NCBI RefSeq assembly: GCF_900129315.1
Contig: NZ_FQUS01000005.1
Span: forward strand, 62,001 to 126,000
Source of the DNA: Fodinibius roseus
GTDB taxonomy: Bacteria; Bacteroidota; Rhodothermia; Balneolales; Balneolaceae
Reading direction: 5' to 3'
Length of the DNA stretch: 64,000 bases
The notes beneath the pieces are model-generated. The model was given only the letters and a program-made list of their open reading frames with translations, made no database searches and had not been told where the DNA came from. The translations under genes and the position numbers were made by a program. Of the stretch, positions 1 through 64,000 are shown one piece after another (position 1 is the first letter of the stretch; every line of letters starts with the position of its first letter).

Positions 1-1008
1 CAACATCGACTGTCGGAAGAAAATGAAACCATACGATCGCGGCTGCCCGGGGTACCCGAAATTATAGGGGAAAGCCGGGCTATTGAAAAGATCAAGGAAA
101 CCATCGATAAAGTTGCCCAGACGAACTCAAGAGTTATGGTGACCGGCGAAAATGGAACGGGAAAGGAACTGGTAGCCCGCTGGATCCATGAAAAAAGTCA
201 GCGCAGCAATGAAGAATTCGTAGAAGTCAACTGTGCTGCCATTCCTGCAGACCTGCTTGAAAGTGAGCTTTTTGGTCATGAGAAGGGCGCTTTTACCGGT
301 GCCAGCAGTCAGCGTATCGGTAAATTCGAACAAGCTGACGGGGGTACGCTTTTCCTGGATGAGGTGGGAGATATGAGTCCCAATGCGCAAGCAAAAGTTC
401 TGCGGGCCCTGCAGGAAAATGCCATCATTCGCGTTGGCGGGACCGAGAAAATAACGGTGGATGTCCGTGTGATCGCGGCAACGAACAAAGATCTGCTGGA
501 AGAGATCGATACAGGCGGTTTCAGAGAAGATCTCTATCACCGTCTGAATGTGATTCCCATTCATGTTCCGCCGCTTCGGCAACGACGTGAAGACATCCCT
601 GCGCTGGCCCGGCGCTGGCTCGAACATCTGGCAGAAAAGGACATTACATTTGCCGGTATTTCGTTTAGTGATGACGCACTGGAGGCGTTAAAAGAACAAC
701 AGTGGTCGGGTAATGTGCGGGAGCTTCAAAATGCGGTAGAACGACTGGGACTGCTTGCCGGGGGTACGACGATCTCAGGGAAGGAAGTCGATAGTCTAAC
801 GCTCACGGGTTCCCGGAAACCAGAGGGAACCGACAGCCTGCTCGAAAGTATTGATACCTTTCAGGGTTTTAAAGAAGCGTCAGAACGATTATTTTTGCTG
901 CGAAAACTGAATGAAAATGATTGGAATATCTCCCAGACGGCCGAGGCGATCGATATCCAGCGAAGCCACATGTACAATAAAATGAAAAAGTACGATATTG
1001 AACGGTAA
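1..1008 (+). CDS. Sigma-54-dependent transcriptional activator (NtrC family), 5' end outside window
   Basis: The reading frame is open from base 1 to the stop at 1006-1008, giving 335 visible residues. What is seen is an AAA+ sigma-54 interaction domain followed by a Fis-type helix-turn-helix. Walker A (GENGTGKE, visible residues 49-56), the sigma-54 contact loop GAFTGA (96-101), Walker B (LFLDEVGD, 117-124), and a C-terminal helix pair with [12 protein letters not shown] and [11 protein letters not shown]. The first ~25 residues look like a linker, so a receiver or other sensor domain probably lies upstream, outside the window. The family hydrolyses ATP to remodel sigma-54 polymerase at -12/-24 promoters. 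Which signal or genes it serves cannot be told here. It may be co-transcribed with folD, 80 bases downstream. Confidence 0.93.
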
Positions 1009-1088
1009 ATACGGGATGTCAATAACCGGTGCCCGGGGTTCATTCAGTTTGACTACTCATTTCATTACTCATAACACAAGACCATAAG

Positions 1089-1979
1089 ATGTCCGCTAAA
1101 ATTATTGACGGTAAGAAAGTAGCAGCAATAACAAGAGATGAAGTTCGTGAAGATGTGGAAGATTGGCTCGAAGCGGGACACCGTCCCCCTTTTCTGCAGG
1201 TAATACTGGTGGGCAATGATCCCGCTTCAAATGTATATGTGGGAGCTAAGACCCGTGCCTGCAAAGAAGTAGGTATTGAAACCGATACCCGGCAACTGCC
1301 TGATACGGTTTCTGCCAAAGAGCTGAAAAAGACCATACAGTATTATAATGAGAACAGCGAGGTGGATGGAATCCTGGTACAGCTTCCCCTGCCGTCCCAC
1401 CTTTCTTCGCACGACGTAATAGAGGCTATTGACCACCGCAAGGACATCGATGGTTTTCATCCCATGAATGTAGGCCGGCTTACCGTGGGGCAACCCAGCT
1501 TTCGTTCCTGCACGCCCGCGGGTATCTTTGAACTGTTTAAATATTACAGCATTCCCACCAAGGGGAAACACGCCGTTGTGGTGGGAGCGAGCGATATTGT
1601 CGGGAGACCGATCTCCGTTATGCTTTCCAAAGAGGATGCAGGAGGAAAGGCAACTACGACTGTTTGCCACAAGTACACCAAAGACCTGACGGCTCATACC
1701 ATCTCCGCCGATATACTGGTGGTAGCCGCAGGTCAACCTAATTTAATCAGGGGGGAGATGGTGAAAGAAGGGGTTGTGGTGATTGATGTAGGCATTAACC
1801 GCGTAGCCGACGAGACCCGGAAAAAGGGGTACAGCCTCGTTGGCGACTGTCATTTCGAAAGCGTAAAAGAAAAGGCAAGCTGGATCACGCCGGTCCCCGG
1901 CGGCGTGGGTCCCATGACCGTAGCTATGCTGATGAAGAATACGCTGCTGGCCGCCAAAAAATCGATTTACCCGGAGTAA
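1089..1979 (+). CDS. folD: Bifunctional methylenetetrahydrofolate dehydrogenase / methenyltetrahydrofolate cyclohydrolase FolD
   Basis: A 296-residue protein of the usual FolD length. It interconverts 5,10-methylene-THF, 5,10-methenyl-THF and 10-formyl-THF in the cytosol, feeding purine and formyl-Met synthesis. Visible family motifs are YVGAKTRACKEVGI, which carries the catalytic Lys, the substrate segment DGILVQLPLPSHL, DIDGFHPMNVGRL, the nucleotide-binding stretch VVVGASDIVGRP, and the closing PGGVGPMTVAMLM. The nucleotide loop reads GASDIVGRP where most bacterial enzymes have GRS; the substitution of the Arg that often contacts the NADP phosphate may bear on cofactor preference (inference). 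The ATG at 1089 sits at the expected N-terminus. Confidence 0.96.
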   Translation: MSAKIIDGKKVAAITRDEVREDVEDWLEAGHRPPFLQVILVGNDPASNVYVGAKTRACKEVGIETDTRQLPDTVSAKELKKTIQYYNENSEVDGILVQLPLPSHLSSHDVIEAIDHRKDIDGFHPMNVGRLTVGQPSFRSCTPAGIFELFKYYSIPTKGKHAVVVGASDIVGRPISVMLSKEDAGGKATTTVCHKYTKDLTAHTISADILVVAAGQPNLIRGEMVKEGVVVIDVGINRVADETRKKGYSLVGDCHFESVKEKASWITPVPGGVGPMTVAMLMKNTLLAAKKSIYPE

Positions 1980-2021
1980 TCCTCCCCGCGGGAGGCGCTA
2001 AGATTCCGCTGGATATCCTTT

Positions 2022-2312
2022 TTACAGGCACTGTTCCGGATCGTCGGGATCCAGGTGGCAGCTGTCGGACTGCAGGCTGCGTCCCAGTCGAACCTCATGG
2101 TGTAGCTCTTCCAGAAAGTCTTCAATTTCTGCCGGCGACGACCACGTCTGGTGGCCATCGTCGAGTAGGGGCAACTTATTTTCGTTCACTTCTTCAGGCA
2201 GGGAGTCGTTTAGGGCGATCCGGATGACCTTATGCGCAATAACCATATCCCTGAGTTTTTGCTCTACGCGATCCGTAAATTGATCAGACGTACCTTTATA
2301 AAATGTCAGCAT
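2022..2312 (-). CDS. Small unknown protein, possibly thioredoxin-like fold
   Basis: A 96-residue protein if it starts at the ATG at 2312 (MLTFYKGTSDQF); an upstream ATG at 2354 would add 14 residues that look non-coding. The N-terminus (LTFYKGTSDQ, then a helix, then AHKVIRIAL) and the later KLPLLDDG recall the first strand-helix-strand and cis-Pro region of glutaredoxins, but the redox CxxC is absent. The C-terminus carries two Cys nine residues apart in an Asp/Pro-rich tail. It is convergent with folD. I do not recognise a named family. It is a plausible conserved hypothetical because the frame is clean and no competing frame is better. Confidence 0.6.
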   Translation of the reverse strand: MLTFYKGTSDQFTDRVEQKLRDMVIAHKVIRIALNDSLPEEVNENKLPLLDDGHQTWSSPAEIEDFLEELHHEVRLGRSLQSDSCHLDPDDPEQCL

Positions 2313-2552
2313 GATTAGCAGTCGGCTGTTCTTTAATGTACACCCTGGCAACACTGCTGGGGCTTCGGAGGTTCCATGATTATCGAATCCACTCTTGAAT
2401 AAGGTCGCTGCATGCCGTGGAAGGTACGATTCTTTTCCTTCCCTCCCCCTGATGCGGGAAGGCAGGATTTTTTTTTAAAGAGGGGTGACATACTGCTGTC
2501 AGTCTGCTTGGTTACATTTATAATGAAGATTAATTAAACAAAGAGACCAGTT

Positions 2553-2882
2553 ATGAATGCAGCAGTTAATATTTCCGACCAGCAGGTTACCGCAAACATG
2601 GAGCCGGTGCTTCGCAAAGTGCTCAAAGAAGCAGAGCAGGAGCATCAGGAATTGCAACAGATGTTTAAGCTGATGGGCTGGGGAGACCTGCCGGATGCGC
2701 TTAAAATTGAAATTAAAGATGATGTGTCGGCGCTGGTCGATGAGCTGCAGGGACAGTATTCCAGCTGTGATCCCGCGGTCGCCCGTCGCCGGCAGCGGGT
2801 CGTCCACTGGGTCGACAGTTATAAAGATGACTTGTGTTCTCTGCAGACGGCTGTGGAGGCGCTGAGGGTTCGCAGTTTGTAA
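2553..2882 (+). CDS. Small helical protein of unknown function
   Basis: A 109-residue protein starting at the ATG at 2553, predicted almost entirely helical: an amphipathic run LRKVLKEAEQEHQELQQM, then the loop MGWGDLPDALK, then further charged helices. No signal peptide or membrane segment. Two Cys (in YSSCDPA and DDLCSLQ). The stretch TTACATTTA at about 2510 resembles a -7 promoter element. I recognise no family and assign no function. It is followed by a weak hairpin (TTAGTG 2940-2945, CACTAA 2952-2957, then TTTT) and a repeat-bearing intergenic region. Confidence 0.6.
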   Translation: MNAAVNISDQQVTANMEPVLRKVLKEAEQEHQELQQMFKLMGWGDLPDALKIEIKDDVSALVDELQGQYSSCDPAVARRRQRVVHWVDSYKDDLCSLQTAVEALRVRSL

Positions 2883-2990
2883 GATTTACTTCAGGTTATA
2901 TACAGAGGCTGCCCCACGCGAGCTGGCTGATGCCGCTCTTTAGTGTAAAACCACTAATTTTAAATTTAATAATTATTGTTTTTCACGTAG

Positions 2991-3123
2991 AATCTTTGAA
3001 GACCAGGAATTTTGGTCAATATCAAGGCCGGAGGGAGGTTGGGATCGCAGCATGTAGCCATACGTGTGGATTTGAACCACCCGGTAACGCCGCCATGGGG
3101 TAAAAGAGCGGTTTTGCAAAGAC
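2991..3123 (-). repeat. Dispersed intergenic repeat, copy 1 (reverse orientation)
   Basis: Read on the minus strand this segment begins TTTGCAAAACCGCTCTTTT and ends with ATGCTGCG ... CTTGATATTGACCAAAATTCC then TGGT. The same blocks in the same order and spacing occur on the plus strand at 21196-21340, and the second half again at 39433-39500. All three copies lie between genes. It has no coding frame. It could be a mobile-element remnant, a REP-like element or a structured RNA; the sequence alone does not decide. Confidence 0.6.
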
Positions 3124-3172
3124 CTCTATTCGTAAGCTATTAATAAGGGAGAGGCTCTTGGGCAGCCTAAGC

Positions 3173-3241
3173 ATGTGGGTGACCTTGACTATTAACAAAT
3201 TTTTTAGGAAATCTGTTAAGCAGGTCGCCCACATTTTTTTT
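3173..3241 (+). terminator. Long hairpin with T-run just before guaB
   Basis: Bases 3173-3185 (ATGTGGGTGACCT) pair with 3222-3234 (AGGTCGCCCACAT): 13 base pairs with one G-T wobble. Inner bases AACAAATTT and AAATCTGTT extend the stem. The 3' arm is followed by a T-run to 3241. This has the form of an intrinsic terminator or attenuator. Because the guaB promoter candidate begins at once after the T-run, the hairpin may simply insulate guaB from upstream transcription. Confidence 0.65.
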
Positions 3242-3248
3242 ATCTTTG
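3241..3248 (+). promoter_or_regulatory. Candidate Bacteroidota -7 element for guaB
   Basis: TATCTTTG matches the Bacteroidota primary-sigma -7 consensus TAnnTTTG exactly. It lies 40 bases before the guaB ATG at 3288, which would give a leader of about 30 nt. No clear -33 TTTG partner is seen at the expected distance, where the terminator stem sits. Confidence 0.45.
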
Positions 3249-3287
3249 CCCAAACCTGAATCCAAATACTGGCAGACCTACTCTATC

Positions 3288-4766
3288 ATGCAATCTTCCT
3301 CTCCTTTTGATCGGATTACGCGGCAGGGCCTGACTTATGATGACGTGCTTCTGGTACCGGGCTACTCGAAAACACTGCCCCGTGACGCCAATACGAGCAT
3401 AGACCTTACCGACGACCTGACCCTCAATGTGCCTATTATCAGCGCAGCGATGGATACTGTTTCTGAGTATCGACTGGCTATTGCGTTGGCCCGGGAGGGG
3501 GGGATTGCGATGCTGCACAAGAATATGTCGATTCAGGACCAGGCGGATCAGGTACGCATGGTAAAGCGCAGCGAGAGCGGTATGATTGTAGACCCTGTTA
3601 CACTGGGCCAGAATTCGACGGTAAGGAAAGCGCGGTCACTGATGAAAAAGCATAAAATCGGCGGTATTCCTATTGTTGAGGACGATAATACGCTTATCGG
3701 CATCGTCACCAACCGGGACCTGCGCTTCGAGCACTACGTTGATAAAAAGCTGAGTACGATCATGACCAGCGACAACCTGATTACGGCACGGGAGGGGACC
3801 ACCCTGGAGGAAGCTGAAAAGCTTTTACAGGAGCATAAAGTTGAAAAACTGCCCATTGTGGATGATAATACCAAACTGGTGGGACTGATTACCTTTAAGG
3901 ATATTGAAAAGAAAATGAATTTCCCTCATGCCTGTAAGGATGACATGGGACGGCTGCGTGTGGGGGCTGCTGTAGGAGTAACGGAGGATACGATGGAGCG
4001 TGTCGATGCGCTGGTGGAATCGGGCGTGGATGTTATTACGGTGGATACCGCCCATGGCCATTCGACGGGTGTATTGGAAATGGTAGAGAAAATTAAGGCG
4101 GCCTATCCCGATCTGAGCCTCATCGGGGGCAATATTGCTACCAGGGACGCGGCCAAGGCGCTGGTCGATGCCGGTGCGGATGTCCTGAAAGTGGGGGTCG
4201 GCCCGGGGTCGATCTGTACAACCCGGGTGGTTACCGGGGTAGGCGTACCGCAGTTAAGTGCTGTTATGGAGGTGGCCGAGCTGGCCCACAAAGCGGGCGT
4301 CGGGCTCATTGCCGACGGCGGAATCAAGCAGACGGGCGATATCCCAAAAGCAATAGCCGGAGGCGCCGACGCGGTGATGATGGGATCGATGTTCGCCGGC
4401 GTGGATGAAAGTCCCGGTGAAACGATTATCTACGAATCCCGAAAGTATAAATCCTACCGCGGAATGGGCAGTATCGGAGCCATGGAGAAAGGATCAAAGG
4501 ATCGCTATTTCCAGGATGTGGAGGATAATATCAATAAGTTGGTGCCTGAAGGGATTGAGGGACGCGTACCCTATAAGGGATATCTCAGTGAAGTGGTCCA
4601 CCAGATGGTCGGGGGATTGCGGGCAGCGATGGGCTATGTCGGAGCGGCGGATATTTCTGAGCTGAAGAAAGCGGAGTTTGTACAGATTTCAGCAGCCGCC
4701 TATAAAGAAAGCCACCCGCATTCCGTCCAGATTACCAAAGAGTCGCCCAACTATTCGGTCAGCTAA
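3288..4766 (+). CDS. guaB: Inosine-5'-monophosphate dehydrogenase
   Basis: IMP dehydrogenase, 492 residues, oxidises IMP to XMP with NAD+, the committed step to GMP. The frame extends upstream to 3246, but the family start fits the ATG at 3288 ([10 protein letters not shown]), and the candidate promoter overlaps the longer version. Visible features: N-terminal [12 protein letters not shown], a tandem CBS pair at about residues 90-210 ([22 protein letters not shown]), the phosphate site IADGGI, the catalytic loop [13 protein letters not shown] with its Cys, and [11 protein letters not shown] of the flap region. The CBS module usually makes the enzyme responsive to purine nucleotides. It stands alone, convergent with lptG. 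Confidence 0.96.
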
Positions 4767-4828
4767 ACCGAGTCATTTACGCATGAATGAATGTGAAATA
4801 ATTTATTCTCCAGCTTCGCCTTGTCCTG

Positions 4829-4851
4829 AATTTCTTGATGAATAATCCGGG
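4829..4851 (+). repeat. Short dispersed motif (AATTTC..GATGAATAATCCGGG)
   Basis: The 23-base stretch 4829-4851 matches 39406-39428 at 21 of 23 positions, and its first 13 bases resemble 37455-37467. All three are intergenic. The 39.4-kb copy is joined directly to the larger dispersed repeat, so this may be one end of a longer unit. Confidence 0.45.
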
Positions 4852-4918
4852 CCAGGCTGAGGGGCGTGCATTATGAGGTATGAGAGTAAAAATAAGATGT
4901 AAAGCGCAGCAGGAATCC

Positions 4919-6001
4919 TCATTTCCGGGCCCTGAACAGTGCTCCGAGGCCAACAAGCAGGAAAATAAGGTGCGGAAGAACAGCGGCCAGCAGCGGAGGT
5001 ATTTCTCCGGTCCCCCCAAAGGGTTCAATAACTTTCATCAGGGCCAGATAGATAAAACTCACCCCCAGTCCCGACGCAATATAAAATCCTTTCCCCCCCT
5101 CACGGCGTACGGAGGCCAGCGAAAAGCCCACGATAATAACTACAATGATTGAAAAAGGATAGGCGTAGCGTCCGTATAGCTGAACTTTGGGCGACTCTAC
5201 ATTGCCGGCCCCGCTGCGCTCGATAGCCTGGATATATTCACGGGCTTTGGGATAGGTCAGCTGGTAGATGTCCGAAGTGGTTCGGGCCAGATCGCGGGGA
5301 TAAATATTCAGGGTGGTGTCCATGGAATCGACGTACACATGTTCATAACCCAGGGGCGTCATAATGCGTTTATCGACACTTTCGAGCTTCCACAACTGTT
5401 CTTGTTCCTTCCAGATCATGCGCTGGATGTACATGGTTTCTTTAATACTGTCGCCGGCAAAGGTCGTAGCGTCAACACGATGACCGGTATTCTCATCGGC
5501 ATTGAAAAAGCCGATTTTGAAGATTGTCTGGTCCGATTCCTGCCGGAAGATCTGGTTATTATCAACTTTTTCGGATTTTCCCTGAAGGTATTTCGACTCG
5601 AAGGCGATCCGTTTTTTATTGGCGTCGGGAATGAGATATCCATCCATGTAACTGACAATACCCGTAATGATAAAACCAAAGATAAGATACGGAAGCAGCA
5701 GCCGGTAAAGACTGACGCCCGCTGCCTTGAGTGCTACAATTTCGAGTCGCTCGGTCATCTGTCCCGTCAGGTACAAACAGGCAATAAAGACTGCAACGGG
5801 AATAATAAGTCGTATAATCTCCGGAATGTAATTTAAATAATAGACCCCGAATATTTCGGCAAAAGCTGCCCCCTTGTCGGTAAAGTCCTCGCTGTTTTCA
5901 GAGAAATCAAAGATAATGAATATAAAAATAAGCATCAGCAGCATAAAAATGGTGATAACAAAAAGCCGGCTGATGATATATCGGTCAATCTTTTTAATCA
6001 C
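4919..6001 (-). CDS. lptG: LptG-type permease of the lipopolysaccharide exporter (YjgP/YjgQ family)
   Basis: A 360-residue inner-membrane protein with hydrophobic segments near residues 12-35, 55-80 and 95-115, a periplasmic beta-rich domain of about 140 residues, and three C-terminal helices, which is the LptF/LptG topology. With LptB it forms the ABC transporter that pulls LPS out of the inner membrane. It begins with GTG at 6001, overlapping the lptF stop by 8 bases (GTGATTAA), which implies translational coupling. LPALKAAGVSLYRLL near the cytoplasmic side is the family coupling helix that contacts LptB. The assignment to LptG rather than LptF rests on gene order and shorter length. Confidence 0.88.
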   Translation of the reverse strand: MIKKIDRYIISRLFVITIFMLLMLIFIFIIFDFSENSEDFTDKGAAFAEIFGVYYLNYIPEIIRLIIPVAVFIACLYLTGQMTERLEIVALKAAGVSLYRLLLPYLIFGFIITGIVSYMDGYLIPDANKKRIAFESKYLQGKSEKVDNNQIFRQESDQTIFKIGFFNADENTGHRVDATTFAGDSIKETMYIQRMIWKEQEQLWKLESVDKRIMTPLGYEHVYVDSMDTTLNIYPRDLARTTSDIYQLTYPKAREYIQAIERSGAGNVESPKVQLYGRYAYPFSIIVVIIVGFSLASVRREGGKGFYIASGLGVSFIYLALMKVIEPFGGTGEIPPLLAAVLPHLIFLLVGLGALFRARK

Positions 6002-7436
6002 GATCGCTCCAGAGATTTGTAATTTTAAAGGGAGTGGAGATGCGAATAACCAGATAAAGACCGACCAGGCCTAATAAGACATTGGAGTACCACATGCCGG
6101 TGGCCGGTGCGATAAACATGCGGTCGGCCAGTTTCTCTCCCTGGATGATGGAGATCCAGTAAAAAGTCAAAAACAGGGCGCCGATAAGGGCCGCATACCC
6201 CAGATTTCCCCTCTTGGTAAACATTCCGATGGGAGCGCCCAGCAGGACAAAGATAATACAGGCAAACGGAATGGCGAATTTTTTATGGATTTCCACCATA
6301 TATCGCGCAATTTTATTGATGCGCCATTCGGTGTCAACGGATACATCCTCGACAAGGGATTGGTAGCCCCGCAGTTTGGAGAGCGTTAAGTCATGCAGTG
6401 TCCGCTGTTCAGACTTGGAATCCAGTATGTTGAGGGCAACATACCGGCTTGAATAGGGCGCTTTTTTCAGGGAGTCGGGCTGCGTGAGAAAACGCCGGGA
6501 AACACTTTGCTGCTCACCATCCTCTGTTTGGGTTCTCGGCACAAAATAATTGTCGTTATCGAGGATCAGCTGTTTCTGGGAAGAAACTTCTTCGTGTAAT
6601 GAATCCACCAGGGCTTTCATGGCCTGGACGTTCATCGTCCGGTCATTGCGTGAACGTTCCTGCGGGTTGGACCGGGAGAACGAAAGATCAGAGAGATCAA
6701 AGCTGATGCGGTACCGGTCGAAATCGGTCTCCTCGAGAACCGTTATTTTTTTTCCTTCTTTCCTTCGATCCAAAAAACGAAGTATGGATCCGTCGTGAAG
6801 ATACAGGTTCATCGTCTGTCCCTGATGCTCACTTTCCAACCGCCCCTTTTGGGCTTTGATAAAGGCCTCTTTCCGGTTACGGTTGGGCTGCTGGTAAACG
6901 GTAACATCGCGCAGGGTATCAGACTCATTGGTCATATCCTGGACCAAAAAGGTATAGCCGTCAATGCCATCATAAAATTCACCGGGCTTGAGGTCGAAGC
7001 CGGGCTTTTTGAGCCGGATATCGATAAACAGCGATCGTGCCCGCTGATTGGCATCGGGGAGCACATCGTTTGAAAACCAAACTAAAAAAACAGACAGCAG
7101 AATCCCCGCCACGAGAACCGGTTTGACCAGGTGGATGGGATTGATGCCCGCTGCCTTAAGGGCCGCCAGTTCATTTAGTTCGGTAATTTTTCCGAATGCC
7201 ATCAGGCAGGAGACTAACACGGCCATCGGCATGGCCAATACCACCATGGAAGCCAAATTGGTGATAATAAGTTCTATGATAATACCCAACGGCAGTCCCT
7301 TACCGACCAGCATGTCGATATACAGAATCAAAAACTGCATGAGCAGCAGAAACATCAGGGTGAGAAAGCAGAATACAAAGGGTCCCGCGTGCCTCTTCAG
7401 AACATCAAGCTGTAGTTTGTTGGGTATCAATCGCAT
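5994..7436 (-). CDS. lptF: LptF-type permease of the lipopolysaccharide exporter (YjgP/YjgQ family)
   Basis: A 480-residue permease from the ATG at 7436 (MRLIPNKLQLDVLKRH); a TTG at 7457 would add seven residues. It has three N-terminal membrane segments, ELAALKAAGINPIHL as coupling helix, a large periplasmic beta domain enlarged by a charged insert (about residues 250-330, rich in R, Q, S), and three C-terminal helices beginning near KKFAIPFACIIFVLLG. It partners LptG, encoded immediately downstream with an 8-base overlap. The enlarged periplasmic part is common among Bacteroidota LptF proteins. It is divergent from sprA, so 7437-7668 is a two-way promoter region. Confidence 0.88.
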   Translation of the reverse strand: MRLIPNKLQLDVLKRHAGPFVFCFLTLMFLLLMQFLILYIDMLVGKGLPLGIIIELIITNLASMVVLAMPMAVLVSCLMAFGKITELNELAALKAAGINPIHLVKPVLVAGILLSVFLVWFSNDVLPDANQRARSLFIDIRLKKPGFDLKPGEFYDGIDGYTFLVQDMTNESDTLRDVTVYQQPNRNRKEAFIKAQKGRLESEHQGQTMNLYLHDGSILRFLDRRKEGKKITVLEETDFDRYRISFDLSDLSFSRSNPQERSRNDRTMNVQAMKALVDSLHEEVSSQKQLILDNDNYFVPRTQTEDGEQQSVSRRFLTQPDSLKKAPYSSRYVALNILDSKSEQRTLHDLTLSKLRGYQSLVEDVSVDTEWRINKIARYMVEIHKKFAIPFACIIFVLLGAPIGMFTKRGNLGYAALIGALFLTFYWISIIQGEKLADRMFIAPATGMWYSNVLLGLVGLYLVIRISTPFKITNLWSDRD

Positions 7437-7668
7437 ATCATCTATTCTATTGAACAAGCCTTAAATTACGCCTATACTCCCTCTTTACAAAATAGTATGA
7501 TTTTACAGTTCTGAGGCAAGGGTTTCTACTTTCAAGAAAAAAGTTTAACATTTATCATCCTTATTAACGGATTTCACAATTTGAAAATTGTTCAAAGGAG
7601 GCTGCGTATAGCTTAGCGATACTATTTCTTTGGTTGACAGATCAACAAAAATATATTCAACACTATAC

Positions 7669-10600
7669 GTGCAGCTTAAAGCAAAAATATTTTGTGTTTC
7701 TCTTTTTCTGCTTTGCTTTATCAGCATAACCGTGTCCTTTAGCCAGGAGAGGCCGCCCGGCTTTTCTGGCAGGCTTGCCTCGCCCGCTGCCGGTGATACC
7801 CTTCCGCGGCTGTTGCCTCCGGAGCCCATTTCTTATCCTTTTGTGTTTCCCCTGCCTCGTCTTTTTTATATTCGTCTGCCGGATGAGAGGATTTCTGTGC
7901 AGCGCGATTCGCTGGGTCATTATCGAAGCCAGCGTATGCTGTTTCACCGGCCGGTGGCCCTTCCGTATGTGATGAATTTTAATGAATATGCAAGACAATA
8001 CAGGCAACATGCGATCCGGGAAAACTGGAATCAAATCATGGAGGAACAGAGCCCGGAACAGGCGCGTGAGGGACTGCTGGATTTCAAGGTGGATGTCCCC
8101 GGAGGTGAGCAGTCCACCTTTACAACTATTTTCGGCAAGCCGGAGGTTAATTTAAGCATTAACGGGACAGCCAATATGAATATCGGGGCGTCTATTCAAA
8201 AAACGGAAAATCCCGGTATTCCGCCTGACCGGCAAACCCAGGTTGATCCTACCTTCGAGCAAAATCTGCAGCTCAATATTCAGGGGACGATCGGAGATAA
8301 GCTCTCAATACAGACGGACTGGGATACCGAGCGGGCATTTGACTTTATGAACCGGGTCAATATCCTGTATGAGGGCTATGAAGATGAAATAATACAGCAC
8401 CTGGAGATGGGAAACGTGTCGATGCAGACCGGTAATTCGCTCATCCGCGGGGGCAGTGCTCTTTTTGGAGTGAAGTCCATCGTGAAGCTTGGATCGCTCA
8501 GATTAACTTCGGTGCTCTCTCAGCAGGAAGGCGAGGAAAGAACCGAAACCATTACCGGCGGCGCCCAGGAAAAAGAGCTTGCCATTCGTCCTGTGGATTA
8601 CGAGGATGATCGGCACTTTTTTATGGACTTTTTTACGCGCCAGCAGTATGAGGAGAATGTTTCGAATCCGCAGCAATTGGGACAAGCGCTGGAACTCACG
8701 GAAGTGAATGTGTGGGCGCTGCGGGAAACTTCGCAGCCGGCGGAAGGCGAACGGCAGGCTATAGCGCTTGCCGACCTGGGGGTTGTGCAACATGCTGACA
8801 GCAGCTACGGGGCCCCGGATCAGGATGAAGATATTTTTCCGGAAAGCCTGCTCGACCAGTTTCGGGACCCGTCACTGGGGGTTTCCGCCGGGGATTTTGG
8901 CGTGGATCCCGCCGCCTTTGTGGAAGGATATTTTATTCCTCTCGAGGAGGGCGTGGACTACGAACTGGATCGTTACCTGGGATATATTTCTCTGAAGCGA
9001 AACCTGAGTTCACGACAGGCCCTGGCTATCTCATTTAAGTATGCAGATCCCCAAACAGGACAGACGGTCAGCATCGGTGATGTAAGTCCGGGCGGCGGTA
9101 ATCGCATCTACCTGAAGCTCATCCGTCCCCAGACCGTGACCACCAGCAATCCGCTGTGGGACCTGATGATGAAAAACGTCTATTCCCTCGGGGCCACTAA
9201 CCTGACGCCTGACGGGCTGGATCTGGATGTAAAGTATACCGAACAGAATGTGCCGAGCAGTTCTCTGCCGGCGCGCAATTCGATTTTGTTGCAGGACCTG
9301 GGACTCGACCGGGTAGACCAGCAGGGGGCCCTTAATCCGGATAATAAAATTGATTTCAGTACCAGCGTTCTTAATCCCGCTACCGGTAAAATTGTCTTCC
9401 CGTATTTACAACCGTTTGGTGACCGGGTGGAAGAGTTGTTGGTAGAAAGCGGACTGGGACAGGAGGAGGTAAGGGCTATTGCATACGATGAACTGTATAC
9501 CCAGCGAAAAGAAAACGCCAGTCAAAACTCAAAAAATAACTTTTATCTGATTGAGGGAGAAGCCAGAGGAGCGACCTCCGCCAGCTATAGTCTCGGATAT
9601 TCGCTGGTAGAGGGATCCGTCAGGGTGTTTGCGGGGGGACAAGAGCTGCAGGAGGGGACCGATTACGCGGTGGATTATTCCATTGGCAGCATCACCATAC
9701 TGAACGAGCAGTACCTGCAGAGGGGACAGCAAATACGGATTGAGTATGAAAATAACCGGCTGGCGCAAATAGGACAGAAAAATTTTACCGGCCTGCGCGC
9801 TGAATACAGTATTACGGATAATTTCAACATCGGGAGCACCTATTTTAAATTAAAAGAGAAGCCGCTGCAGGATAAAATTCGCATCGGGGACGAGCCGGTC
9901 AGCAATGCCGTGCTGGGCCTGGATGCCAACGCTTATTTTGACGCTCCATGGCTGACGCGATTGATCGATCGCGTTCCCCTGCTGCATACCAAAGAACCTT
10001 CAGCCATAAGCCTGAGTGGTGAATTCGCACAACTTCGTCCCGATGTCTCAAGAACCGCCGCCGTCAATGATGCGATCAGCGATAACCGTCTTTTTGAAGA
10101 TGAAGAAAACGGGCTCTCCTTTATTGATGATTTCGAAGGCTCTGAAGTGGGACTTAGTTTTGTGAACCCGTCGCAGTGGAATCTTGCGGCTGCTCCGGCG
10201 GCGCTGCCGGGTTACCAGCCTGATGCGATCTTTTTTGAGGATAATCCCCCGACCAATCCTTCCAACACGATTACGGATAAGATTGGCCGGTCTGATCTGC
10301 GCAGCTCTTTTTCATGGTATACCATACCCCAAAATATTGATGATATCCTCAATGGCGCCCAGCGTACACCGGAATCACAGCTTGTCAAAGTGACGGATGT
10401 ATTTCCAAACAGGGATGTCTTGACCGAGGAAAATTTTATCCGGACTCTCGATCTCTATTATGATCCCACCGAACGGGGACCGTATAACTACAACAGGAAT
10501 CTTCGTGACCTGCTGGAGAATGAGCCGGAGCGCAGCTGGGGAGGGATGACGACGACACTTCCAGCCGGGCAGGAGGACCTTACGCAGAATAACATTGAAT

Positions 10601-13600
10601 TCCTGGAATTTTGGGTGCAGTCGGTCCTGCCCGGGGGACGTGCACCGACGGTGCAGGATCTGGAGGATTACGAGGGGAAAATGTATATCGATATCGGGGT
10701 TGTTTCCGAGGATGTCGTGCCCAATTTCAAGACCAATACAGAGGATGGATTAGCCCGCCGTCCCGATGATCTGCAGCAAGACAATATAAGCAATGATCCC
10801 CGTTCGTACCTTCCTGTTCCGCCTCCCGCACCGGAGGGACAGTTTTCCAATGAGACCCGGGAACTGGAAGATGTAGGGCTGGATGGAGCCCCCAACACCG
10901 AGGGCTTTGATGATAAAAACGAACAGACGCTTTTTTTTGATTTCGTCAATGCGATGAACGCAGCGTATGGGGCCGGCAGCAGTGAGTACAACGCCATAAA
11001 GTCTGATCCCTCCAATGACGATTATGTGTACTATGGCGAGGAAAAGGTTAATGGGTTGCCCCTCCATGAACGTTTTCACCGGATGCACGGGTACCACGAC
11101 GGCAATAGTCCGTCCAACACCGGCGACAAGCGTGCGGTCACGAATAGGCCGGACACAGAGGGACTTATTACACCTTCGATCGTGGAGCAAAACAATGCCT
11201 ATTTTCAGTACGAAGTGGACTGGAATCCCGCTGAGATAGATGAGGTGCCGGTCGGGACAGAGGATGGTTTTATTGTCGATAAAGTTGACGGCCCCAATCA
11301 GCACGATCGCTGGTACCAGGTGCGCATTCCGTTGGAAGATTGGATCCGCAAGGTTGGAAATATCGAAAATTTCCAAAATGTTTCGTACATCAGGCTGTGG
11401 CTGTCGGGTTACGAAAAGCCGTTTACCCTGCGCTTTGCCACGTTCGAACTGGTCGGCAGCCAGTGGCGTAATGCCGACAATGTGGACCAGGAGCAGGGTC
11501 CGTTGCAGGGGGAGATGAATGTCTCCTCCGTCAATATCGAAGAAAATAGCCAGCGCCGACCCATACCGTACCGGCAGCCGGAGGGCGCCATTCGTGCTAC
11601 CAACCGGGGACGTCAACGGCAGACCATCGCCAATGAGCAGTCGATTGCGATGGGAATCCGGGATTTGGGTCCCGGTGAGCTGAAAATGATGAAGCGGGTG
11701 TATCCCGGGGGACTGAATATGATTCACTACTCCAACGTGCGGATGTATGTCCATGGAGAGGGATATGACTATCGAGGAGATGCGGAGCTTGTCGTGCGCT
11801 ACGGAACCGACCTGACCAACAACTACTATGAATATCGTCAGCCCATATCGCCATCGGATCCGGATTACCCGTATAGCCGGAAACCGTCGAGTGAGTTAAG
11901 CAGCGGGGAGTTGTACGAGGAGGCCGAACAGGTATGGCTGTACGACGAAAACAGCATGAATATTTTGTTGCGGGCATTCAACGAACTCAAACAGCTGCGC
12001 AATCAGCAGGGAGAGAATCCCTCCGAGCTTTATGAGCGTTCGGATCTTCTTGAAGAAGCTCCCCCCGGAGCGGTGATCGCAGTACAAGGCAATCCCTCGC
12101 TGGACCGGATCGGTGAAATCGGGATCGGCATTCAAAACCCGTTTGATCCGCAAAATCCAGGTAACGGGGGCGTGTCTTCCCTGGACGGACAGTTCTGGGT
12201 TAACGAGCTGCGCGTCTCGGGCTTTGATAACCGGTCGGGCTGGGCGGCCAATGCCAAAGCGGATATACAATTGGCCGATTTTGCCTCCTTCAACGCGAAC
12301 CTGAATCGGGAAACGGACGGCTTCGGCGCCCTGAATTCGAGACTGGGTCAGCGAAGATTATCCGACGTGATAGCGTATGATCTCAATTCGACCGTCAACA
12401 TGCACAAATTCATACCCAGCCGGTATGGATGGAATATTCCCGTGACACTATCCACCCGGCAATCCAATTCGACACCGCGTTACCTGCCCAATCAGGGAGA
12501 TATACGATTGGAAGATTATAAAAATGCCGTACATGCCCGCTCTGATCTCAGCGAGGTACAAAAAGAGCGGTTGATTGAAGAGCAAGTGTTAGAGAGTCAG
12601 ACGGATGTCGAAAGCTATTCGTTGAATATATCCAATGCCACAAAAACCCGTTCTCAATCTACACTCGCACGATATACGCTGGACAAAACGACGCTCAACT
12701 ATGTGTACAATACAACCGAACGAAGAAACCCGCAATATTCCCGGCAGGATAACTGGAATTTCAGCGGCTCGCTCCGGTATAACCTGAATTTCCGAAGTAC
12801 CAGGCTTTTTCGTCCCTTCGATTTCCTGGGAGATCTGCCCCTGCTGCATCCGCTGGCGGGACTAAAACTGGGGTATACGCCCGCTTCTATTACCGCTTCG
12901 GTGGGCATTGACCGGGAATACAATGAACAGTTGCGGAGGATGTCAGCCGGACAAACGGACAACCTGTTACAGCAGTCCCACAGCTTTACCTATGACACGG
13001 AATTTGGCCTCGGCTATAACCTTACGCCTTCGCTCAAGACCTCCTTCCAGACGCATTCCGTTTTCGACCTCTCCCGGTCGGGCATAGACCGCGATGCAAC
13101 AGGTTTTTCCGGTGATTTCAACCGCTACGGGGTGCGACCGAGTTTCCAGGTACTGGAGGAGCTGGTTTTCGATACGCTGTCTTCGCGAAGAAGCAACTAC
13201 CAGGAAGCCTATACGGCCGGCTGGCAGCCTGATCTTAATGCCATCGAGGCCCTGAGCTGGGCCAACTACTCAGCCAACTACGGCGGCGGCTACCAGTGGA
13301 GAAATAGTCCCCTCGGATCGGAGCTGGGCGCCAATTTATCCAACAATATATCGCTGAATCAATCCCTTGACCTGGACCTTCAGGCGCTGCTGGAGCGGAT
13401 ACCGGGGTATCGCAGCCTGAGGGAAGATAACGACGGCTATCGTGTGCAAAGGGACGCAACAGCGGATACCTCTGACTCTGAAAGTAACAGGGAACTACAG
13501 CGTTTTGCCCGAAAGGGACTTCGGGCTCTGCTAAGCATCCAATCGCTTGATGTATCCTTTAATATTTCCAAAAGTTCAATGCAGAGCGGTTATGCCGGGG

Positions 13601-14874
13601 GATCGCAGTTCTTCCACATGTTTAACAGCGGGGGAAGCCGGTTTTCGCCGCCTTTCTCATACCGGACCGGCTTTGCCGATGACATCGGTTTTTCCAAGCT
13701 TATCGACAATCCCGGCCAGAACAGCGTACAGCTGCCTTCGAACCGGAATTTGTCGGATGATCTAACGGTGGGAGCTCAATTCCGTCCCTTCGAAAATTTG
13801 ACGATCGATTTCACCTGGAACACGCAATGGAATAAAACCAACACCGAATCCATAACAATTAATCCGGATGAGACCCTCAACGCGGTGCGTACGGAAAGCG
13901 GGCGAATAAGTTCCAGTATCTGGGCTTTTGGCGGGGGGTACGGTTCCCTTTTTCGCAGACAACTGCAGACGGCTTTTGCCGATATCGATGCCCAGAGTAA
14001 CGTAATTTCCGATTCTACCGGTAACAGGGACGGACGTTCGGTATTGGGCAAGGGGGCCCTTCAGGAGGACTTTCGCAGGGCCTATCTGGGAGTGGGTACC
14101 GGTACGGTCGGCAGTCGAAACTTTACGCCCTTTCCCTTACCCGGATGGCGTGTTACATGGACCGGCCTGGAATCCTTCATTCCTTTTGTGGGCGAGCGGA
14201 TGACAAGAGCTTCGGTTACCCATAGCTACAGGGGCTTGTACAGGTTGGGCTGGATTTTTAATGCAAGCCGGGATTTGTTGCCCGATATCTCACTGGGAAA
14301 TTATGCGGTCCGGAACCGGCGCCCTGCCTATGAAGCAAACACCATCAATATCGAGAAGAGATTCAGTCCCCTGCTGGGATTAAATGTTACCTGGGAATCG
14401 AACCTGCGTTCCAACCTGCAATACGAATACAGCAAGGTAGCCAGCCTGGCGTTGTCGAACTCAACCGTCATAGAACGCCTCTCGCGGGGACTTAGGTTTA
14501 CCTTTGCCTATACGGTCCGCGACTTTAAGGTCCCTTTCTTCCCGCGCATAGAAAATGCGGTCGATTTTACAATCAACGGCAGTTTTATCGAAGATGAGGA
14601 AAAGAAATATTCCCTTGATTCGGATATAGGAAGTGTTCTTGAAGGGGGAGGCGGTACCGGAGGGGATGTTGATCAGTATGATTACTCCAGGAGCTTTACC
14701 GGGGGACAGTCACGGATCAATGGATCGGCAGTGGTCGGTTATCAATTTTCCCAGACCATCCAGGCCAATTTTGAATATACCTATAACCGGTTGATCCCGA
14801 AGTCCTCCAATATCTATGCCCGCACCGATCACGATATTCGCTTTAACATCGTGGTGTCCATTCGCTCGGATTAA
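7669..14874 (+). CDS. sprA: T9SS outer-membrane translocon protein SprA
   Basis: A giant outer-membrane protein of about 2400 residues, matching SprA/Sov, the 36-strand barrel through which type IX secretion substrates leave the cell. Characteristic segments are LSIQTDWDTERAFDFMNRVNI-type sequence early on, GNSLIRGGSALFGVKS, and SFIDDFEGSE in the middle, with alternating aromatic and polar beta-strand sequence to the C-terminus. The frame is open from TTG 7630; I place the start at GTG 7669 because MQLKAKIFCVSLFLLCFIS then forms a normal signal peptide ending at SFSQ. No start is certain without an RBS. It is a single-gene unit facing away from lptF and convergent with lnt. Other T9SS core genes are not in the window. 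Confidence 0.93.
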   Translation: MQLKAKIFCVSLFLLCFISITVSFSQERPPGFSGRLASPAAGDTLPRLLPPEPISYPFVFPLPRLFYIRLPDERISVQRDSLGHYRSQRMLFHRPVALPYVMNFNEYARQYRQHAIRENWNQIMEEQSPEQAREGLLDFKVDVPGGEQSTFTTIFGKPEVNLSINGTANMNIGASIQKTENPGIPPDRQTQVDPTFEQNLQLNIQGTIGDKLSIQTDWDTERAFDFMNRVNILYEGYEDEIIQHLEMGNVSMQTGNSLIRGGSALFGVKSIVKLGSLRLTSVLSQQEGEERTETITGGAQEKELAIRPVDYEDDRHFFMDFFTRQQYEENVSNPQQLGQALELTEVNVWALRETSQPAEGERQAIALADLGVVQHADSSYGAPDQDEDIFPESLLDQFRDPSLGVSAGDFGVDPAAFVEGYFIPLEEGVDYELDRYLGYISLKRNLSSRQALAISFKYADPQTGQTVSIGDVSPGGGNRIYLKLIRPQTVTTSNPLWDLMMKNVYSLGATNLTPDGLDLDVKYTEQNVPSSSLPARNSILLQDLGLDRVDQQGALNPDNKIDFSTSVLNPATGKIVFPYLQPFGDRVEELLVESGLGQEEVRAIAYDELYTQRKENASQNSKNNFYLIEGEARGATSASYSLGYSLVEGSVRVFAGGQELQEGTDYAVDYSIGSITILNEQYLQRGQQIRIEYENNRLAQIGQKNFTGLRAEYSITDNFNIGSTYFKLKEKPLQDKIRIGDEPVSNAVLGLDANAYFDAPWLTRLIDRVPLLHTKEPSAISLSGEFAQLRPDVSRTAAVNDAISDNRLFEDEENGLSFIDDFEGSEVGLSFVNPSQWNLAAAPAALPGYQPDAIFFEDNPPTNPSNTITDKIGRSDLRSSFSWYTIPQNIDDILNGAQRTPESQLVKVTDVFPNRDVLTEENFIRTLDLYYDPTERGPYNYNRNLRDLLENEPERSWGGMTTTLPAGQEDLTQNNIEFLEFWVQSVLPGGRAPTVQDLEDYEGKMYIDIGVVSEDVVPNFKTNTEDGLARRPDDLQQDNISNDPRSYLPVPPPAPEGQFSNETRELEDVGLDGAPNTEGFDDKNEQTLFFDFVNAMNAAYGAGSSEYNAIKSDPSNDDYVYYGEEKVNGLPLHERFHRMHGYHDGNSPSNTGDKRAVTNRPDTEGLITPSIVEQNNAYFQYEVDWNPAEIDEVPVGTEDGFIVDKVDGPNQHDRWYQVRIPLEDWIRKVGNIENFQNVSYIRLWLSGYEKPFTLRFATFELVGSQWRNADNVDQEQGPLQGEMNVSSVNIEENSQRRPIPYRQPEGAIRATNRGRQRQTIANEQSIAMGIRDLGPGELKMMKRVYPGGLNMIHYSNVRMYVHGEGYDYRGDAELVVRYGTDLTNNYYEYRQPISPSDPDYPYSRKPSSELSSGELYEEAEQVWLYDENSMNILLRAFNELKQLRNQQGENPSELYERSDLLEEAPPGAVIAVQGNPSLDRIGEIGIGIQNPFDPQNPGNGGVSSLDGQFWVNELRVSGFDNRSGWAANAKADIQLADFASFNANLNRETDGFGALNSRLGQRRLSDVIAYDLNSTVNMHKFIPSRYGWNIPVTLSTRQSNSTPRYLPNQGDIRLEDYKNAVHARSDLSEVQKERLIEEQVLESQTDVESYSLNISNATKTRSQSTLARYTLDKTTLNYVYNTTERRNPQYSRQDNWNFSGSLRYNLNFRSTRLFRPFDFLGDLPLLHPLAGLKLGYTPASITASVGIDREYNEQLRRMSAGQTDNLLQQSHSFTYDTEFGLGYNLTPSLKTSFQTHSVFDLSRSGIDRDATGFSGDFNRYGVRPSFQVLEELVFDTLSSRRSNYQEAYTAGWQPDLNAIEALSWANYSANYGGGYQWRNSPLGSELGANLSNNISLNQSLDLDLQALLERIPGYRSLREDNDGYRVQRDATADTSDSESNRELQRFARKGLRALLSIQSLDVSFNISKSSMQSGYAGGSQFFHMFNSGGSRFSPPFSYRTGFADDIGFSKLIDNPGQNSVQLPSNRNLSDDLTVGAQFRPFENLTIDFTWNTQWNKTNTESITINPDETLNAVRTESGRISSSIWAFGGGYGSLFRRQLQTAFADIDAQSNVISDSTGNRDGRSVLGKGALQEDFRRAYLGVGTGTVGSRNFTPFPLPGWRVTWTGLESFIPFVGERMTRASVTHSYRGLYRLGWIFNASRDLLPDISLGNYAVRNRRPAYEANTINIEKRFSPLLGLNVTWESNLRSNLQYEYSKVASLALSNSTVIERLSRGLRFTFAYTVRDFKVPFFPRIENAVDFTINGSFIEDEEKKYSLDSDIGSVLEGGGGTGGDVDQYDYSRSFTGGQSRINGSAVVGYQFSQTIQANFEYTYNRLIPKSSNIYARTDHDIRFNIVVSIRSD

Positions 14875-15095
14875 TAGAAAGGAGGCTTTGTTTAAAACAG
14901 GACTCAGAGGGGTTTTAAGTTCTGGAGTGCTTATCGTCAGCTAATTAAAGGCTCCATTCCCTTCCGGACTTATACGTGGTGCTGAATCAAGTAACCGGAT
15001 CGCAACGGCTATAATTATTTCTATAAGAGGACCAGCGGACGATCTATTCAGTATAAATTATACCGTTTCCCGGCCTTGAAAAGTCAGTGCTCCGG

Positions 15096-15211
15096 GTGGC
15101 GGACGCAAGGCGGAGAAATAAGAAAAATATTTGTCTGAGCCCGACTTTGTCGGGTGAGTTTATATTTTTCTCTGGAGCCGACGCGACCGCCGGACGCTGA
15201 GTTTTCTCAGC
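15096..15211. repeat. Array of nested inverted repeats between sprA and lnt
   Basis: AGAAAAATAT (15121-15130) pairs perfectly with 15162-15171. Inside it CCCGAC (15140-15145) pairs with GTCGGG (15149-15154) across TTT. The outer flanks GGCGGACGC and CGACCGCC continue the imperfect symmetry. A separate perfect hairpin follows: GCTGAG (15196-15201), TTTT, CTCAGC (15206-15211). Non-coding. Confidence 0.7.
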
Positions 15212-15266
15212 CTTGACCTTTTATGGCCCTTTTGGGTCAAGCCAAAAGGGGCGTAAGGATTTTTTA
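15212..15266 (+). terminator. Terminator-like hairpin after sprA with two exclusive pairings
   Basis: CCCTTTTGG (15227-15235) pairs with CCAAAAGGG (15242-15250) and is followed by ATTTTTT near 15259-15265. The loop region can instead pair CTTGACC (15212-15218) with GGTCAAG (15235-15241), so two hairpins compete. It lies between the convergent sprA and lnt genes, where a terminator is expected. Confidence 0.65.
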
Positions 15267-15297
15267 GCGTATGTGCAGGGAAGGCCAGCACCATGTA

Positions 15298-16905
15298 TTA
15301 GGCCGGGTTTGCATTGGAGTTTTTTTGTCGATTATCTGTGAGAAATACATAACCGAGGCCGGCAAAGGCAAGCAGAAGCAACCCGACAGGCAGCCAGTCT
15401 CCGAAACGGGCATAAAGCGTCCGGGAGGTAAGCACCGGCACGTCATGGCGAAAAGCGGTGGTTTCCCCGTACGATGTTTGCACTTTTACAAACCCGTCGG
15501 CATCAATAATACCGGAAATGCCGTTATTGGCGCTGCGCACGATCCAGCGATCGAACTCAATGGCGCGCAACCGGGCATAGGCAAAATGCTGGGCGTGTCC
15601 GCTGGTGTCGCCCCACCAGCCGTCGTTGGTGATGATGGTCAGGTACCCGGCCCCCTGTTGCACAAATGTGCGTATCCAGCTGGGATAGACCGAGTCGTAA
15701 CAGATGAGGGCCGGGGTTTTTGTATCTTCCACTGCAAACTGTTTGGCTTGCATTCCTTTGCCATAGCCTTGGATTTGGCTCCAGTTCACCCATCCGAAGA
15801 CGTCAACCGCATGTAGGAAATGGACAAAGGGGATGCGTTCAACAATGGGAACGAGATTATGCTTGCGGTAAACTTGCATGGATTGATCGGGCTGAAAATG
15901 CAAGGCGGCATTAAATGGCAGGTAAGGGCGATTTTGAGAATCGTAGTTGGGCAGGGGAGGTGCATTACCGGAATTATAAAATTCGATGTACGTTGAGCCT
16001 GCAAGGAGCGTAACGTCCCAATCCCGGGCTTTTTGGGAAAGCAACCGTTTGGTACTGCGGGGCTCTCCGCCGGAACGATTGCGGTTGAAGATATTCGCTT
16101 GAACAGCATTTTCCGGCCAGACGACCAGATCGGTACCCGGGGTACGGAGGGAGTCGCTGAGCCGGAGCAGGTGGTCGGTTGCCCGGGCAGTGGTGGCAAA
16201 GCCGCCAAAGCGTTCATACGAGTCAAAATTGGGCTGTACGACCACGACCTCGTGAGTGGCCTCTGTCTCCCGGTCGGCTGAGGGGCCCGTCCAGAGCATG
16301 GCAAGGGAAAGCAGGGGAAAGGAAAAAAACAGCGTGCCGAGCGGAATTACGGTACGGCAGCTTGTATGGATAATCGCCTGGTAGGCCAAACCGGCCGTGA
16401 ACAATATCCAGAAAGAAACGCCCCAGAAGCCGGTCAGGGAAATGTATTGGATGAGCTGGGGGACATTAGCCCAGGCATTGGCTGCCGTCAGCCACGGCCA
16501 GGCGAGGTCCCAGTGATGATGAAGGTATTCGAAGCCGACCCAACAGGAGGCCTGAAGCAGAGCGGTGAGCCAGGGAGAAAGGCCAGAGCGCTGACAGTGA
16601 TACTGTGCCATCACCGGGATGGTCATCACGGCAGCGTTAGCCAGGATGGCAGCCATCCCGCCGGCTAAGGTAGCCAGCATCAGCCAGTAAGTGGCAATGA
16701 GGTTCCAGAGAAGAAATCCGGGATAGGCCCAATAGGCCGCCTCGCGAGCCGACGAGGAGAGGTCGATAATCCGGAAGATGCACAGAAAGGCCGGAAAGAT
16801 CAGGAAAGGCAGGGGAAAAGGGGGATAGCTCAGCCCGAGCAGCAGTCCCGCTGCAAGGGTTAACGTCCACTGTGTGTTCCAAAAGCGATCTAAGATGCGT
16901 TTCAT
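15298..16905 (-). CDS. lnt: Apolipoprotein N-acyltransferase
   Basis: A 535-residue inner-membrane enzyme that N-acylates the diacylglyceryl-Cys of lipoproteins, the last step of lipoprotein maturation. The N-terminal ~200 residues are hydrophobic helices; the C-terminal half is a nitrilase-type domain. The triad is visible: Glu in LVVWPENAVQAN, Lys in YRKHNLVPIVERIPF, and Cys in ALICYDSVYPSW. The residue after CY is Asp where Glu is usual. Its start overlaps the rsmI stop by 4 bases (ATGA), so the two form an operon. Several lipoproteins in this window (CzcB, CzcC, SusD) are natural substrates. Confidence 0.94.
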   Translation of the reverse strand: MKRILDRFWNTQWTLTLAAGLLLGLSYPPFPLPFLIFPAFLCIFRIIDLSSSAREAAYWAYPGFLLWNLIATYWLMLATLAGGMAAILANAAVMTIPVMAQYHCQRSGLSPWLTALLQASCWVGFEYLHHHWDLAWPWLTAANAWANVPQLIQYISLTGFWGVSFWILFTAGLAYQAIIHTSCRTVIPLGTLFFSFPLLSLAMLWTGPSADRETEATHEVVVVQPNFDSYERFGGFATTARATDHLLRLSDSLRTPGTDLVVWPENAVQANIFNRNRSGGEPRSTKRLLSQKARDWDVTLLAGSTYIEFYNSGNAPPLPNYDSQNRPYLPFNAALHFQPDQSMQVYRKHNLVPIVERIPFVHFLHAVDVFGWVNWSQIQGYGKGMQAKQFAVEDTKTPALICYDSVYPSWIRTFVQQGAGYLTIITNDGWWGDTSGHAQHFAYARLRAIEFDRWIVRSANNGISGIIDADGFVKVQTSYGETTAFRHDVPVLTSRTLYARFGDWLPVGLLLLAFAGLGYVFLTDNRQKNSNANPA

Positions 16906-17585
16906 TCGCTGTAGTCTTTTGGGGCAATGACGACGACTATTTCCCCTTTAATTTCATCTCTTACTTCAAATCGGTCGACAACAGATTTCAACGGACCGCG
17001 TACGACTTCCTCAAACTTTTTGGTGAGTTCGCGGCACACGGCCGCCATCCGTTGATCCCCCATATAGGACCGCAGCTCGCTGAGGAGCTTTTGGAGGCGG
17101 TAGGGACTTTCGAAGAGTACGACGGATCGATCCTCTTCCGCCAGTTGTCGGAGCCGTTTTTGGCGGCCCTTCTTTTGCGGTAAAAAACCTTCAAACACAT
17201 ATTTGTCGCAGGGAAGTCCGCTGGCTACCAGGGCCGTGGTGGCGGCATCGGGACCCGGAATGACTATGACCGTATGTCCCCCGAGGTGGGCCGCCCGGAC
17301 GGCTAAAAAGCCGGGGTCTGAAATGCCCGGCATCCCGGCGTCGGAAATGATAGCGACATTCTGGCGGGCATCCAGGATGTTCATGATATGATTCACCTTC
17401 TGATGTTCATTGTGCTGGTGAAAGGCGAAGGTTGAGGCATGGATTCCCAGGTGATTGAGCAGTACGCCGGAGGTCCGCGTGTCTTCGCAGGCGATATAGG
17501 CTACGGACTCGAGCACGTCAGCCGCACGCGTTGAGATGTCTTTTAAGTTCCCGATAGGGGTTGCAACAATGTAAAGCGTACTCAA
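16902..17585 (-). CDS. rsmI: 16S rRNA (cytidine-1402 2'-O)-methyltransferase
   Basis: RsmI, 227 residues, methylates the ribose 2'-OH of C1402 in 16S rRNA using SAM. Family motifs: YIVATPIGNLKDIS at the N-terminus, EDTRTSGVLLNHLGI, ISDAGMPGISDPG, and the SAM-pocket segment IPGPDAATTALVASGLP, followed by FEGFLP and VLFESPYRL. The protein is shorter than the E. coli enzyme because it lacks the C-terminal extension, which is normal in Bacteroidota. It is first in a two-gene operon with lnt. Confidence 0.95.
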   Translation of the reverse strand: MSTLYIVATPIGNLKDISTRAADVLESVAYIACEDTRTSGVLLNHLGIHASTFAFHQHNEHQKVNHIMNILDARQNVAIISDAGMPGISDPGFLAVRAAHLGGHTVIVIPGPDAATTALVASGLPCDKYVFEGFLPQKKGRQKRLRQLAEEDRSVVLFESPYRLQKLLSELRSYMGDQRMAAVCRELTKKFEEVVRGPLKSVVDRFEVRDEIKGEIVVVIAPKDYSE

Positions 17586-17930
17586 AGTCGAATATGGAAA
17601 TTATGATTAAACATAAGGGCCGGCCAATAAATAAATCGCACCGGAGATTTACGCGGTATATATTAATAAATTATGAGGGAGGTTGTTATTCCAAAATGAA
17701 AAAAGATCGATAAAATCGCATCTCCTGTATCTTACGGTTCAGCTTGTAGTCTTTCGAGGGACAAAACCGGGCCTGGGGGCAGCTCAAAAACAGAAGTAAG
17801 CATATAACGCCACCGGGCGACAGATAAGAATCGGTCTGTGGATGAACTTTAATGGTAAAAAGGCTATACTAAGCTGCCCTGATAACAGGGTAAAACACAG
17901 CCGTTAACACTATTTAATGGAGAAAGTATT
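17586..17930. other. Intergenic region upstream of rsmI and the VOC gene
   Basis: This 345-base divergent spacer should hold promoters for both neighbours. I see no coding frame, RNA gene or strong hairpin. It is AT-rich near the rsmI end. No exact TAnnTTTG is placed convincingly for either gene. Confidence 0.4.
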
Positions 17931-18323
17931 ATGACAGATTTTAATCCTTCGGGTATTAATCACATAACGATTCGCGTGAATGATATTGAGCGTGCAGAAG
18001 AATTCTATGGCGATATTTTGGGCTTTGAACTCGTACGAAAAATGGGCAAAAGCATGGCCGTCTACCGTGTAGGCGGGGAAGATACGCTGGTGCTGGTAGA
18101 GGCGGAAACAAGTTATGATCCTTCTTCGCGGGATTACCGGGTCGATCATTTCGGATTCTTTTTGGATTCGGAAGATGAAGTTGACGAGATGGCGGCATAC
18201 CTGCGCCAGAAGGAAGTGACGGTGCTCAGCGGACCTGCAAACCGGAAGCGGGGACGATTTGTATTTGCTTCCGACCCCGACGGCAATATGATTGAGTTTT
18301 TCTACGAGGAGGATGAAAAGTAG
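17931..18323 (+). CDS. VOC-superfamily (glyoxalase/dioxygenase-like) protein
   Basis: A 130-residue single-chain VOC protein. The first beta-alpha-beta-beta-beta module starts INHITIRVNDIERAEEFYGDILGF-like (His first metal ligand) and runs to LVLVEAE; the second starts RVDHFGFFLDSEDEVDEMAAYL (second His) and ends SDPDGNMIEFFYEED, with the Glu typical of the fourth metal position. This is the H/E pattern of small metal-dependent VOC enzymes such as glyoxalase I and thiol transferases. The substrate cannot be told. It stands alone, ahead of grpE by about 190 bases. Confidence 0.85.
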   Translation: MTDFNPSGINHITIRVNDIERAEEFYGDILGFELVRKMGKSMAVYRVGGEDTLVLVEAETSYDPSSRDYRVDHFGFFLDSEDEVDEMAAYLRQKEVTVLSGPANRKRGRFVFASDPDGNMIEFFYEEDEK

Positions 18324-18403
18324 ACGATCATCGAACTAAATCCGTATTTTATAACCATCCTGACAGTCTGAACCATTTTATAAGACGGACAGAGCAACCT
18401 ACG

Positions 18404-18411
18404 TAACTTTG
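18404..18411 (+). promoter_or_regulatory. Candidate -7 element for grpE-dnaJ
   Basis: TAACTTTG matches TAnnTTTG and lies 98 bases before the likely grpE ATG at 18509. No CIRCE inverted repeat (TTAGCACTC type) is seen, so HrcA control is not suggested. Confidence 0.35.
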
Positions 18412-18508
18412 TCAGCAGAGAAAGCGGGCTGTCTTTATGGCATGTTATTTGCATATTTCCATCCCAAGGAAAGAAACAGTGTTTAACAGAAGAATTATTG
18501 ACAAACAA

Positions 18509-19105
18509 ATGAGTGATAAAAACGAAAAAGAAGTAAAAGAACCATCGGTCGGGGAACAAAAACAGCAGTCGGCCGAAGCTGAGAAGGAACGGGACAGCCG
18601 CTACGAGGACTTGGGAGAAGAGGAGCTCCGGGAGTTGCTGGCAGAAAAAGAGCAAAAAATAGACGTGCTTGAAGAAGACCTTTCCGAAGCTAAAAATATG
18701 CATCTTCGAAAGGCAGCGGAATTAGAAAATTATCGCAAACGGGTGCAGCGAGAGCGTTCACAGCTGTATGAAACAGCAAAAGCCAATGCGCTGGAAGACT
18801 TTCTGGATGTGAACGACGACCTGCAGCGGACCCTCAAGGCAGCAGAGGACCTGGATGTCAATGAGACGTTTTTGGATGGCGTACTGCTGGTAGCCAATAA
18901 GTTTGAAGAAATTCTAAGGAAAAATGACGTTGAACGTATTGATGAAGTGGGTGTTCCTTTTAATGTGGATTACCATGACGCGATGATGCGCCATAAGCCC
19001 GGGGATGATGATATTGACAGCGATATTGTTCTCGAGGTAGTCGAAAACGGATATCGCATGGGGGATCGTACGATCCGTCACGCTAAAGTGATTGTAAGCG
19101 AATAA
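18509..19105 (+). CDS. grpE: Nucleotide exchange factor GrpE
   Basis: GrpE, 198 residues from the ATG at 18509 (MSDKNEKEVKEPS); the frame opens at 18437 but the extra 24 residues do not look like GrpE. It releases ADP from DnaK in the heat-shock chaperone cycle. The N-terminus is acidic and disordered, then a long coiled coil containing RKAAELENYRKRVQRERSQ, then the four-helix and C-terminal beta domain with GVPFNVDYHDAMMRHKP and VVENGYRMGDRTIRHAKVIV, the family signature. It lies 27 bases upstream of dnaJ, so the pair is an operon. dnaK is not in the window. Confidence 0.94.
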   Translation: MSDKNEKEVKEPSVGEQKQQSAEAEKERDSRYEDLGEEELRELLAEKEQKIDVLEEDLSEAKNMHLRKAAELENYRKRVQRERSQLYETAKANALEDFLDVNDDLQRTLKAAEDLDVNETFLDGVLLVANKFEEILRKNDVERIDEVGVPFNVDYHDAMMRHKPGDDDIDSDIVLEVVENGYRMGDRTIRHAKVIVSE

Positions 19106-19132
19106 TTTTTATAAGGTTAAGTAAGTTTTTTC

Positions 19133-20290
19133 ATGTCCAAGAAAGACTATTACGATATACTCGGTGTCAGTAAAGATGCATCGGAGTCTGAGATTAAAAA
19201 GGCCTACCGCAAGCGGGCCATGAAATTTCATCCTGACCGGAATTCTGATGACCCGGAAGCGGAACGGAAGTTCAAGGAGGCCTCTGAGGCCTATGAAATA
19301 CTTAGCGACTCCGAAAAGCGCCAGCGATACGACCAGTTCGGCCATCAGGGCCTGAACGGCGGATTCGGAGGCCGCGGTGGCGCCGGATTTGAGGATATCG
19401 GGTTTGAAGATATTTTCAGCCGGTTCAGTGACATCTTCGGCGGGGGTGATCCTTTCGGAGGCGGGGGACAGTCGCGAGGCCGCCGTTCCCCGGGACAGCC
19501 CGGATCGGATATGAAGCTCCGCATCGAGTTAAGTCTGGAGGAGATCGCTTTCGGAACCGAGAAGAAATTGAAAGTGAAAAAGCAGATCGAATGCGATGCC
19601 TGTAACGGAACCGGCGCTGAAACGGAAAGTGATTTTGAGACCTGCAGTACCTGTGACGGGATGGGGCAAGTACGGCAGGTGCGAAAAACGATGCTGGGAC
19701 AGATGGTAAACGTTCAACCCTGTCCGGAGTGCCGGGGCGAGGGACGCATTATCACGAAGAAATGTTCCAAATGCAGTGGAGAAGGCCGGTACAGAGGTGA
19801 GGAGAAGGTTCAGGTACGGGTGCCGTCCGGCGTTTCTGAAGGAAATTACATCACGATGCGCGGCCAGGGTAACGCCGGTAAACGCGGTGGAGAAGCCGGC
19901 GATCTTGTGGTTCTCATTGAGGAGAAAGAGCACGAACATTTTGAACGCGACGGTAATGATATTTACTATGATCTGGTACTGAGCGTCCCCGATGCCATTT
20001 TAGGGACCGAAGTGAAGGTGCCTACCCTGAAAGGTCAGGCCAAGATCAGGATTGAAGAGGGTATACAGCCCGGTAAGCTTCTGCGTATGAAAGAGAAAGG
20101 AATTCACGGTCTCAAGCGTTCGGGCATCGGCGACCAGTATGTGCGCGTAAATGTCTATATCCCCGGGGACCTCACCGGGGAGGAGCGCGAGCATATCGAA
20201 GCCCTGCAGGGAAGCGATCACTTTGAGGCATCCAATAAAGAGGATGACGGGAAAGGATTCTTTTCCAAGATTAAGGATGTGTTTACGTAG
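19133..20290 (+). CDS. dnaJ: Chaperone protein DnaJ (type I Hsp40)
   Basis: DnaJ, 385 residues, delivers clients to DnaK and stimulates its ATPase. The J domain starts [19 protein letters not shown] and carries HPD in KFHPDRN. A Gly/Phe-rich linker ([15 protein letters not shown]) follows at about residues 75-120, then four CxxCxGxG zinc motifs: [32 protein letters not shown]. The C-terminal beta domains follow to the end. All hallmarks are intact. It ends only four bases from the stop of a convergent ATP-grasp gene, which leaves no room for a separate terminator. Confidence 0.96.
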
Positions 20291-20294
20291 CTTC

Positions 20295-21161
20295 TTACCG
20301 CATCCAGCGGTCAAACACAGCGGCAAATCGCCGCGGTGATGCCGAATCCATGTTAAAGTAGAGTGAGGGTTCGATGAGTTCCAGCTCCATGAGGGCAAAG
20401 GCATGGTTGCTCGTGCGAACCAAGTCGATGCGTGTATACAGGGGATCCGGTTCTATGAGTTCAAGAATCTGCCGTCCGGTGGCAAGAAGCTGTTCGCCGG
20501 CCTCTATTTTTTGAAGCTGCCCGCCAAACTCTTCCTGTACCCGGAAATCATTTTTCTTTGGGGTTTTCAGGATGGTGTGGCTGTAGGTATTCCCGAAATA
20601 GAAGAGGGAAAATTCTCCTTCGCTGACAACAGACGGCATAAAAGGCTGCACAATAAACGGCCGCCGGGAAAAAATACCGGACAATTGTTCCGCATACTTC
20701 TCCCCCTCGGATTTCCTCAGCCGGAAGGTATCTTCTGCGCCGGCACTGATGGTGGGCTTTATGATGATCTCCTCCGCCGATAGCCCGGAAAAAAAGGAGT
20801 CCCAGTCTCTGCTGTCAAAACGATCCTTCCACAGGCTTGGTACAATTTCTATGCCTTCCTGCTGAAGGTCGCGCAGATAGGTTTTGTCAATATTCCATTC
20901 CACCAGCTCGAGGGTGTTTTCCAGAATGGCGGACGACCGGTCTATTTCCTGGAGAACCCGGAAGAATTTCTGTGGGTCCTGCTGGTAATCCCACGGGCTC
21001 CGGATAAGAACCACATCGAACCGGTTCCAGTCCACCTGCCCGTTGCGCCAGGAGACTTCTTCGGCCGACCATCCCCGCTCGGCCAGCGGGTCGAAGAGCA
21101 GGTGATCGTAACATTCATAGCCGTCAAGGCTGTCCATGGAGAGGAAGGCACACTTTTTCAT
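20295..21161 (-). CDS. ATP-grasp domain protein, glutathione synthetase-like
   Basis: A 288-residue protein from the ATG at 21161 (MKKCAFLSMDSLDGYE); an ATG at 21179 adds six residues. N-terminal Rossmann-like part with FDVVLIRSPWDYQ, then an ATP-grasp fold: IIIKPTISAGAEDTF (Lys and Gly-rich loop), FIVQPFMPSVVSEGEFSLF, and the Mg-binding ELELIEPSLYFNMD near the C-terminus. The layout resembles proteins annotated as prokaryotic glutathione synthetase-like or DcsG-like ligases, which join a carboxylate to an amine through an acyl-phosphate. The substrate is unknown. Convergent with dnaJ, four bases apart. Confidence 0.75.
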   Translation of the reverse strand: MKKCAFLSMDSLDGYECYDHLLFDPLAERGWSAEEVSWRNGQVDWNRFDVVLIRSPWDYQQDPQKFFRVLQEIDRSSAILENTLELVEWNIDKTYLRDLQQEGIEIVPSLWKDRFDSRDWDSFFSGLSAEEIIIKPTISAGAEDTFRLRKSEGEKYAEQLSGIFSRRPFIVQPFMPSVVSEGEFSLFYFGNTYSHTILKTPKKNDFRVQEEFGGQLQKIEAGEQLLATGRQILELIEPDPLYTRIDLVRTSNHAFALMELELIEPSLYFNMDSASPRRFAAVFDRWMR

Positions 21162-21195
21162 GAGGCAGAGTTTTTCCAAGTAAAATAGTTATAGA

Positions 21196-21340
21196 GCTTT
21201 GCAAAACCGTTCTTTTGGCCAATTTCTGTATTATTGCGCATACAACATCCTTACATATGCTTTTGTGTATATGCTACTGCGGGTTTGAATTCCGCGAGGC
21301 TTTGATAGTGATCAAAATTCCTGGTTTTTTAAAATTCTCT
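21196..21340 (+). repeat. Dispersed intergenic repeat, copy 2
   Basis: Carries GCTTTGCAAAACCGTTCTTTT at 21196-21216 and, from 21271, ATGCTACTGCGGGTTTGAATT followed by TTGATAGTGATCAAAATTCC and TGG plus a T6-A4 run. The same blocks appear in reverse at 2991-3123. The 3' half matches 39433-39500. It fills most of the space between the CDF gene and the ATP-grasp gene. Confidence 0.6.
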
Positions 21341-21391
21341 TATATTAACAGCAGGAAGAAGATAGGATTTCTGCTTCTATAAATAAATAGA

Positions 21392-22276
21392 CTATTGTGT
21401 TGTATTTAGTGCGTCATCCAGATCAGTATTTTCGAGTTGAACAGTCGTATGTTCAATGCCAAATTTTTCATGGAGCTCACGTTTAAGTCTTTTTAAAAGA
21501 TCGTCCGAGACCGGATTGACCACCAAATGCACGGATAGCGCATTTTCGGTAGTACTCATGGCCCGGATATGAAGATCATGCACAGCTTTTACATGCTCAT
21601 GACCTTGTAGAAATTTCCTGACGTCATCATAGTCAATATCTTTGGGTACGGCATCCAGGGCAAGGTTAATAGAATCGATGAAGAGTTTCCACGTTCCATA
21701 AACAATGATAATGAGGATAAAAAAGCTGGTTAGCGGATCAATCCAGTTTTTACCGGTTAGATTGATAAGCAAGCCTGAAATGACTACTCCCACCGATACG
21801 CCGGCATCTGCAGCCATATGTAAAAAAGCTCCTTTAATATTTAAGTCCTTTTCCTGTCCCTTGATAAAAAGCAGGGCCGTAACTGTATTTACAACAATTC
21901 CAATGCCTGCTACGATCATCACCTGAGTGCCGGCTATTTGCACAGGTTCAAATAATTTTTGCCAGGCTTTCCATCCGATAACAGCCGCAGCTCCAAATAA
22001 TAATAAGGCATTGAGAATAGAAACCAAGATGGTGCTTCGTCGCAGGCCATAGGTATATTTAATGGAAGGCTTTTTCTGAGCAACCGCCATTGCAAACCAT
22101 GCAAAAACGAGACTCAACACATCGCTTGCATTATGCCCGGCATCGGCTAACAGAGCAGAGGAATCAATAATTAAACCATAAATAACTTCAACAGCTACAT
22201 AGGCTATGTTTAAGCCAATGCCGATACCAAAAGCTTTGCCATAGACCTGAGTATATGATGAATGGTCGTGTCCCAT
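21392..22276 (-). CDS. Cation diffusion facilitator (CDF) metal transporter, ZitB/CzcD type
   Basis: A 294-residue inner-membrane metal/proton antiporter with six membrane helices and a cytosolic C-terminal domain. The transport-site residues of the zinc-type H-D/H-D signature are visible: HNASD in ADAGHNASDVLSLVFAWF (helix 2) and HMAAD in AFLHMAADAGVSVGVV (helix 5). The cytosolic domain has HEHVKAVHDLHIRAMSTT and SVHLVV, typical of CzcD/ZitB. It probably exports Zn2+, perhaps Co2+ or Cd2+, into the periplasm, where the CzcCBA pump encoded upstream would take over. Codon use is clearly AT-richer than in czcCBA. Confidence 0.9.
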   Translation of the reverse strand: MGHDHSSYTQVYGKAFGIGIGLNIAYVAVEVIYGLIIDSSALLADAGHNASDVLSLVFAWFAMAVAQKKPSIKYTYGLRRSTILVSILNALLLFGAAAVIGWKAWQKLFEPVQIAGTQVMIVAGIGIVVNTVTALLFIKGQEKDLNIKGAFLHMAADAGVSVGVVISGLLINLTGKNWIDPLTSFFILIIIVYGTWKLFIDSINLALDAVPKDIDYDDVRKFLQGHEHVKAVHDLHIRAMSTTENALSVHLVVNPVSDDLLKRLKRELHEKFGIEHTTVQLENTDLDDALNTTQ

Positions 22277-22383
22277 TATAGTGCAGTAAAGTATGTTTAG
22301 GAGTTATAATATTTTAAAAAGTATAGAGCTTTAGATTCATTAAAATTTGCAGTCTGCTTATTTTATATAGTATAATAACCTGT

Positions 22384-23040
22384 TTAAACTACACCTGTAG
22401 CCACGTAAACAGCACCAAAATAGAATTCTTGCATGTACAATTTTCGAAAATATTTCTCCATGGATAGCCAGGGAGTTCTCTTGGAGTGTTCGTAGCGGGT
22501 TCCATAAGAATGTAAAAGCTTAATCATAGCCTTAACCAACCATTTCGGCCATTTTTCAGGCCGTTTTAATTCAAAGATCGCCATCTTTTTTCTTGTTTCC
22601 AATGTATGAGCGACTCTTTCTATTATGCGATCATAGTCCGGAGACATCGATATTGCCAACGTAGATAAAATGGCATCTGCATTAGAAGGAATATGGTATT
22701 CAGACATATCTGCCTGAATCAACTTAATATTATTCAATCCCGAGTCTTGTATACGGTCTTGCGCCTGCTGAAGCATGTTTTTCGATAGGTCTACCCCAAT
22801 AATAGTTCCCTGTTTTCCAACATGATTGTTGAGTAACGGGAAGTTGAGTCCCGTTCCACATCCCAGATCGACTACTGTATCTCCCGGATTGAGATTAAGG
22901 CTTTGAACTGCTTTTTTTCGATAGGTTTTTATCCTGAAGCCTAACAAACGATACAGTAACAGTGAATGGTCATAATGTGTAGCTAAACTATCGCTGTAGA
23001 TCTCTTTGATTTCGTCAAGGCTTAAAATTTGCTGCTCCAT
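22384..23040 (-). CDS. Class I SAM-dependent methyltransferase (UbiE/Methyltransf_11 type)
   Basis: A 218-residue cytosolic methyltransferase. Motif I is VVDLGCGTGLNFPLL, followed by an acidic post-I residue in TIIGVDLSKNMLQQA and motif II near LIQADMSEYHI; AILSTLAISM is the motif III region. The substrate is unknown. The N-terminal YSDSLATHYDHSLLLYRLLGFR is the lead-in often seen in small-molecule methyltransferases. Its position in a metal-efflux cluster invites the idea of metalloid or thiol methylation, but no ArsM-type Cys set is present. It begins one base after the stop of a truncated PII-like gene and is AT-rich (a sampled 60-base stretch near 22561 has 22 G+C). Confidence 0.8.
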   Translation of the reverse strand: MEQQILSLDEIKEIYSDSLATHYDHSLLLYRLLGFRIKTYRKKAVQSLNLNPGDTVVDLGCGTGLNFPLLNNHVGKQGTIIGVDLSKNMLQQAQDRIQDSGLNNIKLIQADMSEYHIPSNADAILSTLAISMSPDYDRIIERVAHTLETRKKMAIFELKRPEKWPKWLVKAMIKLLHSYGTRYEHSKRTPWLSMEKYFRKLYMQEFYFGAVYVATGVV

Positions 23041-23041
23041 G

Positions 23042-23158
23042 TTACTTTACTTTAATTAACTCTTGTAGCGTAATGCCGGGGGCATCCTCAAGGTTTTCAA
23101 GGGCATCAATGACATAATCGATCATGTTGGTTCGAATAAAAGCTTTGATCTCTTTCAT
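23042..23158 (-). pseudogene. PII-like signalling protein, N-terminal stub (38 residues)
   Basis: ATG at 23158 opens MKEIKAFIRTNMIDYVIDAL and ends with VK-stop at 23042. It matches the first beta strand and helix of GlnB/PII-like proteins (MKxIKAxIRPxxxDxVxxALE, then PGxTxxEV). The T-loop, the second half of the fold and the nucleotide sites are absent. Full-length PII-like genes accompany czcCBA operons in many Bacteroidota (established context). Here the gene is cut short right where the AT-rich methyltransferase begins, as if its 3' part had been replaced. It might be a translated micro-ORF, but a fold of this length would not be stable alone. Confidence 0.7.
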
Positions 23159-23222
23159 AATATTTGATGGTTATATTGGACCTGCCAGGTCTTGAAAACC
23201 TAACAGGTCTGTTGTTTAAAAT

Positions 23223-26200
23223 TTAGACTTCGGCGTGGGTGACCGGTTCGGCAAACCACTTGTAGATGGTCGGCAGTACCACCAGCGTAAGCAGAGTGCT
23301 GGTAAACAACCCCCCTACAACCACCGCTGCCAGCGGACGCTGCACGTTGGAACCGATATCATTGGCCAGCAGTAGCGGCAACAGCCCAAGACCGGTGGTC
23401 AAGGCCGTCATTAATACAGGACGCAATCGCAAGAGCGAAGCCTGTACGACCGATCTCTCGGTGGACATGCCTTCCTCACGCAGCTGATTGATGTAGGATA
23501 CAATGACCAGTCCGTTGAGCACCGCAATACCAAAGATGGCGATAAAGCCTACTGCTGCCGGTACCGACAGGTACAGCCCGGATATCCATAGGGCAAAGAT
23601 CCCCCCGATGGTCGCAAAGGGGATGTTCAGGAAGATGAGCACTGCATAACGCCAGCTTCCGAAGGTGGAAAACAGCATGAAGAAGATCAGTCCCAGGGTA
23701 ATGGGCACCACCACCATCAGTCGGTTCATAGCCCGCTGCTGGTTTTCAAACTGTCCGCCGTATTCGATGAAATAGCCAGCGGGCAGAGCCACTTGCGCCT
23801 CTACTTTCCGGCGGATGTCACTGACCACACTTCCCATGTCCCGACCGCGTACATTCAGTTGCACATAAGTACGGCGGCTCGCTTTATTGCGGGATATTTG
23901 TTTGGGTCCGGTAAAAACCTCCACATCTGCAATCTGGGAGAGCGGTACCAGCGAACCTTTAGCGGTACGAACGGGCAACTCCCGAACCTGTTCAATGCGT
24001 TTGCGCTGGTTCTCCTGCAGGCGCACAAAGATATCGAAGCGGCGAATGCCCTCGAATACCTGTCCGGCTACCGAGCCCCCGATACCGGTTTCTACGGTAT
24101 TCAGAAAATTATCGATGCTGATGCCCAGTCGTGCCAGCTGATCTCGGTCCGGCCGCACCAGGATTTGCGGTTTGCCGCCCTGTTGCTGGGCGCGGACATC
24201 CACGGCTCCATCCACGCTTTTGGCAACCTCGGCAATCTCCTGGGCCTTTTGAGCTAAGGTATCCAGGTCATCCCCGTAAAGACTGGCAACTACCTGGGCG
24301 CGAACGCCACTGAGCAGCTCATCGGTACGAAGCTGGATGGGCTGGGAAAAGTTAGAAGCTACGCCCGGCAGATCTTCATTCAATTTTACAGCCATGGCCG
24401 ACTGCAGTTCTTCATAGCTGTGTCCGGCGTCCCACTCATCAAGCGGCTTTAGGTTCACCACGTTAAAGACCACGTTTACGGGTTCGGGATCACCACCCAC
24501 CTCGGCACGCCCCACGCGGGAATAGATACCCTGCACTTCAGGAAAGGTTTGCATCGACTCCTGAATACGCTTCGTGTATTCTTTGGTGGTCGGGAGGTTT
24601 GCACCCGGAGGCAGCACAGACCGTACCGCAAAGGTCCCTTCCCGCAAGGTCGGCTGAAACTCGGTTCCCAGGAATGGGAACACGGCCATGCTTGCGGCAA
24701 ATAACACCAAGGCTCCGCCAAAGACCATCTTTGGAAATTTGGTGGCTTTTTCAATCAGCGGGCGGCTGTATCCTTTCACCTTGCGGACCAACCACGGCTC
24801 TTTGTCCATCCCCTTATCCGGCAGGATGAAACTGGAAATGACCGGGATGTAGGTCAAAGCCAGAAAAATGGCTCCGGCTAAGGCAAAGGTAATTGTGTAG
24901 GCCAGCGGCTTAAACATTTTACCCTCGACGCCTTCCAGCGAAAAGAGTGGGATGAATACAATAATAATAATGCTGGTCGCAAAGATCACCGGGCGTATCA
25001 CTTCGCGGGCTGCTTCGCCTACCATACGTACCAGGGATACGTTCTCGGTATCCCGTTCTTCCAGCAGGCGGTAGGTATTTTCCACGATCACGGTGGCACT
25101 GTCCCCGATCATACCAATGCTGATCGCCAGCCCCCCCAAACTCATTAGGTTGGCCGATATGCCCATGAGGTTCATCCCAATGAAGGCCATGAGAAACGCA
25201 ATGGGAACGGTGGATATAATAATGAGCGTGGAGCGAAGATCCCCCATAAAAAAATAGAGGATGACCAGCACGAGAATGGCCCCGATGTACAGGGCATTGC
25301 TTACCGTACCTACAGCTTTGTTGACGAGCTGTCCCTGCGAGTAGAAAGGTATCATTACCATGCCATCAGGCAGCGCCTGGTTAATGGCGTCAATCTTTTG
25401 ATCAACCTGGGCCAGCAGGTCCTGCGTATTTGTACCAATCAGTTTTAGCACAAAACCACCCACCGATTCCTCCTGGTCTTTAATAAGGGTACCCCGCTTA
25501 ATCTCGGAGCCGAATTCCACCTTGGCGACATCCTTGACATAAATGGGCGTACCGGCAGAGTTTTTGACAATGATGTTTCTGATGTCTTCTAAGCCCTGCT
25601 TGTCCGGTTGAATCCAACCGTAGCCGCGGACGAGGTATTCTTCACCGCCTCGCTCCAAAAAAGAAGCGCCTACATTACGATTGTTGCTGTTGATGGCTTT
25701 TTCCAGATCCTCCAGGGTAAGTCCGCGTGAAATAAGGGCGTTCATATCCGCATTGACCTGGAACTGGCGGACATCCCCGCCCAGGGAAAGTACCCCTGTT
25801 ACACCGGGCACTGTTCGCAGTTGGGGTTTTACGATCCAGTCCTGGGCCGTGCGAAGCTCCATCAGGGAGTGGTTGGCGGTATCGGCATTGGTCACTTCAT
25901 ACATCATGATCGTCCCAAGTCCCGTGGTAATGGGCCCCAGTTGTGGATTTCCCAGTCCGGGCGGGATTTCTTCCCGTGCTTTGGAAAGTCGTTCCATGAC
26001 CAGCCGACGCGCAAAATAAATATCGGTGCCGTCTTCGAAGTATATGTTTACCCGTGAAAGCCCGAAGATAGAGGTGCTCTGCACGCGATCCAGCTTGGGC
26101 AGCCCATACATCGAGATTTCAATGGGGTAGCTGATCTGTGTCTCCACATCCACCGGAGAAAGCCCGGGACTGGAGGTAAACACCTGCACCATGGTGGGCG

Positions 26201-26327
26201 ATACGTCCGGGAAGGAGTCGATAGGGACCTCCTCAAAGGAGAAGTATCCATAGACGCCAACGGCCGCCACCAGAATGAGGATCGTCAAACGATTCTTTAA
26301 TACTTTGTCTATTATTTGTTGAAGCAT
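23223..26327 (-). CDS. czcA: Heavy-metal efflux RND transporter, CzcA/CusA family
   Basis: The inner-membrane proton-driven pump of a tripartite metal exporter, 1034 residues with 12 helices and two large periplasmic loops. N-terminal VEEVPIDSFPDVSP-type sequence and TSSPGLSPVDVETQISYPIE are family hallmarks. Helix 4 reads SIGMIGDSATVIVEN (403-417): the positions equal to CzcA D408 and E415 are kept (D409, E416), but the first acidic position (CzcA D402) is Ser, as it is Ala in CusA. The N-terminal helix starts at once after Met, as usual. It lies downstream of czcB, separated by 258 bases containing an inverted repeat. Metal specificity is therefore open between divalent and copper/silver types. 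Confidence 0.93.
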   Translation of the reverse strand: MLQQIIDKVLKNRLTILILVAAVGVYGYFSFEEVPIDSFPDVSPTMVQVFTSSPGLSPVDVETQISYPIEISMYGLPKLDRVQSTSIFGLSRVNIYFEDGTDIYFARRLVMERLSKAREEIPPGLGNPQLGPITTGLGTIMMYEVTNADTANHSLMELRTAQDWIVKPQLRTVPGVTGVLSLGGDVRQFQVNADMNALISRGLTLEDLEKAINSNNRNVGASFLERGGEEYLVRGYGWIQPDKQGLEDIRNIIVKNSAGTPIYVKDVAKVEFGSEIKRGTLIKDQEESVGGFVLKLIGTNTQDLLAQVDQKIDAINQALPDGMVMIPFYSQGQLVNKAVGTVSNALYIGAILVLVILYFFMGDLRSTLIIISTVPIAFLMAFIGMNLMGISANLMSLGGLAISIGMIGDSATVIVENTYRLLEERDTENVSLVRMVGEAAREVIRPVIFATSIIIIVFIPLFSLEGVEGKMFKPLAYTITFALAGAIFLALTYIPVISSFILPDKGMDKEPWLVRKVKGYSRPLIEKATKFPKMVFGGALVLFAASMAVFPFLGTEFQPTLREGTFAVRSVLPPGANLPTTKEYTKRIQESMQTFPEVQGIYSRVGRAEVGGDPEPVNVVFNVVNLKPLDEWDAGHSYEELQSAMAVKLNEDLPGVASNFSQPIQLRTDELLSGVRAQVVASLYGDDLDTLAQKAQEIAEVAKSVDGAVDVRAQQQGGKPQILVRPDRDQLARLGISIDNFLNTVETGIGGSVAGQVFEGIRRFDIFVRLQENQRKRIEQVRELPVRTAKGSLVPLSQIADVEVFTGPKQISRNKASRRTYVQLNVRGRDMGSVVSDIRRKVEAQVALPAGYFIEYGGQFENQQRAMNRLMVVVPITLGLIFFMLFSTFGSWRYAVLIFLNIPFATIGGIFALWISGLYLSVPAAVGFIAIFGIAVLNGLVIVSYINQLREEGMSTERSVVQASLLRLRPVLMTALTTGLGLLPLLLANDIGSNVQRPLAAVVVGGLFTSTLLTLVVLPTIYKWFAEPVTHAEV

Positions 26328-26372
26328 AAGTCAAAATTCTTTAGTCGTTAAATTCAATCTCCCTAAATCCCT

Positions 26373-26444
26373 CTTCTCCAAGAGGGACTTAAAGTATCAT
26401 GTTAGGCTAAATTTATTTCAGCCTAAGAGTTCCTCTTGGAGAAG
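26373..26444. repeat. Nested inverted repeat in the czcB-czcA spacer
   Basis: CTTCTCCAAGAGGGACTTA (26373-26391) pairs with 26424-26444 (CCTCTTGGAGAAG core) with a small mismatch. Inside, TTAGGCT (26402-26408) pairs with AGCCTAA (26420-26426). A further hairpin, CTCCC...GGGAG, lies near 26476-26495. The spacer has no gene. The structure could be a REP/MITE-like remnant or an mRNA element that separates expression of adaptor and pump. Confidence 0.6.
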
Positions 26445-26585
26445 GAGGACAGGCCCTGTGAAATGCCACTAAAGTGGCCTCCCGATGCAATGGGAGATTC
26501 CACGAGGGCAGGAGGATTGATAGAATCCAGTTATAGCACTTTGAATGATCATACTAACAGTGCTCAGGAGTGTTTTACCGGGTCC

Positions 26586-27845
26586 TTAATGTCCGTGGGA
26601 TGCGTTTCTTCCTTGAGCGGTAAGGGCCGATTTCAGGTCAAAGGCTCCGGCGATGACGGCTTGCTGGCCGGGCTTCAGTCCCGATGCAATTTCCACGTAG
26701 CCCTCATTTTCACTGCCCAGCATTACCTCAACCGGCTTATAGCTGTCATCCTTTTTGCCGGGGACAAAGACCACCTGTTCACCCTCAATCGTTTGTACCG
26801 CGTCAATGGGAATCATAGCTATGTTACGTTCTTTCCCTGTTGATATGCGAGCGGTACCGAACATCCCGGCCCTCAGCTTTCGATTTGGGTTTTCAACAAC
26901 CGCGCGAACCGGCATGGTGCGCGTCTGTTTTTCCAGGCTATAAGAGACCCAGTCTGTCTTCCCCTCAAAGGTCTGTCCGGGGATGCTTCTAACCGAGAGG
27001 CTTACTTGTTGGCCTTTGTCCAGATACCGGATATCCTGCTCGTAGGCATCGATCATGACCCACATTTTGGAGAGGTTCGCTACGTGGATGGGCGTCTCAC
27101 TGGGACTAATGGTTTGTCCCGGTGAAATATCCCGCTCCTGTATAACCCCGTTGAGTGGACTTGTCAGGTAGAAATGGGATAAGGGCTGATCACTGCCCGC
27201 TTCAATGTTTTGAACATCTACTTTACTTAGTCCATAAAGGCGAAGCGATTCGGCTGCCGCATTATAAGCAGCCTTTGCTTCCTGGTAATGGGCTTCCGCT
27301 TGCAACATTTCGGCACGACTCGATATCTCCTGTTCATAAAGAGATTTTTCTCGTTCATAGTGTGCCTTTTCAGCTTTTAACTCGGTTCGCAGTCGAATAT
27401 ATTCGGCTTTGGCTTTCCCCAGACCTACACTGCTCATGAGCGCAATCGGTTCATCCTGCTTGACTCGATCTCCCAGGTCTTTTATGACTTTCACTACCTT
27501 TGCTTCGATCCGGGGACCCACTTTAGCAATTTGATCCAGATCGTATCCGACGCTGGCGGGACGTGAAATGGTTGAAGAAGCACTTCCTTCGGACAGCGTT
27601 TCCACTTTGATGCCGAGGTTACCTTCTTGCTGCTCAGTCAGATGCACTTCGCGAGCATGCTGTCCGGATTCTTCATTGTGCTGTCCAGCTTCCTCGGTAT
27701 GCTGCTCGGTCTCTTCACTGTGTTGCGATTCGGGTTGATGCTGTTCGGTTTGCGTGTTGGCTTGGGAATCGGAATCAGATCCACAGCCTGCTAAAAGACA
27801 TCCTAATAGAAGTCCGGTAAGTGTTAATATTGTTAGATTCTTCAT
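26586..27845 (-). CDS. czcB: Efflux RND periplasmic adaptor lipoprotein, CzcB type, with His-rich repeats
   Basis: A 419-residue membrane-fusion protein linking CzcA to CzcC. From the ATG at 27845 the signal peptide MKNLTILTLTGLLLGCLLAG ends in a lipobox with Cys21. Residues 35-68 hold a seven-residue repeat of the form QHxEExx (QHSEETE, QHTEEAG, QHNEESG, QHAREVH), an evident metal-binding tail. Then come the barrel-sandwich halves (VGPRIEAKVVKVIKDLGDRV; PLNGVIQERDISPGQTI), a coiled-coil hairpin (about 150-210), and the beta-barrel and membrane-proximal domains. The C-terminus ends HGH. An upstream ATG at 27866 would place seven residues before the signal peptide. Confidence 0.92.
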   Translation of the reverse strand: MKNLTILTLTGLLLGCLLAGCGSDSDSQANTQTEQHQPESQHSEETEQHTEEAGQHNEESGQHAREVHLTEQQEGNLGIKVETLSEGSASSTISRPASVGYDLDQIAKVGPRIEAKVVKVIKDLGDRVKQDEPIALMSSVGLGKAKAEYIRLRTELKAEKAHYEREKSLYEQEISSRAEMLQAEAHYQEAKAAYNAAAESLRLYGLSKVDVQNIEAGSDQPLSHFYLTSPLNGVIQERDISPGQTISPSETPIHVANLSKMWVMIDAYEQDIRYLDKGQQVSLSVRSIPGQTFEGKTDWVSYSLEKQTRTMPVRAVVENPNRKLRAGMFGTARISTGKERNIAMIPIDAVQTIEGEQVVFVPGKKDDSYKPVEVMLGSENEGYVEIASGLKPGQQAVIAGAFDLKSALTAQGRNASHGH

Positions 27846-27873
27846 GATTGGTGATTCCATATTCATTCAAAAA

Positions 27874-29241
27874 TTAGTTTGCTGAAATTTCAGAGAGAGG
27901 CGTGCCGATGAGGCGTTCCACTTCGGCTACGGCCCGGTTGTATTCGGCCAGGGCCCGGATGTAGCGAGTGCGCGTCGAAAACAGCGTGCGCTGGGCATCC
28001 AGTACTTCCAGGTAATCGAACTTACCCTGCCGGTAACCGGTCTGGGCCGCCTCAAAAGCCGTTTGAGCGCCGGGTAGTACCTGTTCTTGCAGCTGGTTGA
28101 CTTCGTTGGCAGCTGCTTCCAGCCGGTTATAAGCTGTTTGCAGGGCCTTGTAGGTTTGTGAGACAGCCGCTTCCCGTTGGGCTTCCTCTCGACTGAGTTC
28201 ATACTTAGCCGCCTTGATATTTCCCTGATTGCGATCAAAAAAAGGCAGTGGGATGGAAACACCCACGATAGCGGCGCTGGCTCCCAAATCTTCAGCGCGT
28301 TTGTATCCGCCGCTCACGGTGATGTCGGGAATGCCTCTGGCTTGTGCGAGGTCAAGGGCTGATTCGCGCTGCTGCAGTTCGGTAGCCCAGCGCGCTATAT
28401 CGGGATTGCGCTGGATATAAGCTTGCACTTTGGCGTAAGCAGGAACCGCCGAGGGCATGCTCAGCTGCCCTTTTAACTGCTTAAACTCCGGTTGCTCACT
28501 TCCCCAGTAAGAGGCCAGCGAGCTACGAGCGGATTCCCACTGGTTGCGGGCATTCTCCAGATCTATTTTAGCACGGGAAAGCTCTACTTGTGCTTTGATC
28601 TGTGCCAGTTTGGAGACTTTTCCGGCCTCTACTTGGGCAGTTATGGAATCGTACAGGTTTTGGGCTACATCGACGAGCTCTTTTTGTTGCTGCCACTGTC
28701 GCTGAGCTTCCAGTGCTGAGATATAAGCTTTGGTAACGCCGGTGAGCACGTCAAGCCGTTGGGCTTCATAATCCCAGCCGGCCAGTTTTTTGGTGGCATC
28801 GGCCAATCGTTTGCGCTTGAGTCGATCAGCACCCAGCAGGATCTTTTGTCCCAATTTGACAGTCACTTCTCGTCCGTCGTACCCTTCGAAGGGACCCGTG
28901 CCGCCAAAGTTTTCCATTTCGGCATTCAGCCGCGGATTCGGAAGCAGGGAAGCCTGAATACGTTCGGCTTCCTTCACGCGTACTTGCCAGCCGTAGCTTT
29001 GCAGCCGCGGATTTTCCAGCAGGGCTTTGGACAGCGCATCTGAGAAGGTCAGCGTATCTGAAATAGTAACCCTGGATGCGGTATCCAGCGGATTAACATT
29101 CTGATTTAGAGCGAGAGACGCCTCATAGGTTTGGTCTCCCAGTGTGCTTTCCGATGGTGGTTCGATAAGTGTTTCTTCTGTGGCGCAACCGGCAGCAAGC
29201 ACGAGCATGCCGAGGGCCAGTAGTGGGGCAAATAATTTCAT
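27874..29241 (-). CDS. czcC: TolC-family outer-membrane channel, CzcC type
   Basis: A 455-residue outer-membrane factor of the metal exporter. It is a lipoprotein: MKLFAPLLALGMLVLAAGC with Cys19. The two tandem TolC repeats are visible as long coiled-coil stretches, with SDALSKALLENPRLQSYGWQ opening the first and VQAYIQRNPDIARWATELQQ the second, and the closing region TGYRQGKFDYLEVLDAQRTL is a family hallmark. First gene of the czcCBA operon: the likely czcB start (27845) lies 28 bases downstream. A 9-bp inverted repeat sits about 90 bases before its ATG. Confidence 0.92.
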   Translation of the reverse strand: MKLFAPLLALGMLVLAAGCATEETLIEPPSESTLGDQTYEASLALNQNVNPLDTASRVTISDTLTFSDALSKALLENPRLQSYGWQVRVKEAERIQASLLPNPRLNAEMENFGGTGPFEGYDGREVTVKLGQKILLGADRLKRKRLADATKKLAGWDYEAQRLDVLTGVTKAYISALEAQRQWQQQKELVDVAQNLYDSITAQVEAGKVSKLAQIKAQVELSRAKIDLENARNQWESARSSLASYWGSEQPEFKQLKGQLSMPSAVPAYAKVQAYIQRNPDIARWATELQQRESALDLAQARGIPDITVSGGYKRAEDLGASAAIVGVSIPLPFFDRNQGNIKAAKYELSREEAQREAAVSQTYKALQTAYNRLEAAANEVNQLQEQVLPGAQTAFEAAQTGYRQGKFDYLEVLDAQRTLFSTRTRYIRALAEYNRAVAEVERLIGTPLSEISAN

Positions 29242-29327
29242 ATAATCCAGCCACTTTTTTAAACGTTATAGAGAGGCAAGAAAAGGCCGGCTATCAATTA
29301 TCTCTGTCACCACTATGGATGGCAGTA

Positions 29328-29356
29328 ATAAAGCTGCATAAGGAATACAGCTTTAT
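29328..29356. promoter_or_regulatory. Inverted repeat upstream of czcC, candidate operator
   Basis: ATAAAGCTG (29328-29336) and CAGCTTTAT (29348-29356) form a perfect 9-bp inverted repeat with an 11-base spacer, 87 bases before the czcC start. The size suits a dimeric regulator site. The rest of the 303-base spacer (29242-29544) shows no credible gene. Confidence 0.35.
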
Positions 29357-29544
29357 AACAGAAAATCGATGAAGAATACAGTTGTGATAATCCGGCCGAC
29401 TTGCTGGTAAAGGGTATAGCCCGTATTGCTCATTCCGAAAATAAAGCCAGTCATAGCGCCAAAATTGGCTTGTGGACTGCCCAGATCTTATCAAATATTC
29501 GCGTCCGGGAGTGAGAAATACGGGATAGGTAAGGCTGGATTGGC

Positions 29545-30009
29545 CTAATTCAGCAGAACGACTGTCTTGAGAGAAGTAACAATTACACTTTCAATAGCAG
29601 GAGGGACAAAAGATATGAATTGAAAAACTCGCGACCGAGACAGTTCCTCAACTTTTGTATTCAGTATTCCATTCAGAGCACGTAGCGTTCGGTCCTGGTC
29701 AAATCGTGTTATTTGTTGTTTTTTGGAACAAATAAATGAGAGGGGAACATCGTTATGGCTATCCCGGGGGGAACCGATAGTAGGTGTTTCATGATGATGC
29801 GAAGCATCGGCATGAATAGTATCTTCTGAGGGAATAGAGAGAAAAGATCCTGCTTCGGACTCTATATTTACCTTTCCATCATCTTCAATACATAGCACCA
29901 AAGCATCTGTGAAGCCATGGATGCTAAAAAAATGCAGACTGAACAGTACCAGATAGAACAGGGTAATCCTTTTGATTCCTTTTCGGTATGTGGATCTGAA
30001 CTGGTGCAT
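29545..30009 (-). CDS. Exported small protein with His/Cys residues, unknown family, upstream of czcCBA
   Basis: A 154-residue protein. The N-terminus KGIKRITLFYLVLFSLHFFS is a basic then hydrophobic signal or anchor. After it come VLCIEDDGKVNIE, an acidic stretch with HADASHHHE, and FICSKKQQ, so two Cys and a His cluster are exposed to the periplasm. The C-terminal SFVPPAIESVIVTSLKTVVLL is hydrophobic. It lies upstream of czcCBA in the same direction, separated by ~300 bases. The residues suggest metal sensing or binding, but no family is recognised. Base composition is AT-rich like the CDF end of the cluster. Confidence 0.7.
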   Translation of the reverse strand: MHQFRSTYRKGIKRITLFYLVLFSLHFFSIHGFTDALVLCIEDDGKVNIESEAGSFLSIPSEDTIHADASHHHETPTIGSPRDSHNDVPLSFICSKKQQITRFDQDRTLRALNGILNTKVEELSRSRVFQFISFVPPAIESVIVTSLKTVVLLN

Positions 30010-30218
30010 TCACATCATTGGTGCGTCAATTAACAATTCTGAATATAGAAAATTTCAGTACCGATTAAAATCTACCTATGCAAAGCTTCGATAGTCTATA
30101 ATTATTTTCTCCCTATCCCATGTCGTGGGCGTGGAAGGATAACGCGTTTTCTTATCCAATTTTTCGACCTTTTCCCCAAAGGATAATGGCAATGGTCAGG
30201 GAAGGAGTGACCCGCAGG

Positions 30219-32459
30219 TTACTGTGCCAAAGGATCGGGGCGAAGCTGGAATTTATAGACTTTGCTCGTCGTGCCTTTGCCGCCTTCCATGTGAAAGGGC
30301 GCACGGGTGCTGACGGTTGCCCAGATACCGCGTCCCTTCCAGCCGGCATCCGGGTCGTCAATCCGTCCGTCCATCCATTTGGTATAGAATCCCATCGGGT
30401 AGGGGACGCGGAGTACGATCCATTCCCCGTCTTTCAGGACTAACAGACCTTCTGATTCATTACCGGTATTGATCGGAGTGTTCTCGCCGAGGCCCAGTGT
30501 GTTAAATTGATCCACCCATGTGTAGTAGCTGGATTCCGCGCTGCCGGAACCATCCACCCCGTTAACCTGGGGGAGAGGCTCGGTGTAAAATGTCCACCCT
30601 TCGCGGCAGTGCTGTCCCGTTGCTCCCGGACCGTTAAGCGGTCCCTCGCACTTCTCCCGGTCAAAGCTGGCCATGTGCCCGCTTGCAAGCGCCACCCAGG
30701 CCACCCCGTTGCGGTCGATATCCATGCCGCGGGGAGAAAAGCCTTCTATGGGCTCGCCTTCGTTATTCAGGGGCAGCTCGTAGAGTTCAGCCAACGCTGT
30801 CTCAGAGGGATTATTGCCGGGCTCCAGCCTGACGACCGCTCCGGGATAGCCCAGCGAAGATCCCCAGACCGAACCGTCCGGGGCCGGGGCAACAGCGTAA
30901 AAGCCGTTTGTAATGCGCTTGTCCATCGTCGAATCGACAGGTTCGCCGGGTTCCACATAGTCATCCCGCCGGCCGTTGCCGTTGGTATCGAGAATAAGGG
31001 GGGTCCACCCCTGCGAGGCCTCCTCGTCCCCGGTTTCATCGAATTTTTTGGTATCGAGCCAGCCGACCACTTCGCCGCCGCCGCTCGTCCACAGCGTATT
31101 ATTCTTATCCTCGGCAAACATCAGGTGATGCGTGCTGAAGCAGGTGCTGATATGCGTATAGTCCTTTGTCTCCGGGTCATAGACTCCGAGGTGCCGGTAT
31201 GCCCGGTCCAGGGGAAACTGTTGAGCTGAGGGGTGATCCGATCCTTCTTTACAGAAATCAGGGTTGTCAGGGGGACGAACGGTGGCGGTCACCCAAACGC
31301 GTCCCTCTCCGTCAAACATGGGATTGTGGACATTGGCCTTGCTGTCCCACAGCAGTTCGTCGCCCCAGTACGGCGAAGGCTGCGGCATCGACTGCGCTGC
31401 CGCCGGCTTAGTCTCCGGGTCGCGTACGGTCAGCGGCACCCGGCTCGTATCGTGTATTACCGGGTCCAGCACCGGCAGGTAATCTGCACTCAGCTCCAGG
31501 GCGCCATAGAGCCGGCCGTTGGCGTTGACGGTGGGGTCCCTCCGGTCGGTGGAGACCAGGTCGTGCAGGTAGGCCTCCGGGTCGGCCCAATCCCACTGTG
31601 TAATGACGACATTCCGCTCCACCCCCTCGGGCCGTGGCGGCTGCGGGGGTACTTCTCCCGCGGAAATACGGTCGGTCCAGTCTGCAAACATTTCGAGGGT
31701 TGCCTCGCTGCCCAGCCGCTGGACGCTCGAGATCATACTGCCTCCGGCCTGTCCCGACTGCAGGCGCCGCCTCCAGGCATCTTCCGAAGAATTGAAGTTA
31801 TCAAGATCAAAGGAATCATGAAACTCCCGCGTCCCTTTGCTGCCAAGCTGGTGACAGGCCATGCAATTGCCCGACTTGATGTTTCGAAGGTAATCGGCCT
31901 GGGTTTCGATGTTGGGGGAGAGGCCATTGCCGTCGGGGCCACTGCCCGGGAATTCCTCTTCGCCGGGGACGTCAATCAGGGAAAACCAGTAGCCGGCCGG
32001 GTAGTATTCCGCCGCGGCCTGTTCATCGGGAGCTTGCACCGCTTCGAGGTCAAGGTTTTTGCCGGGCGTGGCATCTTGCTTCGGCGAGTCCACCAGCCCG
32101 TAGCCACGTACCCATACGCTATAGTTGGCGTCCGGGAGATCGGGGATAAGGTAACGTCCTTCTGCATCGGTGACTACAATCCTGGCGAACCGGGTGGAGA
32201 GGTCATAGGTCTCCGCAATCACCCAGACCCCTGCTTCCGGTCCGTCGGGACCGGTGACCACGCCTCCGAGGTCATTATCATCCACCTGTAGCGGTGCCTG
32301 CTGGGTGCCGGAATTACAGGCGATTAATCCTGAAAGGAGGATGACCATTGTGACGTAGTGCAAGGTCTTTGATATGATATTGCGTAGCTCCCTATGAAAA
32401 TTATGAAATACTGAATTGTATGGTAGTGATGGAGAGGGGTTGTCTGGATTCATGGCCAT
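30219..32459 (-). CDS. Lipoprotein with carboxypeptidase-regulatory domain, one cytochrome c motif and a propeller
   Basis: A 746-residue predicted lipoprotein. Residues ~33-48 are hydrophobic and end LLSGLIAC (Cys48), so the true start may be later than the ATG at 32459. Domains in order: a Carboxypeptidase D-like beta-sandwich (about 65-125: VVTGPDGPEAGVWV to DANYSVWVRGY), a heme-binding motif CMACH at 199-203 in a short helical region, and a long C-terminal beta-propeller region with WVTATVRPPDN, GSVWGSSLGYPG and NGVAWVALASGH, recalling Vgb/lyase-type propellers. It probably sits in the outer membrane or periplasm and passes one electron. Substrate unknown. Monocistronic as far as seen. 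Confidence 0.72.
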   Translation of the reverse strand: MAMNPDNPSPSLPYNSVFHNFHRELRNIISKTLHYVTMVILLSGLIACNSGTQQAPLQVDDNDLGGVVTGPDGPEAGVWVIAETYDLSTRFARIVVTDAEGRYLIPDLPDANYSVWVRGYGLVDSPKQDATPGKNLDLEAVQAPDEQAAAEYYPAGYWFSLIDVPGEEEFPGSGPDGNGLSPNIETQADYLRNIKSGNCMACHQLGSKGTREFHDSFDLDNFNSSEDAWRRRLQSGQAGGSMISSVQRLGSEATLEMFADWTDRISAGEVPPQPPRPEGVERNVVITQWDWADPEAYLHDLVSTDRRDPTVNANGRLYGALELSADYLPVLDPVIHDTSRVPLTVRDPETKPAAAQSMPQPSPYWGDELLWDSKANVHNPMFDGEGRVWVTATVRPPDNPDFCKEGSDHPSAQQFPLDRAYRHLGVYDPETKDYTHISTCFSTHHLMFAEDKNNTLWTSGGGEVVGWLDTKKFDETGDEEASQGWTPLILDTNGNGRRDDYVEPGEPVDSTMDKRITNGFYAVAPAPDGSVWGSSLGYPGAVVRLEPGNNPSETALAELYELPLNNEGEPIEGFSPRGMDIDRNGVAWVALASGHMASFDREKCEGPLNGPGATGQHCREGWTFYTEPLPQVNGVDGSGSAESSYYTWVDQFNTLGLGENTPINTGNESEGLLVLKDGEWIVLRVPYPMGFYTKWMDGRIDDPDAGWKGRGIWATVSTRAPFHMEGGKGTTSKVYKFQLRPDPLAQ

Positions 32460-32848
32460 TGTTTCTTTTGAGTAAAAAGGTTAGAGCGTACCGGCAGAAG
32501 ATCAACGTGAAAGTTGGTATCCAGCAGCTACCAAAGCAGCCATCAGATCATTATTTAAATGTTTATGCCCTCACGTTCCCGGATCCATAAACAGATTACA
32601 GATATTAAGATTATGCTATTTTCCCTGTGTTGTCAATTTCTCAAACCGCATAACGTATCCCGTGCTTATAAAGGACGTGATGCTTATGAACTATTTATGG
32701 TATATAGCAACACTGAAAGAATACTATTTGTAAAGGCCATAGGCAAGTAAAGGGAGAAAAGAGATTTCTCTCAGCTGGTTGTATCGCACCACTTTGGCGA
32801 ACCAAAAATAGTCGTGGAATAGGAGATTAAATTAACTGAACCGACCGC
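32460..32848. other. Intergenic region between the heme lipoprotein and fur-family gene
   Basis: A 389-base spacer upstream of the lipoprotein gene and downstream of the fur-family gene. One 63-codon frame on the plus strand has no coding character. No RNA gene or strong terminator is seen. Confidence 0.4.
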
Positions 32849-33352
32849 TTAGCCGACTTTGGATTTCTTGCCGGATTTGACTTCCCGGCGGCGGGAACAC
32901 GCTTCTTCATCCTCGCAGGTGCCGAAGAAATGCAGCGAATGGCCGGAGATATTGAAATCATGGATCTTCTCCATCATCGTCTGGATCTCCTGGATGCGGG
33001 GATCACAGAATTCTATCACCGCCCCGCATTCCTGGCAGATAATATGATCGTGCTGCTGGTAGGCATACGCGCGCTCGTAGTAATACTGGTTTTCGCCGAA
33101 CTGCTGGCGCTGTACCAGTCCGCATTCCACCAGCAGGTCCAGCGTATTATAGACCGTGGCCCGTGAAACCCGGGTGCCGCCATCCTTCATGTTAAAAAAA
33201 ATGTCATCGGCATCGAAGTGACCGTCGGCCCGGTAAATTTCACCGAGCACCATAAAGCGCTCAGGCGTCTGTCGCTGGTTGTGTTCTTTCAAATAGGAGC
33301 TGAAAATCTCCTTTACCAAATCAATTGTTTCTTCGTTTGCTGGATGAGCCAT
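32849..33352 (-). CDS. Fur-family metalloregulator
   Basis: A 167-residue regulator from the ATG at 33352 (MAHPANEETIDL); an upstream frame to 33400 lacks family likeness. The winged helix contains RQTPERFMVLGEIY and RVSRATVYNTLDLLVECGLV (recognition helix). The dimerisation domain has HDHIICQECGAVIEFCD with the CxxC of the structural zinc site, and a second Cys pair, C-x5-C, in FGTCEDEEACSRR. It binds a metal or peroxide signal and represses promoters. Whether it is Fur, Zur or PerR is not decided from sequence. It is divergent from the acyl-CoA ligase and is the only metalloregulator in this window near the czc cluster. Confidence 0.9.
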   Translation of the reverse strand: MAHPANEETIDLVKEIFSSYLKEHNQRQTPERFMVLGEIYRADGHFDADDIFFNMKDGGTRVSRATVYNTLDLLVECGLVQRQQFGENQYYYERAYAYQQHDHIICQECGAVIEFCDPRIQEIQTMMEKIHDFNISGHSLHFFGTCEDEEACSRRREVKSGKKSKVG

Positions 33353-33533
33353 GAGAGTATATTTTCTTTTACTATTGAAAGTAATATAAGGAATTGGCAC
33401 ACCTTATAAAACACTATTGCGGCCGGGCTTTGGTATATATTGCTGAACTTTCCATTCAGAATGTTATATTCGGTTTGTAAGCGCCGTTTTGTGATCAGGT
33501 CACACAGGTAACGATAATTAACCGAAGAGATTT

Positions 33534-35417
33534 ATGCCAACTGTTGTAGCGTTTGAAACTCTGACGGAGTTGTTTCTTAATCTAAAGAAAAAGTATGAAG
33601 AGGATACGAAGAAAACGGCTTTTGCCCGAAAACCTTCGTCGGATGAACCGTATGAGACGATTTCGTGGGATGAGGTTGCCGGCGATGTTCAGACGCTGTC
33701 CGCATACCTGGTAAGACATGGTATTGAGGCCGGCGACCGTGTGGCCATCCTCAGTGAAAACCGCTACGAGTGGGCGGTTTTTGATCTGGCGCTTCAGCTG
33801 ATTGGCGCCGTTAATGTGTCGCTGTATACGTCGCTGCCTGCGGGACAGGTTAAATATATTCTTCAGAACTCGGAGGCGAAGATGTTTTTCGTCTCTACGG
33901 GTATTCAGCTGAAAAAAGCCCGGGAAATTTTTGAGGATTGCGAACATCTCAATCGCATTATAGCATTTGATAAGCCCAATATTGAGAGCTACCTGGATGG
34001 TCCGTACGTCATGCTGTTTGATGAGGTAATGGCAGAGGGACTAAAGTTATATCCACAGCTCGAGCAGGAGATCGATAACCGGAGCAAAGCGGTGGAGCCG
34101 GAAGACCTGGCAACCCTTATTTACACGTCCGGCACGACGGGTCAGCCGAAAGGCGCTATGCTGACCCATCGCAATATCGTGAGCAATATCAAGGCGGCTC
34201 ACCAGATGATTCATATCACCGAAAAGGACCGCTGCCTCTCTTTTTTGCCGCTCTGCCACTCGTTCGAACGCACGGCGGGACATTATGCCATGATGGCTGC
34301 CGGGGCGGAGATCTATTATGCCGAGAGCGTCGATACGGTTGCTAAAAACATGACCGAAGCACAGCCCACCATCATCATAAGCGTACCACGGCTGTTTGAA
34401 AAAATTTACAACCTGGTGAAAAAAAGTGTGGAAGAGGGGACGGCTATCAAGCAGAAGATATTTGAATGGGCCCAGAGGGTGGGACAAGAGTATGCAGGCG
34501 GGGAGCGGGGATGGGTCTCAGTCCAGAAAAAAGTGGCGGACAAACTGGTATTTGACAAGCTGAAAGAGCGTACCGGCGGAAGAATCCGCTTTTTTGTCTC
34601 GGGAGGGGCCGCCCTGCCTCCAAAGATCGGTGATTTCTTTATGGGCGCGGGACTGCATATTATAGAAGGATATGGCCTCACGGAAACGTCCCCCATCATG
34701 TGTTGCAATACGCTCGGAGATGAACGGATGGGTACGGTGGGCAAGGTGCTGCCAGGCGTCACGGTAGCCATACAGCGCCTTGAAGACAGTAAGATTGTGG
34801 CCGAAATGAGTGGGGAAGACTATCCGACCGACCTTAATTCGGAGCAGGGGGAGATCCTCTGCAGGGGACCCAATGTGATGGAAGGCTATTGGAAAAATGA
34901 TCAGGCCACCCGTGAGATGATTGATGAAGACGATTTCCTGCATACCGGCGATGTGGGACGTTTTACAGAGGGGAATCTGCAAATCACGGATCGCATTAAG
35001 CACATGATCGTAAACGCCGGCGGTAAAAATATCTACCCGGGTCCCATCGAAGACCTGTTTAAAACGAGCAAATGGATTGATCAGCTTATGATGGTCGGGG
35101 AGCGGCGGACCTATATGGCGGCGTTGATCGTCCCCGATTTTGAGGCGCTTCAAGATTTTGCCAGGGAGGGGGAATTACGCTATGATTCAACAGAGGAGCT
35201 AATTGCCAAGGAAGAGGTCCAAAATATCTACCGCAGGGAGATTCGGAATCAATCGCGTGAGCTGGCTTCCCACGAGAAAATTCGGGATTTCCGGCTGGTG
35301 CCAAACGAGTTTACGGTGGAGACCGGTGAGCTAACGCCGACGTTAAAGATTAAACGACGGATTGTCGAAGATAAGTACGACTATTTAATCGATGATATCT
35401 TTGATAATGATGATTGA
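33534..35417 (+). CDS. Long-chain acyl-CoA synthetase (AMP-dependent ligase)
   Basis: A 627-residue ANL-superfamily ligase of the FAA1/long-chain type, activating fatty acids to acyl-CoA through acyl-AMP. P-loop YTSGTTGQPKGAMLTHRN, A5 motif EGYGLTETSPIM, and A7/A8 HTGDVGRF ... ITDRIKHMIVNAGGKNIYP are intact; the last is the long-chain ligase signature with the hinge Lys. No signal peptide; peripheral inner-membrane association is likely. The first ATG at 33534 gives the expected N-terminus. A small membrane protein follows 30 bases later, probably in the same transcript. Confidence 0.93.
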   Translation: MPTVVAFETLTELFLNLKKKYEEDTKKTAFARKPSSDEPYETISWDEVAGDVQTLSAYLVRHGIEAGDRVAILSENRYEWAVFDLALQLIGAVNVSLYTSLPAGQVKYILQNSEAKMFFVSTGIQLKKAREIFEDCEHLNRIIAFDKPNIESYLDGPYVMLFDEVMAEGLKLYPQLEQEIDNRSKAVEPEDLATLIYTSGTTGQPKGAMLTHRNIVSNIKAAHQMIHITEKDRCLSFLPLCHSFERTAGHYAMMAAGAEIYYAESVDTVAKNMTEAQPTIIISVPRLFEKIYNLVKKSVEEGTAIKQKIFEWAQRVGQEYAGGERGWVSVQKKVADKLVFDKLKERTGGRIRFFVSGGAALPPKIGDFFMGAGLHIIEGYGLTETSPIMCCNTLGDERMGTVGKVLPGVTVAIQRLEDSKIVAEMSGEDYPTDLNSEQGEILCRGPNVMEGYWKNDQATREMIDEDDFLHTGDVGRFTEGNLQITDRIKHMIVNAGGKNIYPGPIEDLFKTSKWIDQLMMVGERRTYMAALIVPDFEALQDFAREGELRYDSTEELIAKEEVQNIYRREIRNQSRELASHEKIRDFRLVPNEFTVETGELTPTLKIKRRIVEDKYDYLIDDIFDNDD

Positions 35418-35447
35418 TTGTAGGTAGGCAGATATTCAACCGGTATT

Positions 35448-35948
35448 ATGTTCATGTCCTATTCGATTTTCTATTGGGTCCATATTGTTTCTTATATAGC
35501 TTGGCTGTTTGCGTTGGCGGCAAGTCTTTTTTTAGCCTCCAAAGTCCGCGCGGAGAAGAATGACCGCCGGAAACAACTATATATGAAGTGGGAACGGCTG
35601 GCCACCGATACCGGGGCCCATCTGGGAGCGATTGGTATTTTAATTTCGGGCGCCGCTATGGCCTCTCTTCCCGTTGGCCCCCGATGGGGGTGGTTTAATG
35701 TTCAGCTTTATCCCTGGCTGGCACTGAAGCAGGGGTTCTTTATACTTATTTTGGTGCTGGTAGTGCTATCGATGCGCCGCAGCAGCGCTTTTAGAAAGGC
35801 ACTGAAGCGGGAACGGGAGGAAAAAGAGCGAACAAATGATACCATTCGCAAGCGATGGTCGTCCGCCTACCGGATGTCGCTGCTGGTGTACCTGCTGGTA
35901 GTGATCAATACCTTTTTGGGACTGGTGAAACCGTATCTGTTGGGTTAA
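35448..35948 (+). CDS. Four-helix integral membrane protein, unknown family
   Basis: A 166-residue protein with four hydrophobic segments (about 8-28, 58-75, 86-107, 142-162) and basic loops, notably a charged run KALKREREEKERTNDTIRKR between helices 3 and 4. His11 in YWVHIVSYIAW and His56 in TGAHLGAIG recall heme- or copper-coordinating positions in CopD/DUF2269-like proteins, but this is weak. A second ATG at 35454 may be the start. It follows the acyl-CoA ligase closely. Confidence 0.75.
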   Translation: MFMSYSIFYWVHIVSYIAWLFALAASLFLASKVRAEKNDRRKQLYMKWERLATDTGAHLGAIGILISGAAMASLPVGPRWGWFNVQLYPWLALKQGFFILILVLVVLSMRRSSAFRKALKREREEKERTNDTIRKRWSSAYRMSLLVYLLVVINTFLGLVKPYLLG

Positions 35949-36035
35949 GGAATCCGGTCTTCTGTAACCCCGCAGGGCGAAGTATAAAATGGAAGGTTGA
36001 ACGTGACAGGTTCAGCGGCTTGGCAGTACATATGG

Positions 36036-37196
36036 TCATGCGGGCGTTGCTTTCGCCATGCGGTTTACCACGACTTCGAGCTTCTCAACAAGAAAGTCGA
36101 TATCTTCCGTTGTATTATCTTTACCCATGCTGATGCGAATGCTGGAGTTGGCCACCTCGGGCTTAAGCCCGATACCGTCGAGTACATGCGAGGGTTCCAC
36201 CGTCCCGGAGGTACAGGCCGATCCGTTGGATACGCAGATGCCCTCCACATCCAGATTCAGGAGCAGCATTTCACCATCAAGTCCCCCCTGGGTATTGGGG
36301 AACGCAAGGTTGACGATGTGAGGCACGGCGGCTTCGGTGGCACCGTTAACCTGGTAGCGCCCGCCGAACGTGTCATCAAGTGCTGTTACCAGGTGTTGCC
36401 GCAACTGCTTAAAGTGCGCACGGTGTTGCTGCATCTCTTCCACGCACAGCTCAAATGCTTTAGCCAGTCCCACAATGCCCGGCACATTCAGCGTACCGCC
36501 CCGGCGGCGTCGCTCCTGGGAACCACCGTGCATCCAGGGAAGCCATGGGGTAGCGTGGCGCATATAAAGCACACCGATACCCTTGGGGCCATAGATCTTA
36601 TGGCCGCTTATGCTGAGGAAATCAAGTCCCAGGTCATTCACATCCACCGGCAGTTTTCCGATGCTTTGGACCGTATCCGAATGAAAGGGGACCTGGCGTG
36701 CTTCGCAGACTTCCGAAATCTCTTTCAACGGGTTAATGGTACCGATTTCGTTGTTTACATGCATCAGTGAAACGAGGGCCGTGTCGTCGGTGATGGCTTC
36801 GGCCACTTTTTCCGGCTGAATGATGCCGTCGGCATCCGGCTCAACATAGACCGGCCGGACTCCCTTTCGTTTGAGCGCTTCGGCCGTATGAAGAACCGCA
36901 TGGTGCTCCAGGGGCGAGGTAATAATTTCTGTTTTGCCCGTTGCGTTGACAGCGCCCTTGATTGCAGCGTTGTCGCTTTCCGTGCCACCGCTGGTAAAAA
37001 TAATTTCCGCGGGCTCTGCCCCGATGAGTTCTGCAATGGTTTCCCGCGCCTCTTCGACGGCTACCTTGGCTTTATTACCCCGCTGGTGGGCGGAATTGGC
37101 ATTGCCATAGTGTTCGGTGAAATAAGGCTTCATTGCTTTCAATACGCGCTCGTCAAGCGGCGTTGTGGCAGCATGGTCAAAATAAACGGTTTTCAT
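36036..37196 (-). CDS. Cysteine desulfurase (NifS/IscS family)
   Basis: A 386-residue PLP enzyme from the ATG at 37196 (MKTVYFDHAATTPLD) that takes sulfur from cysteine for Fe-S clusters and thio-modified tRNA. Motifs: TSGGTESDNAAIKG, EHHAVLHTAEAL, MHVNNEIGTINPL, HSDTVQSIGKLPVDV, the PLP Lys in SISGHKIYGPKGIG, and the active-site Cys loop SNGSACTSGTVEPSHVL. The short SACTSG loop fits the class I (IscS/NifS) type. No iscU or iscA neighbours, so its partner scaffold is encoded elsewhere. An upstream ATG at 37214 would add six residues. Confidence 0.94.
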   Translation of the reverse strand: MKTVYFDHAATTPLDERVLKAMKPYFTEHYGNANSAHQRGNKAKVAVEEARETIAELIGAEPAEIIFTSGGTESDNAAIKGAVNATGKTEIITSPLEHHAVLHTAEALKRKGVRPVYVEPDADGIIQPEKVAEAITDDTALVSLMHVNNEIGTINPLKEISEVCEARQVPFHSDTVQSIGKLPVDVNDLGLDFLSISGHKIYGPKGIGVLYMRHATPWLPWMHGGSQERRRRGGTLNVPGIVGLAKAFELCVEEMQQHRAHFKQLRQHLVTALDDTFGGRYQVNGATEAAVPHIVNLAFPNTQGGLDGEMLLLNLDVEGICVSNGSACTSGTVEPSHVLDGIGLKPEVANSSIRISMGKDNTTEDIDFLVEKLEVVVNRMAKATPA

Positions 37197-37214
37197 GACT
37201 CCGGTTTTACTCAT

Positions 37215-37860
37215 TAAAATTACCCGGTTAAGATATCCAAAATTGAACAGAAAAGCAGGCTATCCCGGATTTCTCACAGAAATATTACAACCGTTTGTAA
37301 AGTAATAAGTTGCATTCATATTTAATTCGTTTAAAAATAACAAGGTGTTTTTCCTGCGAAATTTATCTTTCAGCTGTGTTAAAGATACCATGGTGTGCTT
37401 AATGTGCCCAAGTACATTTCCGCGAACCTGTTATTTTTGCCTTGCTGACGGAAAAATTTCCTGGTGAGAAAAGCGGACTATATGATTTTTCCAGGTTCGG
37501 GGGGGGCAAAAGGGAGTAAATTTAATTTTGATTCATCGTTGATCAATGTACCTTGCTACCGTATTTTGAAACAAATTTAAATTTAAATATTCAAAGTCCG
37601 CAAAAGGGATTTCTGTTTATGATGAATCGTCTCTTTTTATTTTCCATAGGAATTTGTCTGGCTTAGAGGACGCGGGGAAGCCGGGTGGGTTGAGTCAGAT
37701 TTTGGGTCTTTTGAGGCAAATAGTGGGTCTATTTAGCGAAAAAGAGCTCGGAATCCGGCCAAATCCTGCGAACTCGCAGTAGATTTTGCTAAGTCTGACA
37801 GACTTTTTGGAGGAGATATTCTTTTGTGGAGCCTGAGATCAAAACGGACAAATAGTTATT
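37215..37860. other. Long intergenic region before pgk
   Basis: This 646-base spacer between the divergent desulfurase and pgk genes has no credible gene. It holds an exact -7 match TATTTTTG (37431-37438), a 13-base copy of the short dispersed motif at 37455-37467, and a perfect 15-base palindrome at 37791-37805 followed by a T-run. Part of it (37680-37740) has tandem GGGTCT words. Confidence 0.5.
37791..37808 (+). promoter_or_regulatory. Palindrome upstream of pgk
   Basis: AAGTCTG-A-CAGACTT is a perfect palindrome (37791-37805) running into five T (to 37808), 53 bases before the pgk ATG. It may be an operator or a small attenuator with a 5-bp stem and 5-base loop. Confidence 0.35.
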
Positions 37861-39054
37861 ATGGATAAGATGACGCTTAAGGATGTGGATATAGAAGGTA
37901 AAACGGTACTGATGCGTGTAGATTTTAACGTGCCGATTAAAGATGGAAAAATTGGTGATGACAACCGGATCGTCCAGGCGCTGCCTTCCATTGAATATGT
38001 GATCGCAAACGGCGGCAGGCTGGTCCTCATGAGTCATCTGGGTCGCCCGGGCGGATCGGTTGACCCGTCACTGAGCCTTCGTCCCGTATTCGAACACCTG
38101 CAGACGCTGGTTGATACGGATGTCTATTTTGCGGAAGACTGCATCGGTGAGCAGGCAACCTCCGTTATTGAACAGGCCGAAGAAGGAGAGATCGTATTAT
38201 TGGAAAATGTGCGGTTCCACGAGGGAGAAAAAGCCAATGACAAAGCGTTTTGCAAGCAGCTGGCTGCGCACGGAGATCTTTTTTGTAATGATGCATTCGG
38301 GAGCAGCCATCGCGCTCACTCCTCCGTTGCCGGGGTTACCCGTTTTTTGCAGCCGGCGGTTTCGGGCTTTCTGCTGGAAAAGGAGATAAAATACCTGAAC
38401 GATTCGGTCAATAATCCCCGGCGCCCGTTTGTCGCCATACTGGGAGGAGCCAAAGTGTCCGACAAAATAGGCGTCATTGAGAATCTGCTGGGTAAAGTGG
38501 ACACTATTATTGTCGGCGGGGGCATGACCTACACCTTTTACAAAGCCAAAGGATGGTCGATCGGTGATTCGCTGGTCGAGGACGAGAAAGTGGAGCTGGC
38601 CTCGGAGTTGATGGAGAAGGCCGGGGAGCAGGGCATTAAATTTATGCTGCCGGTCGACTCGGTGGTAGCCAAAGAATTTAAGAATGATACGGAACACAAG
38701 GTCGTGGACGAAGAGGGCATCGAAGACGGCTGGATGGGACTGGATATCGGTCCCCAGTCCTCCATCGCGTTTGGCAATATCATAAAAAATGCCCAGACGG
38801 TGGTATGGAACGGCCCTATGGGGGTGTTCGAAATGGAAAGTTTTGCCGACGGCACCAATGCGGTGGCCCGGGCGCTGGCCGAAGCGACCGAACGGGGAGC
38901 GACTACGATTATCGGCGGTGGTGATTCAGCGTCGGCTATCAAGCAGGCGGGACTGGAAGAAAAAGTTTCGCACGTCTCTACCGGTGGCGGGGCCAGCCTG
39001 ATGTTTTTGGAAGGCAAAGAGCTTCCCGGTGTGGCGGCGCTGACAGATAAGTAG
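37861..39054 (+). CDS. pgk: Phosphoglycerate kinase
   Basis: A 397-residue glycolytic kinase that makes ATP from 1,3-bisphosphoglycerate. Conserved pieces in order: [101 protein letters not shown], and the nucleotide-end [13 protein letters not shown] ... [19 protein letters not shown]. All expected residues are intact. MDKMTLKDV may begin at the ATG at 37861 or at 37870. A strong terminator follows 27 bases after its stop. It appears monocistronic. Confidence 0.96.
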
Positions 39055-39081
39055 TTTTGTATAGAGGGTTTCTGAATCTGC

Positions 39082-39116
39082 GTCCTCGGTATTTCCAAAG
39101 TACCGGGGACTTTTTT
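39082..39116 (+). terminator. Intrinsic terminator of pgk
   Basis: GTCCTCGGTA (39082-39091) pairs with TACCGGGGAC (39101-39110), 10 base pairs with one wobble and a nine-base loop, followed by TTTTTT (39111-39116). Confidence 0.85.
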
Positions 39117-39405
39117 CTATAGATCATCGGTTGAAAAGCAACGGTACTCTTCCAGTTGAAGCGATGGAATGGTAGCATTCCTATAGAAAGATAAGTCATT
39201 GGCCTGCAATTGATAATAAAAAACCTGAACAGTGAACATCCTGCTACAAATGTCACAGAGAGCAGGATTATACAGATCCATTTGTTCATAGCTATTATTT
39301 CAGATAGAAAGTTGACAGGAGACCGGAAAACAAAGATCGATCCCTGCGCACGCTTCGGTCCGGATGACCATCCAGAGTGCACTAAGGAACATCAAATAAC
39401 GACCA

Positions 39406-39500
39406 AATTTCCTGGTGAATAATCCGGGTTATTATGCTGCGGTTTTGAATACGGTCAGGGGTTGATAGGGATCAATCTCCTGTTTTTTTAAAAAATCCTC
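39406..39500 (+). repeat. Dispersed intergenic repeat, copy 3, fused to the short motif
   Basis: The short motif (39406-39428) runs directly into ATGCTGCGGTTTTGAATACG (39433 on) and TTGATAGGGATCAATCTCC followed by a T7-A6 run, matching the second half of the copies at 21.3 kb and, in reverse, 3.0 kb. It marks the left edge of the glycan utilisation region. The rest of 39117-39804 holds the conserved leader (39635-39741) and no gene. Confidence 0.6.
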
Positions 39501-39634
39501 TGATAGGACGAGCCTTTCTTCTTGTGATAAATATTATGATGTGAAGCCGCTATGCTATCCAAATTGATTGTACACAGGGAACCTGCCGGGAGAAAACAGA
39601 GCGGAACGCTTAGTGAAGGGGATTTTCGCTACAT

Positions 39635-39741
39635 GTGAAAATAGTTTAGAAAACTGGGAATTTTCAAGTAGCTATTGCTTGCAGGCTTAACTTATATATA
39701 AACGTAAAGTCAAATGTACTTAACATGCGGTGCTCATCTTG
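39635..39741 (+). promoter_or_regulatory. Conserved leader upstream of the first susC
   Basis: Matches 59725-59832 upstream of the second susC: shared blocks are AAAATAGTTTAGAA, GGGAATTTTC, TTATATATAA and TGCTCAT, in the same order and spacing. It ends about 64 bases before the susC ATG at 39805. A near -7 match TATAATTTG follows at 39752. Likely a promoter/operator or 5' UTR element shared by the two operons. Confidence 0.7.
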
Positions 39742-39804
39742 TATATCTAAATATAATTTGAGTTAACTATAAAGGTAATGGTGAGTAATAAATCGGTCGG
39801 GATT

Positions 39805-42800
39805 ATGGAAAAAAGATATAAATATGATAAAGGTGTTTTTTCGGAAAAAACAGGTATCAGGAATAGCGTGAGGCTTTTAATGGTCGTATGCATTTCTTTA
39901 TTTTTTTCAGCTAATGTATGGGCTCAACAGAATGAGAGGGTAAGTGGGATTGTTACCGATGCTTCAAACGGGGAGCCCTTACCGGGAGTGAATATTATGG
40001 TGAAGGGGACCACAATGGGTACTTCTACGGATGCAGAGGGGGAATACTCGCTAAGGGTCCCTTCCTTAACCGAGACCCTGGTCGTCTCCTATATCGGCTA
40101 TGCTACCCGGGAGCTGAATATTGACGGCAGGTCAACTATTGATATTGAATTAGAGCCGAGTGCCCAGGCACTGGACCAGGTTGTGGTGACAGCCCTTGGA
40201 ATTTCAAGAGCACAGCAATCACTCGGATATGCTGTGGAGGAAGTGAGTGGAGATGAGTTGAACCAGGTAGTACAGGAAAATGTATTAAACTCTCTGTCAG
40301 GAAAAATGTCCGGTGTCAGTATTAATTCCACCGGCGGGGCTGCAAGCTCTTCGGTGAGTATGGTCATCCGCGGGGCCACTTCGCTGACAGGAGATGATCA
40401 GCCTCTATTTGTCATTGACGGGGTGCCGGTAAGCAATTCCCTTTCAGGAAATTCAAACCAGTTCGGAGATCGTAACGTCGTAGACTACGGAAATGCCATT
40501 TCCGACTTAAATGCCTCCGATATTGAAAGCGTCTCCGTTTTGAAGGGAGCCAGTGCGGCCGCCCTATACGGTTCGCGGGCAGGGAATGGCGTGGTACTGA
40601 TTACAACGAAAGAAGGAGATCGAAATCAGGATATGCAGGTTTCAGTCAGCACCAGTACCGTTTTTGACCGACCGTATAAGTATTTGAAGATGCACAGTAC
40701 CTTTGCTACCGGGGTTACCCCGTTCACTGAAGAACAATGGGAGGAGCTCACGGGGGGACCCCTGGTAATTGATGAAGGAAGTGCAGCACGGCTGGGTCCG
40801 CAACTCGATATCGGGCAGGAAGCGGTCCAGTGGAACAGTCCGGTCGATGAAAACGGGAATCCCATACCCACTCCCCTGGTTTCGCACCCGGACAATATTA
40901 AGAATTTTGTCCAGACCGGCATCACCAATACCAATAATATGGCGATCAGCGGCGGTACAGAAAACACGGCTTTCAGGGTTTCTTATACGAATATGAACAA
41001 CCGGGGCATCGTACCCAATTCGGATCTGTTCCGTAACTCGTTAAATGTGAACGGTACCTATCATGTCAGTCCGAAGTTGAGTTTCAATACCAAAGTTAAC
41101 GTTGGTCGCACGAACTCTAACAACATTCCGGCGAACAACCGGGGGACCAACCCGCTGCAGGCGGCCTACGAGGTATCCCCTCATATTAATATCCTGGATT
41201 ATGAGGATTACTGGGTAGCGGGACAGGAGGGGATCCAGCAGCTTGCGGTACCGGATCATAACAACCCTTATTTCATGGCGTATGAAGTCAATAACTCGTT
41301 CTTCCGGGACCGGGTATTCGGTAGTGCAAACATGGATTGGAAAATTGCCCCTGCTGTTTCGGCAACGGCAAGCTACTCACTGGATCGCTTTAATGAACAG
41401 CGCGAAACGGAAATTCCCTACAGCTATACCCGTAACCCGAGAGGTACCTACGGCATCCAAAAGATAAACAGGGCCGAACATAACACCTCTGTTTCTTTGG
41501 ACTATGACGAGGATTTCACGGACTTTTCATTACGGGCGTCCCTGGGCGGTAATTATTTGTACCGGTACAACTCCAGCAATTCAAACTCGTCGGGCGGGGG
41601 CGGATTGACTATCCCGGAGCTGTACACGCTTTCGAATATTGCTCCTGAAGATCTGAATTATGGAAGCAGCTGGAGTCAGAAAGCAATCTACAGCGTATAT
41701 GGACTGGCAAGCCTGGGATACAATGATATGCTGTACCTCGATGTAACGGCGCGTAACGACTGGTCCAGTACCCTGCCCTCTGACAACCGTTCATATTTTT
41801 ATCCTTCTGTTTCAATGAGTGCCATCGTGAGCAATATGGTGGATATGGGCGACGCGGTGGATATGATCAAGCTGCGCGCCGGCTGGGCACAGGTTGGAAA
41901 TGATACGGACCCGTACAGGCTGGAGCAGACCTTGTACAACGCCGGGGCCTGGGGGGACGTGACCCGGCTGGGGACCCCGGGCACCTTGTTGACCCCTGAT
42001 TTGAAACCGGAGATTATTACGTCCATAGAAGTAGGGACCGAATGGATTTTCTTCCAGGATCGATTCCGTTTCGAGGGGACCTATTATGAGACAGAAAACG
42101 AGAATCAGATCCTGCCGCTGAGTCTCCCGCAGTCATCAGGGTACGGCAGCAAGCTGATCAATGCGGGATTGGTTTCCAGCCGTGGGGTCGAACTTTCGGT
42201 CGGATCCACGCTGTTATCGACCTCTGATTACCAGTTTGATGTCGACCTGAACTACACCTATACCCGGGCGCGGATCGAAGAGCTGGCCGAGGGCATCGAC
42301 TATTACGAATTCTGGACGGATGCCAAAGGAGGCGCTTATTCCTGGATCGGCGAGGATATCGGGAATATCTACGACCGGAAACTGGTAACCGTAGAAGATG
42401 AGAGCTCTCCCTATTATGGCTGGCCGGTGTTGGATGAGTCGGGAAGCTGGCAGAGCCGGAGCGGGATCAATGACTTGGTGAAGATCGGGAACTTCAACCC
42501 GGATTTTACCATCGGCATGCAGACCTCTTTTTCCTACAAGAACTTTTCCTTTTCGGCCAACCTGGACTGGCGGCAGGGCGGTGAGTTTGTATCCCAGACG
42601 TATCGATACCAGGAATCGGACTGGTCGACCCAGCGGCAGCTGGATGAAATTATCAACCCGGATGAAATCAACGGGGATATTGCGGAATATCTTAGAAACA
42701 ATGCGGACGGTATTATCAGGGGAGAAACCCCGCGGGTGGGGGGACCCACTCCCGAGATGGGGGGCTATGAATTTAACTATGAGGGAATTCCGGTTGGCAG

Positions 42801-43212
42801 CGGGACGTTCAATCCCGGCGTTATCGCCGAGTACGATGATCAGGGTAACCTGATCGGCTACACCGAGAATCTCGGGGGTCCCGGCACGAGATATATTCCC
42901 ATGGCGGACAATTATCCCTGGGATTTCACGAAGACGGCGCTCTTTGACGCCTCTTTCGTCAAGCTCAGAGAGGTGTCCATGACCTACCGGCTTCCTCGGG
43001 GCTGGATGGAAAGGCTGAATATAGGAATGAGAAATATGGCGGTGACGCTCTATAGCCGTAACATTGTTCTGTGGACGAAGGCAAAAATCGGCATAGATCC
43101 TGAACGTGCCTTCCAGCCGGAAGGAAATGGATTCTTCAAGCAAGGGATTGAACGCTACAACGTAACGCCCTTCGTTCTGCCGGTCGGAATTAAATTATCT
43201 GCAAATTTCTAA
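39805..43212 (+). CDS. SusC/RagA-family TonB-linked outer-membrane transporter (pair 1)
   Basis: A 1135-residue glycan importer barrel. I choose the ATG at 39805 (MEKRYKYDKGVF), because it aligns with the start of the paralogue at 59880; the frame opens 27 bases earlier. Signal peptide to VWAQQ; a carboxypeptidase-like domain VSGIVTDASNGEPLPGVNIM; the TonB-box area VVVTALGISRAQQSLGYAV; a plug with FVIDGVPVSNSL and VLKGASAAALYGSRAGNGVV; then a 22-strand barrel with LDVTARNDWSSTLPSDNRSY. Energised by TonB, it works with the SusD-like lid encoded 12 bases downstream. It has no STN domain, so it does not signal through an anti-sigma factor. Confidence 0.95.
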   Translation: MEKRYKYDKGVFSEKTGIRNSVRLLMVVCISLFFSANVWAQQNERVSGIVTDASNGEPLPGVNIMVKGTTMGTSTDAEGEYSLRVPSLTETLVVSYIGYATRELNIDGRSTIDIELEPSAQALDQVVVTALGISRAQQSLGYAVEEVSGDELNQVVQENVLNSLSGKMSGVSINSTGGAASSSVSMVIRGATSLTGDDQPLFVIDGVPVSNSLSGNSNQFGDRNVVDYGNAISDLNASDIESVSVLKGASAAALYGSRAGNGVVLITTKEGDRNQDMQVSVSTSTVFDRPYKYLKMHSTFATGVTPFTEEQWEELTGGPLVIDEGSAARLGPQLDIGQEAVQWNSPVDENGNPIPTPLVSHPDNIKNFVQTGITNTNNMAISGGTENTAFRVSYTNMNNRGIVPNSDLFRNSLNVNGTYHVSPKLSFNTKVNVGRTNSNNIPANNRGTNPLQAAYEVSPHINILDYEDYWVAGQEGIQQLAVPDHNNPYFMAYEVNNSFFRDRVFGSANMDWKIAPAVSATASYSLDRFNEQRETEIPYSYTRNPRGTYGIQKINRAEHNTSVSLDYDEDFTDFSLRASLGGNYLYRYNSSNSNSSGGGGLTIPELYTLSNIAPEDLNYGSSWSQKAIYSVYGLASLGYNDMLYLDVTARNDWSSTLPSDNRSYFYPSVSMSAIVSNMVDMGDAVDMIKLRAGWAQVGNDTDPYRLEQTLYNAGAWGDVTRLGTPGTLLTPDLKPEIITSIEVGTEWIFFQDRFRFEGTYYETENENQILPLSLPQSSGYGSKLINAGLVSSRGVELSVGSTLLSTSDYQFDVDLNYTYTRARIEELAEGIDYYEFWTDAKGGAYSWIGEDIGNIYDRKLVTVEDESSPYYGWPVLDESGSWQSRSGINDLVKIGNFNPDFTIGMQTSFSYKNFSFSANLDWRQGGEFVSQTYRYQESDWSTQRQLDEIINPDEINGDIAEYLRNNADGIIRGETPRVGGPTPEMGGYEFNYEGIPVGSGTFNPGVIAEYDDQGNLIGYTENLGGPGTRYIPMADNYPWDFTKTALFDASFVKLREVSMTYRLPRGWMERLNIGMRNMAVTLYSRNIVLWTKAKIGIDPERAFQPEGNGFFKQGIERYNVTPFVLPVGIKLSANF

Positions 43213-43224
43213 GCCCCTTTAATC

Positions 43225-44856
43225 ATGAATTACTTCTATAATAATATATCGACGATTATTCTGGTCCTGTCTCTTAGTTTATGCGTGCAATCCTGCAAGG
43301 ATTTGACAGAGCTCAATGAAAATCCCAACGGTGTTCCCGAAGAGAAGGCAAATGCAGATCTTATCCTGTCCACGGTGCTGACGGAGACTGCTTCCACCTA
43401 TACGGATCTGGGGTACCAGGATGCTGCCGGCGTTATGCAGCATACCCAAAAGGATGCCTGGTTCAGCGGACACAATAGCTATGACTGGGGCCCGAGGGAC
43501 TGGGGCAATTATTACAGCATGTTGCGGAATAACCAAACGGTCTATAAAAAAGCCGTGGAAAACGACATGGAATTTCACCAGGGGGTCTCGCTGGTTATGA
43601 AATCCTTTATCTATGCCCAGATTACGGATCTGTGGGGCGACGCCCCGTACGGTAATGCATTGAAAGGCGACTTGGGGGGCGATGAAAATATCAGCCCCGA
43701 TTACGATACCCAGGAAGCTATTTACCAGGGTATTATCGCCGATTTGAAGGAAGCATCCCAGCTGTTGTCGGGAAGCAAGAATTCCTATCCTGAAATTTTT
43801 GCTGAAACAGAGAAAGCGGATGTCATCTATAACGGGGATCCGGCCAAATGGCAAAAATTTGCCAACTCCCTTTTGCTGAGATACCTGATGCGGATATCTG
43901 AAAAAACGGATGTAAGCAGTGATTTTGCAGATATCGTTCAAAACCAGCCGCTATTTGAAAGCAACGCCGATAATGCCCTTATGAATTTCCCCGGATCCAA
44001 TGAACGATCTTCGTGGCCAAAAAATACGGTATTTGATGGGACCGACGGCAGCGATTTCCGGAGAATACGTCCCGCTGAAACGCTGGTGGAAGCGCTGAGG
44101 GAGCGTGAAGACCCGAGAATAGGCGTGTGGTTTGCGGAGGTTGAAATTCCTACAAGAATAAGTGATGAATATCCCCACAATGAAATAGTGAATGGTGTTC
44201 GTTACCTGCACGCTGACCAGGTGGATGAAAGCCAGGTAAATACGAATCCGGATTATGTGGGCATCCCGACTCAGATGACCACGCCTTCGGGCTATAATTT
44301 GAATCCGACGCCGGGACAGACGTCCAATAACCCGTTTGTCTCTTACCTGAATGACCGGTACCGGGCGGCGAGCGGACCGCTGCTGAATGCAAGACTGATG
44401 ACGTACGCCGAATTAAACTTTTTGCTGGCAGAAGCAGCCCATAAAGGATGGCTGGCTGCTGATGCCGAGGGATATTATAACGCCGGCGTGCGGGCTTCCC
44501 TGGAGGAATGGGAGGTGGGGGATCAGGCGGATACGTACCTGAACCAGCAGACAGTGGCTTATGATGGCAGCCTGGAGCGTATCATGAAACAGAAATGGAT
44601 TGCCAGCTGGACCGCCACCCAGGAAGCCTGGTTTGATTACCGGCGAACCGGGTTGCCGGACCTTGAAACGGGAGTTGCCGCCCCAAGGGATGCATTACCC
44701 CTGAGGTTTCAGTACGGAAGTAATGAGCTGAATTTTAATCCCGAAAATGTAAACGCAGCTATAGAAAGATTGGAGTCTACCCAATTTTCACAGGGAGAAG
44801 AAAACAGCCAGTGGGATAAAATGTGGATCCTGGCCGGCACGGGCAAACCCTACTAA
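43225..44856 (+). CDS. SusD/RagB-family glycan-binding lipoprotein (pair 1)
   Basis: A 543-residue surface lipoprotein that captures glycan and caps the SusC barrel. The signal peptide ends near LCVQSC (Cys24), followed by KDLTELNENPNGVPEEKANA, the start typical of the SusD-like_2 branch. Internal YDWGPRDWGNYYSMLRNN and DLWGDAPYGNAL belong to the helical TPR core; ARLMTYAELNFLLAEAAHKG is the conserved C-terminal helix pair. Nearly the same motifs recur in the second SusD at 63272, so the two are paralogues. It lies 12 bases after susC. Confidence 0.94.
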   Translation: MNYFYNNISTIILVLSLSLCVQSCKDLTELNENPNGVPEEKANADLILSTVLTETASTYTDLGYQDAAGVMQHTQKDAWFSGHNSYDWGPRDWGNYYSMLRNNQTVYKKAVENDMEFHQGVSLVMKSFIYAQITDLWGDAPYGNALKGDLGGDENISPDYDTQEAIYQGIIADLKEASQLLSGSKNSYPEIFAETEKADVIYNGDPAKWQKFANSLLLRYLMRISEKTDVSSDFADIVQNQPLFESNADNALMNFPGSNERSSWPKNTVFDGTDGSDFRRIRPAETLVEALREREDPRIGVWFAEVEIPTRISDEYPHNEIVNGVRYLHADQVDESQVNTNPDYVGIPTQMTTPSGYNLNPTPGQTSNNPFVSYLNDRYRAASGPLLNARLMTYAELNFLLAEAAHKGWLAADAEGYYNAGVRASLEEWEVGDQADTYLNQQTVAYDGSLERIMKQKWIASWTATQEAWFDYRRTGLPDLETGVAAPRDALPLRFQYGSNELNFNPENVNAAIERLESTQFSQGEENSQWDKMWILAGTGKPY

Positions 44857-44905
44857 TGGATATTAGCTGCAGGATATAAGATTGAATTCCCGGAAAAATC
44901 GTTAC

Positions 44906-46303
44906 ATGATGAATAACACTCGTTGGATAATTGCAGTACTCTTTGTAGCCGCAACTATCATTCAGTGCCAGCAAAGTAAAACAGAGGACCATTCAACCGT
45001 ACAAACCGAAGAGGTGACAACGCCGGATAATGCGCTGGAACAGTATTTGCAGCAGCCGGATGATTCCTACGGATGGGAGCTGGAAAATACGGTAGAGCAG
45101 GAGGAGAGCACGCTATACCAGCTTGCATTAACCTCACAGACCTGGCGGGATCTGGTCTGGGAGCACTCCCTGAGTATTGTTATACCCCGGGAACGCAATG
45201 AGGAAGCTGAGGATGCCCTGCTTTTTATTTCCGGGGGCCATAACAAAGGCACGCATCTTCATCCCGATGCGGATGACGGGCCCTTACAGGCCATAACCAG
45301 GATAGCACGGGAGAACCGGGCGGTTACTGCGTTGATAAAGCAAGTACCCAATCAGCCTTTGTTCGGAGGCAAGACCGAAGACGAAATTATTTCTTACACC
45401 CTGCATAATTATAAAGAGGACGGCGACTTCACCTGGCCGCTGCTTTTTCCCATGGTCAAGAGCGTGGTAAAAGGGATGGATGCGGTTCAGGCGTTTGCAG
45501 AGCAGCAGGAATATTCTGTCAGGCACTTCCTGTTAACCGGCTATTCCAAACGCGGGTGGACGAGCTGGCTGGCCGGAGCCAGCGACGAACGGGTAAAGGC
45601 CATCGCTCCCAGCGTTATCGATGTGCTGAATATGCCGCTGAATGTGGACTACCAGGTCAAGACATGGGGGGATTACAGCGTTGAAATTCAGGATTACGTC
45701 CGACTCGGCATTGCGCAGGATATTAGTTCCCCTTCCGGCAAAGAGCTGGTAACAATGATCGATCCCTTTTCCTACCGGGAGAAACTGGACATGCCCAAAT
45801 TGATTTTAATCGGCACAAACGATCCTTACTGGCCGGCTGACGCGGTAAAACACTATTTTAATCAGCTGCCGGGTGAAAATTATATTTTTTATACACCCGA
45901 TGCCGGTCACGATTTGAGGGGAGGAGAGGAGGCGACCCCCATCCTCAGTGAGTTTTTTAACGATATGCTCAGCGATGCGGCCTATCCGGAATTTCAGTAT
46001 GATTATACCGAAGAGGAGCAGGGGTTTTCCATATCCATAACCTCGGATCAGCCGGTTGCATCCATTGAACGATGGACGGCACATTCAACCGACCGGGATT
46101 TCAGGGATGAAAAATGGTCTGTGCAGCAAACCTCAGCCGGCGGGACCGGGACGTTCTCCGCAACCGTTCATCGTCCACAGAAAGGGTATCTCGCCACGTA
46201 CTGGAATGTGGTCTACGAGGGAGACCTCATCCCCCGCTACCCGCTGAGCACCCGTATGTTCGTGGCAGGCAAAGATTCCGTTTACCTTGATGCCATGGAG
46301 TAG
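44906..46303 (+). CDS. PhoPQ-regulated (PqaA-type) alpha/beta-hydrolase lipoprotein
   Basis: A 465-residue exported protein of the PqaA family. From ATG 44906 the N-terminus MMNNTRWIIAVLFVAATIIQ ends in a probable lipobox Cys; TTG 44882 would add eight residues. The early segment TPDNALEQYLQQPDDSYGWE opens the family domain. The nucleophile elbow is in LTGYSKRGWTSWL, the Asp in ILIGTNDPYWPADAV, and the His in DAGHDLRGGEEATP. The family is common in glycan utilisation regions, though its exact substrate is unknown; a carbohydrate esterase role is an inference. It begins 49 bases after susD. Confidence 0.85.
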   Translation: MMNNTRWIIAVLFVAATIIQCQQSKTEDHSTVQTEEVTTPDNALEQYLQQPDDSYGWELENTVEQEESTLYQLALTSQTWRDLVWEHSLSIVIPRERNEEAEDALLFISGGHNKGTHLHPDADDGPLQAITRIARENRAVTALIKQVPNQPLFGGKTEDEIISYTLHNYKEDGDFTWPLLFPMVKSVVKGMDAVQAFAEQQEYSVRHFLLTGYSKRGWTSWLAGASDERVKAIAPSVIDVLNMPLNVDYQVKTWGDYSVEIQDYVRLGIAQDISSPSGKELVTMIDPFSYREKLDMPKLILIGTNDPYWPADAVKHYFNQLPGENYIFYTPDAGHDLRGGEEATPILSEFFNDMLSDAAYPEFQYDYTEEEQGFSISITSDQPVASIERWTAHSTDRDFRDEKWSVQQTSAGGTGTFSATVHRPQKGYLATYWNVVYEGDLIPRYPLSTRMFVAGKDSVYLDAME

Positions 46304-46807
46304 CGCGACGAATCCATGCCCACCGACTGTTACGATGGTATTCGTAACCTGTCTGGCCTCTATTGCAGTAGAAAAGAATAGTTGTGAGGCGAGGCTGTCT
46401 GGTGACGTCTTTCTGCTGCATACGGGGTAGATACTCGCGAAAACATGGTATGGGTTCGTAAACGATCGTCCAATTGGCTTTGAACCTGCAGTTTTTGGGT
46501 TTAAGAATGTCCTTTAAAAACAACTGGGATAAAAACCAAAAAGATGAGAAGAGTATATTATAAGAGTATTGGCTTGATCCCCATTGCTCTTTTTGAATAC
46601 CCCGGCATTGATATGGAGTACATATTCGTTTATGCCGAAAGATTAGCTCTTGTTGGTACGCTGGATACCTGCAAAGTTGATGTCATATTGAAGCACAAGC
46701 AGGAGATTTATCAAAATGGTATCACAACTAAACGGATCGGCCGGTACCTGACGTCCGGCTGTGAAATCATAAATATGTGAAAGAGTAACGGTACAAAGTC
46801 CACATTG
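46304..46807. other. Intergenic region inside the glycan region
   Basis: About 500 bases. GTTACGA (46329-46335) and TCGTAAC (46342-46348) form a perfect 7-bp hairpin after the PqaA-type gene but without a T-run. A 78-codon frame at 46544-46780 shows no recognisable family or coding character. No repeat of the susC leader is seen here. Confidence 0.4.
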
Positions 46808-49153
46808 ATGTTAAAGAGAATAGGCATCCTATTTATTCTGGTTCTCTGTGCACATATGTTGTCATGGGGAAACAGTGCTGTAATTATCAAGAGCGTATAT
46901 CTTGATCCCGGCCTGGGGGATGCGGATATCTTCGTGCCGCTGGAATTTCTGTTGGAAGAAGTTGACAAGCGAACGTCCGACCCTTTGGAACAATCGGATC
47001 AGGTGGAGGGGGAAGGGGGACAAATACTGCTGGTGGCCCCTTCGTTTTCCGACTGGCCCGCCGGGTCGCAGGACCTGCGGCAGGCTTACCCGCTGCCGGG
47101 TGAAAAAGAAGGATACCGGATTTTGTCGATCGGTCGGCAAATTTACGTGCAGGGAACCGACTTCAGGGGTCTGCTGTACGGGATTGGTTATTTCCTGCGA
47201 AAGGCTGTCTACGCCGGTACCCTGCAATGGGAGGGAGCAAGCATCAGCACTGCCCCCGACAAGCCTGTTCGCGGCCACCAGATAGGCTTTCGCAATACGG
47301 CCAACTCCTATGATGCGTGGACGCCCGGGCAGTATGAGCAATACTTGCGAGATATGATCGTTTTCGGGACCAACAGCATTGAAAATACGCCCAGTTACGG
47401 AGAACAATCCCCTCACTTTACGCTGTCAAGGCGGCGAATGAATGTAGAACTGAGCCGTCTCAGCAAGAAGTACCGGCTGGATTACTGGATATGGACACCC
47501 ATTGAATTTGATCTCAGGAACAGGGAAAAAGCCGGGGCCTATCTGCGTCGGCAGGAGGAGCTGTACCGGGCGCTGCCCCGGCTGGATGCCGTTTTTATAC
47601 CGGGGGGCGACCCCGGGGACAATCCCCCGGAGCGGGTGCTGCCGATGATGGAGCAGATGGCGAGAACCCTCAAAAAGCATCACCCGGAGGCCCGTCTGTG
47701 GCTTTCGCTGCAGGGATTTAGCCCGCAAGAAAGCCAGTTCGTCTACGACTACCTGGCGAGACAATCTCCCCGGTGGATGGGCGGGCTGGTCGCCGGTCCC
47801 GGCAGTCCCCCGATGGCTGAAACCCGCGCGGCGTTGCCGGAACAGTATGCCCTTCGTCACTACCCGGATATTACCCATACCGTTCGGTGTCAATATCCCA
47901 ACTGGTGGTGGGACCCGGCCTATAACTTTACCCTCGGCCGGGAGCCGATCAATCCACAGCCGCGGCGATACCGGAATATTGTTCGCCATACAGAGGAATA
48001 TACCGATGGGTTCATCACCTATTCCGATGGCATGCATGACGACCTGAATAAGATGATATGGTCCCAGCTGGGGTGGGATAAGGCAACAGATCCCGGTGAT
48101 TTGGTAAAAGACTACGCCAACTACTTCCTGGATTCCCACATGGCCGATCGCATCGCAGACGCACTTTTCGCTCTTGAGCAAAATTGGGATGGTGCGGTAA
48201 AATATAACGGCTCCGTTACCGGAACGCTCCGGTTGTGGCAAACTGTGAGTCGCGACCGGGAGCTTGATAATACGGGCAATGAGTGGCGCTGGAACATGTA
48301 TCTGCTGCGGGCCTATTACGATGCGCTGGTTAGAAAGCGCTTTATCTATGAGGAGAAACTGGAGCAACAGGCGAATGCCGTGATGCAAAAAAGCAAAGAA
48401 CTGGGGTCGGCAGCCGTAATAGATTCTGTGAAGGGGATATTGAACCGTGCGGAATCCTATGTTGAACATGATCCCTGGAAAGACCGGATTTACAGCCTTG
48501 CCGATGAGCTGTTCAGGGAGATCGGTTACCAGTCGAGCGTACCGCTGTACCGGGCAAAAAACCCGGAGCGGAGCGCTATCCTGGATTTTGTCGATCGTCC
48601 CCTGAACAACCGGTGGTGGATCGAATCCGAATTTGAGCGGATATCCGGCTGGACGGAATCCAGGAAGGTAGAGCGCCTGGTTCAAGTGGGAAGCTGGGAA
48701 ACACCTGGAAAGGGAAGCTTCTACGACGATGTCGGAAACGTGTACAAAAGTCCCCACGTCGTAAAACTGCAGGCTCCTGATAACGACCCGTTGTTTGAGC
48801 TGAGTGATAACCCTGGTTTCGATTGGTGGGAGGAGGGGTACAGCAAGGCACGGCTTTCCTGGATGAGCAGCATGCGCTGGCCGGTTATGCAGTACCGGGG
48901 GCTGGATCCCGGTGCTCGCTACATTATACGTCTGACGGGAGTGGGGGAGTTTTACACCTATGCTGACGGCCAGCCACTGGAGGCGGTCACAGAACGAAAA
49001 GAAACCGGCGAGATCATAGAGCTGGATGTCCCCCGTACCCTTACCAGGGACGGGACTCTGAGGCTCACATGGCAGAACAAAGATGAGCGTCACCTGAACT
49101 GGCGGCAGCACTCGCGGTTGAACGAAATTTGGTTAATCAAAGAAGCGCTTTGA
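46808..49153 (+). CDS. Secreted glycoside hydrolase, GH20/GH67-like architecture
   Basis: A 781-residue secreted protein from the ATG at 46808 (MLKRIGILFILVLCAHML, signal peptide). Residues ~25-140 look like the alpha/beta N-terminal domain that precedes GH20 hexosaminidases and GH67/GH115 glucuronidases, ending in YVQGTDFRGLLYGIGYFLRK. A (beta/alpha)8 domain follows: KPVRGHQIGFRNTANSYDAW, WIWTPIEFD, then AVFIPGGDPGDNPPERVLP. The GGD-x site is where GH20 enzymes have GGDE, but the Glu is Pro here. A helical region (~470-560) and a C-terminal beta domain with YIIRLTGVGEFYTYADGQPL close it. The exact family and substrate are unknown; acidic sugar or hexosamine are the candidates. Confidence 0.75.
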   Translation: MLKRIGILFILVLCAHMLSWGNSAVIIKSVYLDPGLGDADIFVPLEFLLEEVDKRTSDPLEQSDQVEGEGGQILLVAPSFSDWPAGSQDLRQAYPLPGEKEGYRILSIGRQIYVQGTDFRGLLYGIGYFLRKAVYAGTLQWEGASISTAPDKPVRGHQIGFRNTANSYDAWTPGQYEQYLRDMIVFGTNSIENTPSYGEQSPHFTLSRRRMNVELSRLSKKYRLDYWIWTPIEFDLRNREKAGAYLRRQEELYRALPRLDAVFIPGGDPGDNPPERVLPMMEQMARTLKKHHPEARLWLSLQGFSPQESQFVYDYLARQSPRWMGGLVAGPGSPPMAETRAALPEQYALRHYPDITHTVRCQYPNWWWDPAYNFTLGREPINPQPRRYRNIVRHTEEYTDGFITYSDGMHDDLNKMIWSQLGWDKATDPGDLVKDYANYFLDSHMADRIADALFALEQNWDGAVKYNGSVTGTLRLWQTVSRDRELDNTGNEWRWNMYLLRAYYDALVRKRFIYEEKLEQQANAVMQKSKELGSAAVIDSVKGILNRAESYVEHDPWKDRIYSLADELFREIGYQSSVPLYRAKNPERSAILDFVDRPLNNRWWIESEFERISGWTESRKVERLVQVGSWETPGKGSFYDDVGNVYKSPHVVKLQAPDNDPLFELSDNPGFDWWEEGYSKARLSWMSSMRWPVMQYRGLDPGARYIIRLTGVGEFYTYADGQPLEAVTERKETGEIIELDVPRTLTRDGTLRLTWQNKDERHLNWRQHSRLNEIWLIKEAL

Positions 49154-49423
49154 AAACTGCGCCGCGGTTGTTTTTGGTGTCCGAAGGCAGCATAATTTAA
49201 AAGGATATATATATATATGACCGTTCAATTGCGACATGAAGCGGTAAAGCAGAGTGGTAGAATTTTTTTAAATAAAGGCTTTGAATGCACAAAAATACAG
49301 ATTTTGCCATAAGATCGGTTTTGCAAAAAGTTCTAAGTAGTTGTGGGTCTTTTGTGGTTAAAATATTAAACGATTCAGTGGAAAAATATACGGTAACAAA
49401 CAAAAATTTTAGACATAAAAGAG

Positions 49424-51607
49424 ATGATTAAGACAACTTGGTTTTTGGTTCTGTTATTACTGCTGCAATGGACGGGGATAAACGCGCAATCCTTTGAGGA
49501 TAGCGCCTATCCCCAGCCGGTGTCGAAGAAATACGCGGTTCGGGAGACAGATGGAGATCTCCGGATGAAAAAAATGGTCATTGACCGGGATGACAATGTG
49601 TTTGCGCTCACCAACCAGGGATTGTTTGTTATAATTGAAGATCAGCTGGTCCCCGACCGGCGATACCGTCCCCTTGCCGACAAAAATCCGGTGGATATAA
49701 CCATCCAGTCCGGGACCGGAATACTGTATTATTTATATGACGACCATTACCTGTCGAATGCCCATGCCGGCAAACCCTACGGGTCATTTGCGTCACAGGA
49801 GTATACGGATATCGCCGTCAATGAAAGCGGGGATGTGCTGCTTGCGGGAGATAAGCATATCGCACTTGATACGAACCGGGGCCGGGAGACCGGGACCCTG
49901 GAGGAACCTATACGGGCTATCAAAAGTCATGGAGACGATTTCTTTTTGCAAACCGGTACGGGGATCCACCGGTATGAGAACGGGCAGGCCCGGCAAGTGG
50001 TCGAGGATGCGCATATTATGGACTGGACATTCGGCGGGGAGGCGTTGTTTGTTTCCAACGAAAAAGGATACTATGCTGTATCTGCCGAAAGCTGGGAGGA
50101 AAAAGAATCACTGAGGACGAAGATACCGGTGATCCCGGCTACCTCCCTGGCATACCGGGAGGGACGCCTGTGGGCCGGCTCCGACATCGGGATGTACGCC
50201 ACACAAAACCTGGAGGATTACCGGTACTACGCCTCCCGGAGATGGCTGCAGGACGACCGGGTGCTGGATGTGGCCGTAGATTCGGAGGGGAACGCTTATG
50301 CGCTGACGGAGCAGGGAATATCGGAGGTGCATTTTAAAGAGATGACCCTGAAGGACAAAGCCGACTATTTTTATGACCGGATCCGGAAACGGCACCTGCG
50401 GTACGGTTTGATAGGCGAGGTGAGAATGAGTGAGCCCGGCGACCTGACAACGATGGAGATGCACGATACGGATAATGACGGGCTGTGGACCTCCTTCTAC
50501 CTGGGCAGTGAGGTATTCAGGTATGCTGCGACGGGGGCCGAAGAAGCCAAAGAGCACGCCCTTGAGTCGTTCGAAGCATTTGAACGGCTGATTTCCATAA
50601 ATCCGCTGGAGGGCTTTCCGGCACGGACTTTCGAGCGGAAAGGATACCGGGTGTCCGGGGGACCTGAGGACTGGCGTCCCGGCGTGGATGAAAAGTGGGA
50701 GTGGAAAGGTACAACCAGCAGTGATGAATTCGTGGCCTACATATGGGTCGCCGGTATCATCAATCAATACCTTGATTTGACTGCCAGGGAGGAAGACCGG
50801 GTCGCCCGGTTTATCGATCAGATTATGAGTCATATCATTGACAATGACTACTATTTCGTCGATATCGATGGGGAGCCAACGCTCTGGGGACGCTGGAACC
50901 CGGAATATGTCAACTGGTATCCCGAAACGGTGGTGGACCGCAAGCTGGGCAGTACAACGATTACGGCGGGACTCCAACTGGCCTATAAGCTGACGGGAAA
51001 AGAGATCTATAAAGAGGAGATGCAGCGCTTGTTCGAGGAGCATGGCTACCTGGATAATATTAAGATACCATTGGAAAAAATCGGTCCCACGCCGGGATAT
51101 ATCTATAAAGGACACGATATGGGTGACGGGGGCTGGAACCACTCCGATGATGAAATGGCCTTTCTTACCTATTGGGTGTTATATCATTACGCCCTGAACG
51201 ATGAGCTTCAGCAAACGTATGCGGAGGTCATCACCGACCACTGGGATATCGAAAAGCCGGAGCGCAATGCCCTGTGGAACCTGATCACCTACGGCACGTC
51301 CGGGGATATCGACCTTTCTTCGGTGCAATGGCACCTCAGAGAATTTCAGCTCGATATGATTCGGTGGGATGTCAAAAACTCGCACCGCAAGGATCTGGAA
51401 TTCCTGGAGCCTAATTTCAGGGGACAAACAACCAGGGAATTGCTTCCGCCCGGGGAACGGGAAACGCACCGGCATAATGCCAATCCCTTTGACCTTGATG
51501 AGGGGAACGGGGGACTCAGATCCCTGGCCGGCGATGAGTATTTGCTGCCGTACTGGATGGGCAGATACCTGGATGTCATTGTTCCTGTAACCAACGCAAA
51601 GCATTAA
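49424..51607 (+). CDS. Secreted two-domain protein: N-terminal propeller, C-terminal alpha/alpha barrel
   Basis: A 727-residue protein with signal peptide MIKTTWFLVLLLLLQWTG to INAQ. Residues ~35-300 show repeated short beta blades (MVIDRDDNVFALTNQGLFV, DIAVNESGDVLLAG, SLAYREGRLWAGSDIGMYAT, VAVDSEGNAYALTEQGI), a two-component-regulator-type propeller. From ~310 on, helices dominate, with MEMHDTDNDGLWTSFYLGS and aromatic loops (YWVLYHYALND), as in alpha/alpha toroid enzymes such as epimerases and unsaturated glucuronyl hydrolases. No characterised homologue is known to me. Lies three bases before the NagX-like gene, so co-transcribed. Confidence 0.78.
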   Translation: MIKTTWFLVLLLLLQWTGINAQSFEDSAYPQPVSKKYAVRETDGDLRMKKMVIDRDDNVFALTNQGLFVIIEDQLVPDRRYRPLADKNPVDITIQSGTGILYYLYDDHYLSNAHAGKPYGSFASQEYTDIAVNESGDVLLAGDKHIALDTNRGRETGTLEEPIRAIKSHGDDFFLQTGTGIHRYENGQARQVVEDAHIMDWTFGGEALFVSNEKGYYAVSAESWEEKESLRTKIPVIPATSLAYREGRLWAGSDIGMYATQNLEDYRYYASRRWLQDDRVLDVAVDSEGNAYALTEQGISEVHFKEMTLKDKADYFYDRIRKRHLRYGLIGEVRMSEPGDLTTMEMHDTDNDGLWTSFYLGSEVFRYAATGAEEAKEHALESFEAFERLISINPLEGFPARTFERKGYRVSGGPEDWRPGVDEKWEWKGTTSSDEFVAYIWVAGIINQYLDLTAREEDRVARFIDQIMSHIIDNDYYFVDIDGEPTLWGRWNPEYVNWYPETVVDRKLGSTTITAGLQLAYKLTGKEIYKEEMQRLFEEHGYLDNIKIPLEKIGPTPGYIYKGHDMGDGGWNHSDDEMAFLTYWVLYHYALNDELQQTYAEVITDHWDIEKPERNALWNLITYGTSGDIDLSSVQWHLREFQLDMIRWDVKNSHRKDLEFLEPNFRGQTTRELLPPGERETHRHNANPFDLDEGNGGLRSLAGDEYLLPYWMGRYLDVIVPVTNAKH

Positions 51608-51610
51608 ACT

Positions 51611-52714
51611 ATGACTGACAAACCGCTTTCAAAACGATTGATCTCCCTGGATTTTTTCCGCGGCATAACCATAGGGGCCATGATTATTGTCAACACCCCG
51701 GGGGCGCATGAGTATGTTTTTGGTCCCCTCGCCCATGCCGAGTGGAACGGCATAACGCCTACGGACTATATTTTCCCCTTTTTTATTTTCATCGTAGGCG
51801 TTTCCATAGTCCTTGCGTACACCAAGTATCTTTCCAGGGGAAGAAAGCGGGGCGAGATGGTACCGAAAATCGTAAAGCGGAGCCTCATTATTTTCGGGCT
51901 TGGATTGTTTCTGAATTTATTTCCGGGCTTTGACTTTGCGAATATCCGCATTCCGGGGGTACTGCAGCGGATTGCTCTTGTATTCTTTGCCTGTGCGCTG
52001 ATGTTCCTGTATACGTCACGGCGAACGCAGTGGTGGATTGGCGGGGGCCTACTGGTCGCATACTGGCTGATCATTGCCTTGATTCCCCACCCGGAACAGG
52101 GGCTGTCGCTGGCTGAGCCCGGAAAGAATATTGCTGCGTGGATCGATCATACCTTCATTCCGGGCAGTTTATACCAGGGGACGTGGGACCCCGAGGGTAT
52201 TCTCAGTACGCTGCCGGCTATTGTTACAGGTATAACGGGCATGATTGCCGGATATGTCATTGTGAGTGACCGGCCGAGTGAGCGAAAAGTTATCGCGTTG
52301 ATGGTGGGAGGACTCCTTGCCTTTGTGCTGGGCAATATGTGGGGCTGGGCCTTCCCGCTGAACAAGCACCTGTGGACGAGCTCATTTGTGCTGTATACCT
52401 CCGGACTTGCTTCCATGGTGCTTGGGGCCTGTTATTACTGGATTGATATTCTGGACAAATCCGAAGGTACGTTTGCGGGCGTGGTTTTCGGAACCAATGC
52501 GATTACCGCTTACGTCATTTCGGGTATCCTTCCCGTGGTGACGCACTCGGCCTGGCTGGGAGACGCAAGCTTGCGGTCGCTGTTTATGTCGGGGGGGACG
52601 GGAGTCGGACTGAATCCCTACCTCGTCTCTTTCCTGTGGGCGCTATTCTTCTGTTTCCTCTGCTATATCCCGGTATATTACCTGTACAAGAACAGAATAT
52701 TCATAAAAGTTTGA
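51611..52714 (+). CDS. NagX-type membrane acyltransferase (heparan-alpha-glucosaminide N-acetyltransferase family)
   Basis: A 367-residue inner-membrane protein with about ten helices. KRLISLDFFRGITIGAMIIV followed by NTPGAHEYVFGPLAHAEWNG is the characteristic opening of the COG4299/DUF5009 branch related to human HGSNAT, with the conserved His in the first loop. ITPTDYIFPFFIFIVGVSI is the next signature. The human enzyme moves acetyl from cytosolic acetyl-CoA to a glucosamine amine across the membrane; bacterial members sit in N-acetylglucosamine or amino-sugar gene clusters. Start at ATG 51611, three bases after the previous gene. Its role here in N-acetylating an imported glucosamine is an inference. 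Confidence 0.85.
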   Translation: MTDKPLSKRLISLDFFRGITIGAMIIVNTPGAHEYVFGPLAHAEWNGITPTDYIFPFFIFIVGVSIVLAYTKYLSRGRKRGEMVPKIVKRSLIIFGLGLFLNLFPGFDFANIRIPGVLQRIALVFFACALMFLYTSRRTQWWIGGGLLVAYWLIIALIPHPEQGLSLAEPGKNIAAWIDHTFIPGSLYQGTWDPEGILSTLPAIVTGITGMIAGYVIVSDRPSERKVIALMVGGLLAFVLGNMWGWAFPLNKHLWTSSFVLYTSGLASMVLGACYYWIDILDKSEGTFAGVVFGTNAITAYVISGILPVVTHSAWLGDASLRSLFMSGGTGVGLNPYLVSFLWALFFCFLCYIPVYYLYKNRIFIKV

Positions 52715-52778
52715 CTTATTTTTTCGTTGGATTCAAGGACCTTATTTAAATAAAATACAGAACATCAAAAAAACGATT

Positions 52779-53843
52779 ATGAGATATTTGCTATGTTTGT
52801 ATATGTTGACCTTTCTGCTGTTTGCAGTGGCTTCCACTCCTCTTCAGGCCCAGCAGGATACCTACGCTGAAAAACTGGGATATCCCCGGGACGCAAAAGT
52901 GTTGATTATGCATGTAGACGATGCCGGGATGTCCTGGGATTCGAATAAGGGTACCCGGGAGGCCATCGAAAACGGCGCAGCCAACTCGTTCAGTATTATG
53001 ATGCCCTGTCCCTGGGTGCCGGGCATCGTAAAATATGTTAAAGAAAATCCCCGATCCGATGCCGGATTGCACCTGACACTTACATCGGAATGGGATGACT
53101 ATCGCTGGGGACCGCTAATGGGCAAGCCGGCGGTGCCGGGACTGGTGGATAAAGAAGGCTGCTTCTGGGGGTCGGTCGACCAGGTCGTTGAGCACGCTTC
53201 GCCGGATGAGGTTGAAGCAGAGATCAGAGCCCAGGTCGAGCGGGCGCTCACCATGGGATTTCGTCCCACGCACCTGGATTCCCATATGGGGACCCTCTTC
53301 GCGGACCGTGCGTTCCTGGAGCGTTATATCAGAGTCGGTGCGGACTACAATATTCCCGTTATGTTTCCCGGGGGACACCTGTCATTTTTGAAGGAGGACT
53401 ACCGGCAGGAAACGATCCGCGAACTGAAGGAAAGCGGACAGTGGAAAGAGGGGATGGAAGTGCCTACGCCCGATCTGCTGGATCAGGCGCCTGAAATGGG
53501 AAAAAAAATATGGTCGATGGGACTGCCGGTACTCGATGATCTTCATAACGTCAGCGGCTGGAAGTACCCGGGGGATAAAAAGCCTACGGACGAGCAGCTG
53601 CAGCGGTTCCATACGGAGAAATATATTGAGACGATTGATGAATTGAAGCCCGGACTGACGATGGTCATAATGCACTGTACGGATCCGTCGGAGATATTCG
53701 GGGATATTTCCTCCTCCGGGCTGCGTCGCAAGGGCGATCTGCTGGCGATGACGGATCCCGCGTTGAAGCGATACCTAGAGGAGGAAAACATCATCCTGAC
53801 CACATGGCGGGAAGCAATGGAGCGGCGGCAAAAGGTCAATTAG
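52779..53843 (+). CDS. ChbG/YdjC-family carbohydrate deacetylase, exported
   Basis: A 354-residue deacetylase with signal peptide MRYLLCLYMLTFLLFAVAST to LQAQ, so acts in the periplasm or outside. Metal-binding and catalytic motifs are HVDDAGMSWD (Asp47-Asp48), DAGLHLTLTSEWDD, and the distal HLDSHMGTLF with its two His; GWKYPGDKK and MVIMHCTDPSEIF close the fold. ChbG removes the N-acetyl group of GlcNAc in chitobiose or its phosphate (E. coli); HpnK-like relatives act on hopanoid sugars. Coding 64 bases after the NagX-type gene. That an acetyltransferase and a deacetylase are adjacent is notable. Confidence 0.87.
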   Translation: MRYLLCLYMLTFLLFAVASTPLQAQQDTYAEKLGYPRDAKVLIMHVDDAGMSWDSNKGTREAIENGAANSFSIMMPCPWVPGIVKYVKENPRSDAGLHLTLTSEWDDYRWGPLMGKPAVPGLVDKEGCFWGSVDQVVEHASPDEVEAEIRAQVERALTMGFRPTHLDSHMGTLFADRAFLERYIRVGADYNIPVMFPGGHLSFLKEDYRQETIRELKESGQWKEGMEVPTPDLLDQAPEMGKKIWSMGLPVLDDLHNVSGWKYPGDKKPTDEQLQRFHTEKYIETIDELKPGLTMVIMHCTDPSEIFGDISSSGLRRKGDLLAMTDPALKRYLEEENIILTTWREAMERRQKVN

Positions 53844-53936
53844 TTTAATGCCGGGCAGGGGCCGCTGTGCTAAGGGGTCGGATAAGGCTGATAAAGACTG
53901 TGATAGGATATGATACACAGCATTTATTATTGACGA

Positions 53937-53951
53937 GAGTTTTGAAAACTC
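53937..53951. promoter_or_regulatory. Perfect palindrome between the two halves of the glycan region
   Basis: GAGTTTT-G-AAAACTC, a perfect 15-base palindrome, lies 116 bases before the sialidase-like gene at 54067 and 94 bases after the deacetylase stop. Candidate operator; no second copy was noticed in the window. Confidence 0.35.
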
Positions 53952-54066
53952 ATCGAATAGGCTGACCTGCCGTCCGTTGAGCGTCTCATTTTAACTGACC
54001 GCAGCGCGAATACCCGGGACAGGCGGTACTGCAAGGGTTTCTTAACATACATAAAAAAGAAAGAGC

Positions 54067-55200
54067 ATGATGATATACCCACTTTTAACGACAAACAGAC
54101 TTTTTTTCAACATTTCCAGGCTCGTTTTATGCTGTATGTGGATGGCCGGCGCACTGCTCTTTGCCGGCTGCCAGTCATCAGAATCCCGGCAAGAATCCAC
54201 CGGTGATTTGCCGGTAAAGGATTTTGTGTTTGAGAAAAGTAAAGGTTTTGACCAGGCCCATGCTTCGACCATTGCCAACCTCAATGAGGAGGAATTTGTC
54301 GTTGCCTGGTTCGGCGGTACCGAAGAAAAGCATGATGACGTAGGAATATGGATTTCCAGGGGACATCCCGGGAACTGGTCAACTCCCCGGGAACTGGTGA
54401 AGGTACGGGAGGATCCTCACTGGAATCCGGTGCTGTTCAGAACACCCGGCGGAGAAATTATCTTGTACTTTAAAGTGGGAAAAGAAATTCCCGAATGGGA
54501 GACCTGGTATACGGTCTCTTCCGATGGAGGAGACACATGGAGCAAGGCCCGGGAACTGGTTCCGGGAGACAAAGGCGGACGGGGACCGGTTAAAAATAAG
54601 CCGATTGTGCTCTCGAATGGCGACTGGCTGGCACCGGCCTCACACGAGGGCGACCGGTGGCGGGTTTTTGTCGACCGAAGTAGCGACAGCGGCGAAAGCT
54701 GGACGGCCGGCGATTATATCCCCATAGATACCTCCGAGTTCCGGGGCAAGGGTGCCATTCAGCCCACGCTGTGGGAGTCGCAACCGGGTCATGTTCATAT
54801 GCTGGTGCGAACATCCGCCGGGGTCATCGGCAGAAGCGATTCCGAAGATTACGGGAAAAGCTGGTCACCGCTCTATGAGACATCGCTGCCGAATCCCAAC
54901 AGCGGTATCGACCTGGCCAAGCTACCGGACGGTACCCTGGTCCTGGCCTATAACCCGGATGATGAGAACTGGGGCGACCGGGCACCGCTGACACTGGCCG
55001 TCTCGGAGGATAACGGGGAGAGCTGGCCGTACAAACTGGATATCGAAACGGGAGATCCGGAGGATGAATTTTCCTATCCCTCTGTTATTTCCCGGGGAGA
55101 CACGGTAGCCGTCGTGTATACCTGGCAGCGCCGGAGAGTCGCTTTCTGGTCGGGTACGACAGAACAAATTAAAGCACAAACAGCTGACGACAACCAGTAA
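54067..55200 (+). CDS. Sialidase-like BNR/Asp-box lipoprotein
   Basis: A 377-residue lipoprotein; the signal ends ALLFAGC with Cys35. Four Asp boxes (SxDxGxxW) mark a six-bladed sialidase-fold propeller: SSDGGDTW, SSDSGESW, SEDYGKSW and SEDNGESW. An N-terminal HASTIANLNEEEFVVAWFGG matches the family in which an Arg/His-rich start precedes the first blade, as in PF13088 proteins, which include sialidases and other glycan-active exo-enzymes. The full sialidase triad (Arg, Glu, Tyr) is not confirmed by eye. It lies one base before the next gene, so operonic. A glycosidase releasing a terminal acidic sugar is the best guess. Confidence 0.8.
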   Translation: MMIYPLLTTNRLFFNISRLVLCCMWMAGALLFAGCQSSESRQESTGDLPVKDFVFEKSKGFDQAHASTIANLNEEEFVVAWFGGTEEKHDDVGIWISRGHPGNWSTPRELVKVREDPHWNPVLFRTPGGEIILYFKVGKEIPEWETWYTVSSDGGDTWSKARELVPGDKGGRGPVKNKPIVLSNGDWLAPASHEGDRWRVFVDRSSDSGESWTAGDYIPIDTSEFRGKGAIQPTLWESQPGHVHMLVRTSAGVIGRSDSEDYGKSWSPLYETSLPNPNSGIDLAKLPDGTLVLAYNPDDENWGDRAPLTLAVSEDNGESWPYKLDIETGDPEDEFSYPSVISRGDTVAVVYTWQRRRVAFWSGTTEQIKAQTADDNQ

Positions 55201-55201
55201 A

Positions 55202-56515
55202 ATGCTGACACCGAAGCAAGATAAACGCCTGGCTATATTTATGGTTATGCTGACGCTGGGAACAGCATGGGCTATTCGCGGGAGTTTCGGACATGAATTC
55301 GGGGCGGCCTGGGCCGGTTCCATCGGGGTTCTTTCAGTGGTAGTGGTTTCAGGAAGAAAAGACTGGATGCAGAACTGGCCGGCGATAGCGGCAATAGGGG
55401 CTGTCGGCTGGGGAGTGACGGGCATGATCAGCTACGGACAAGTGGTGGGTTACGGAAAGAGTACTGATTTCCTGAACGTCTCATATGGGCTGCTGAGTCT
55501 GTTTTTGATCGGGGGGTTGTTCGGCTTTCTGGGCGGCGGTTTGACGGGACTGGTGCTGGAGACCTCAAAAGATAAAAAAGCAAACTGGCCCGCTCTGATT
55601 ACCCAGATGGTGGCCGGGGCTTATATTGTTTGGGGATATTTGATTTATCAGTTGGAGTGGTATATGACGCCGCCGCGATCCGAGTTATGGGCGGCCTGTC
55701 TGGGCGCTTCGGCCGCATTGGGCTGGTACCTGCACCGACATCATTTTAAGAATGCCTGGTATGTGGCGTTTTCGACGATGCTGGGGGCCGGCTTCGGTTT
55801 CGCCTTCGGGAACGTTATGCAGGTCACGGGGAGCGCCAGCGGTATTGCTTTTAACTGGTGGAATGTTATGGAATATTCGATCGGCTTTTTTGGGGGACTT
55901 GGTATGGCTGCCGGGGTATTCAACCGAAAGTGGCCCCACATGCGATCGACAACGCTGAAAACCCACGGCTGGGCCATCGCCTTGTTATTCCTGTTTATCC
56001 CTCTTGTGACCATTGTGAGTACATTTTCATATGAGGAGATTGCAGAGCTGGGATTACAACTATCGGTACCGGAAGTGCCATCGTTTTATCTCACGCAATG
56101 GGGACTGGTTATGGGTGTTAGCGTATTGTCCCTGATAGTTGTTGGCGTACAGTTCCGAAAATTATGGGCGGGTCAAAGCTCCCCGAACCAGGTTGTTGCG
56201 GTCCTTTTCACCACGTGGATCTGGTATAAGCTTCTGCAAGTTATTGAATCCGGCGTGTTATATCAGTACCATTTTACCTCTGATGATTTGGCGTTTTTGA
56301 ATATTGCCGCTGTAGCTTTGATATGGAAGTGGCGGAACGTACATGATCCGTTTGCATTCGCTGCTTCCGATAGAAAATTTAATGCTGTGCTGGTTCGCCT
56401 GGTTGCAGGCATTATCCTGGCTTTGCTACTATTATCCGGTATTGTGAGTAACACGCACGGCGAGTTACCGGGACAACAACAACGGTTTACTGTCGAAATC
56501 GAAAACATGAATTAA
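55202..56515 (+). CDS. Multi-pass inner-membrane protein of unknown function, candidate transporter
   Basis: A 437-residue protein with about 11-12 membrane helices. Gly-rich pairs such as GGLFGFLGGGLTGLVLE and GAGFGFAFGNVMQ, a charged N-terminal helix RLAIFMVMLTLGTAWAIRGS with an Arg, and FGHEFGAAWAGSIG are the salient features. I do not recognise a transporter family. Its overlap-free spacing (one base after the sialidase-like gene) and position between that gene and a phosphatase suggest it handles the released sugar. Possible roles are uptake or a membrane-bound enzyme. Confidence 0.7.
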   Translation: MLTPKQDKRLAIFMVMLTLGTAWAIRGSFGHEFGAAWAGSIGVLSVVVVSGRKDWMQNWPAIAAIGAVGWGVTGMISYGQVVGYGKSTDFLNVSYGLLSLFLIGGLFGFLGGGLTGLVLETSKDKKANWPALITQMVAGAYIVWGYLIYQLEWYMTPPRSELWAACLGASAALGWYLHRHHFKNAWYVAFSTMLGAGFGFAFGNVMQVTGSASGIAFNWWNVMEYSIGFFGGLGMAAGVFNRKWPHMRSTTLKTHGWAIALLFLFIPLVTIVSTFSYEEIAELGLQLSVPEVPSFYLTQWGLVMGVSVLSLIVVGVQFRKLWAGQSSPNQVVAVLFTTWIWYKLLQVIESGVLYQYHFTSDDLAFLNIAAVALIWKWRNVHDPFAFAASDRKFNAVLVRLVAGIILALLLLSGIVSNTHGELPGQQQRFTVEIENMN

Positions 56516-56701
56516 TAGAATATGAAATTCGACGTGAGAAAACTATATAAAATACTGCCTGTCATGATGCGCCAGCGTGTGGATGGCTCCCCGCGGAACA
56601 TGAAGGCGATGACATGTTTCCGTCATCGCAATCGATTGCCAGAGCGACCGAGATTATTCCGACGTGCTGATAATTCCTGGCAGCGTTTTTCCGGGCTTTT
56701 C

Positions 56702-57955
56702 ATGGTGATGAAAATAGTGGTTCTGGGGTTAGTCTTTTTAAACGGATGTCACAGCAGTGCCGTATTGATGCAGGATACCACGAGTCCCCGCCGGATTATG
56801 ATCAATCCCCTGGAATCGGGGAACACCGGCGTGGCAATAACCTGGCGGAATGCCCTGGATGTGCAAGACAATTTTGTCCAGTTCGGCATCGCACATCCGC
56901 ATCCCCTAAACGATCTTTCGGGTTTCAGGCGTCAAAAGGCTGACAGCAGATTGGATACGATAAACTATAAAGGTACGACTGCAGTGTATAAAAGTTTTAG
57001 GACTAACATTTCGGATTTGCAGCCCGGGCAAGAATATCTGTACAGGGTGGGAAGTGATTCAAAGGGCTGGAGCGAGTGGATCCAGTTTGATCTGCCGGAA
57101 GCCCACCCCGACTCCGCCCTGACCTTTATTTATCTTGGGGACCCGCAGAATGATCTGAAAAGCCAGTGGTCACGGACCGTACGACAGGCCTATGCCACGG
57201 CGCCTGATGCTTCTTTTCTCCTGTATGCCGGGGATTTGGTCAATCGCGGGTATAACGACCGGGAGTGGAGGGACTGGTATGAGGCGGGCGATTTTATCCA
57301 CAGGATGATCCCCTCCATCATGACGCCCGGGAATCACGAGTATGAATACCCGGATCTTACCCCGTTGTGGCGCACGAATTTTACCTTTCCCGGGAACGGA
57401 CCGGAAGGCTACGGGGAATTGTACGGGGCCTGCTATTATATCGATTATCCGGCGGTTCGAGTGATATCCCTGGACGGCACCACGAGCGAAAAAGACGAGC
57501 ACCTGCGGTCGGTTCAGGCAGAATGGCTGGAAAAGGTGCTGAAAAATACCGATAAAAAGTGGACCGTATTGACGCTGCACCAGCCTTTTTACAGTACGAA
57601 AGAGACACGTGACAATCCCCAGATTCGGGACGCGTACCGGTCGCTTATTGAACAACACGGGGTCGATATCGTATTGCAGGGTCACGATCACGCCTACGGG
57701 CGGGGCATGTTGGACGAAGGAGCCCGGCGACCCGGACGCACCGGTATCATGTATGTGGTATCGGTGAGCGGACCCAAAATGTACGAGATAGGGGAGGGGA
57801 AAAACTGGATTCAGCAGCAAAGGGGAAATACGCAGCTATACCAGGTAGTAACGATTCGGGATAACCAGCTTAACTTCAAAAGCTATACGGCTACCGGGGA
57901 ACAGTCGGATGAATTCACGCTGAAAAAAACTCCGCAGGGGAATGTCCTGCAATAA
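56702..57955 (+). CDS. Purple acid phosphatase-like metallophosphoesterase, lipoprotein
   Basis: A 417-residue protein if started at ATG 56702 (MVMKIVVLGLVFLNGC, lipobox); the frame extends back to 56522, just after the previous gene, but that would put 60 residues before the signal peptide. N-terminal fibronectin-like domain (TSPRRIMINPLESGNTGVAI), then the metallophosphatase fold with metal motifs YLGDPQND, YAGDLVNRGY, TPGNHEYEY, LHQPFYS and QGHDHAYGR. It hydrolyses phosphate esters at the cell surface. Typical purple-acid ligands are present. The stop at 57953-57955 is followed in the same frame by a PA14-like fragment. Confidence 0.85.
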   Translation: MVMKIVVLGLVFLNGCHSSAVLMQDTTSPRRIMINPLESGNTGVAITWRNALDVQDNFVQFGIAHPHPLNDLSGFRRQKADSRLDTINYKGTTAVYKSFRTNISDLQPGQEYLYRVGSDSKGWSEWIQFDLPEAHPDSALTFIYLGDPQNDLKSQWSRTVRQAYATAPDASFLLYAGDLVNRGYNDREWRDWYEAGDFIHRMIPSIMTPGNHEYEYPDLTPLWRTNFTFPGNGPEGYGELYGACYYIDYPAVRVISLDGTTSEKDEHLRSVQAEWLEKVLKNTDKKWTVLTLHQPFYSTKETRDNPQIRDAYRSLIEQHGVDIVLQGHDHAYGRGMLDEGARRPGRTGIMYVVSVSGPKMYEIGEGKNWIQQQRGNTQLYQVVTIRDNQLNFKSYTATGEQSDEFTLKKTPQGNVLQ

Positions 57956-57958
57956 CAG

Positions 57959-58156
57959 TTGGAGGATCCGGATGAATTGGAGTTACCTGTAAGTCGCGAA
58001 ATTGACGGCAGGCGGGAAATCTATCTTGAGCAGGGCAGGCATCCGTTCCGGATTGAGTATTATACCGATCGTCCCTATAGTTATATGCGGTTTGAATATA
58101 CCGGTCCAGACAACGTCAGGAAGCCGGTTTCGGAGCTGGAATTTTATCATGAATAA
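57959..58156 (+). pseudogene. PA14-like domain fragment in frame with the phosphatase stop
   Basis: An open stretch of 65 codons in the same frame as the upstream phosphatase, beginning one codon after its TAA and reading LELPVSREIDGRREIYLEQG, then HPFRIEYYTDRPYSYMRFEY, then TGPDNVRKPVSELEFYH. This is the last part of a PA14-type carbohydrate-binding domain (xGxxxIYLExGxHPFRIEYY). No independent signal peptide or convincing start. Either the phosphatase once carried this domain and gained a stop, or it is a deletion remnant of another gene. Confidence 0.6.
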
Positions 58157-58160
58157 TACT

Positions 58161-58229
58161 ATGAAACGGGTATTTTCATTCTTATTGGTTGCCTTTCGGG
58201 ATGCCGGGCCATCACTTGATGATCTCTGA
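58161..58229 (+). pseudogene. Orphan lipoprotein-leader remnant
   Basis: ATG at 58161 gives MKRVFSFLLVAFRDAG then a stop at 58229. Switching frame by two inside the leader yields ILIGCLSGCRAIT-stop, which has a lipobox-like LSGC. It looks like a signal peptide left behind after a deletion. Confidence is low because it is so short. Confidence 0.35.
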
Positions 58230-58244
58230 TACAAGATTAGGAAA

Positions 58245-59652
58245 ATGTATAGTCATCCAAATAATATTATCATTTGTTTCACAGTGGTATTGTTATCTCT
58301 GGGCAATGCTGACCAAATTCGGGCCCGGCATACACCGGCCGGATCAAAACCGAATATTATTTTTATCATGGCGGATGACCTTGGATACGGGGACCTGGGA
58401 AGCTATGGGCAGTCGATGATACAAACGCCCCATATCGATCGACTGGCGAGAGAAGGGATTCGTTTTACCCAGGCATATGCGGGGGGACCCGCTTGTACGC
58501 CTTCGAGAAGCGTGCTCATGACCGGACAGCATAACGGTCACACCGCCGCCCGCGATAATATTCCCCACTACCACACGTACTTGCAGAAAGAAGATACCAC
58601 GGTTGCGGAAGTGCTGCAAGACGCCGGTTATCGTACCGGTGGCGTGGGCAAGTGGTCGCTGGGTGATGCCGGCACGGTCGGGAGGGCGACCAACCAGGGC
58701 TTTGATATGTGGCTGGGATATTTAAATCAGGATCATGCTCATTACTACTATACCGACTACCTTGACTATAATGAGCGGCGGCTTGAACTTTCCGGAAATG
58801 CCGTATTGAGAGAACATTACAGTCACGATATTTTGACGAACAAGGCGTTGCAGTTTATCCGAAAATCAAAGGATGACCCATTCTTTTTATATGCAGCCTT
58901 TACGTTACCTCATTTTTCCTCGGAGTCCGAGGATGAACATGGACTCACGGTTCCTTCCACGGTTCCCTACACGGATAAAGACTGGCCGGAAAGTGCCAGG
59001 AAATATGCGGCGATGGTCCATATGCTTGACCGGGATGTCGGTCGCATTGTTGAACTTGTTGACGAGCTGGGACTCGGGAAAAAGACATTGATTATATTCA
59101 CCAGCGATAATGGAGGTCACCGTACCATTTGGAAAGAGTTTGATACGAATGGTCCGCTCCGGGGCTATAAACGAAATCTGACGGAGGGAGGAATCCGGGT
59201 GCCCTTTATTGCAAGATGGACGGGCACCGTGCCTGCAGGCAGGGTTAGTAAGGAAGTGATATCATTTCAGGATATGATGCCGACTTTCGCAGAGTTGGCC
59301 GGGGTTGCGAGCCCCCCGCAATATTGATGGAATATCAGTACTTGGAGCGCTTGCCGGAGATACAATCAAAGAGCCCCGTAACTATCTGTATTGGGATTAC
59401 GGGCATACCCGGGTCAGGTATGACCAGGCCGTTCGCATGGGAGCGTGGAAAGGAATACGCCTGGGAGAGGAAGGTGAAATCCAGTTGTATCACCTGGGGA
59501 AAGACATCAAAGAGAAAAATAACGTAGCAGACCAATACCCGGATATCGTACGCAACATTGATGAGATTATGGAAACGGCCCATGAACCTGATGAGCGCTA
59601 TCCGATCGGGGAAGAGTATACGGGGGATCCCATCTGGAGAAAACAGCAATAG
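58245..59652 (+). pseudogene. Sulfatase (arylsulfatase/GalNAc-6-sulfatase type) broken by a frameshift
   Basis: Two frames make one sulfatase. Frame 1 runs from ATG 58245 to a stop at 59327 (360 residues): IIFIMADDLGYGDLGSYG, the formylglycine site CTPSR (Cys84) in GGPACTPSRSVLM, GKWSLGDAG, FTSDNGGH, LTEGGIRVPFIARW. The family's ending continues in the next frame to 59652 (NIDGISVLGALAG, YLYWDYGHTR, GEEYTGDPIWRK). Deleting one C from the C6 tract at 59312-59317 restores a continuous chain of 468 residues (GVASPRNIDGIS). The fault may be a true pseudogene, phase variation or a sequencing error. If expressed it would need a formylglycine-generating enzyme. Confidence 0.85.
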
Positions 59653-59724
59653 TTTTTGAGGCGTCGTCCGTTAACTCGGGGAAACGATGGGGTTCAGCAA
59701 GGCTTTCATCCCTCCTGATGGCCG

Positions 59725-59832
59725 GTGTTAAAATAGTTTAGAAGACCGGGAATTTTCCAGTAGTCATTCCGCTGACGTTTAAGTTATATATAACCGTTGC
59801 GTCAAAAGCACCTAACAGTTAATGCTCATTTT
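59725..59832 (+). promoter_or_regulatory. Conserved leader upstream of the second susC
   Basis: Aligns with 39635-39741 over its whole length (GTTAAAATAGTTTAGAAG, GGGAATTTTCCAGTAG, TTATATATAA, ATGCTCATTTT). It ends 48 bases before ATG 59880. See the first copy for interpretation. Confidence 0.7.
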
Positions 59833-59879
59833 CTGGATCAGAATATTAAGACAATAGCAAGATATAAAACGATCGGATT

Positions 59880-62800
59880 ATGAAAAAAAGAGACAGATAT
59901 CAAAAAAGTGTTTGTTCAGGGAAAGCAGTTTTTACGATAGCCAATTTTTTGATGGCTATAGTCGTTTGTTTGTTTTATCAAGTATCAACTGCCAGGGCTC
60001 AACAGACAGGACCGGCTGAAACGGTAAACGGAATCATCACGGATGCTTCTAATGGTGAACCACTGCCGGGTGTTAATATTAGCGTGAAAGGGACGACCAC
60101 AGGTACGGCCAGCGATTCAAACGGTGCCTATTCGCTTGAAGTCGCATCACTTGCCGATACGTTGATCTTCTCCTTTGTCGGTTTTGAGACCCGGGAGATT
60201 CCGATAGAAGGTCGTTCCGAAATAAATATTGAGCTCACACCATCCGCAGAAGCACTGGATGAAGTGGTGGTCACAGCACTGGGAATTTCCAGAGAGACGA
60301 GATCCCTCGGTTATTCGGTGGAGGAAGTCTCCGGAGATGAGATATCGACTACATCACTTGAGAATGTGACCAGCGGACTGGCCGGCAGAGTCGCGGGGGT
60401 GACGTTGAACCAGACCAGCGGAGTGGGGTCTTCGGTCAGTGTGGTGATCCGCGGATTAACGTCACTTACGACCGACAACCAACCCCTGTATGTAATAGAT
60501 GGAGTGCCGATGACCAGCGGATTGAACAATGTTTCAAATATGGGAGACGGCAATGAAGTTGACTATGGAAATGCCATCAGTGATCTCAATCCCGCTGATA
60601 TTGAAGATATGACCGTATTAAAAGGTCCGAGTGCTGCTGCTCTTTATGGATCCCGCGCGGCCAACGGCGTCGTATTAATTACTACCAAGGCTGGAGAAGA
60701 GGGTCAGCCCCAGAGAGTCTCTTTCAGCAGCAGCAATGTCTTTGAGAGACCCATGGAGTTTCTCGATTTCCATTATCGATATGCAACAGGTAACCGGAAT
60801 GCTCTTCTGGATGAGAGCTCGAACTATTGGGCGGGGCCCGAACTGGACGTTGGCAATGAGGCGGTGCAGTGGAACAGTCCGCTGGATGAAAACGGTAATC
60901 CCATACCAATGGAACTGCGTTCTTATCCCGATAATATGAAGAATTTTCTGGAAACCGGATTTACCACGTCCAACAATATTTCTCTGAGCGGATCCACCGA
61001 TGGCTCCGTGTATCGGTTTTCATTTAACAATATGATGCATAACGGGATGATTCCGAATTCCAACCTGAAGCGAAATACGTTTTCCTCGAAATATACGAGA
61101 ACTATTTCGCCAAATTTAAGTTTGGATGTAAATATTAATTATTCCCGGTCAGGTTCCGATGACCGGCCATCCACTGCGAGCAGAGATGCCAATCCGGCTG
61201 AGGCCATCTATACAATTCCTCATACGGATATCCGGGATATGGAGCAGTATTGGGAGGAGGGTCTTGAAGGCATTCAGCAGCGATCCTTTGATCAGGGTAA
61301 AGACAATCCGTATTTCCTGGCCTATGGTATTAATAATGGTTTTGAACGGGATAGGATATACGGGAGTGTAAGACTTGACTGGGAAATATTAACCGGATTG
61401 AGTGCTTTCGGCCGTTTCTCGCTGAATTCCAGAGATGAAACCCGTGAAACGAAGATACCCTGGAGTTATACCGAGATGGAGCAGGGGGGATACTTTTACA
61501 ATGAACTCGGTGGAGAAGAGATAAATACCGATTTTCTTGTCACCTATGAAACCAGACTGAATGATTTTGATTTCAGTGTCTCCGGAGGTGGAAACTATAT
61601 GATAGAAACCTCGACAAGGGTGAATACCGGAACCAGTAATAATAACAGGGGCCTGGAAGTTCCGAACCTGTATCGCATATCCAATATACCTTCGGATGTA
61701 TTGTCCGTAAACAACAGCACTTCCGAGAAAAAGATTTACAGTCTGTATGCCACGGGATCCATCGGGTTTAAAGATCAGCTTTACCTCGATCTGACCGCAC
61801 GGAACGACTGGTCCAGTACGCTGCCTGCCGACAACCGGTCCTATTTCTATCCGTCTGCATCCGTCAGCTGGCTTGCCCAGGAGACATTGCAGCTGCCGGA
61901 TCAGGTCTCCATGCTGAAACTGAGAGGCGGCTGGGCTCAGGTAGGGAATGATGCGGATCCCTACCAGCTGGAGCCATCGCTGGGAGTGGGTAACCTGCCG
62001 GGTTTCGGCTTGCCGTCCATATCAATGCCTACGACCTTGCTGAATCCCGATCTAAAGCCTGAAATTGCAACATCTGTGGAGGGGGGCATGGACCTGGCCC
62101 TTTTTGATAACCGGCTGAGATTCGAGGGAACCTATTATACGGTTGAAAACAAAAACCAGATTTTGAATGTAAATACTCCGGCCTCTTCCGGCGCAACCAG
62201 CAAATTGATTAACGCAGGTATCATTGAGAGTAAAGGCTGGGAGCTCAGTTTTGGAGCTACTCCTGTCCGTACACAGGACTGGATATGGGATTTCCAGGTT
62301 AACTTTACCAGAAACCGTACTAAGTTAGTGGAACTCGATGATGAGATTGACCGCCTGCAGTTATGGGGCGCCAATGGAGGAGGTGCCTATACGGAAGTAG
62401 GAGAAGAGATTGGCAACCTGTACAGCAGCGGGTATGCGAAAGTGGATGATCCATCCTCAGAATATCACAATTGGCCCATACTCGGCAGTAATGGCTATTG
62501 GCAGGAACTGTCTGATCCGGACGACCGCATTAAAGTGGGAAACTTTAATCCGTGGGGTATTGTCGGAGCTCAGACGTCTGTATCATACAAGCGATTTACG
62601 CTGAGTGCCAATATAGACTGGCGAATCGGCGGCGATTTCATCTCATTTACCTATCGCTATGGCGAGTCGGACTGGAAGTCGCAGAGACAGATAGACAATA
62701 TGATACCGGGCGGCCTCTACGGTACGGAAGAATTGATCGAGCTCATGAAATCGGATCCTGAACGCTATATTATCCCCCGAAACGGTAATTTTCCAAGAGT

Positions 62801-63254
62801 CGGAGGATATACCGAGGAAACAGGCGGTTATTATGTCGATGAAGGTGCTCCCGGTTATGACGGGGGATTCATTCCGGGTGTTCAGGAAGTGGATGGGGAA
62901 TATGTGGAACATCTCGGGGGAGAAGGAACCAATTACCGGCCGATATCAACATTGTATCCATGGAGCTTTAACCAGCAGGTTACATTTGATGCGTCCTTTG
63001 TAAAATTGAGGGATATCACTCTGGGATACGATATCCCTTCGGTACCCGTGGTGGAAAGTATGAGTGTTTCGGTGTATGCCAGAAACCTGCTGTTATGGAC
63101 GGCTGCAGGTATAGGCATCGATCCTGAACGAGCATTTACGGCCCAGGCCTCTCCACAGGGGGATACAAACATGATGTTCAGGCAGGGACTGGAATGGCAA
63201 AATGTACTTCCCCACTCAATGTCACTGGGATTTAACGTAGACATTAACTTTTAA
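59880..63254 (+). CDS. SusC/RagA-family TonB-linked outer-membrane transporter (pair 2)
   Basis: A 1124-residue paralogue of the transporter at 39805. Signal peptide MKKRDRYQKSVCSGKAVFTI to ARAQQ; carboxypeptidase-like domain VNGIITDASNGEPLPGVNIS; VVVTALGISRETRSLGYSV at the TonB-box area; plug with YVIDGVPMTSGLN and VLKGPSAAALYGSRAANGVV; barrel with LDLTARNDWSSTLPADNRSY; C-terminal strand SLGFNVDINF. It should import a related glycan, with the SusD encoded 17 bases later. Neither start codon nor plug shows damage. No STN domain. Confidence 0.95.
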   Translation: MKKRDRYQKSVCSGKAVFTIANFLMAIVVCLFYQVSTARAQQTGPAETVNGIITDASNGEPLPGVNISVKGTTTGTASDSNGAYSLEVASLADTLIFSFVGFETREIPIEGRSEINIELTPSAEALDEVVVTALGISRETRSLGYSVEEVSGDEISTTSLENVTSGLAGRVAGVTLNQTSGVGSSVSVVIRGLTSLTTDNQPLYVIDGVPMTSGLNNVSNMGDGNEVDYGNAISDLNPADIEDMTVLKGPSAAALYGSRAANGVVLITTKAGEEGQPQRVSFSSSNVFERPMEFLDFHYRYATGNRNALLDESSNYWAGPELDVGNEAVQWNSPLDENGNPIPMELRSYPDNMKNFLETGFTTSNNISLSGSTDGSVYRFSFNNMMHNGMIPNSNLKRNTFSSKYTRTISPNLSLDVNINYSRSGSDDRPSTASRDANPAEAIYTIPHTDIRDMEQYWEEGLEGIQQRSFDQGKDNPYFLAYGINNGFERDRIYGSVRLDWEILTGLSAFGRFSLNSRDETRETKIPWSYTEMEQGGYFYNELGGEEINTDFLVTYETRLNDFDFSVSGGGNYMIETSTRVNTGTSNNNRGLEVPNLYRISNIPSDVLSVNNSTSEKKIYSLYATGSIGFKDQLYLDLTARNDWSSTLPADNRSYFYPSASVSWLAQETLQLPDQVSMLKLRGGWAQVGNDADPYQLEPSLGVGNLPGFGLPSISMPTTLLNPDLKPEIATSVEGGMDLALFDNRLRFEGTYYTVENKNQILNVNTPASSGATSKLINAGIIESKGWELSFGATPVRTQDWIWDFQVNFTRNRTKLVELDDEIDRLQLWGANGGGAYTEVGEEIGNLYSSGYAKVDDPSSEYHNWPILGSNGYWQELSDPDDRIKVGNFNPWGIVGAQTSVSYKRFTLSANIDWRIGGDFISFTYRYGESDWKSQRQIDNMIPGGLYGTEELIELMKSDPERYIIPRNGNFPRVGGYTEETGGYYVDEGAPGYDGGFIPGVQEVDGEYVEHLGGEGTNYRPISTLYPWSFNQQVTFDASFVKLRDITLGYDIPSVPVVESMSVSVYARNLLLWTAAGIGIDPERAFTAQASPQGDTNMMFRQGLEWQNVLPHSMSLGFNVDINF

Positions 63255-63271
63255 AAAGGAGCCAGAATATT

Positions 63272-64000
63272 ATGAATATGACAAGTACATACAGCAAATG
63301 GTTAGTACTGATTATCATAGTAGGCTTTTTGGTCAGCTGTGATGAGGATCTGACAAAAACCAATATCAATCCGAATGGCGTGAGTCCGGAGTCGGCGAAT
63401 GCCAGCCTGCTGCTCCCGAACTTAATGCGTGATTTTGCGCGCGAGTATACCGAGCTCGGAGAGGGGCATATTGCAGGGGTCGTTCAGCATATGCAGGAAG
63501 ATGCCTGGAATGAGGAGTATAACGACTATGACTGGGAACCCAGGGACTGGGATAATTACTATAACATGCTTCGTAATAATCAGTTCGTGTATGAAAAATC
63601 TGTAGAGCAGGAACAGGAAGCTCTGCAGGCTATCTCTTTGACCATGAAAAGCCTGATATTTGGTCATATAACGGACCTCTGGGGCGATGCACCATACTCA
63701 GAGGCTTTAAAAGTTAGTGATGATGATCCCGTTTTAACACCTGTATTTGACAGCCAGGAAGACATTTATCTCGGAGTGATCGAAGACCTCAAAGAGGCAG
63801 CGTCGCTGTTTGATTCCGGAGCCGCATTGGGGAATACGGATGCGGACCTCTTTTTTGGAGGTAATATGGAAAAATGGCACAAGTTTGCCCATTCCCTGAT
63901 CCTGCGATATTCCCTGAGGATATCGGAAAAGCTTCCCGATCTCGCCCGGGATAATATCCGGGAAGTCTATCAAAGCGGAATATATCTGGGAAGTGTAAGT
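63272..64000 (+). CDS. SusD/RagB-family glycan-binding lipoprotein (pair 2), 3' end outside window
   Basis: ATG at 63272; 243 codons open to the last base of the window, so the gene continues beyond it. Signal peptide ending LVSC (Cys23), then DEDLTKTNINPNGVSPESAN. Internal QHMQEDAWNEEYNDYDWEPR and DNYYNMLRNNQ match the first SusD (QHTQKDAW, DWGPRDWGNYYSMLRNN), and DLWGDAPYSEAL matches DLWGDAPYGNAL. It caps the SusC at 59880. Confidence 0.92.
   Translation, partial: MNMTSTYSKWLVLIIIVGFLVSCDEDLTKTNINPNGVSPESANASLLLPNLMRDFAREYTELGEGHIAGVVQHMQEDAWNEEYNDYDWEPRDWDNYYNMLRNNQFVYEKSVEQEQEALQAISLTMKSLIFGHITDLWGDAPYSEALKVSDDDPVLTPVFDSQEDIYLGVIEDLKEAASLFDSGAALGNTDADLFFGGNMEKWHKFAHSLILRYSLRISEKLPDLARDNIREVYQSGIYLGSVS

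Follow-up and report, generated by a model that had tools for sequence, protein, structure and literature searches.

An amino-sugar N-acetyltransferase of the NagX type and a putatively exported YdjC-family N-deacetylase in one SusCD locus of Fodinibius roseus: a possible N-acetyl relay

The closest described relatives of the two proteins considered here act on the N-acetyl group of amino sugars. Price et al. (2022, PMC9007349) proposed NagX to be a glucosamine N-acetyltransferase of the periplasm, and passages of that paper report its importance for the use of glucosamine in five bacteria, and that of NagA in four of those. The lysosomal heparan-alpha-glucosaminide N-acetyltransferase HGSNAT, as described in parts of PMC11199644 and PMC11357348, acetylates a terminal glucosamine and thereby lets the next glycosidase act. 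Among YdjC-family deacetylases, the chitin disaccharide deacetylase ChbG (PDB 7vi8) belongs to the chb operon (according to passages of PMC9402603), and CmCBDA (8jqe, 8jqf) is a GlcNAc deacetylase that converts GlcNAc to GlcN in an enzyme cascade (so excerpts of PMC8619855). Within the open-access literature, which is not all that is in print, we found no paper joining YdjC with polysaccharide utilization, and among the matches listed none treats both YdjC and NagX. Section 7 of PMC9007349 makes no mention of a pairing with an exported deacetylase such as we describe here, and PMC11713874 concerns, in the passages concerned, a CE4 deacetylase of capsule synthesis, which is of a different family from YdjC.

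The stretch of F. roseus DNA that we analysed (the window, 64,000 nucleotides) lies on a 260-kb contig within a 5.08 Mb genome. A sequence-only reading had placed a NagX-type and a ChbG-type gene one after the other in one operon. The two open reading frames are where it put them, 64 bp apart on one strand (Table 1), and adjacent SusC and SusD genes together with exported enzymes identify a SusCD polysaccharide utilisation locus, with SusC1/SusD1 (39778-44856) upstream of the pair and SusC2/SusD2 (from 59880) downstream. SusC1 is preceded by a gene for phosphoglycerate kinase (PF00162) and separated from SusD1 by 12 bp. The gaps from P727 to nagX and from ydjC to the BNR gene are 3 and 223 bp, and those from BNR to TM437 and from TM437 to the metallophosphatase gene 1 and 6 bp. 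A promoter and terminator scan gave 15 promoter-like sites (10.7 in shuffled sequence) and 13 terminator-like ones (9.3 in shuffled sequence), and listed no plus-strand terminator-like site in the spacer between nagX and ydjC, which, with the short gaps, favours a single transcript for P727, nagX and ydjC. Of the named organisms found, Fodinibius sediminis (locus L006) has the closest counterparts of the two proteins, with NagX 84% and YdjC 77% identical.

Table 1. Features of the SusCD locus in the window (positions within the window)
Feature	Position	Strand	Size, evidence or remark
SusC1, SusC-like TonB receptor, locus start	39778..43212	+	PF13715 and PF07715 Plug
SusD1, SusD-like lipoprotein	43225..44856	+	PF12771, 282.4 bits
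PhoPQ_related protein	44882..46303	+	PF10142, 370.8 bits
GHx, exported, putative glycoside hydrolase	46805..49153	+	N-terminal domain weakly like GH84 O-GlcNAcases
P727, exported protein	49424..51607	+	N-terminal beta-propeller and mostly helical C-terminal part; family unassigned
NagX/HGSNAT-type transmembrane amino-sugar N-acetyltransferase	51611..52714	+	367 aa, ATG; PF07786, NagX model, HGSNAT match
nagX-ydjC spacer	52715..52778	+	64 bp, between both genes
Exported YdjC-family N-deacetylase, CmCBDA/ChbG-like	52779..53843	+	354 aa, ATG; PF04794, AlphaFold model
BNR_2 sialidase-like beta-propeller, putative glycoside hydrolase	54067..55200	+	PF13088, 255 bits
TM437, membrane protein without known family	55202..56515	+	no Pfam/NCBIfam match at E 0.01
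Purple-acid-phosphatase-like metallophosphoesterase	56522..57955	+	PF00149, PF16656
Sulfatase split into two overlapping frames	58245..59652 (58245..59327 and 59305..59652)	+	PF00884, 221 bits for the first ORF
SusC2, second SusC-like TonB receptor	59880..63254	+	PF00593, PF07715; SusD2 next, from 63272

Other genes of the locus are less easily placed. P727 has no Pfam or NCBIfam match at E 0.01; its N-terminal propeller is recognised by profile and by fold (model pLDDT 75), and in searches of the model with VIA-align and Foldseek the matches listed are taken up by this propeller. The GHx profile matches the N-terminal part of the O-GlcNAcase NagJ in the PDB at E 0.012, and the protein matches NCBIfam models of an alpha-galacturonidase and a GlcNAcase at E 0.0018 and 0.0033 respectively. 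The BNR protein has weak PDB matches to the sialidases NanC/NanB and to Hz136, and the PRK13759 model matches the split sulfatase in each of its two pieces. L096 covers the sequence downstream of the window, with a complete SusD2 (PF12771, 268.8 bits), a metallophosphatase, an OMP-decarboxylase/HxlA-like protein, a Zn-alcohol dehydrogenase, an SDR, a TIM-barrel isomerase-like protein, an AraC protein, a Na+ symporter, a DHDPS-type aldolase, an L-fucose isomerase (1072 bits, cut-off 775) and a DegT aminotransferase; from this gene set, the glycan of the locus probably yields additional sugars.

The assignment of the first protein as a NagX-type membrane acetyltransferase is upheld by the profile searches and by its residues. 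It has eight hydrophobic segments in a simple hydropathy scan, passes PF07786 (HGSNAT_cat, 33.6 bits, cut-off 22; one of four matches in the genome), aligns with the NCBIfam NagX model NF046061 over aa 31-367 (E 3.7e-57) and matches human HGSNAT, a longer protein, at E 9e-27. Because its 194.1 bits against NF046061 fall under the equivalog cut-off of 480, the protein is filed as a relative of NagX and not as NagX proper; a further difference from the system of PMC9007349 is that NagA and NagB lie outside the window locus. In a pairwise alignment with HGSNAT, from which the residue mapping is taken, D14, R17, N28, H42, D52, R90, R113, E195, G210 and Y301 correspond to D272, R275, N286, H297, D307, R345, R372, E499, G514 and Y611. 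All ten positions agree, the catalytic His-Asp dyad and the donor and acceptor contacts are present, and the active site looks intact. Sections of PMC11199644 describe N286, H297 and D307 as catalytic and R372 and E499 as glucosamine contacts, and likewise give roles for R275 and R345; the roles of Y611, of G514 and of the Asp and Arg in the first helix come from parts of PMC12423673.

We compared 21 NagX rows, of which 17 have counterparts of all four residues H297, D307, R372 and E499, among them 14 of the 15 with YdjC nearby. The exceptions are the NagX of L061, which has YdjC nearby, and the three paralogues of the window genome (on contigs C17, C59 and C41); all four are without E499, and two of the three paralogues also without R372. 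Without the glucosamine contacts, the L061 protein may act differently, and the paralogues seem to differ in acceptor, an inference from the C59 NagX, which has neither contact. All ten positions recur in the NagX rows of L006, L132 and L137 and in those of the Mucilaginibacter type. L131, L133 and L152 have K in place of N286, and L136 is missing the first two positions because the chosen ORF starts late.

The second protein had been read as an exported ChbG-type deacetylase. Its export is predicted and its fold is that of ChbG, but among solved structures the GlcNAc-acting CmCBDA comes closer. The gene is the sole PF04794 match in the genome (185.8 bits, cut-off 29.7), and this YdjC is scarce in the genus: of 12 genomes searched there, 2 have it, counting that of the window. 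One hydrophobic stretch (aa 1-23) with no Cys directly after it predicts export to the periplasm. The protein scores 66.5 bits against the ChbG equivalog model NF002559 (cut-off 227) and is also under the cut-off of the NCBIfam thermophile deacetylase model. Its AlphaFold model (pLDDT 93.5) ranks CmCBDA first (8jqf and 8jqe, Z 36.6 and 36.4; for 8jqf rmsd 1.9 over 280 aa, 34% identity), followed by 2i5i (31.2), 2e67 (29.4) and ChbG 7vi8 (28.0), with the next match at 16.1; profile and predicted fold thus agree on a deacetylase of the YdjC family. We take the source organism of CmCBDA to be Cyclobacterium marinum. A 'CDA from Cyclobacterium marinum' is mentioned in a passage of PMC6409515. ChbG is more distant, at 22% identity, and differs also in that the window YdjC has a signal peptide and stands in a SusCD locus.

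Residues D10, D11, H61, H125, H206 and R223 of kpChbG correspond to D47, D48, H98, H169, H299 and R317 of the window YdjC, a mapping based on alignment offsets and invariant columns, with H299 and R317 placed by order and conservation. The Asp base (D47), the zinc site (D48, H98 and H169) and the His acid (H299) are kept in all 32 rows compared (the window and 31 of the 80 nearest loci) and R317 in 31; the catalytic, zinc and acetate roles are those given for ChbG in passages of PMC9402603. The active site thus looks intact. The segment at aa 197-286 is longer than in relatives: it has 90 aa, against 56-58 aa in planctomycete, verrucomicrobial and other distant rows, and in the alignment with CmCBDA the unmatched stretch there is 85 aa in the window protein and 42 in CmCBDA, which leaves about 43 extra residues around aa 197-281.

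Does the pairing exceed chance? In a sample of 296 genomes from the phylum, each 90% complete or better, PF04794 has 50 matches in 43 genomes (two matches in G263 may be fragments of one gene), and a NagX profile built from 10 rows and run against these 43 found a match in 34. Of the 50 YdjC genes, 6 have NagX on the same strand and no more than 10 kb away, or 5 of 49 when the window genome is left out, against 0.31 expected (Poisson 2e-5), an expectation on the high side because the match counts include split genes; within 1.5 kb the figure is 3 of 49, the window left out, against 0.047. Apart from the window, the pairs within 10 kb are those of G147, where two tandem NagX genes adjoin ydjC, G254, where two different YdjC are paired with two different NagX, G203 (4 kb) and G287 (6 kb); as G147 and G254 are of the same family, the matches are not independent and the events are fewer than the matches. 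The association of NagX with YdjC exceeds chance. The sequence-only reading had asked how often the two families co-occur with SusCD. Among the 80 nearest YdjC loci NagX is found in 8, SusC in 9 and both in that of F. sediminis alone, all of these being lower bounds, since many flanks are short and short-flank loci were counted as having no NagX, a bias against pairing. The pairing is neither universal nor obligate. In the Mucilaginibacter loci and L131, NagX and YdjC are directly adjacent without any SusC match.

Nearly the whole locus recurs in another family, in G203 (L132, L158), with SusC1, SusD1, PhoPQ, GHx, P727, NagX, a PafA phosphatase, an FG-GAP protein, YdjC, BNR, TM437, two metallophosphatases and a GDPD (confirmed by Pfam in L132); two genes separate NagX from YdjC there. 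G287 (L133) has GH20, NagX, a metallophosphatase, GDPD, P727, a BNR protein and YdjC; its GH20 hexosaminidase adjoins NagX, and a second GH20-NagX pair is found in the same genome. L009 and L011 carry YdjC, P727, BNR and TM437, with no NagX in the flanks covered. P727 lies near YdjC in L006, L009, L011, L021, L058, L132 and L133, and TM437 is kept beside BNR in L006, L009, L011 and L132. In a sample of 395 genomes P727 was found in 7, and all seven have YdjC, against 43 of 296 generally. Less than 10 kb separates the two genes in G000, G203 and G287; the distance is about 22 kb in G212, and in G231, G412 and G220 YdjC is unlinked, on a different contig or far off. Taken together, these findings cut both ways. 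NagX is near P727 in G000, G203, G287 and G412 (at 2.8 kb in the last, where YdjC is on a different contig); in G231 neither NagX nor YdjC is near P727 in the sequence examined, and a profile search found no NagX match in the G212 genome. On this pattern of linkage, the more constant partners are YdjC, P727 and BNR, with NagX as an add-on in some loci.

Trees bear on how often the pair was assembled. In a quick YdjC tree of 115 rows (L001-L005, L086, L087, the duplicates L111, L117, L118, L123 and L124 and ORFs under 270 aa were left out), the 14 rows with NagX near require 6 changes, gains or losses, of which 5 are forced by starred branches, which in this tree deserve less trust; shuffled labels required 13.4, and none of 500 shuffles was as low as 6. 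In the NagX tree, the window and Mucilaginibacter proteins group together (99/97), with L131, L133, L152 and L061 elsewhere. At least five changes on the YdjC tree, together with NagX partners from separate branches of the NagX tree, argue for formation of the pairing more than once. The window and Mucilaginibacter may share one ancestral pairing, and other pairing events are suggested by L131, L133 and L061, the last a Verrucomicrobiales locus.

What might the two enzymes do together? The sequence-only reading proposed opposite chemistries, N-acetyl being removed outside and restored across the membrane. The two reactions are plausibly opposite in kind and in the same compartment, the genes are linked and their association is recurrent, but removal and restoration on one molecule would be a futile cycle burning acetyl-CoA, and an intervening cleavage, or a second substrate or residue, is therefore required. 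The reading that we favour, at slightly under an even chance, is that nagX and ydjC provide the amino-sugar trimming steps of one SusCD glycan-uptake locus: deacetylate, cut, re-acetylate. Periplasmic YdjC, as its family, predicted fold and apparently intact zinc and catalytic residues suggest, would take the acetyl group off the nitrogen of a GlcNAc-type residue within an oligosaccharide by hydrolysis; one of the glycosidases encoded in the locus (GHx, BNR and P727 are candidates) would then free the glucosamine or expose it as a non-reducing end; and NagX, in which all the HGSNAT donor and glucosamine contacts checked are present, would use cytoplasmic acetyl-CoA to re-acetylate that glucosamine in the periplasm. 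The sugar could then enter as GlcNAc and join a NagA/NagB route encoded elsewhere in the genome or, alternatively, an N-acetyl-dependent hexosaminidase could cut the re-acetylated residue.

Both the order of YdjC, cleavage and NagX and the identity of the NagX acceptor with the YdjC product are conjectural here; beyond the futile-cycle argument, we propose them from the logic of HGSNAT, from the GH20 gene beside NagX in G287 and from the fact that GH20 enzymes require the N-acetyl group. A Pfam search found no GH20 in the window locus, and NagA and NagB matches are on contigs other than that of the window: NagB passes its cut-off on C41, and C59 holds a second SusCD locus with a NagX paralogue, NagA over its cut-off, a NagB-like protein below it (99.5 bits), a sulfatase passing SGSH_C and two GH109-type proteins, without YdjC (Gfo/Idh and SusD domains confirmed by Pfam). 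With NagA and the NagB-like gene, that locus gives the cell at least a partial route for amino sugars in N-acetylated form. We count against the relay the placing of NagA and NagB, the lack of GH20, the sub-equivalog scores of both proteins, the NagX-less loci L009 and L011, the cases of G412, G231 and G212, and the share of loci with NagX nearby (8 of 80).

A rather less probable alternative is that the two enzymes serve two residues without any relay. The glycan would hold both a GlcNAc-type residue, which YdjC deacetylates, and a free or N-sulfated glucosamine-type residue, which NagX salvages, and the common locus would reflect the common substrate. Loci with just one of the two genes fit this, as do the C59 locus and the split sulfatase of the window; the adjacency of NagX and YdjC outside SusC loci, in Mucilaginibacter and L131, suggests that the tie between them is closer than a common polysaccharide would entail. 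It is improbable that YdjC removes another acyl group from an amine, or acts on another amino sugar, the two enzymes being chemically unrelated: the longer segment at aa 197-286 means that the pocket may differ, and some relatives cluster with GMC oxidoreductases and an L-fucose isomerase (L008; isomerase confirmed by Pfam), but the ChbG active-site residues match and the closest structure is that of a GlcNAc deacetylase. About as improbable is that the window NagX is an importer or uses another acceptor, the opposite chemistry being illusory, as might be argued from the missed equivalog cut-off and from the distant relative TfMurT, a putative N-acetylmuramate transporter in passages of PMC9007349, for its HGSNAT-like catalytic, acetyl-CoA and glucosamine-contact positions are complete.

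As to the substrate, the sequence-only reading drew an analogy with lysosomal heparan sulfate turnover, which stands as chemistry and not as a guide to the glycan. We searched the 13 ORFs of 39778-63254 by Pfam for heparin lyase, GH88 and GH89 and found none, and heparan genes are likewise lacking by Pfam or NCBIfam downstream in L096; the locus shows no sign of a heparan substrate, and we reject a heparan or heparosan degradation locus. Leaning the other way, the two pieces of the split sulfatase match SGSH_C at 24.4 and 24.8 bits, each below the cut-off of 29.3, and P727, GHx and TM437 could hide an undescribed lyase. As to a sialic-acid reading, the sialidase matches of BNR are weak, and the downstream DHDPS-type aldolase scores best with dapA-type models and lower with NanA, all below cut-off.

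A more specific version of the relay, which we consider unlikely as a whole, is that stripping, cutting and re-acetylation, assembled more than once and in effect the heparan step of the lysosome placed after a deliberate deacetylation, serve feeding on a phosphorylated amino-sugar glycan with a 2-keto-3-deoxy sugar acid. The inner core of bacterial lipopolysaccharide, or a polymer like it, would fit, given the purple-acid-phosphatase-like protein and sialidase-like propeller of the window, the downstream metallophosphatase, DHDPS-type aldolase, Na+ symporter and L-fucose isomerase, and PafA and GDPD in G203. Kdo aldolase releases D-arabinose, which FucI also accepts.

The recurrence of the pairing and the preserved glucosamine pocket of NagX strengthen the finding. 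If the relay is true, bacteria would edit N-acetyl groups outside the inner membrane while feeding, at a cost in acetyl-CoA, and the NagX acceptor should be the YdjC product. There would then be a purpose both for the multiple NagX copies per genome and for exported YdjC proteins, and three families without a Pfam match, P727, GHx and TM437, would be marked as parts of one glycan pathway.

P727, an exported neighbour protein in the SusCD locus that lacks a Pfam match, is present in 7 of the 395 genomes sampled from the phylum, all seven of which also carry a deacetylase of the YdjC family; in some loci it occurs as a tandem pair of paralogues. For GHx, no match to a catalytic domain was obtained, and two relatives are found in genome G203. 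The TM437 family matches neither Pfam nor NCBIfam, and the gene directly follows that for the sialidase-like propeller (BNR) both in the window and in all four other loci with a whole TM437 (L006, L009, L011 and L132).

Features of the SusCD locus
Feature	Window position	Description
GHx	46805-49153	large exported protein; N-terminal domain weakly GH84-like
P727	49424-51607	exported; propeller and mostly helical part
TM437	55202-56515	membrane protein family
Sulfatase in two pieces	58245-59652	two overlapping reading frames

The two sulfatase pieces match consecutive parts of the Pfam domain SGSH_C, each below the cut-off; the split reflects either disruption of the gene or a mistake in the assembly.

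Elsewhere, GMC oxidoreductases recurrently adjoin genes for YdjC or the transmembrane acetyltransferase NagX (L008/L135, L131 and L137, the last with an accompanying Gluconate_2-dh3), hinting at a tie to 3-keto-sugar chemistry. The YdjC/P727/BNR locus L011 also encodes a cytidylyltransferase and a PfkB-HAD fusion (7617-9973), which look like heptose enzymes.

A second SusCD locus of the window's genome (L098, on contig C59) comprises an SGSH_C-type sulfatase, a NagX paralogue, two GH109-type proteins, a NagB-like protein and NagA. Because this paralogue lacks the glucosamine-contact residues of human HGSNAT, its acceptor may be different.
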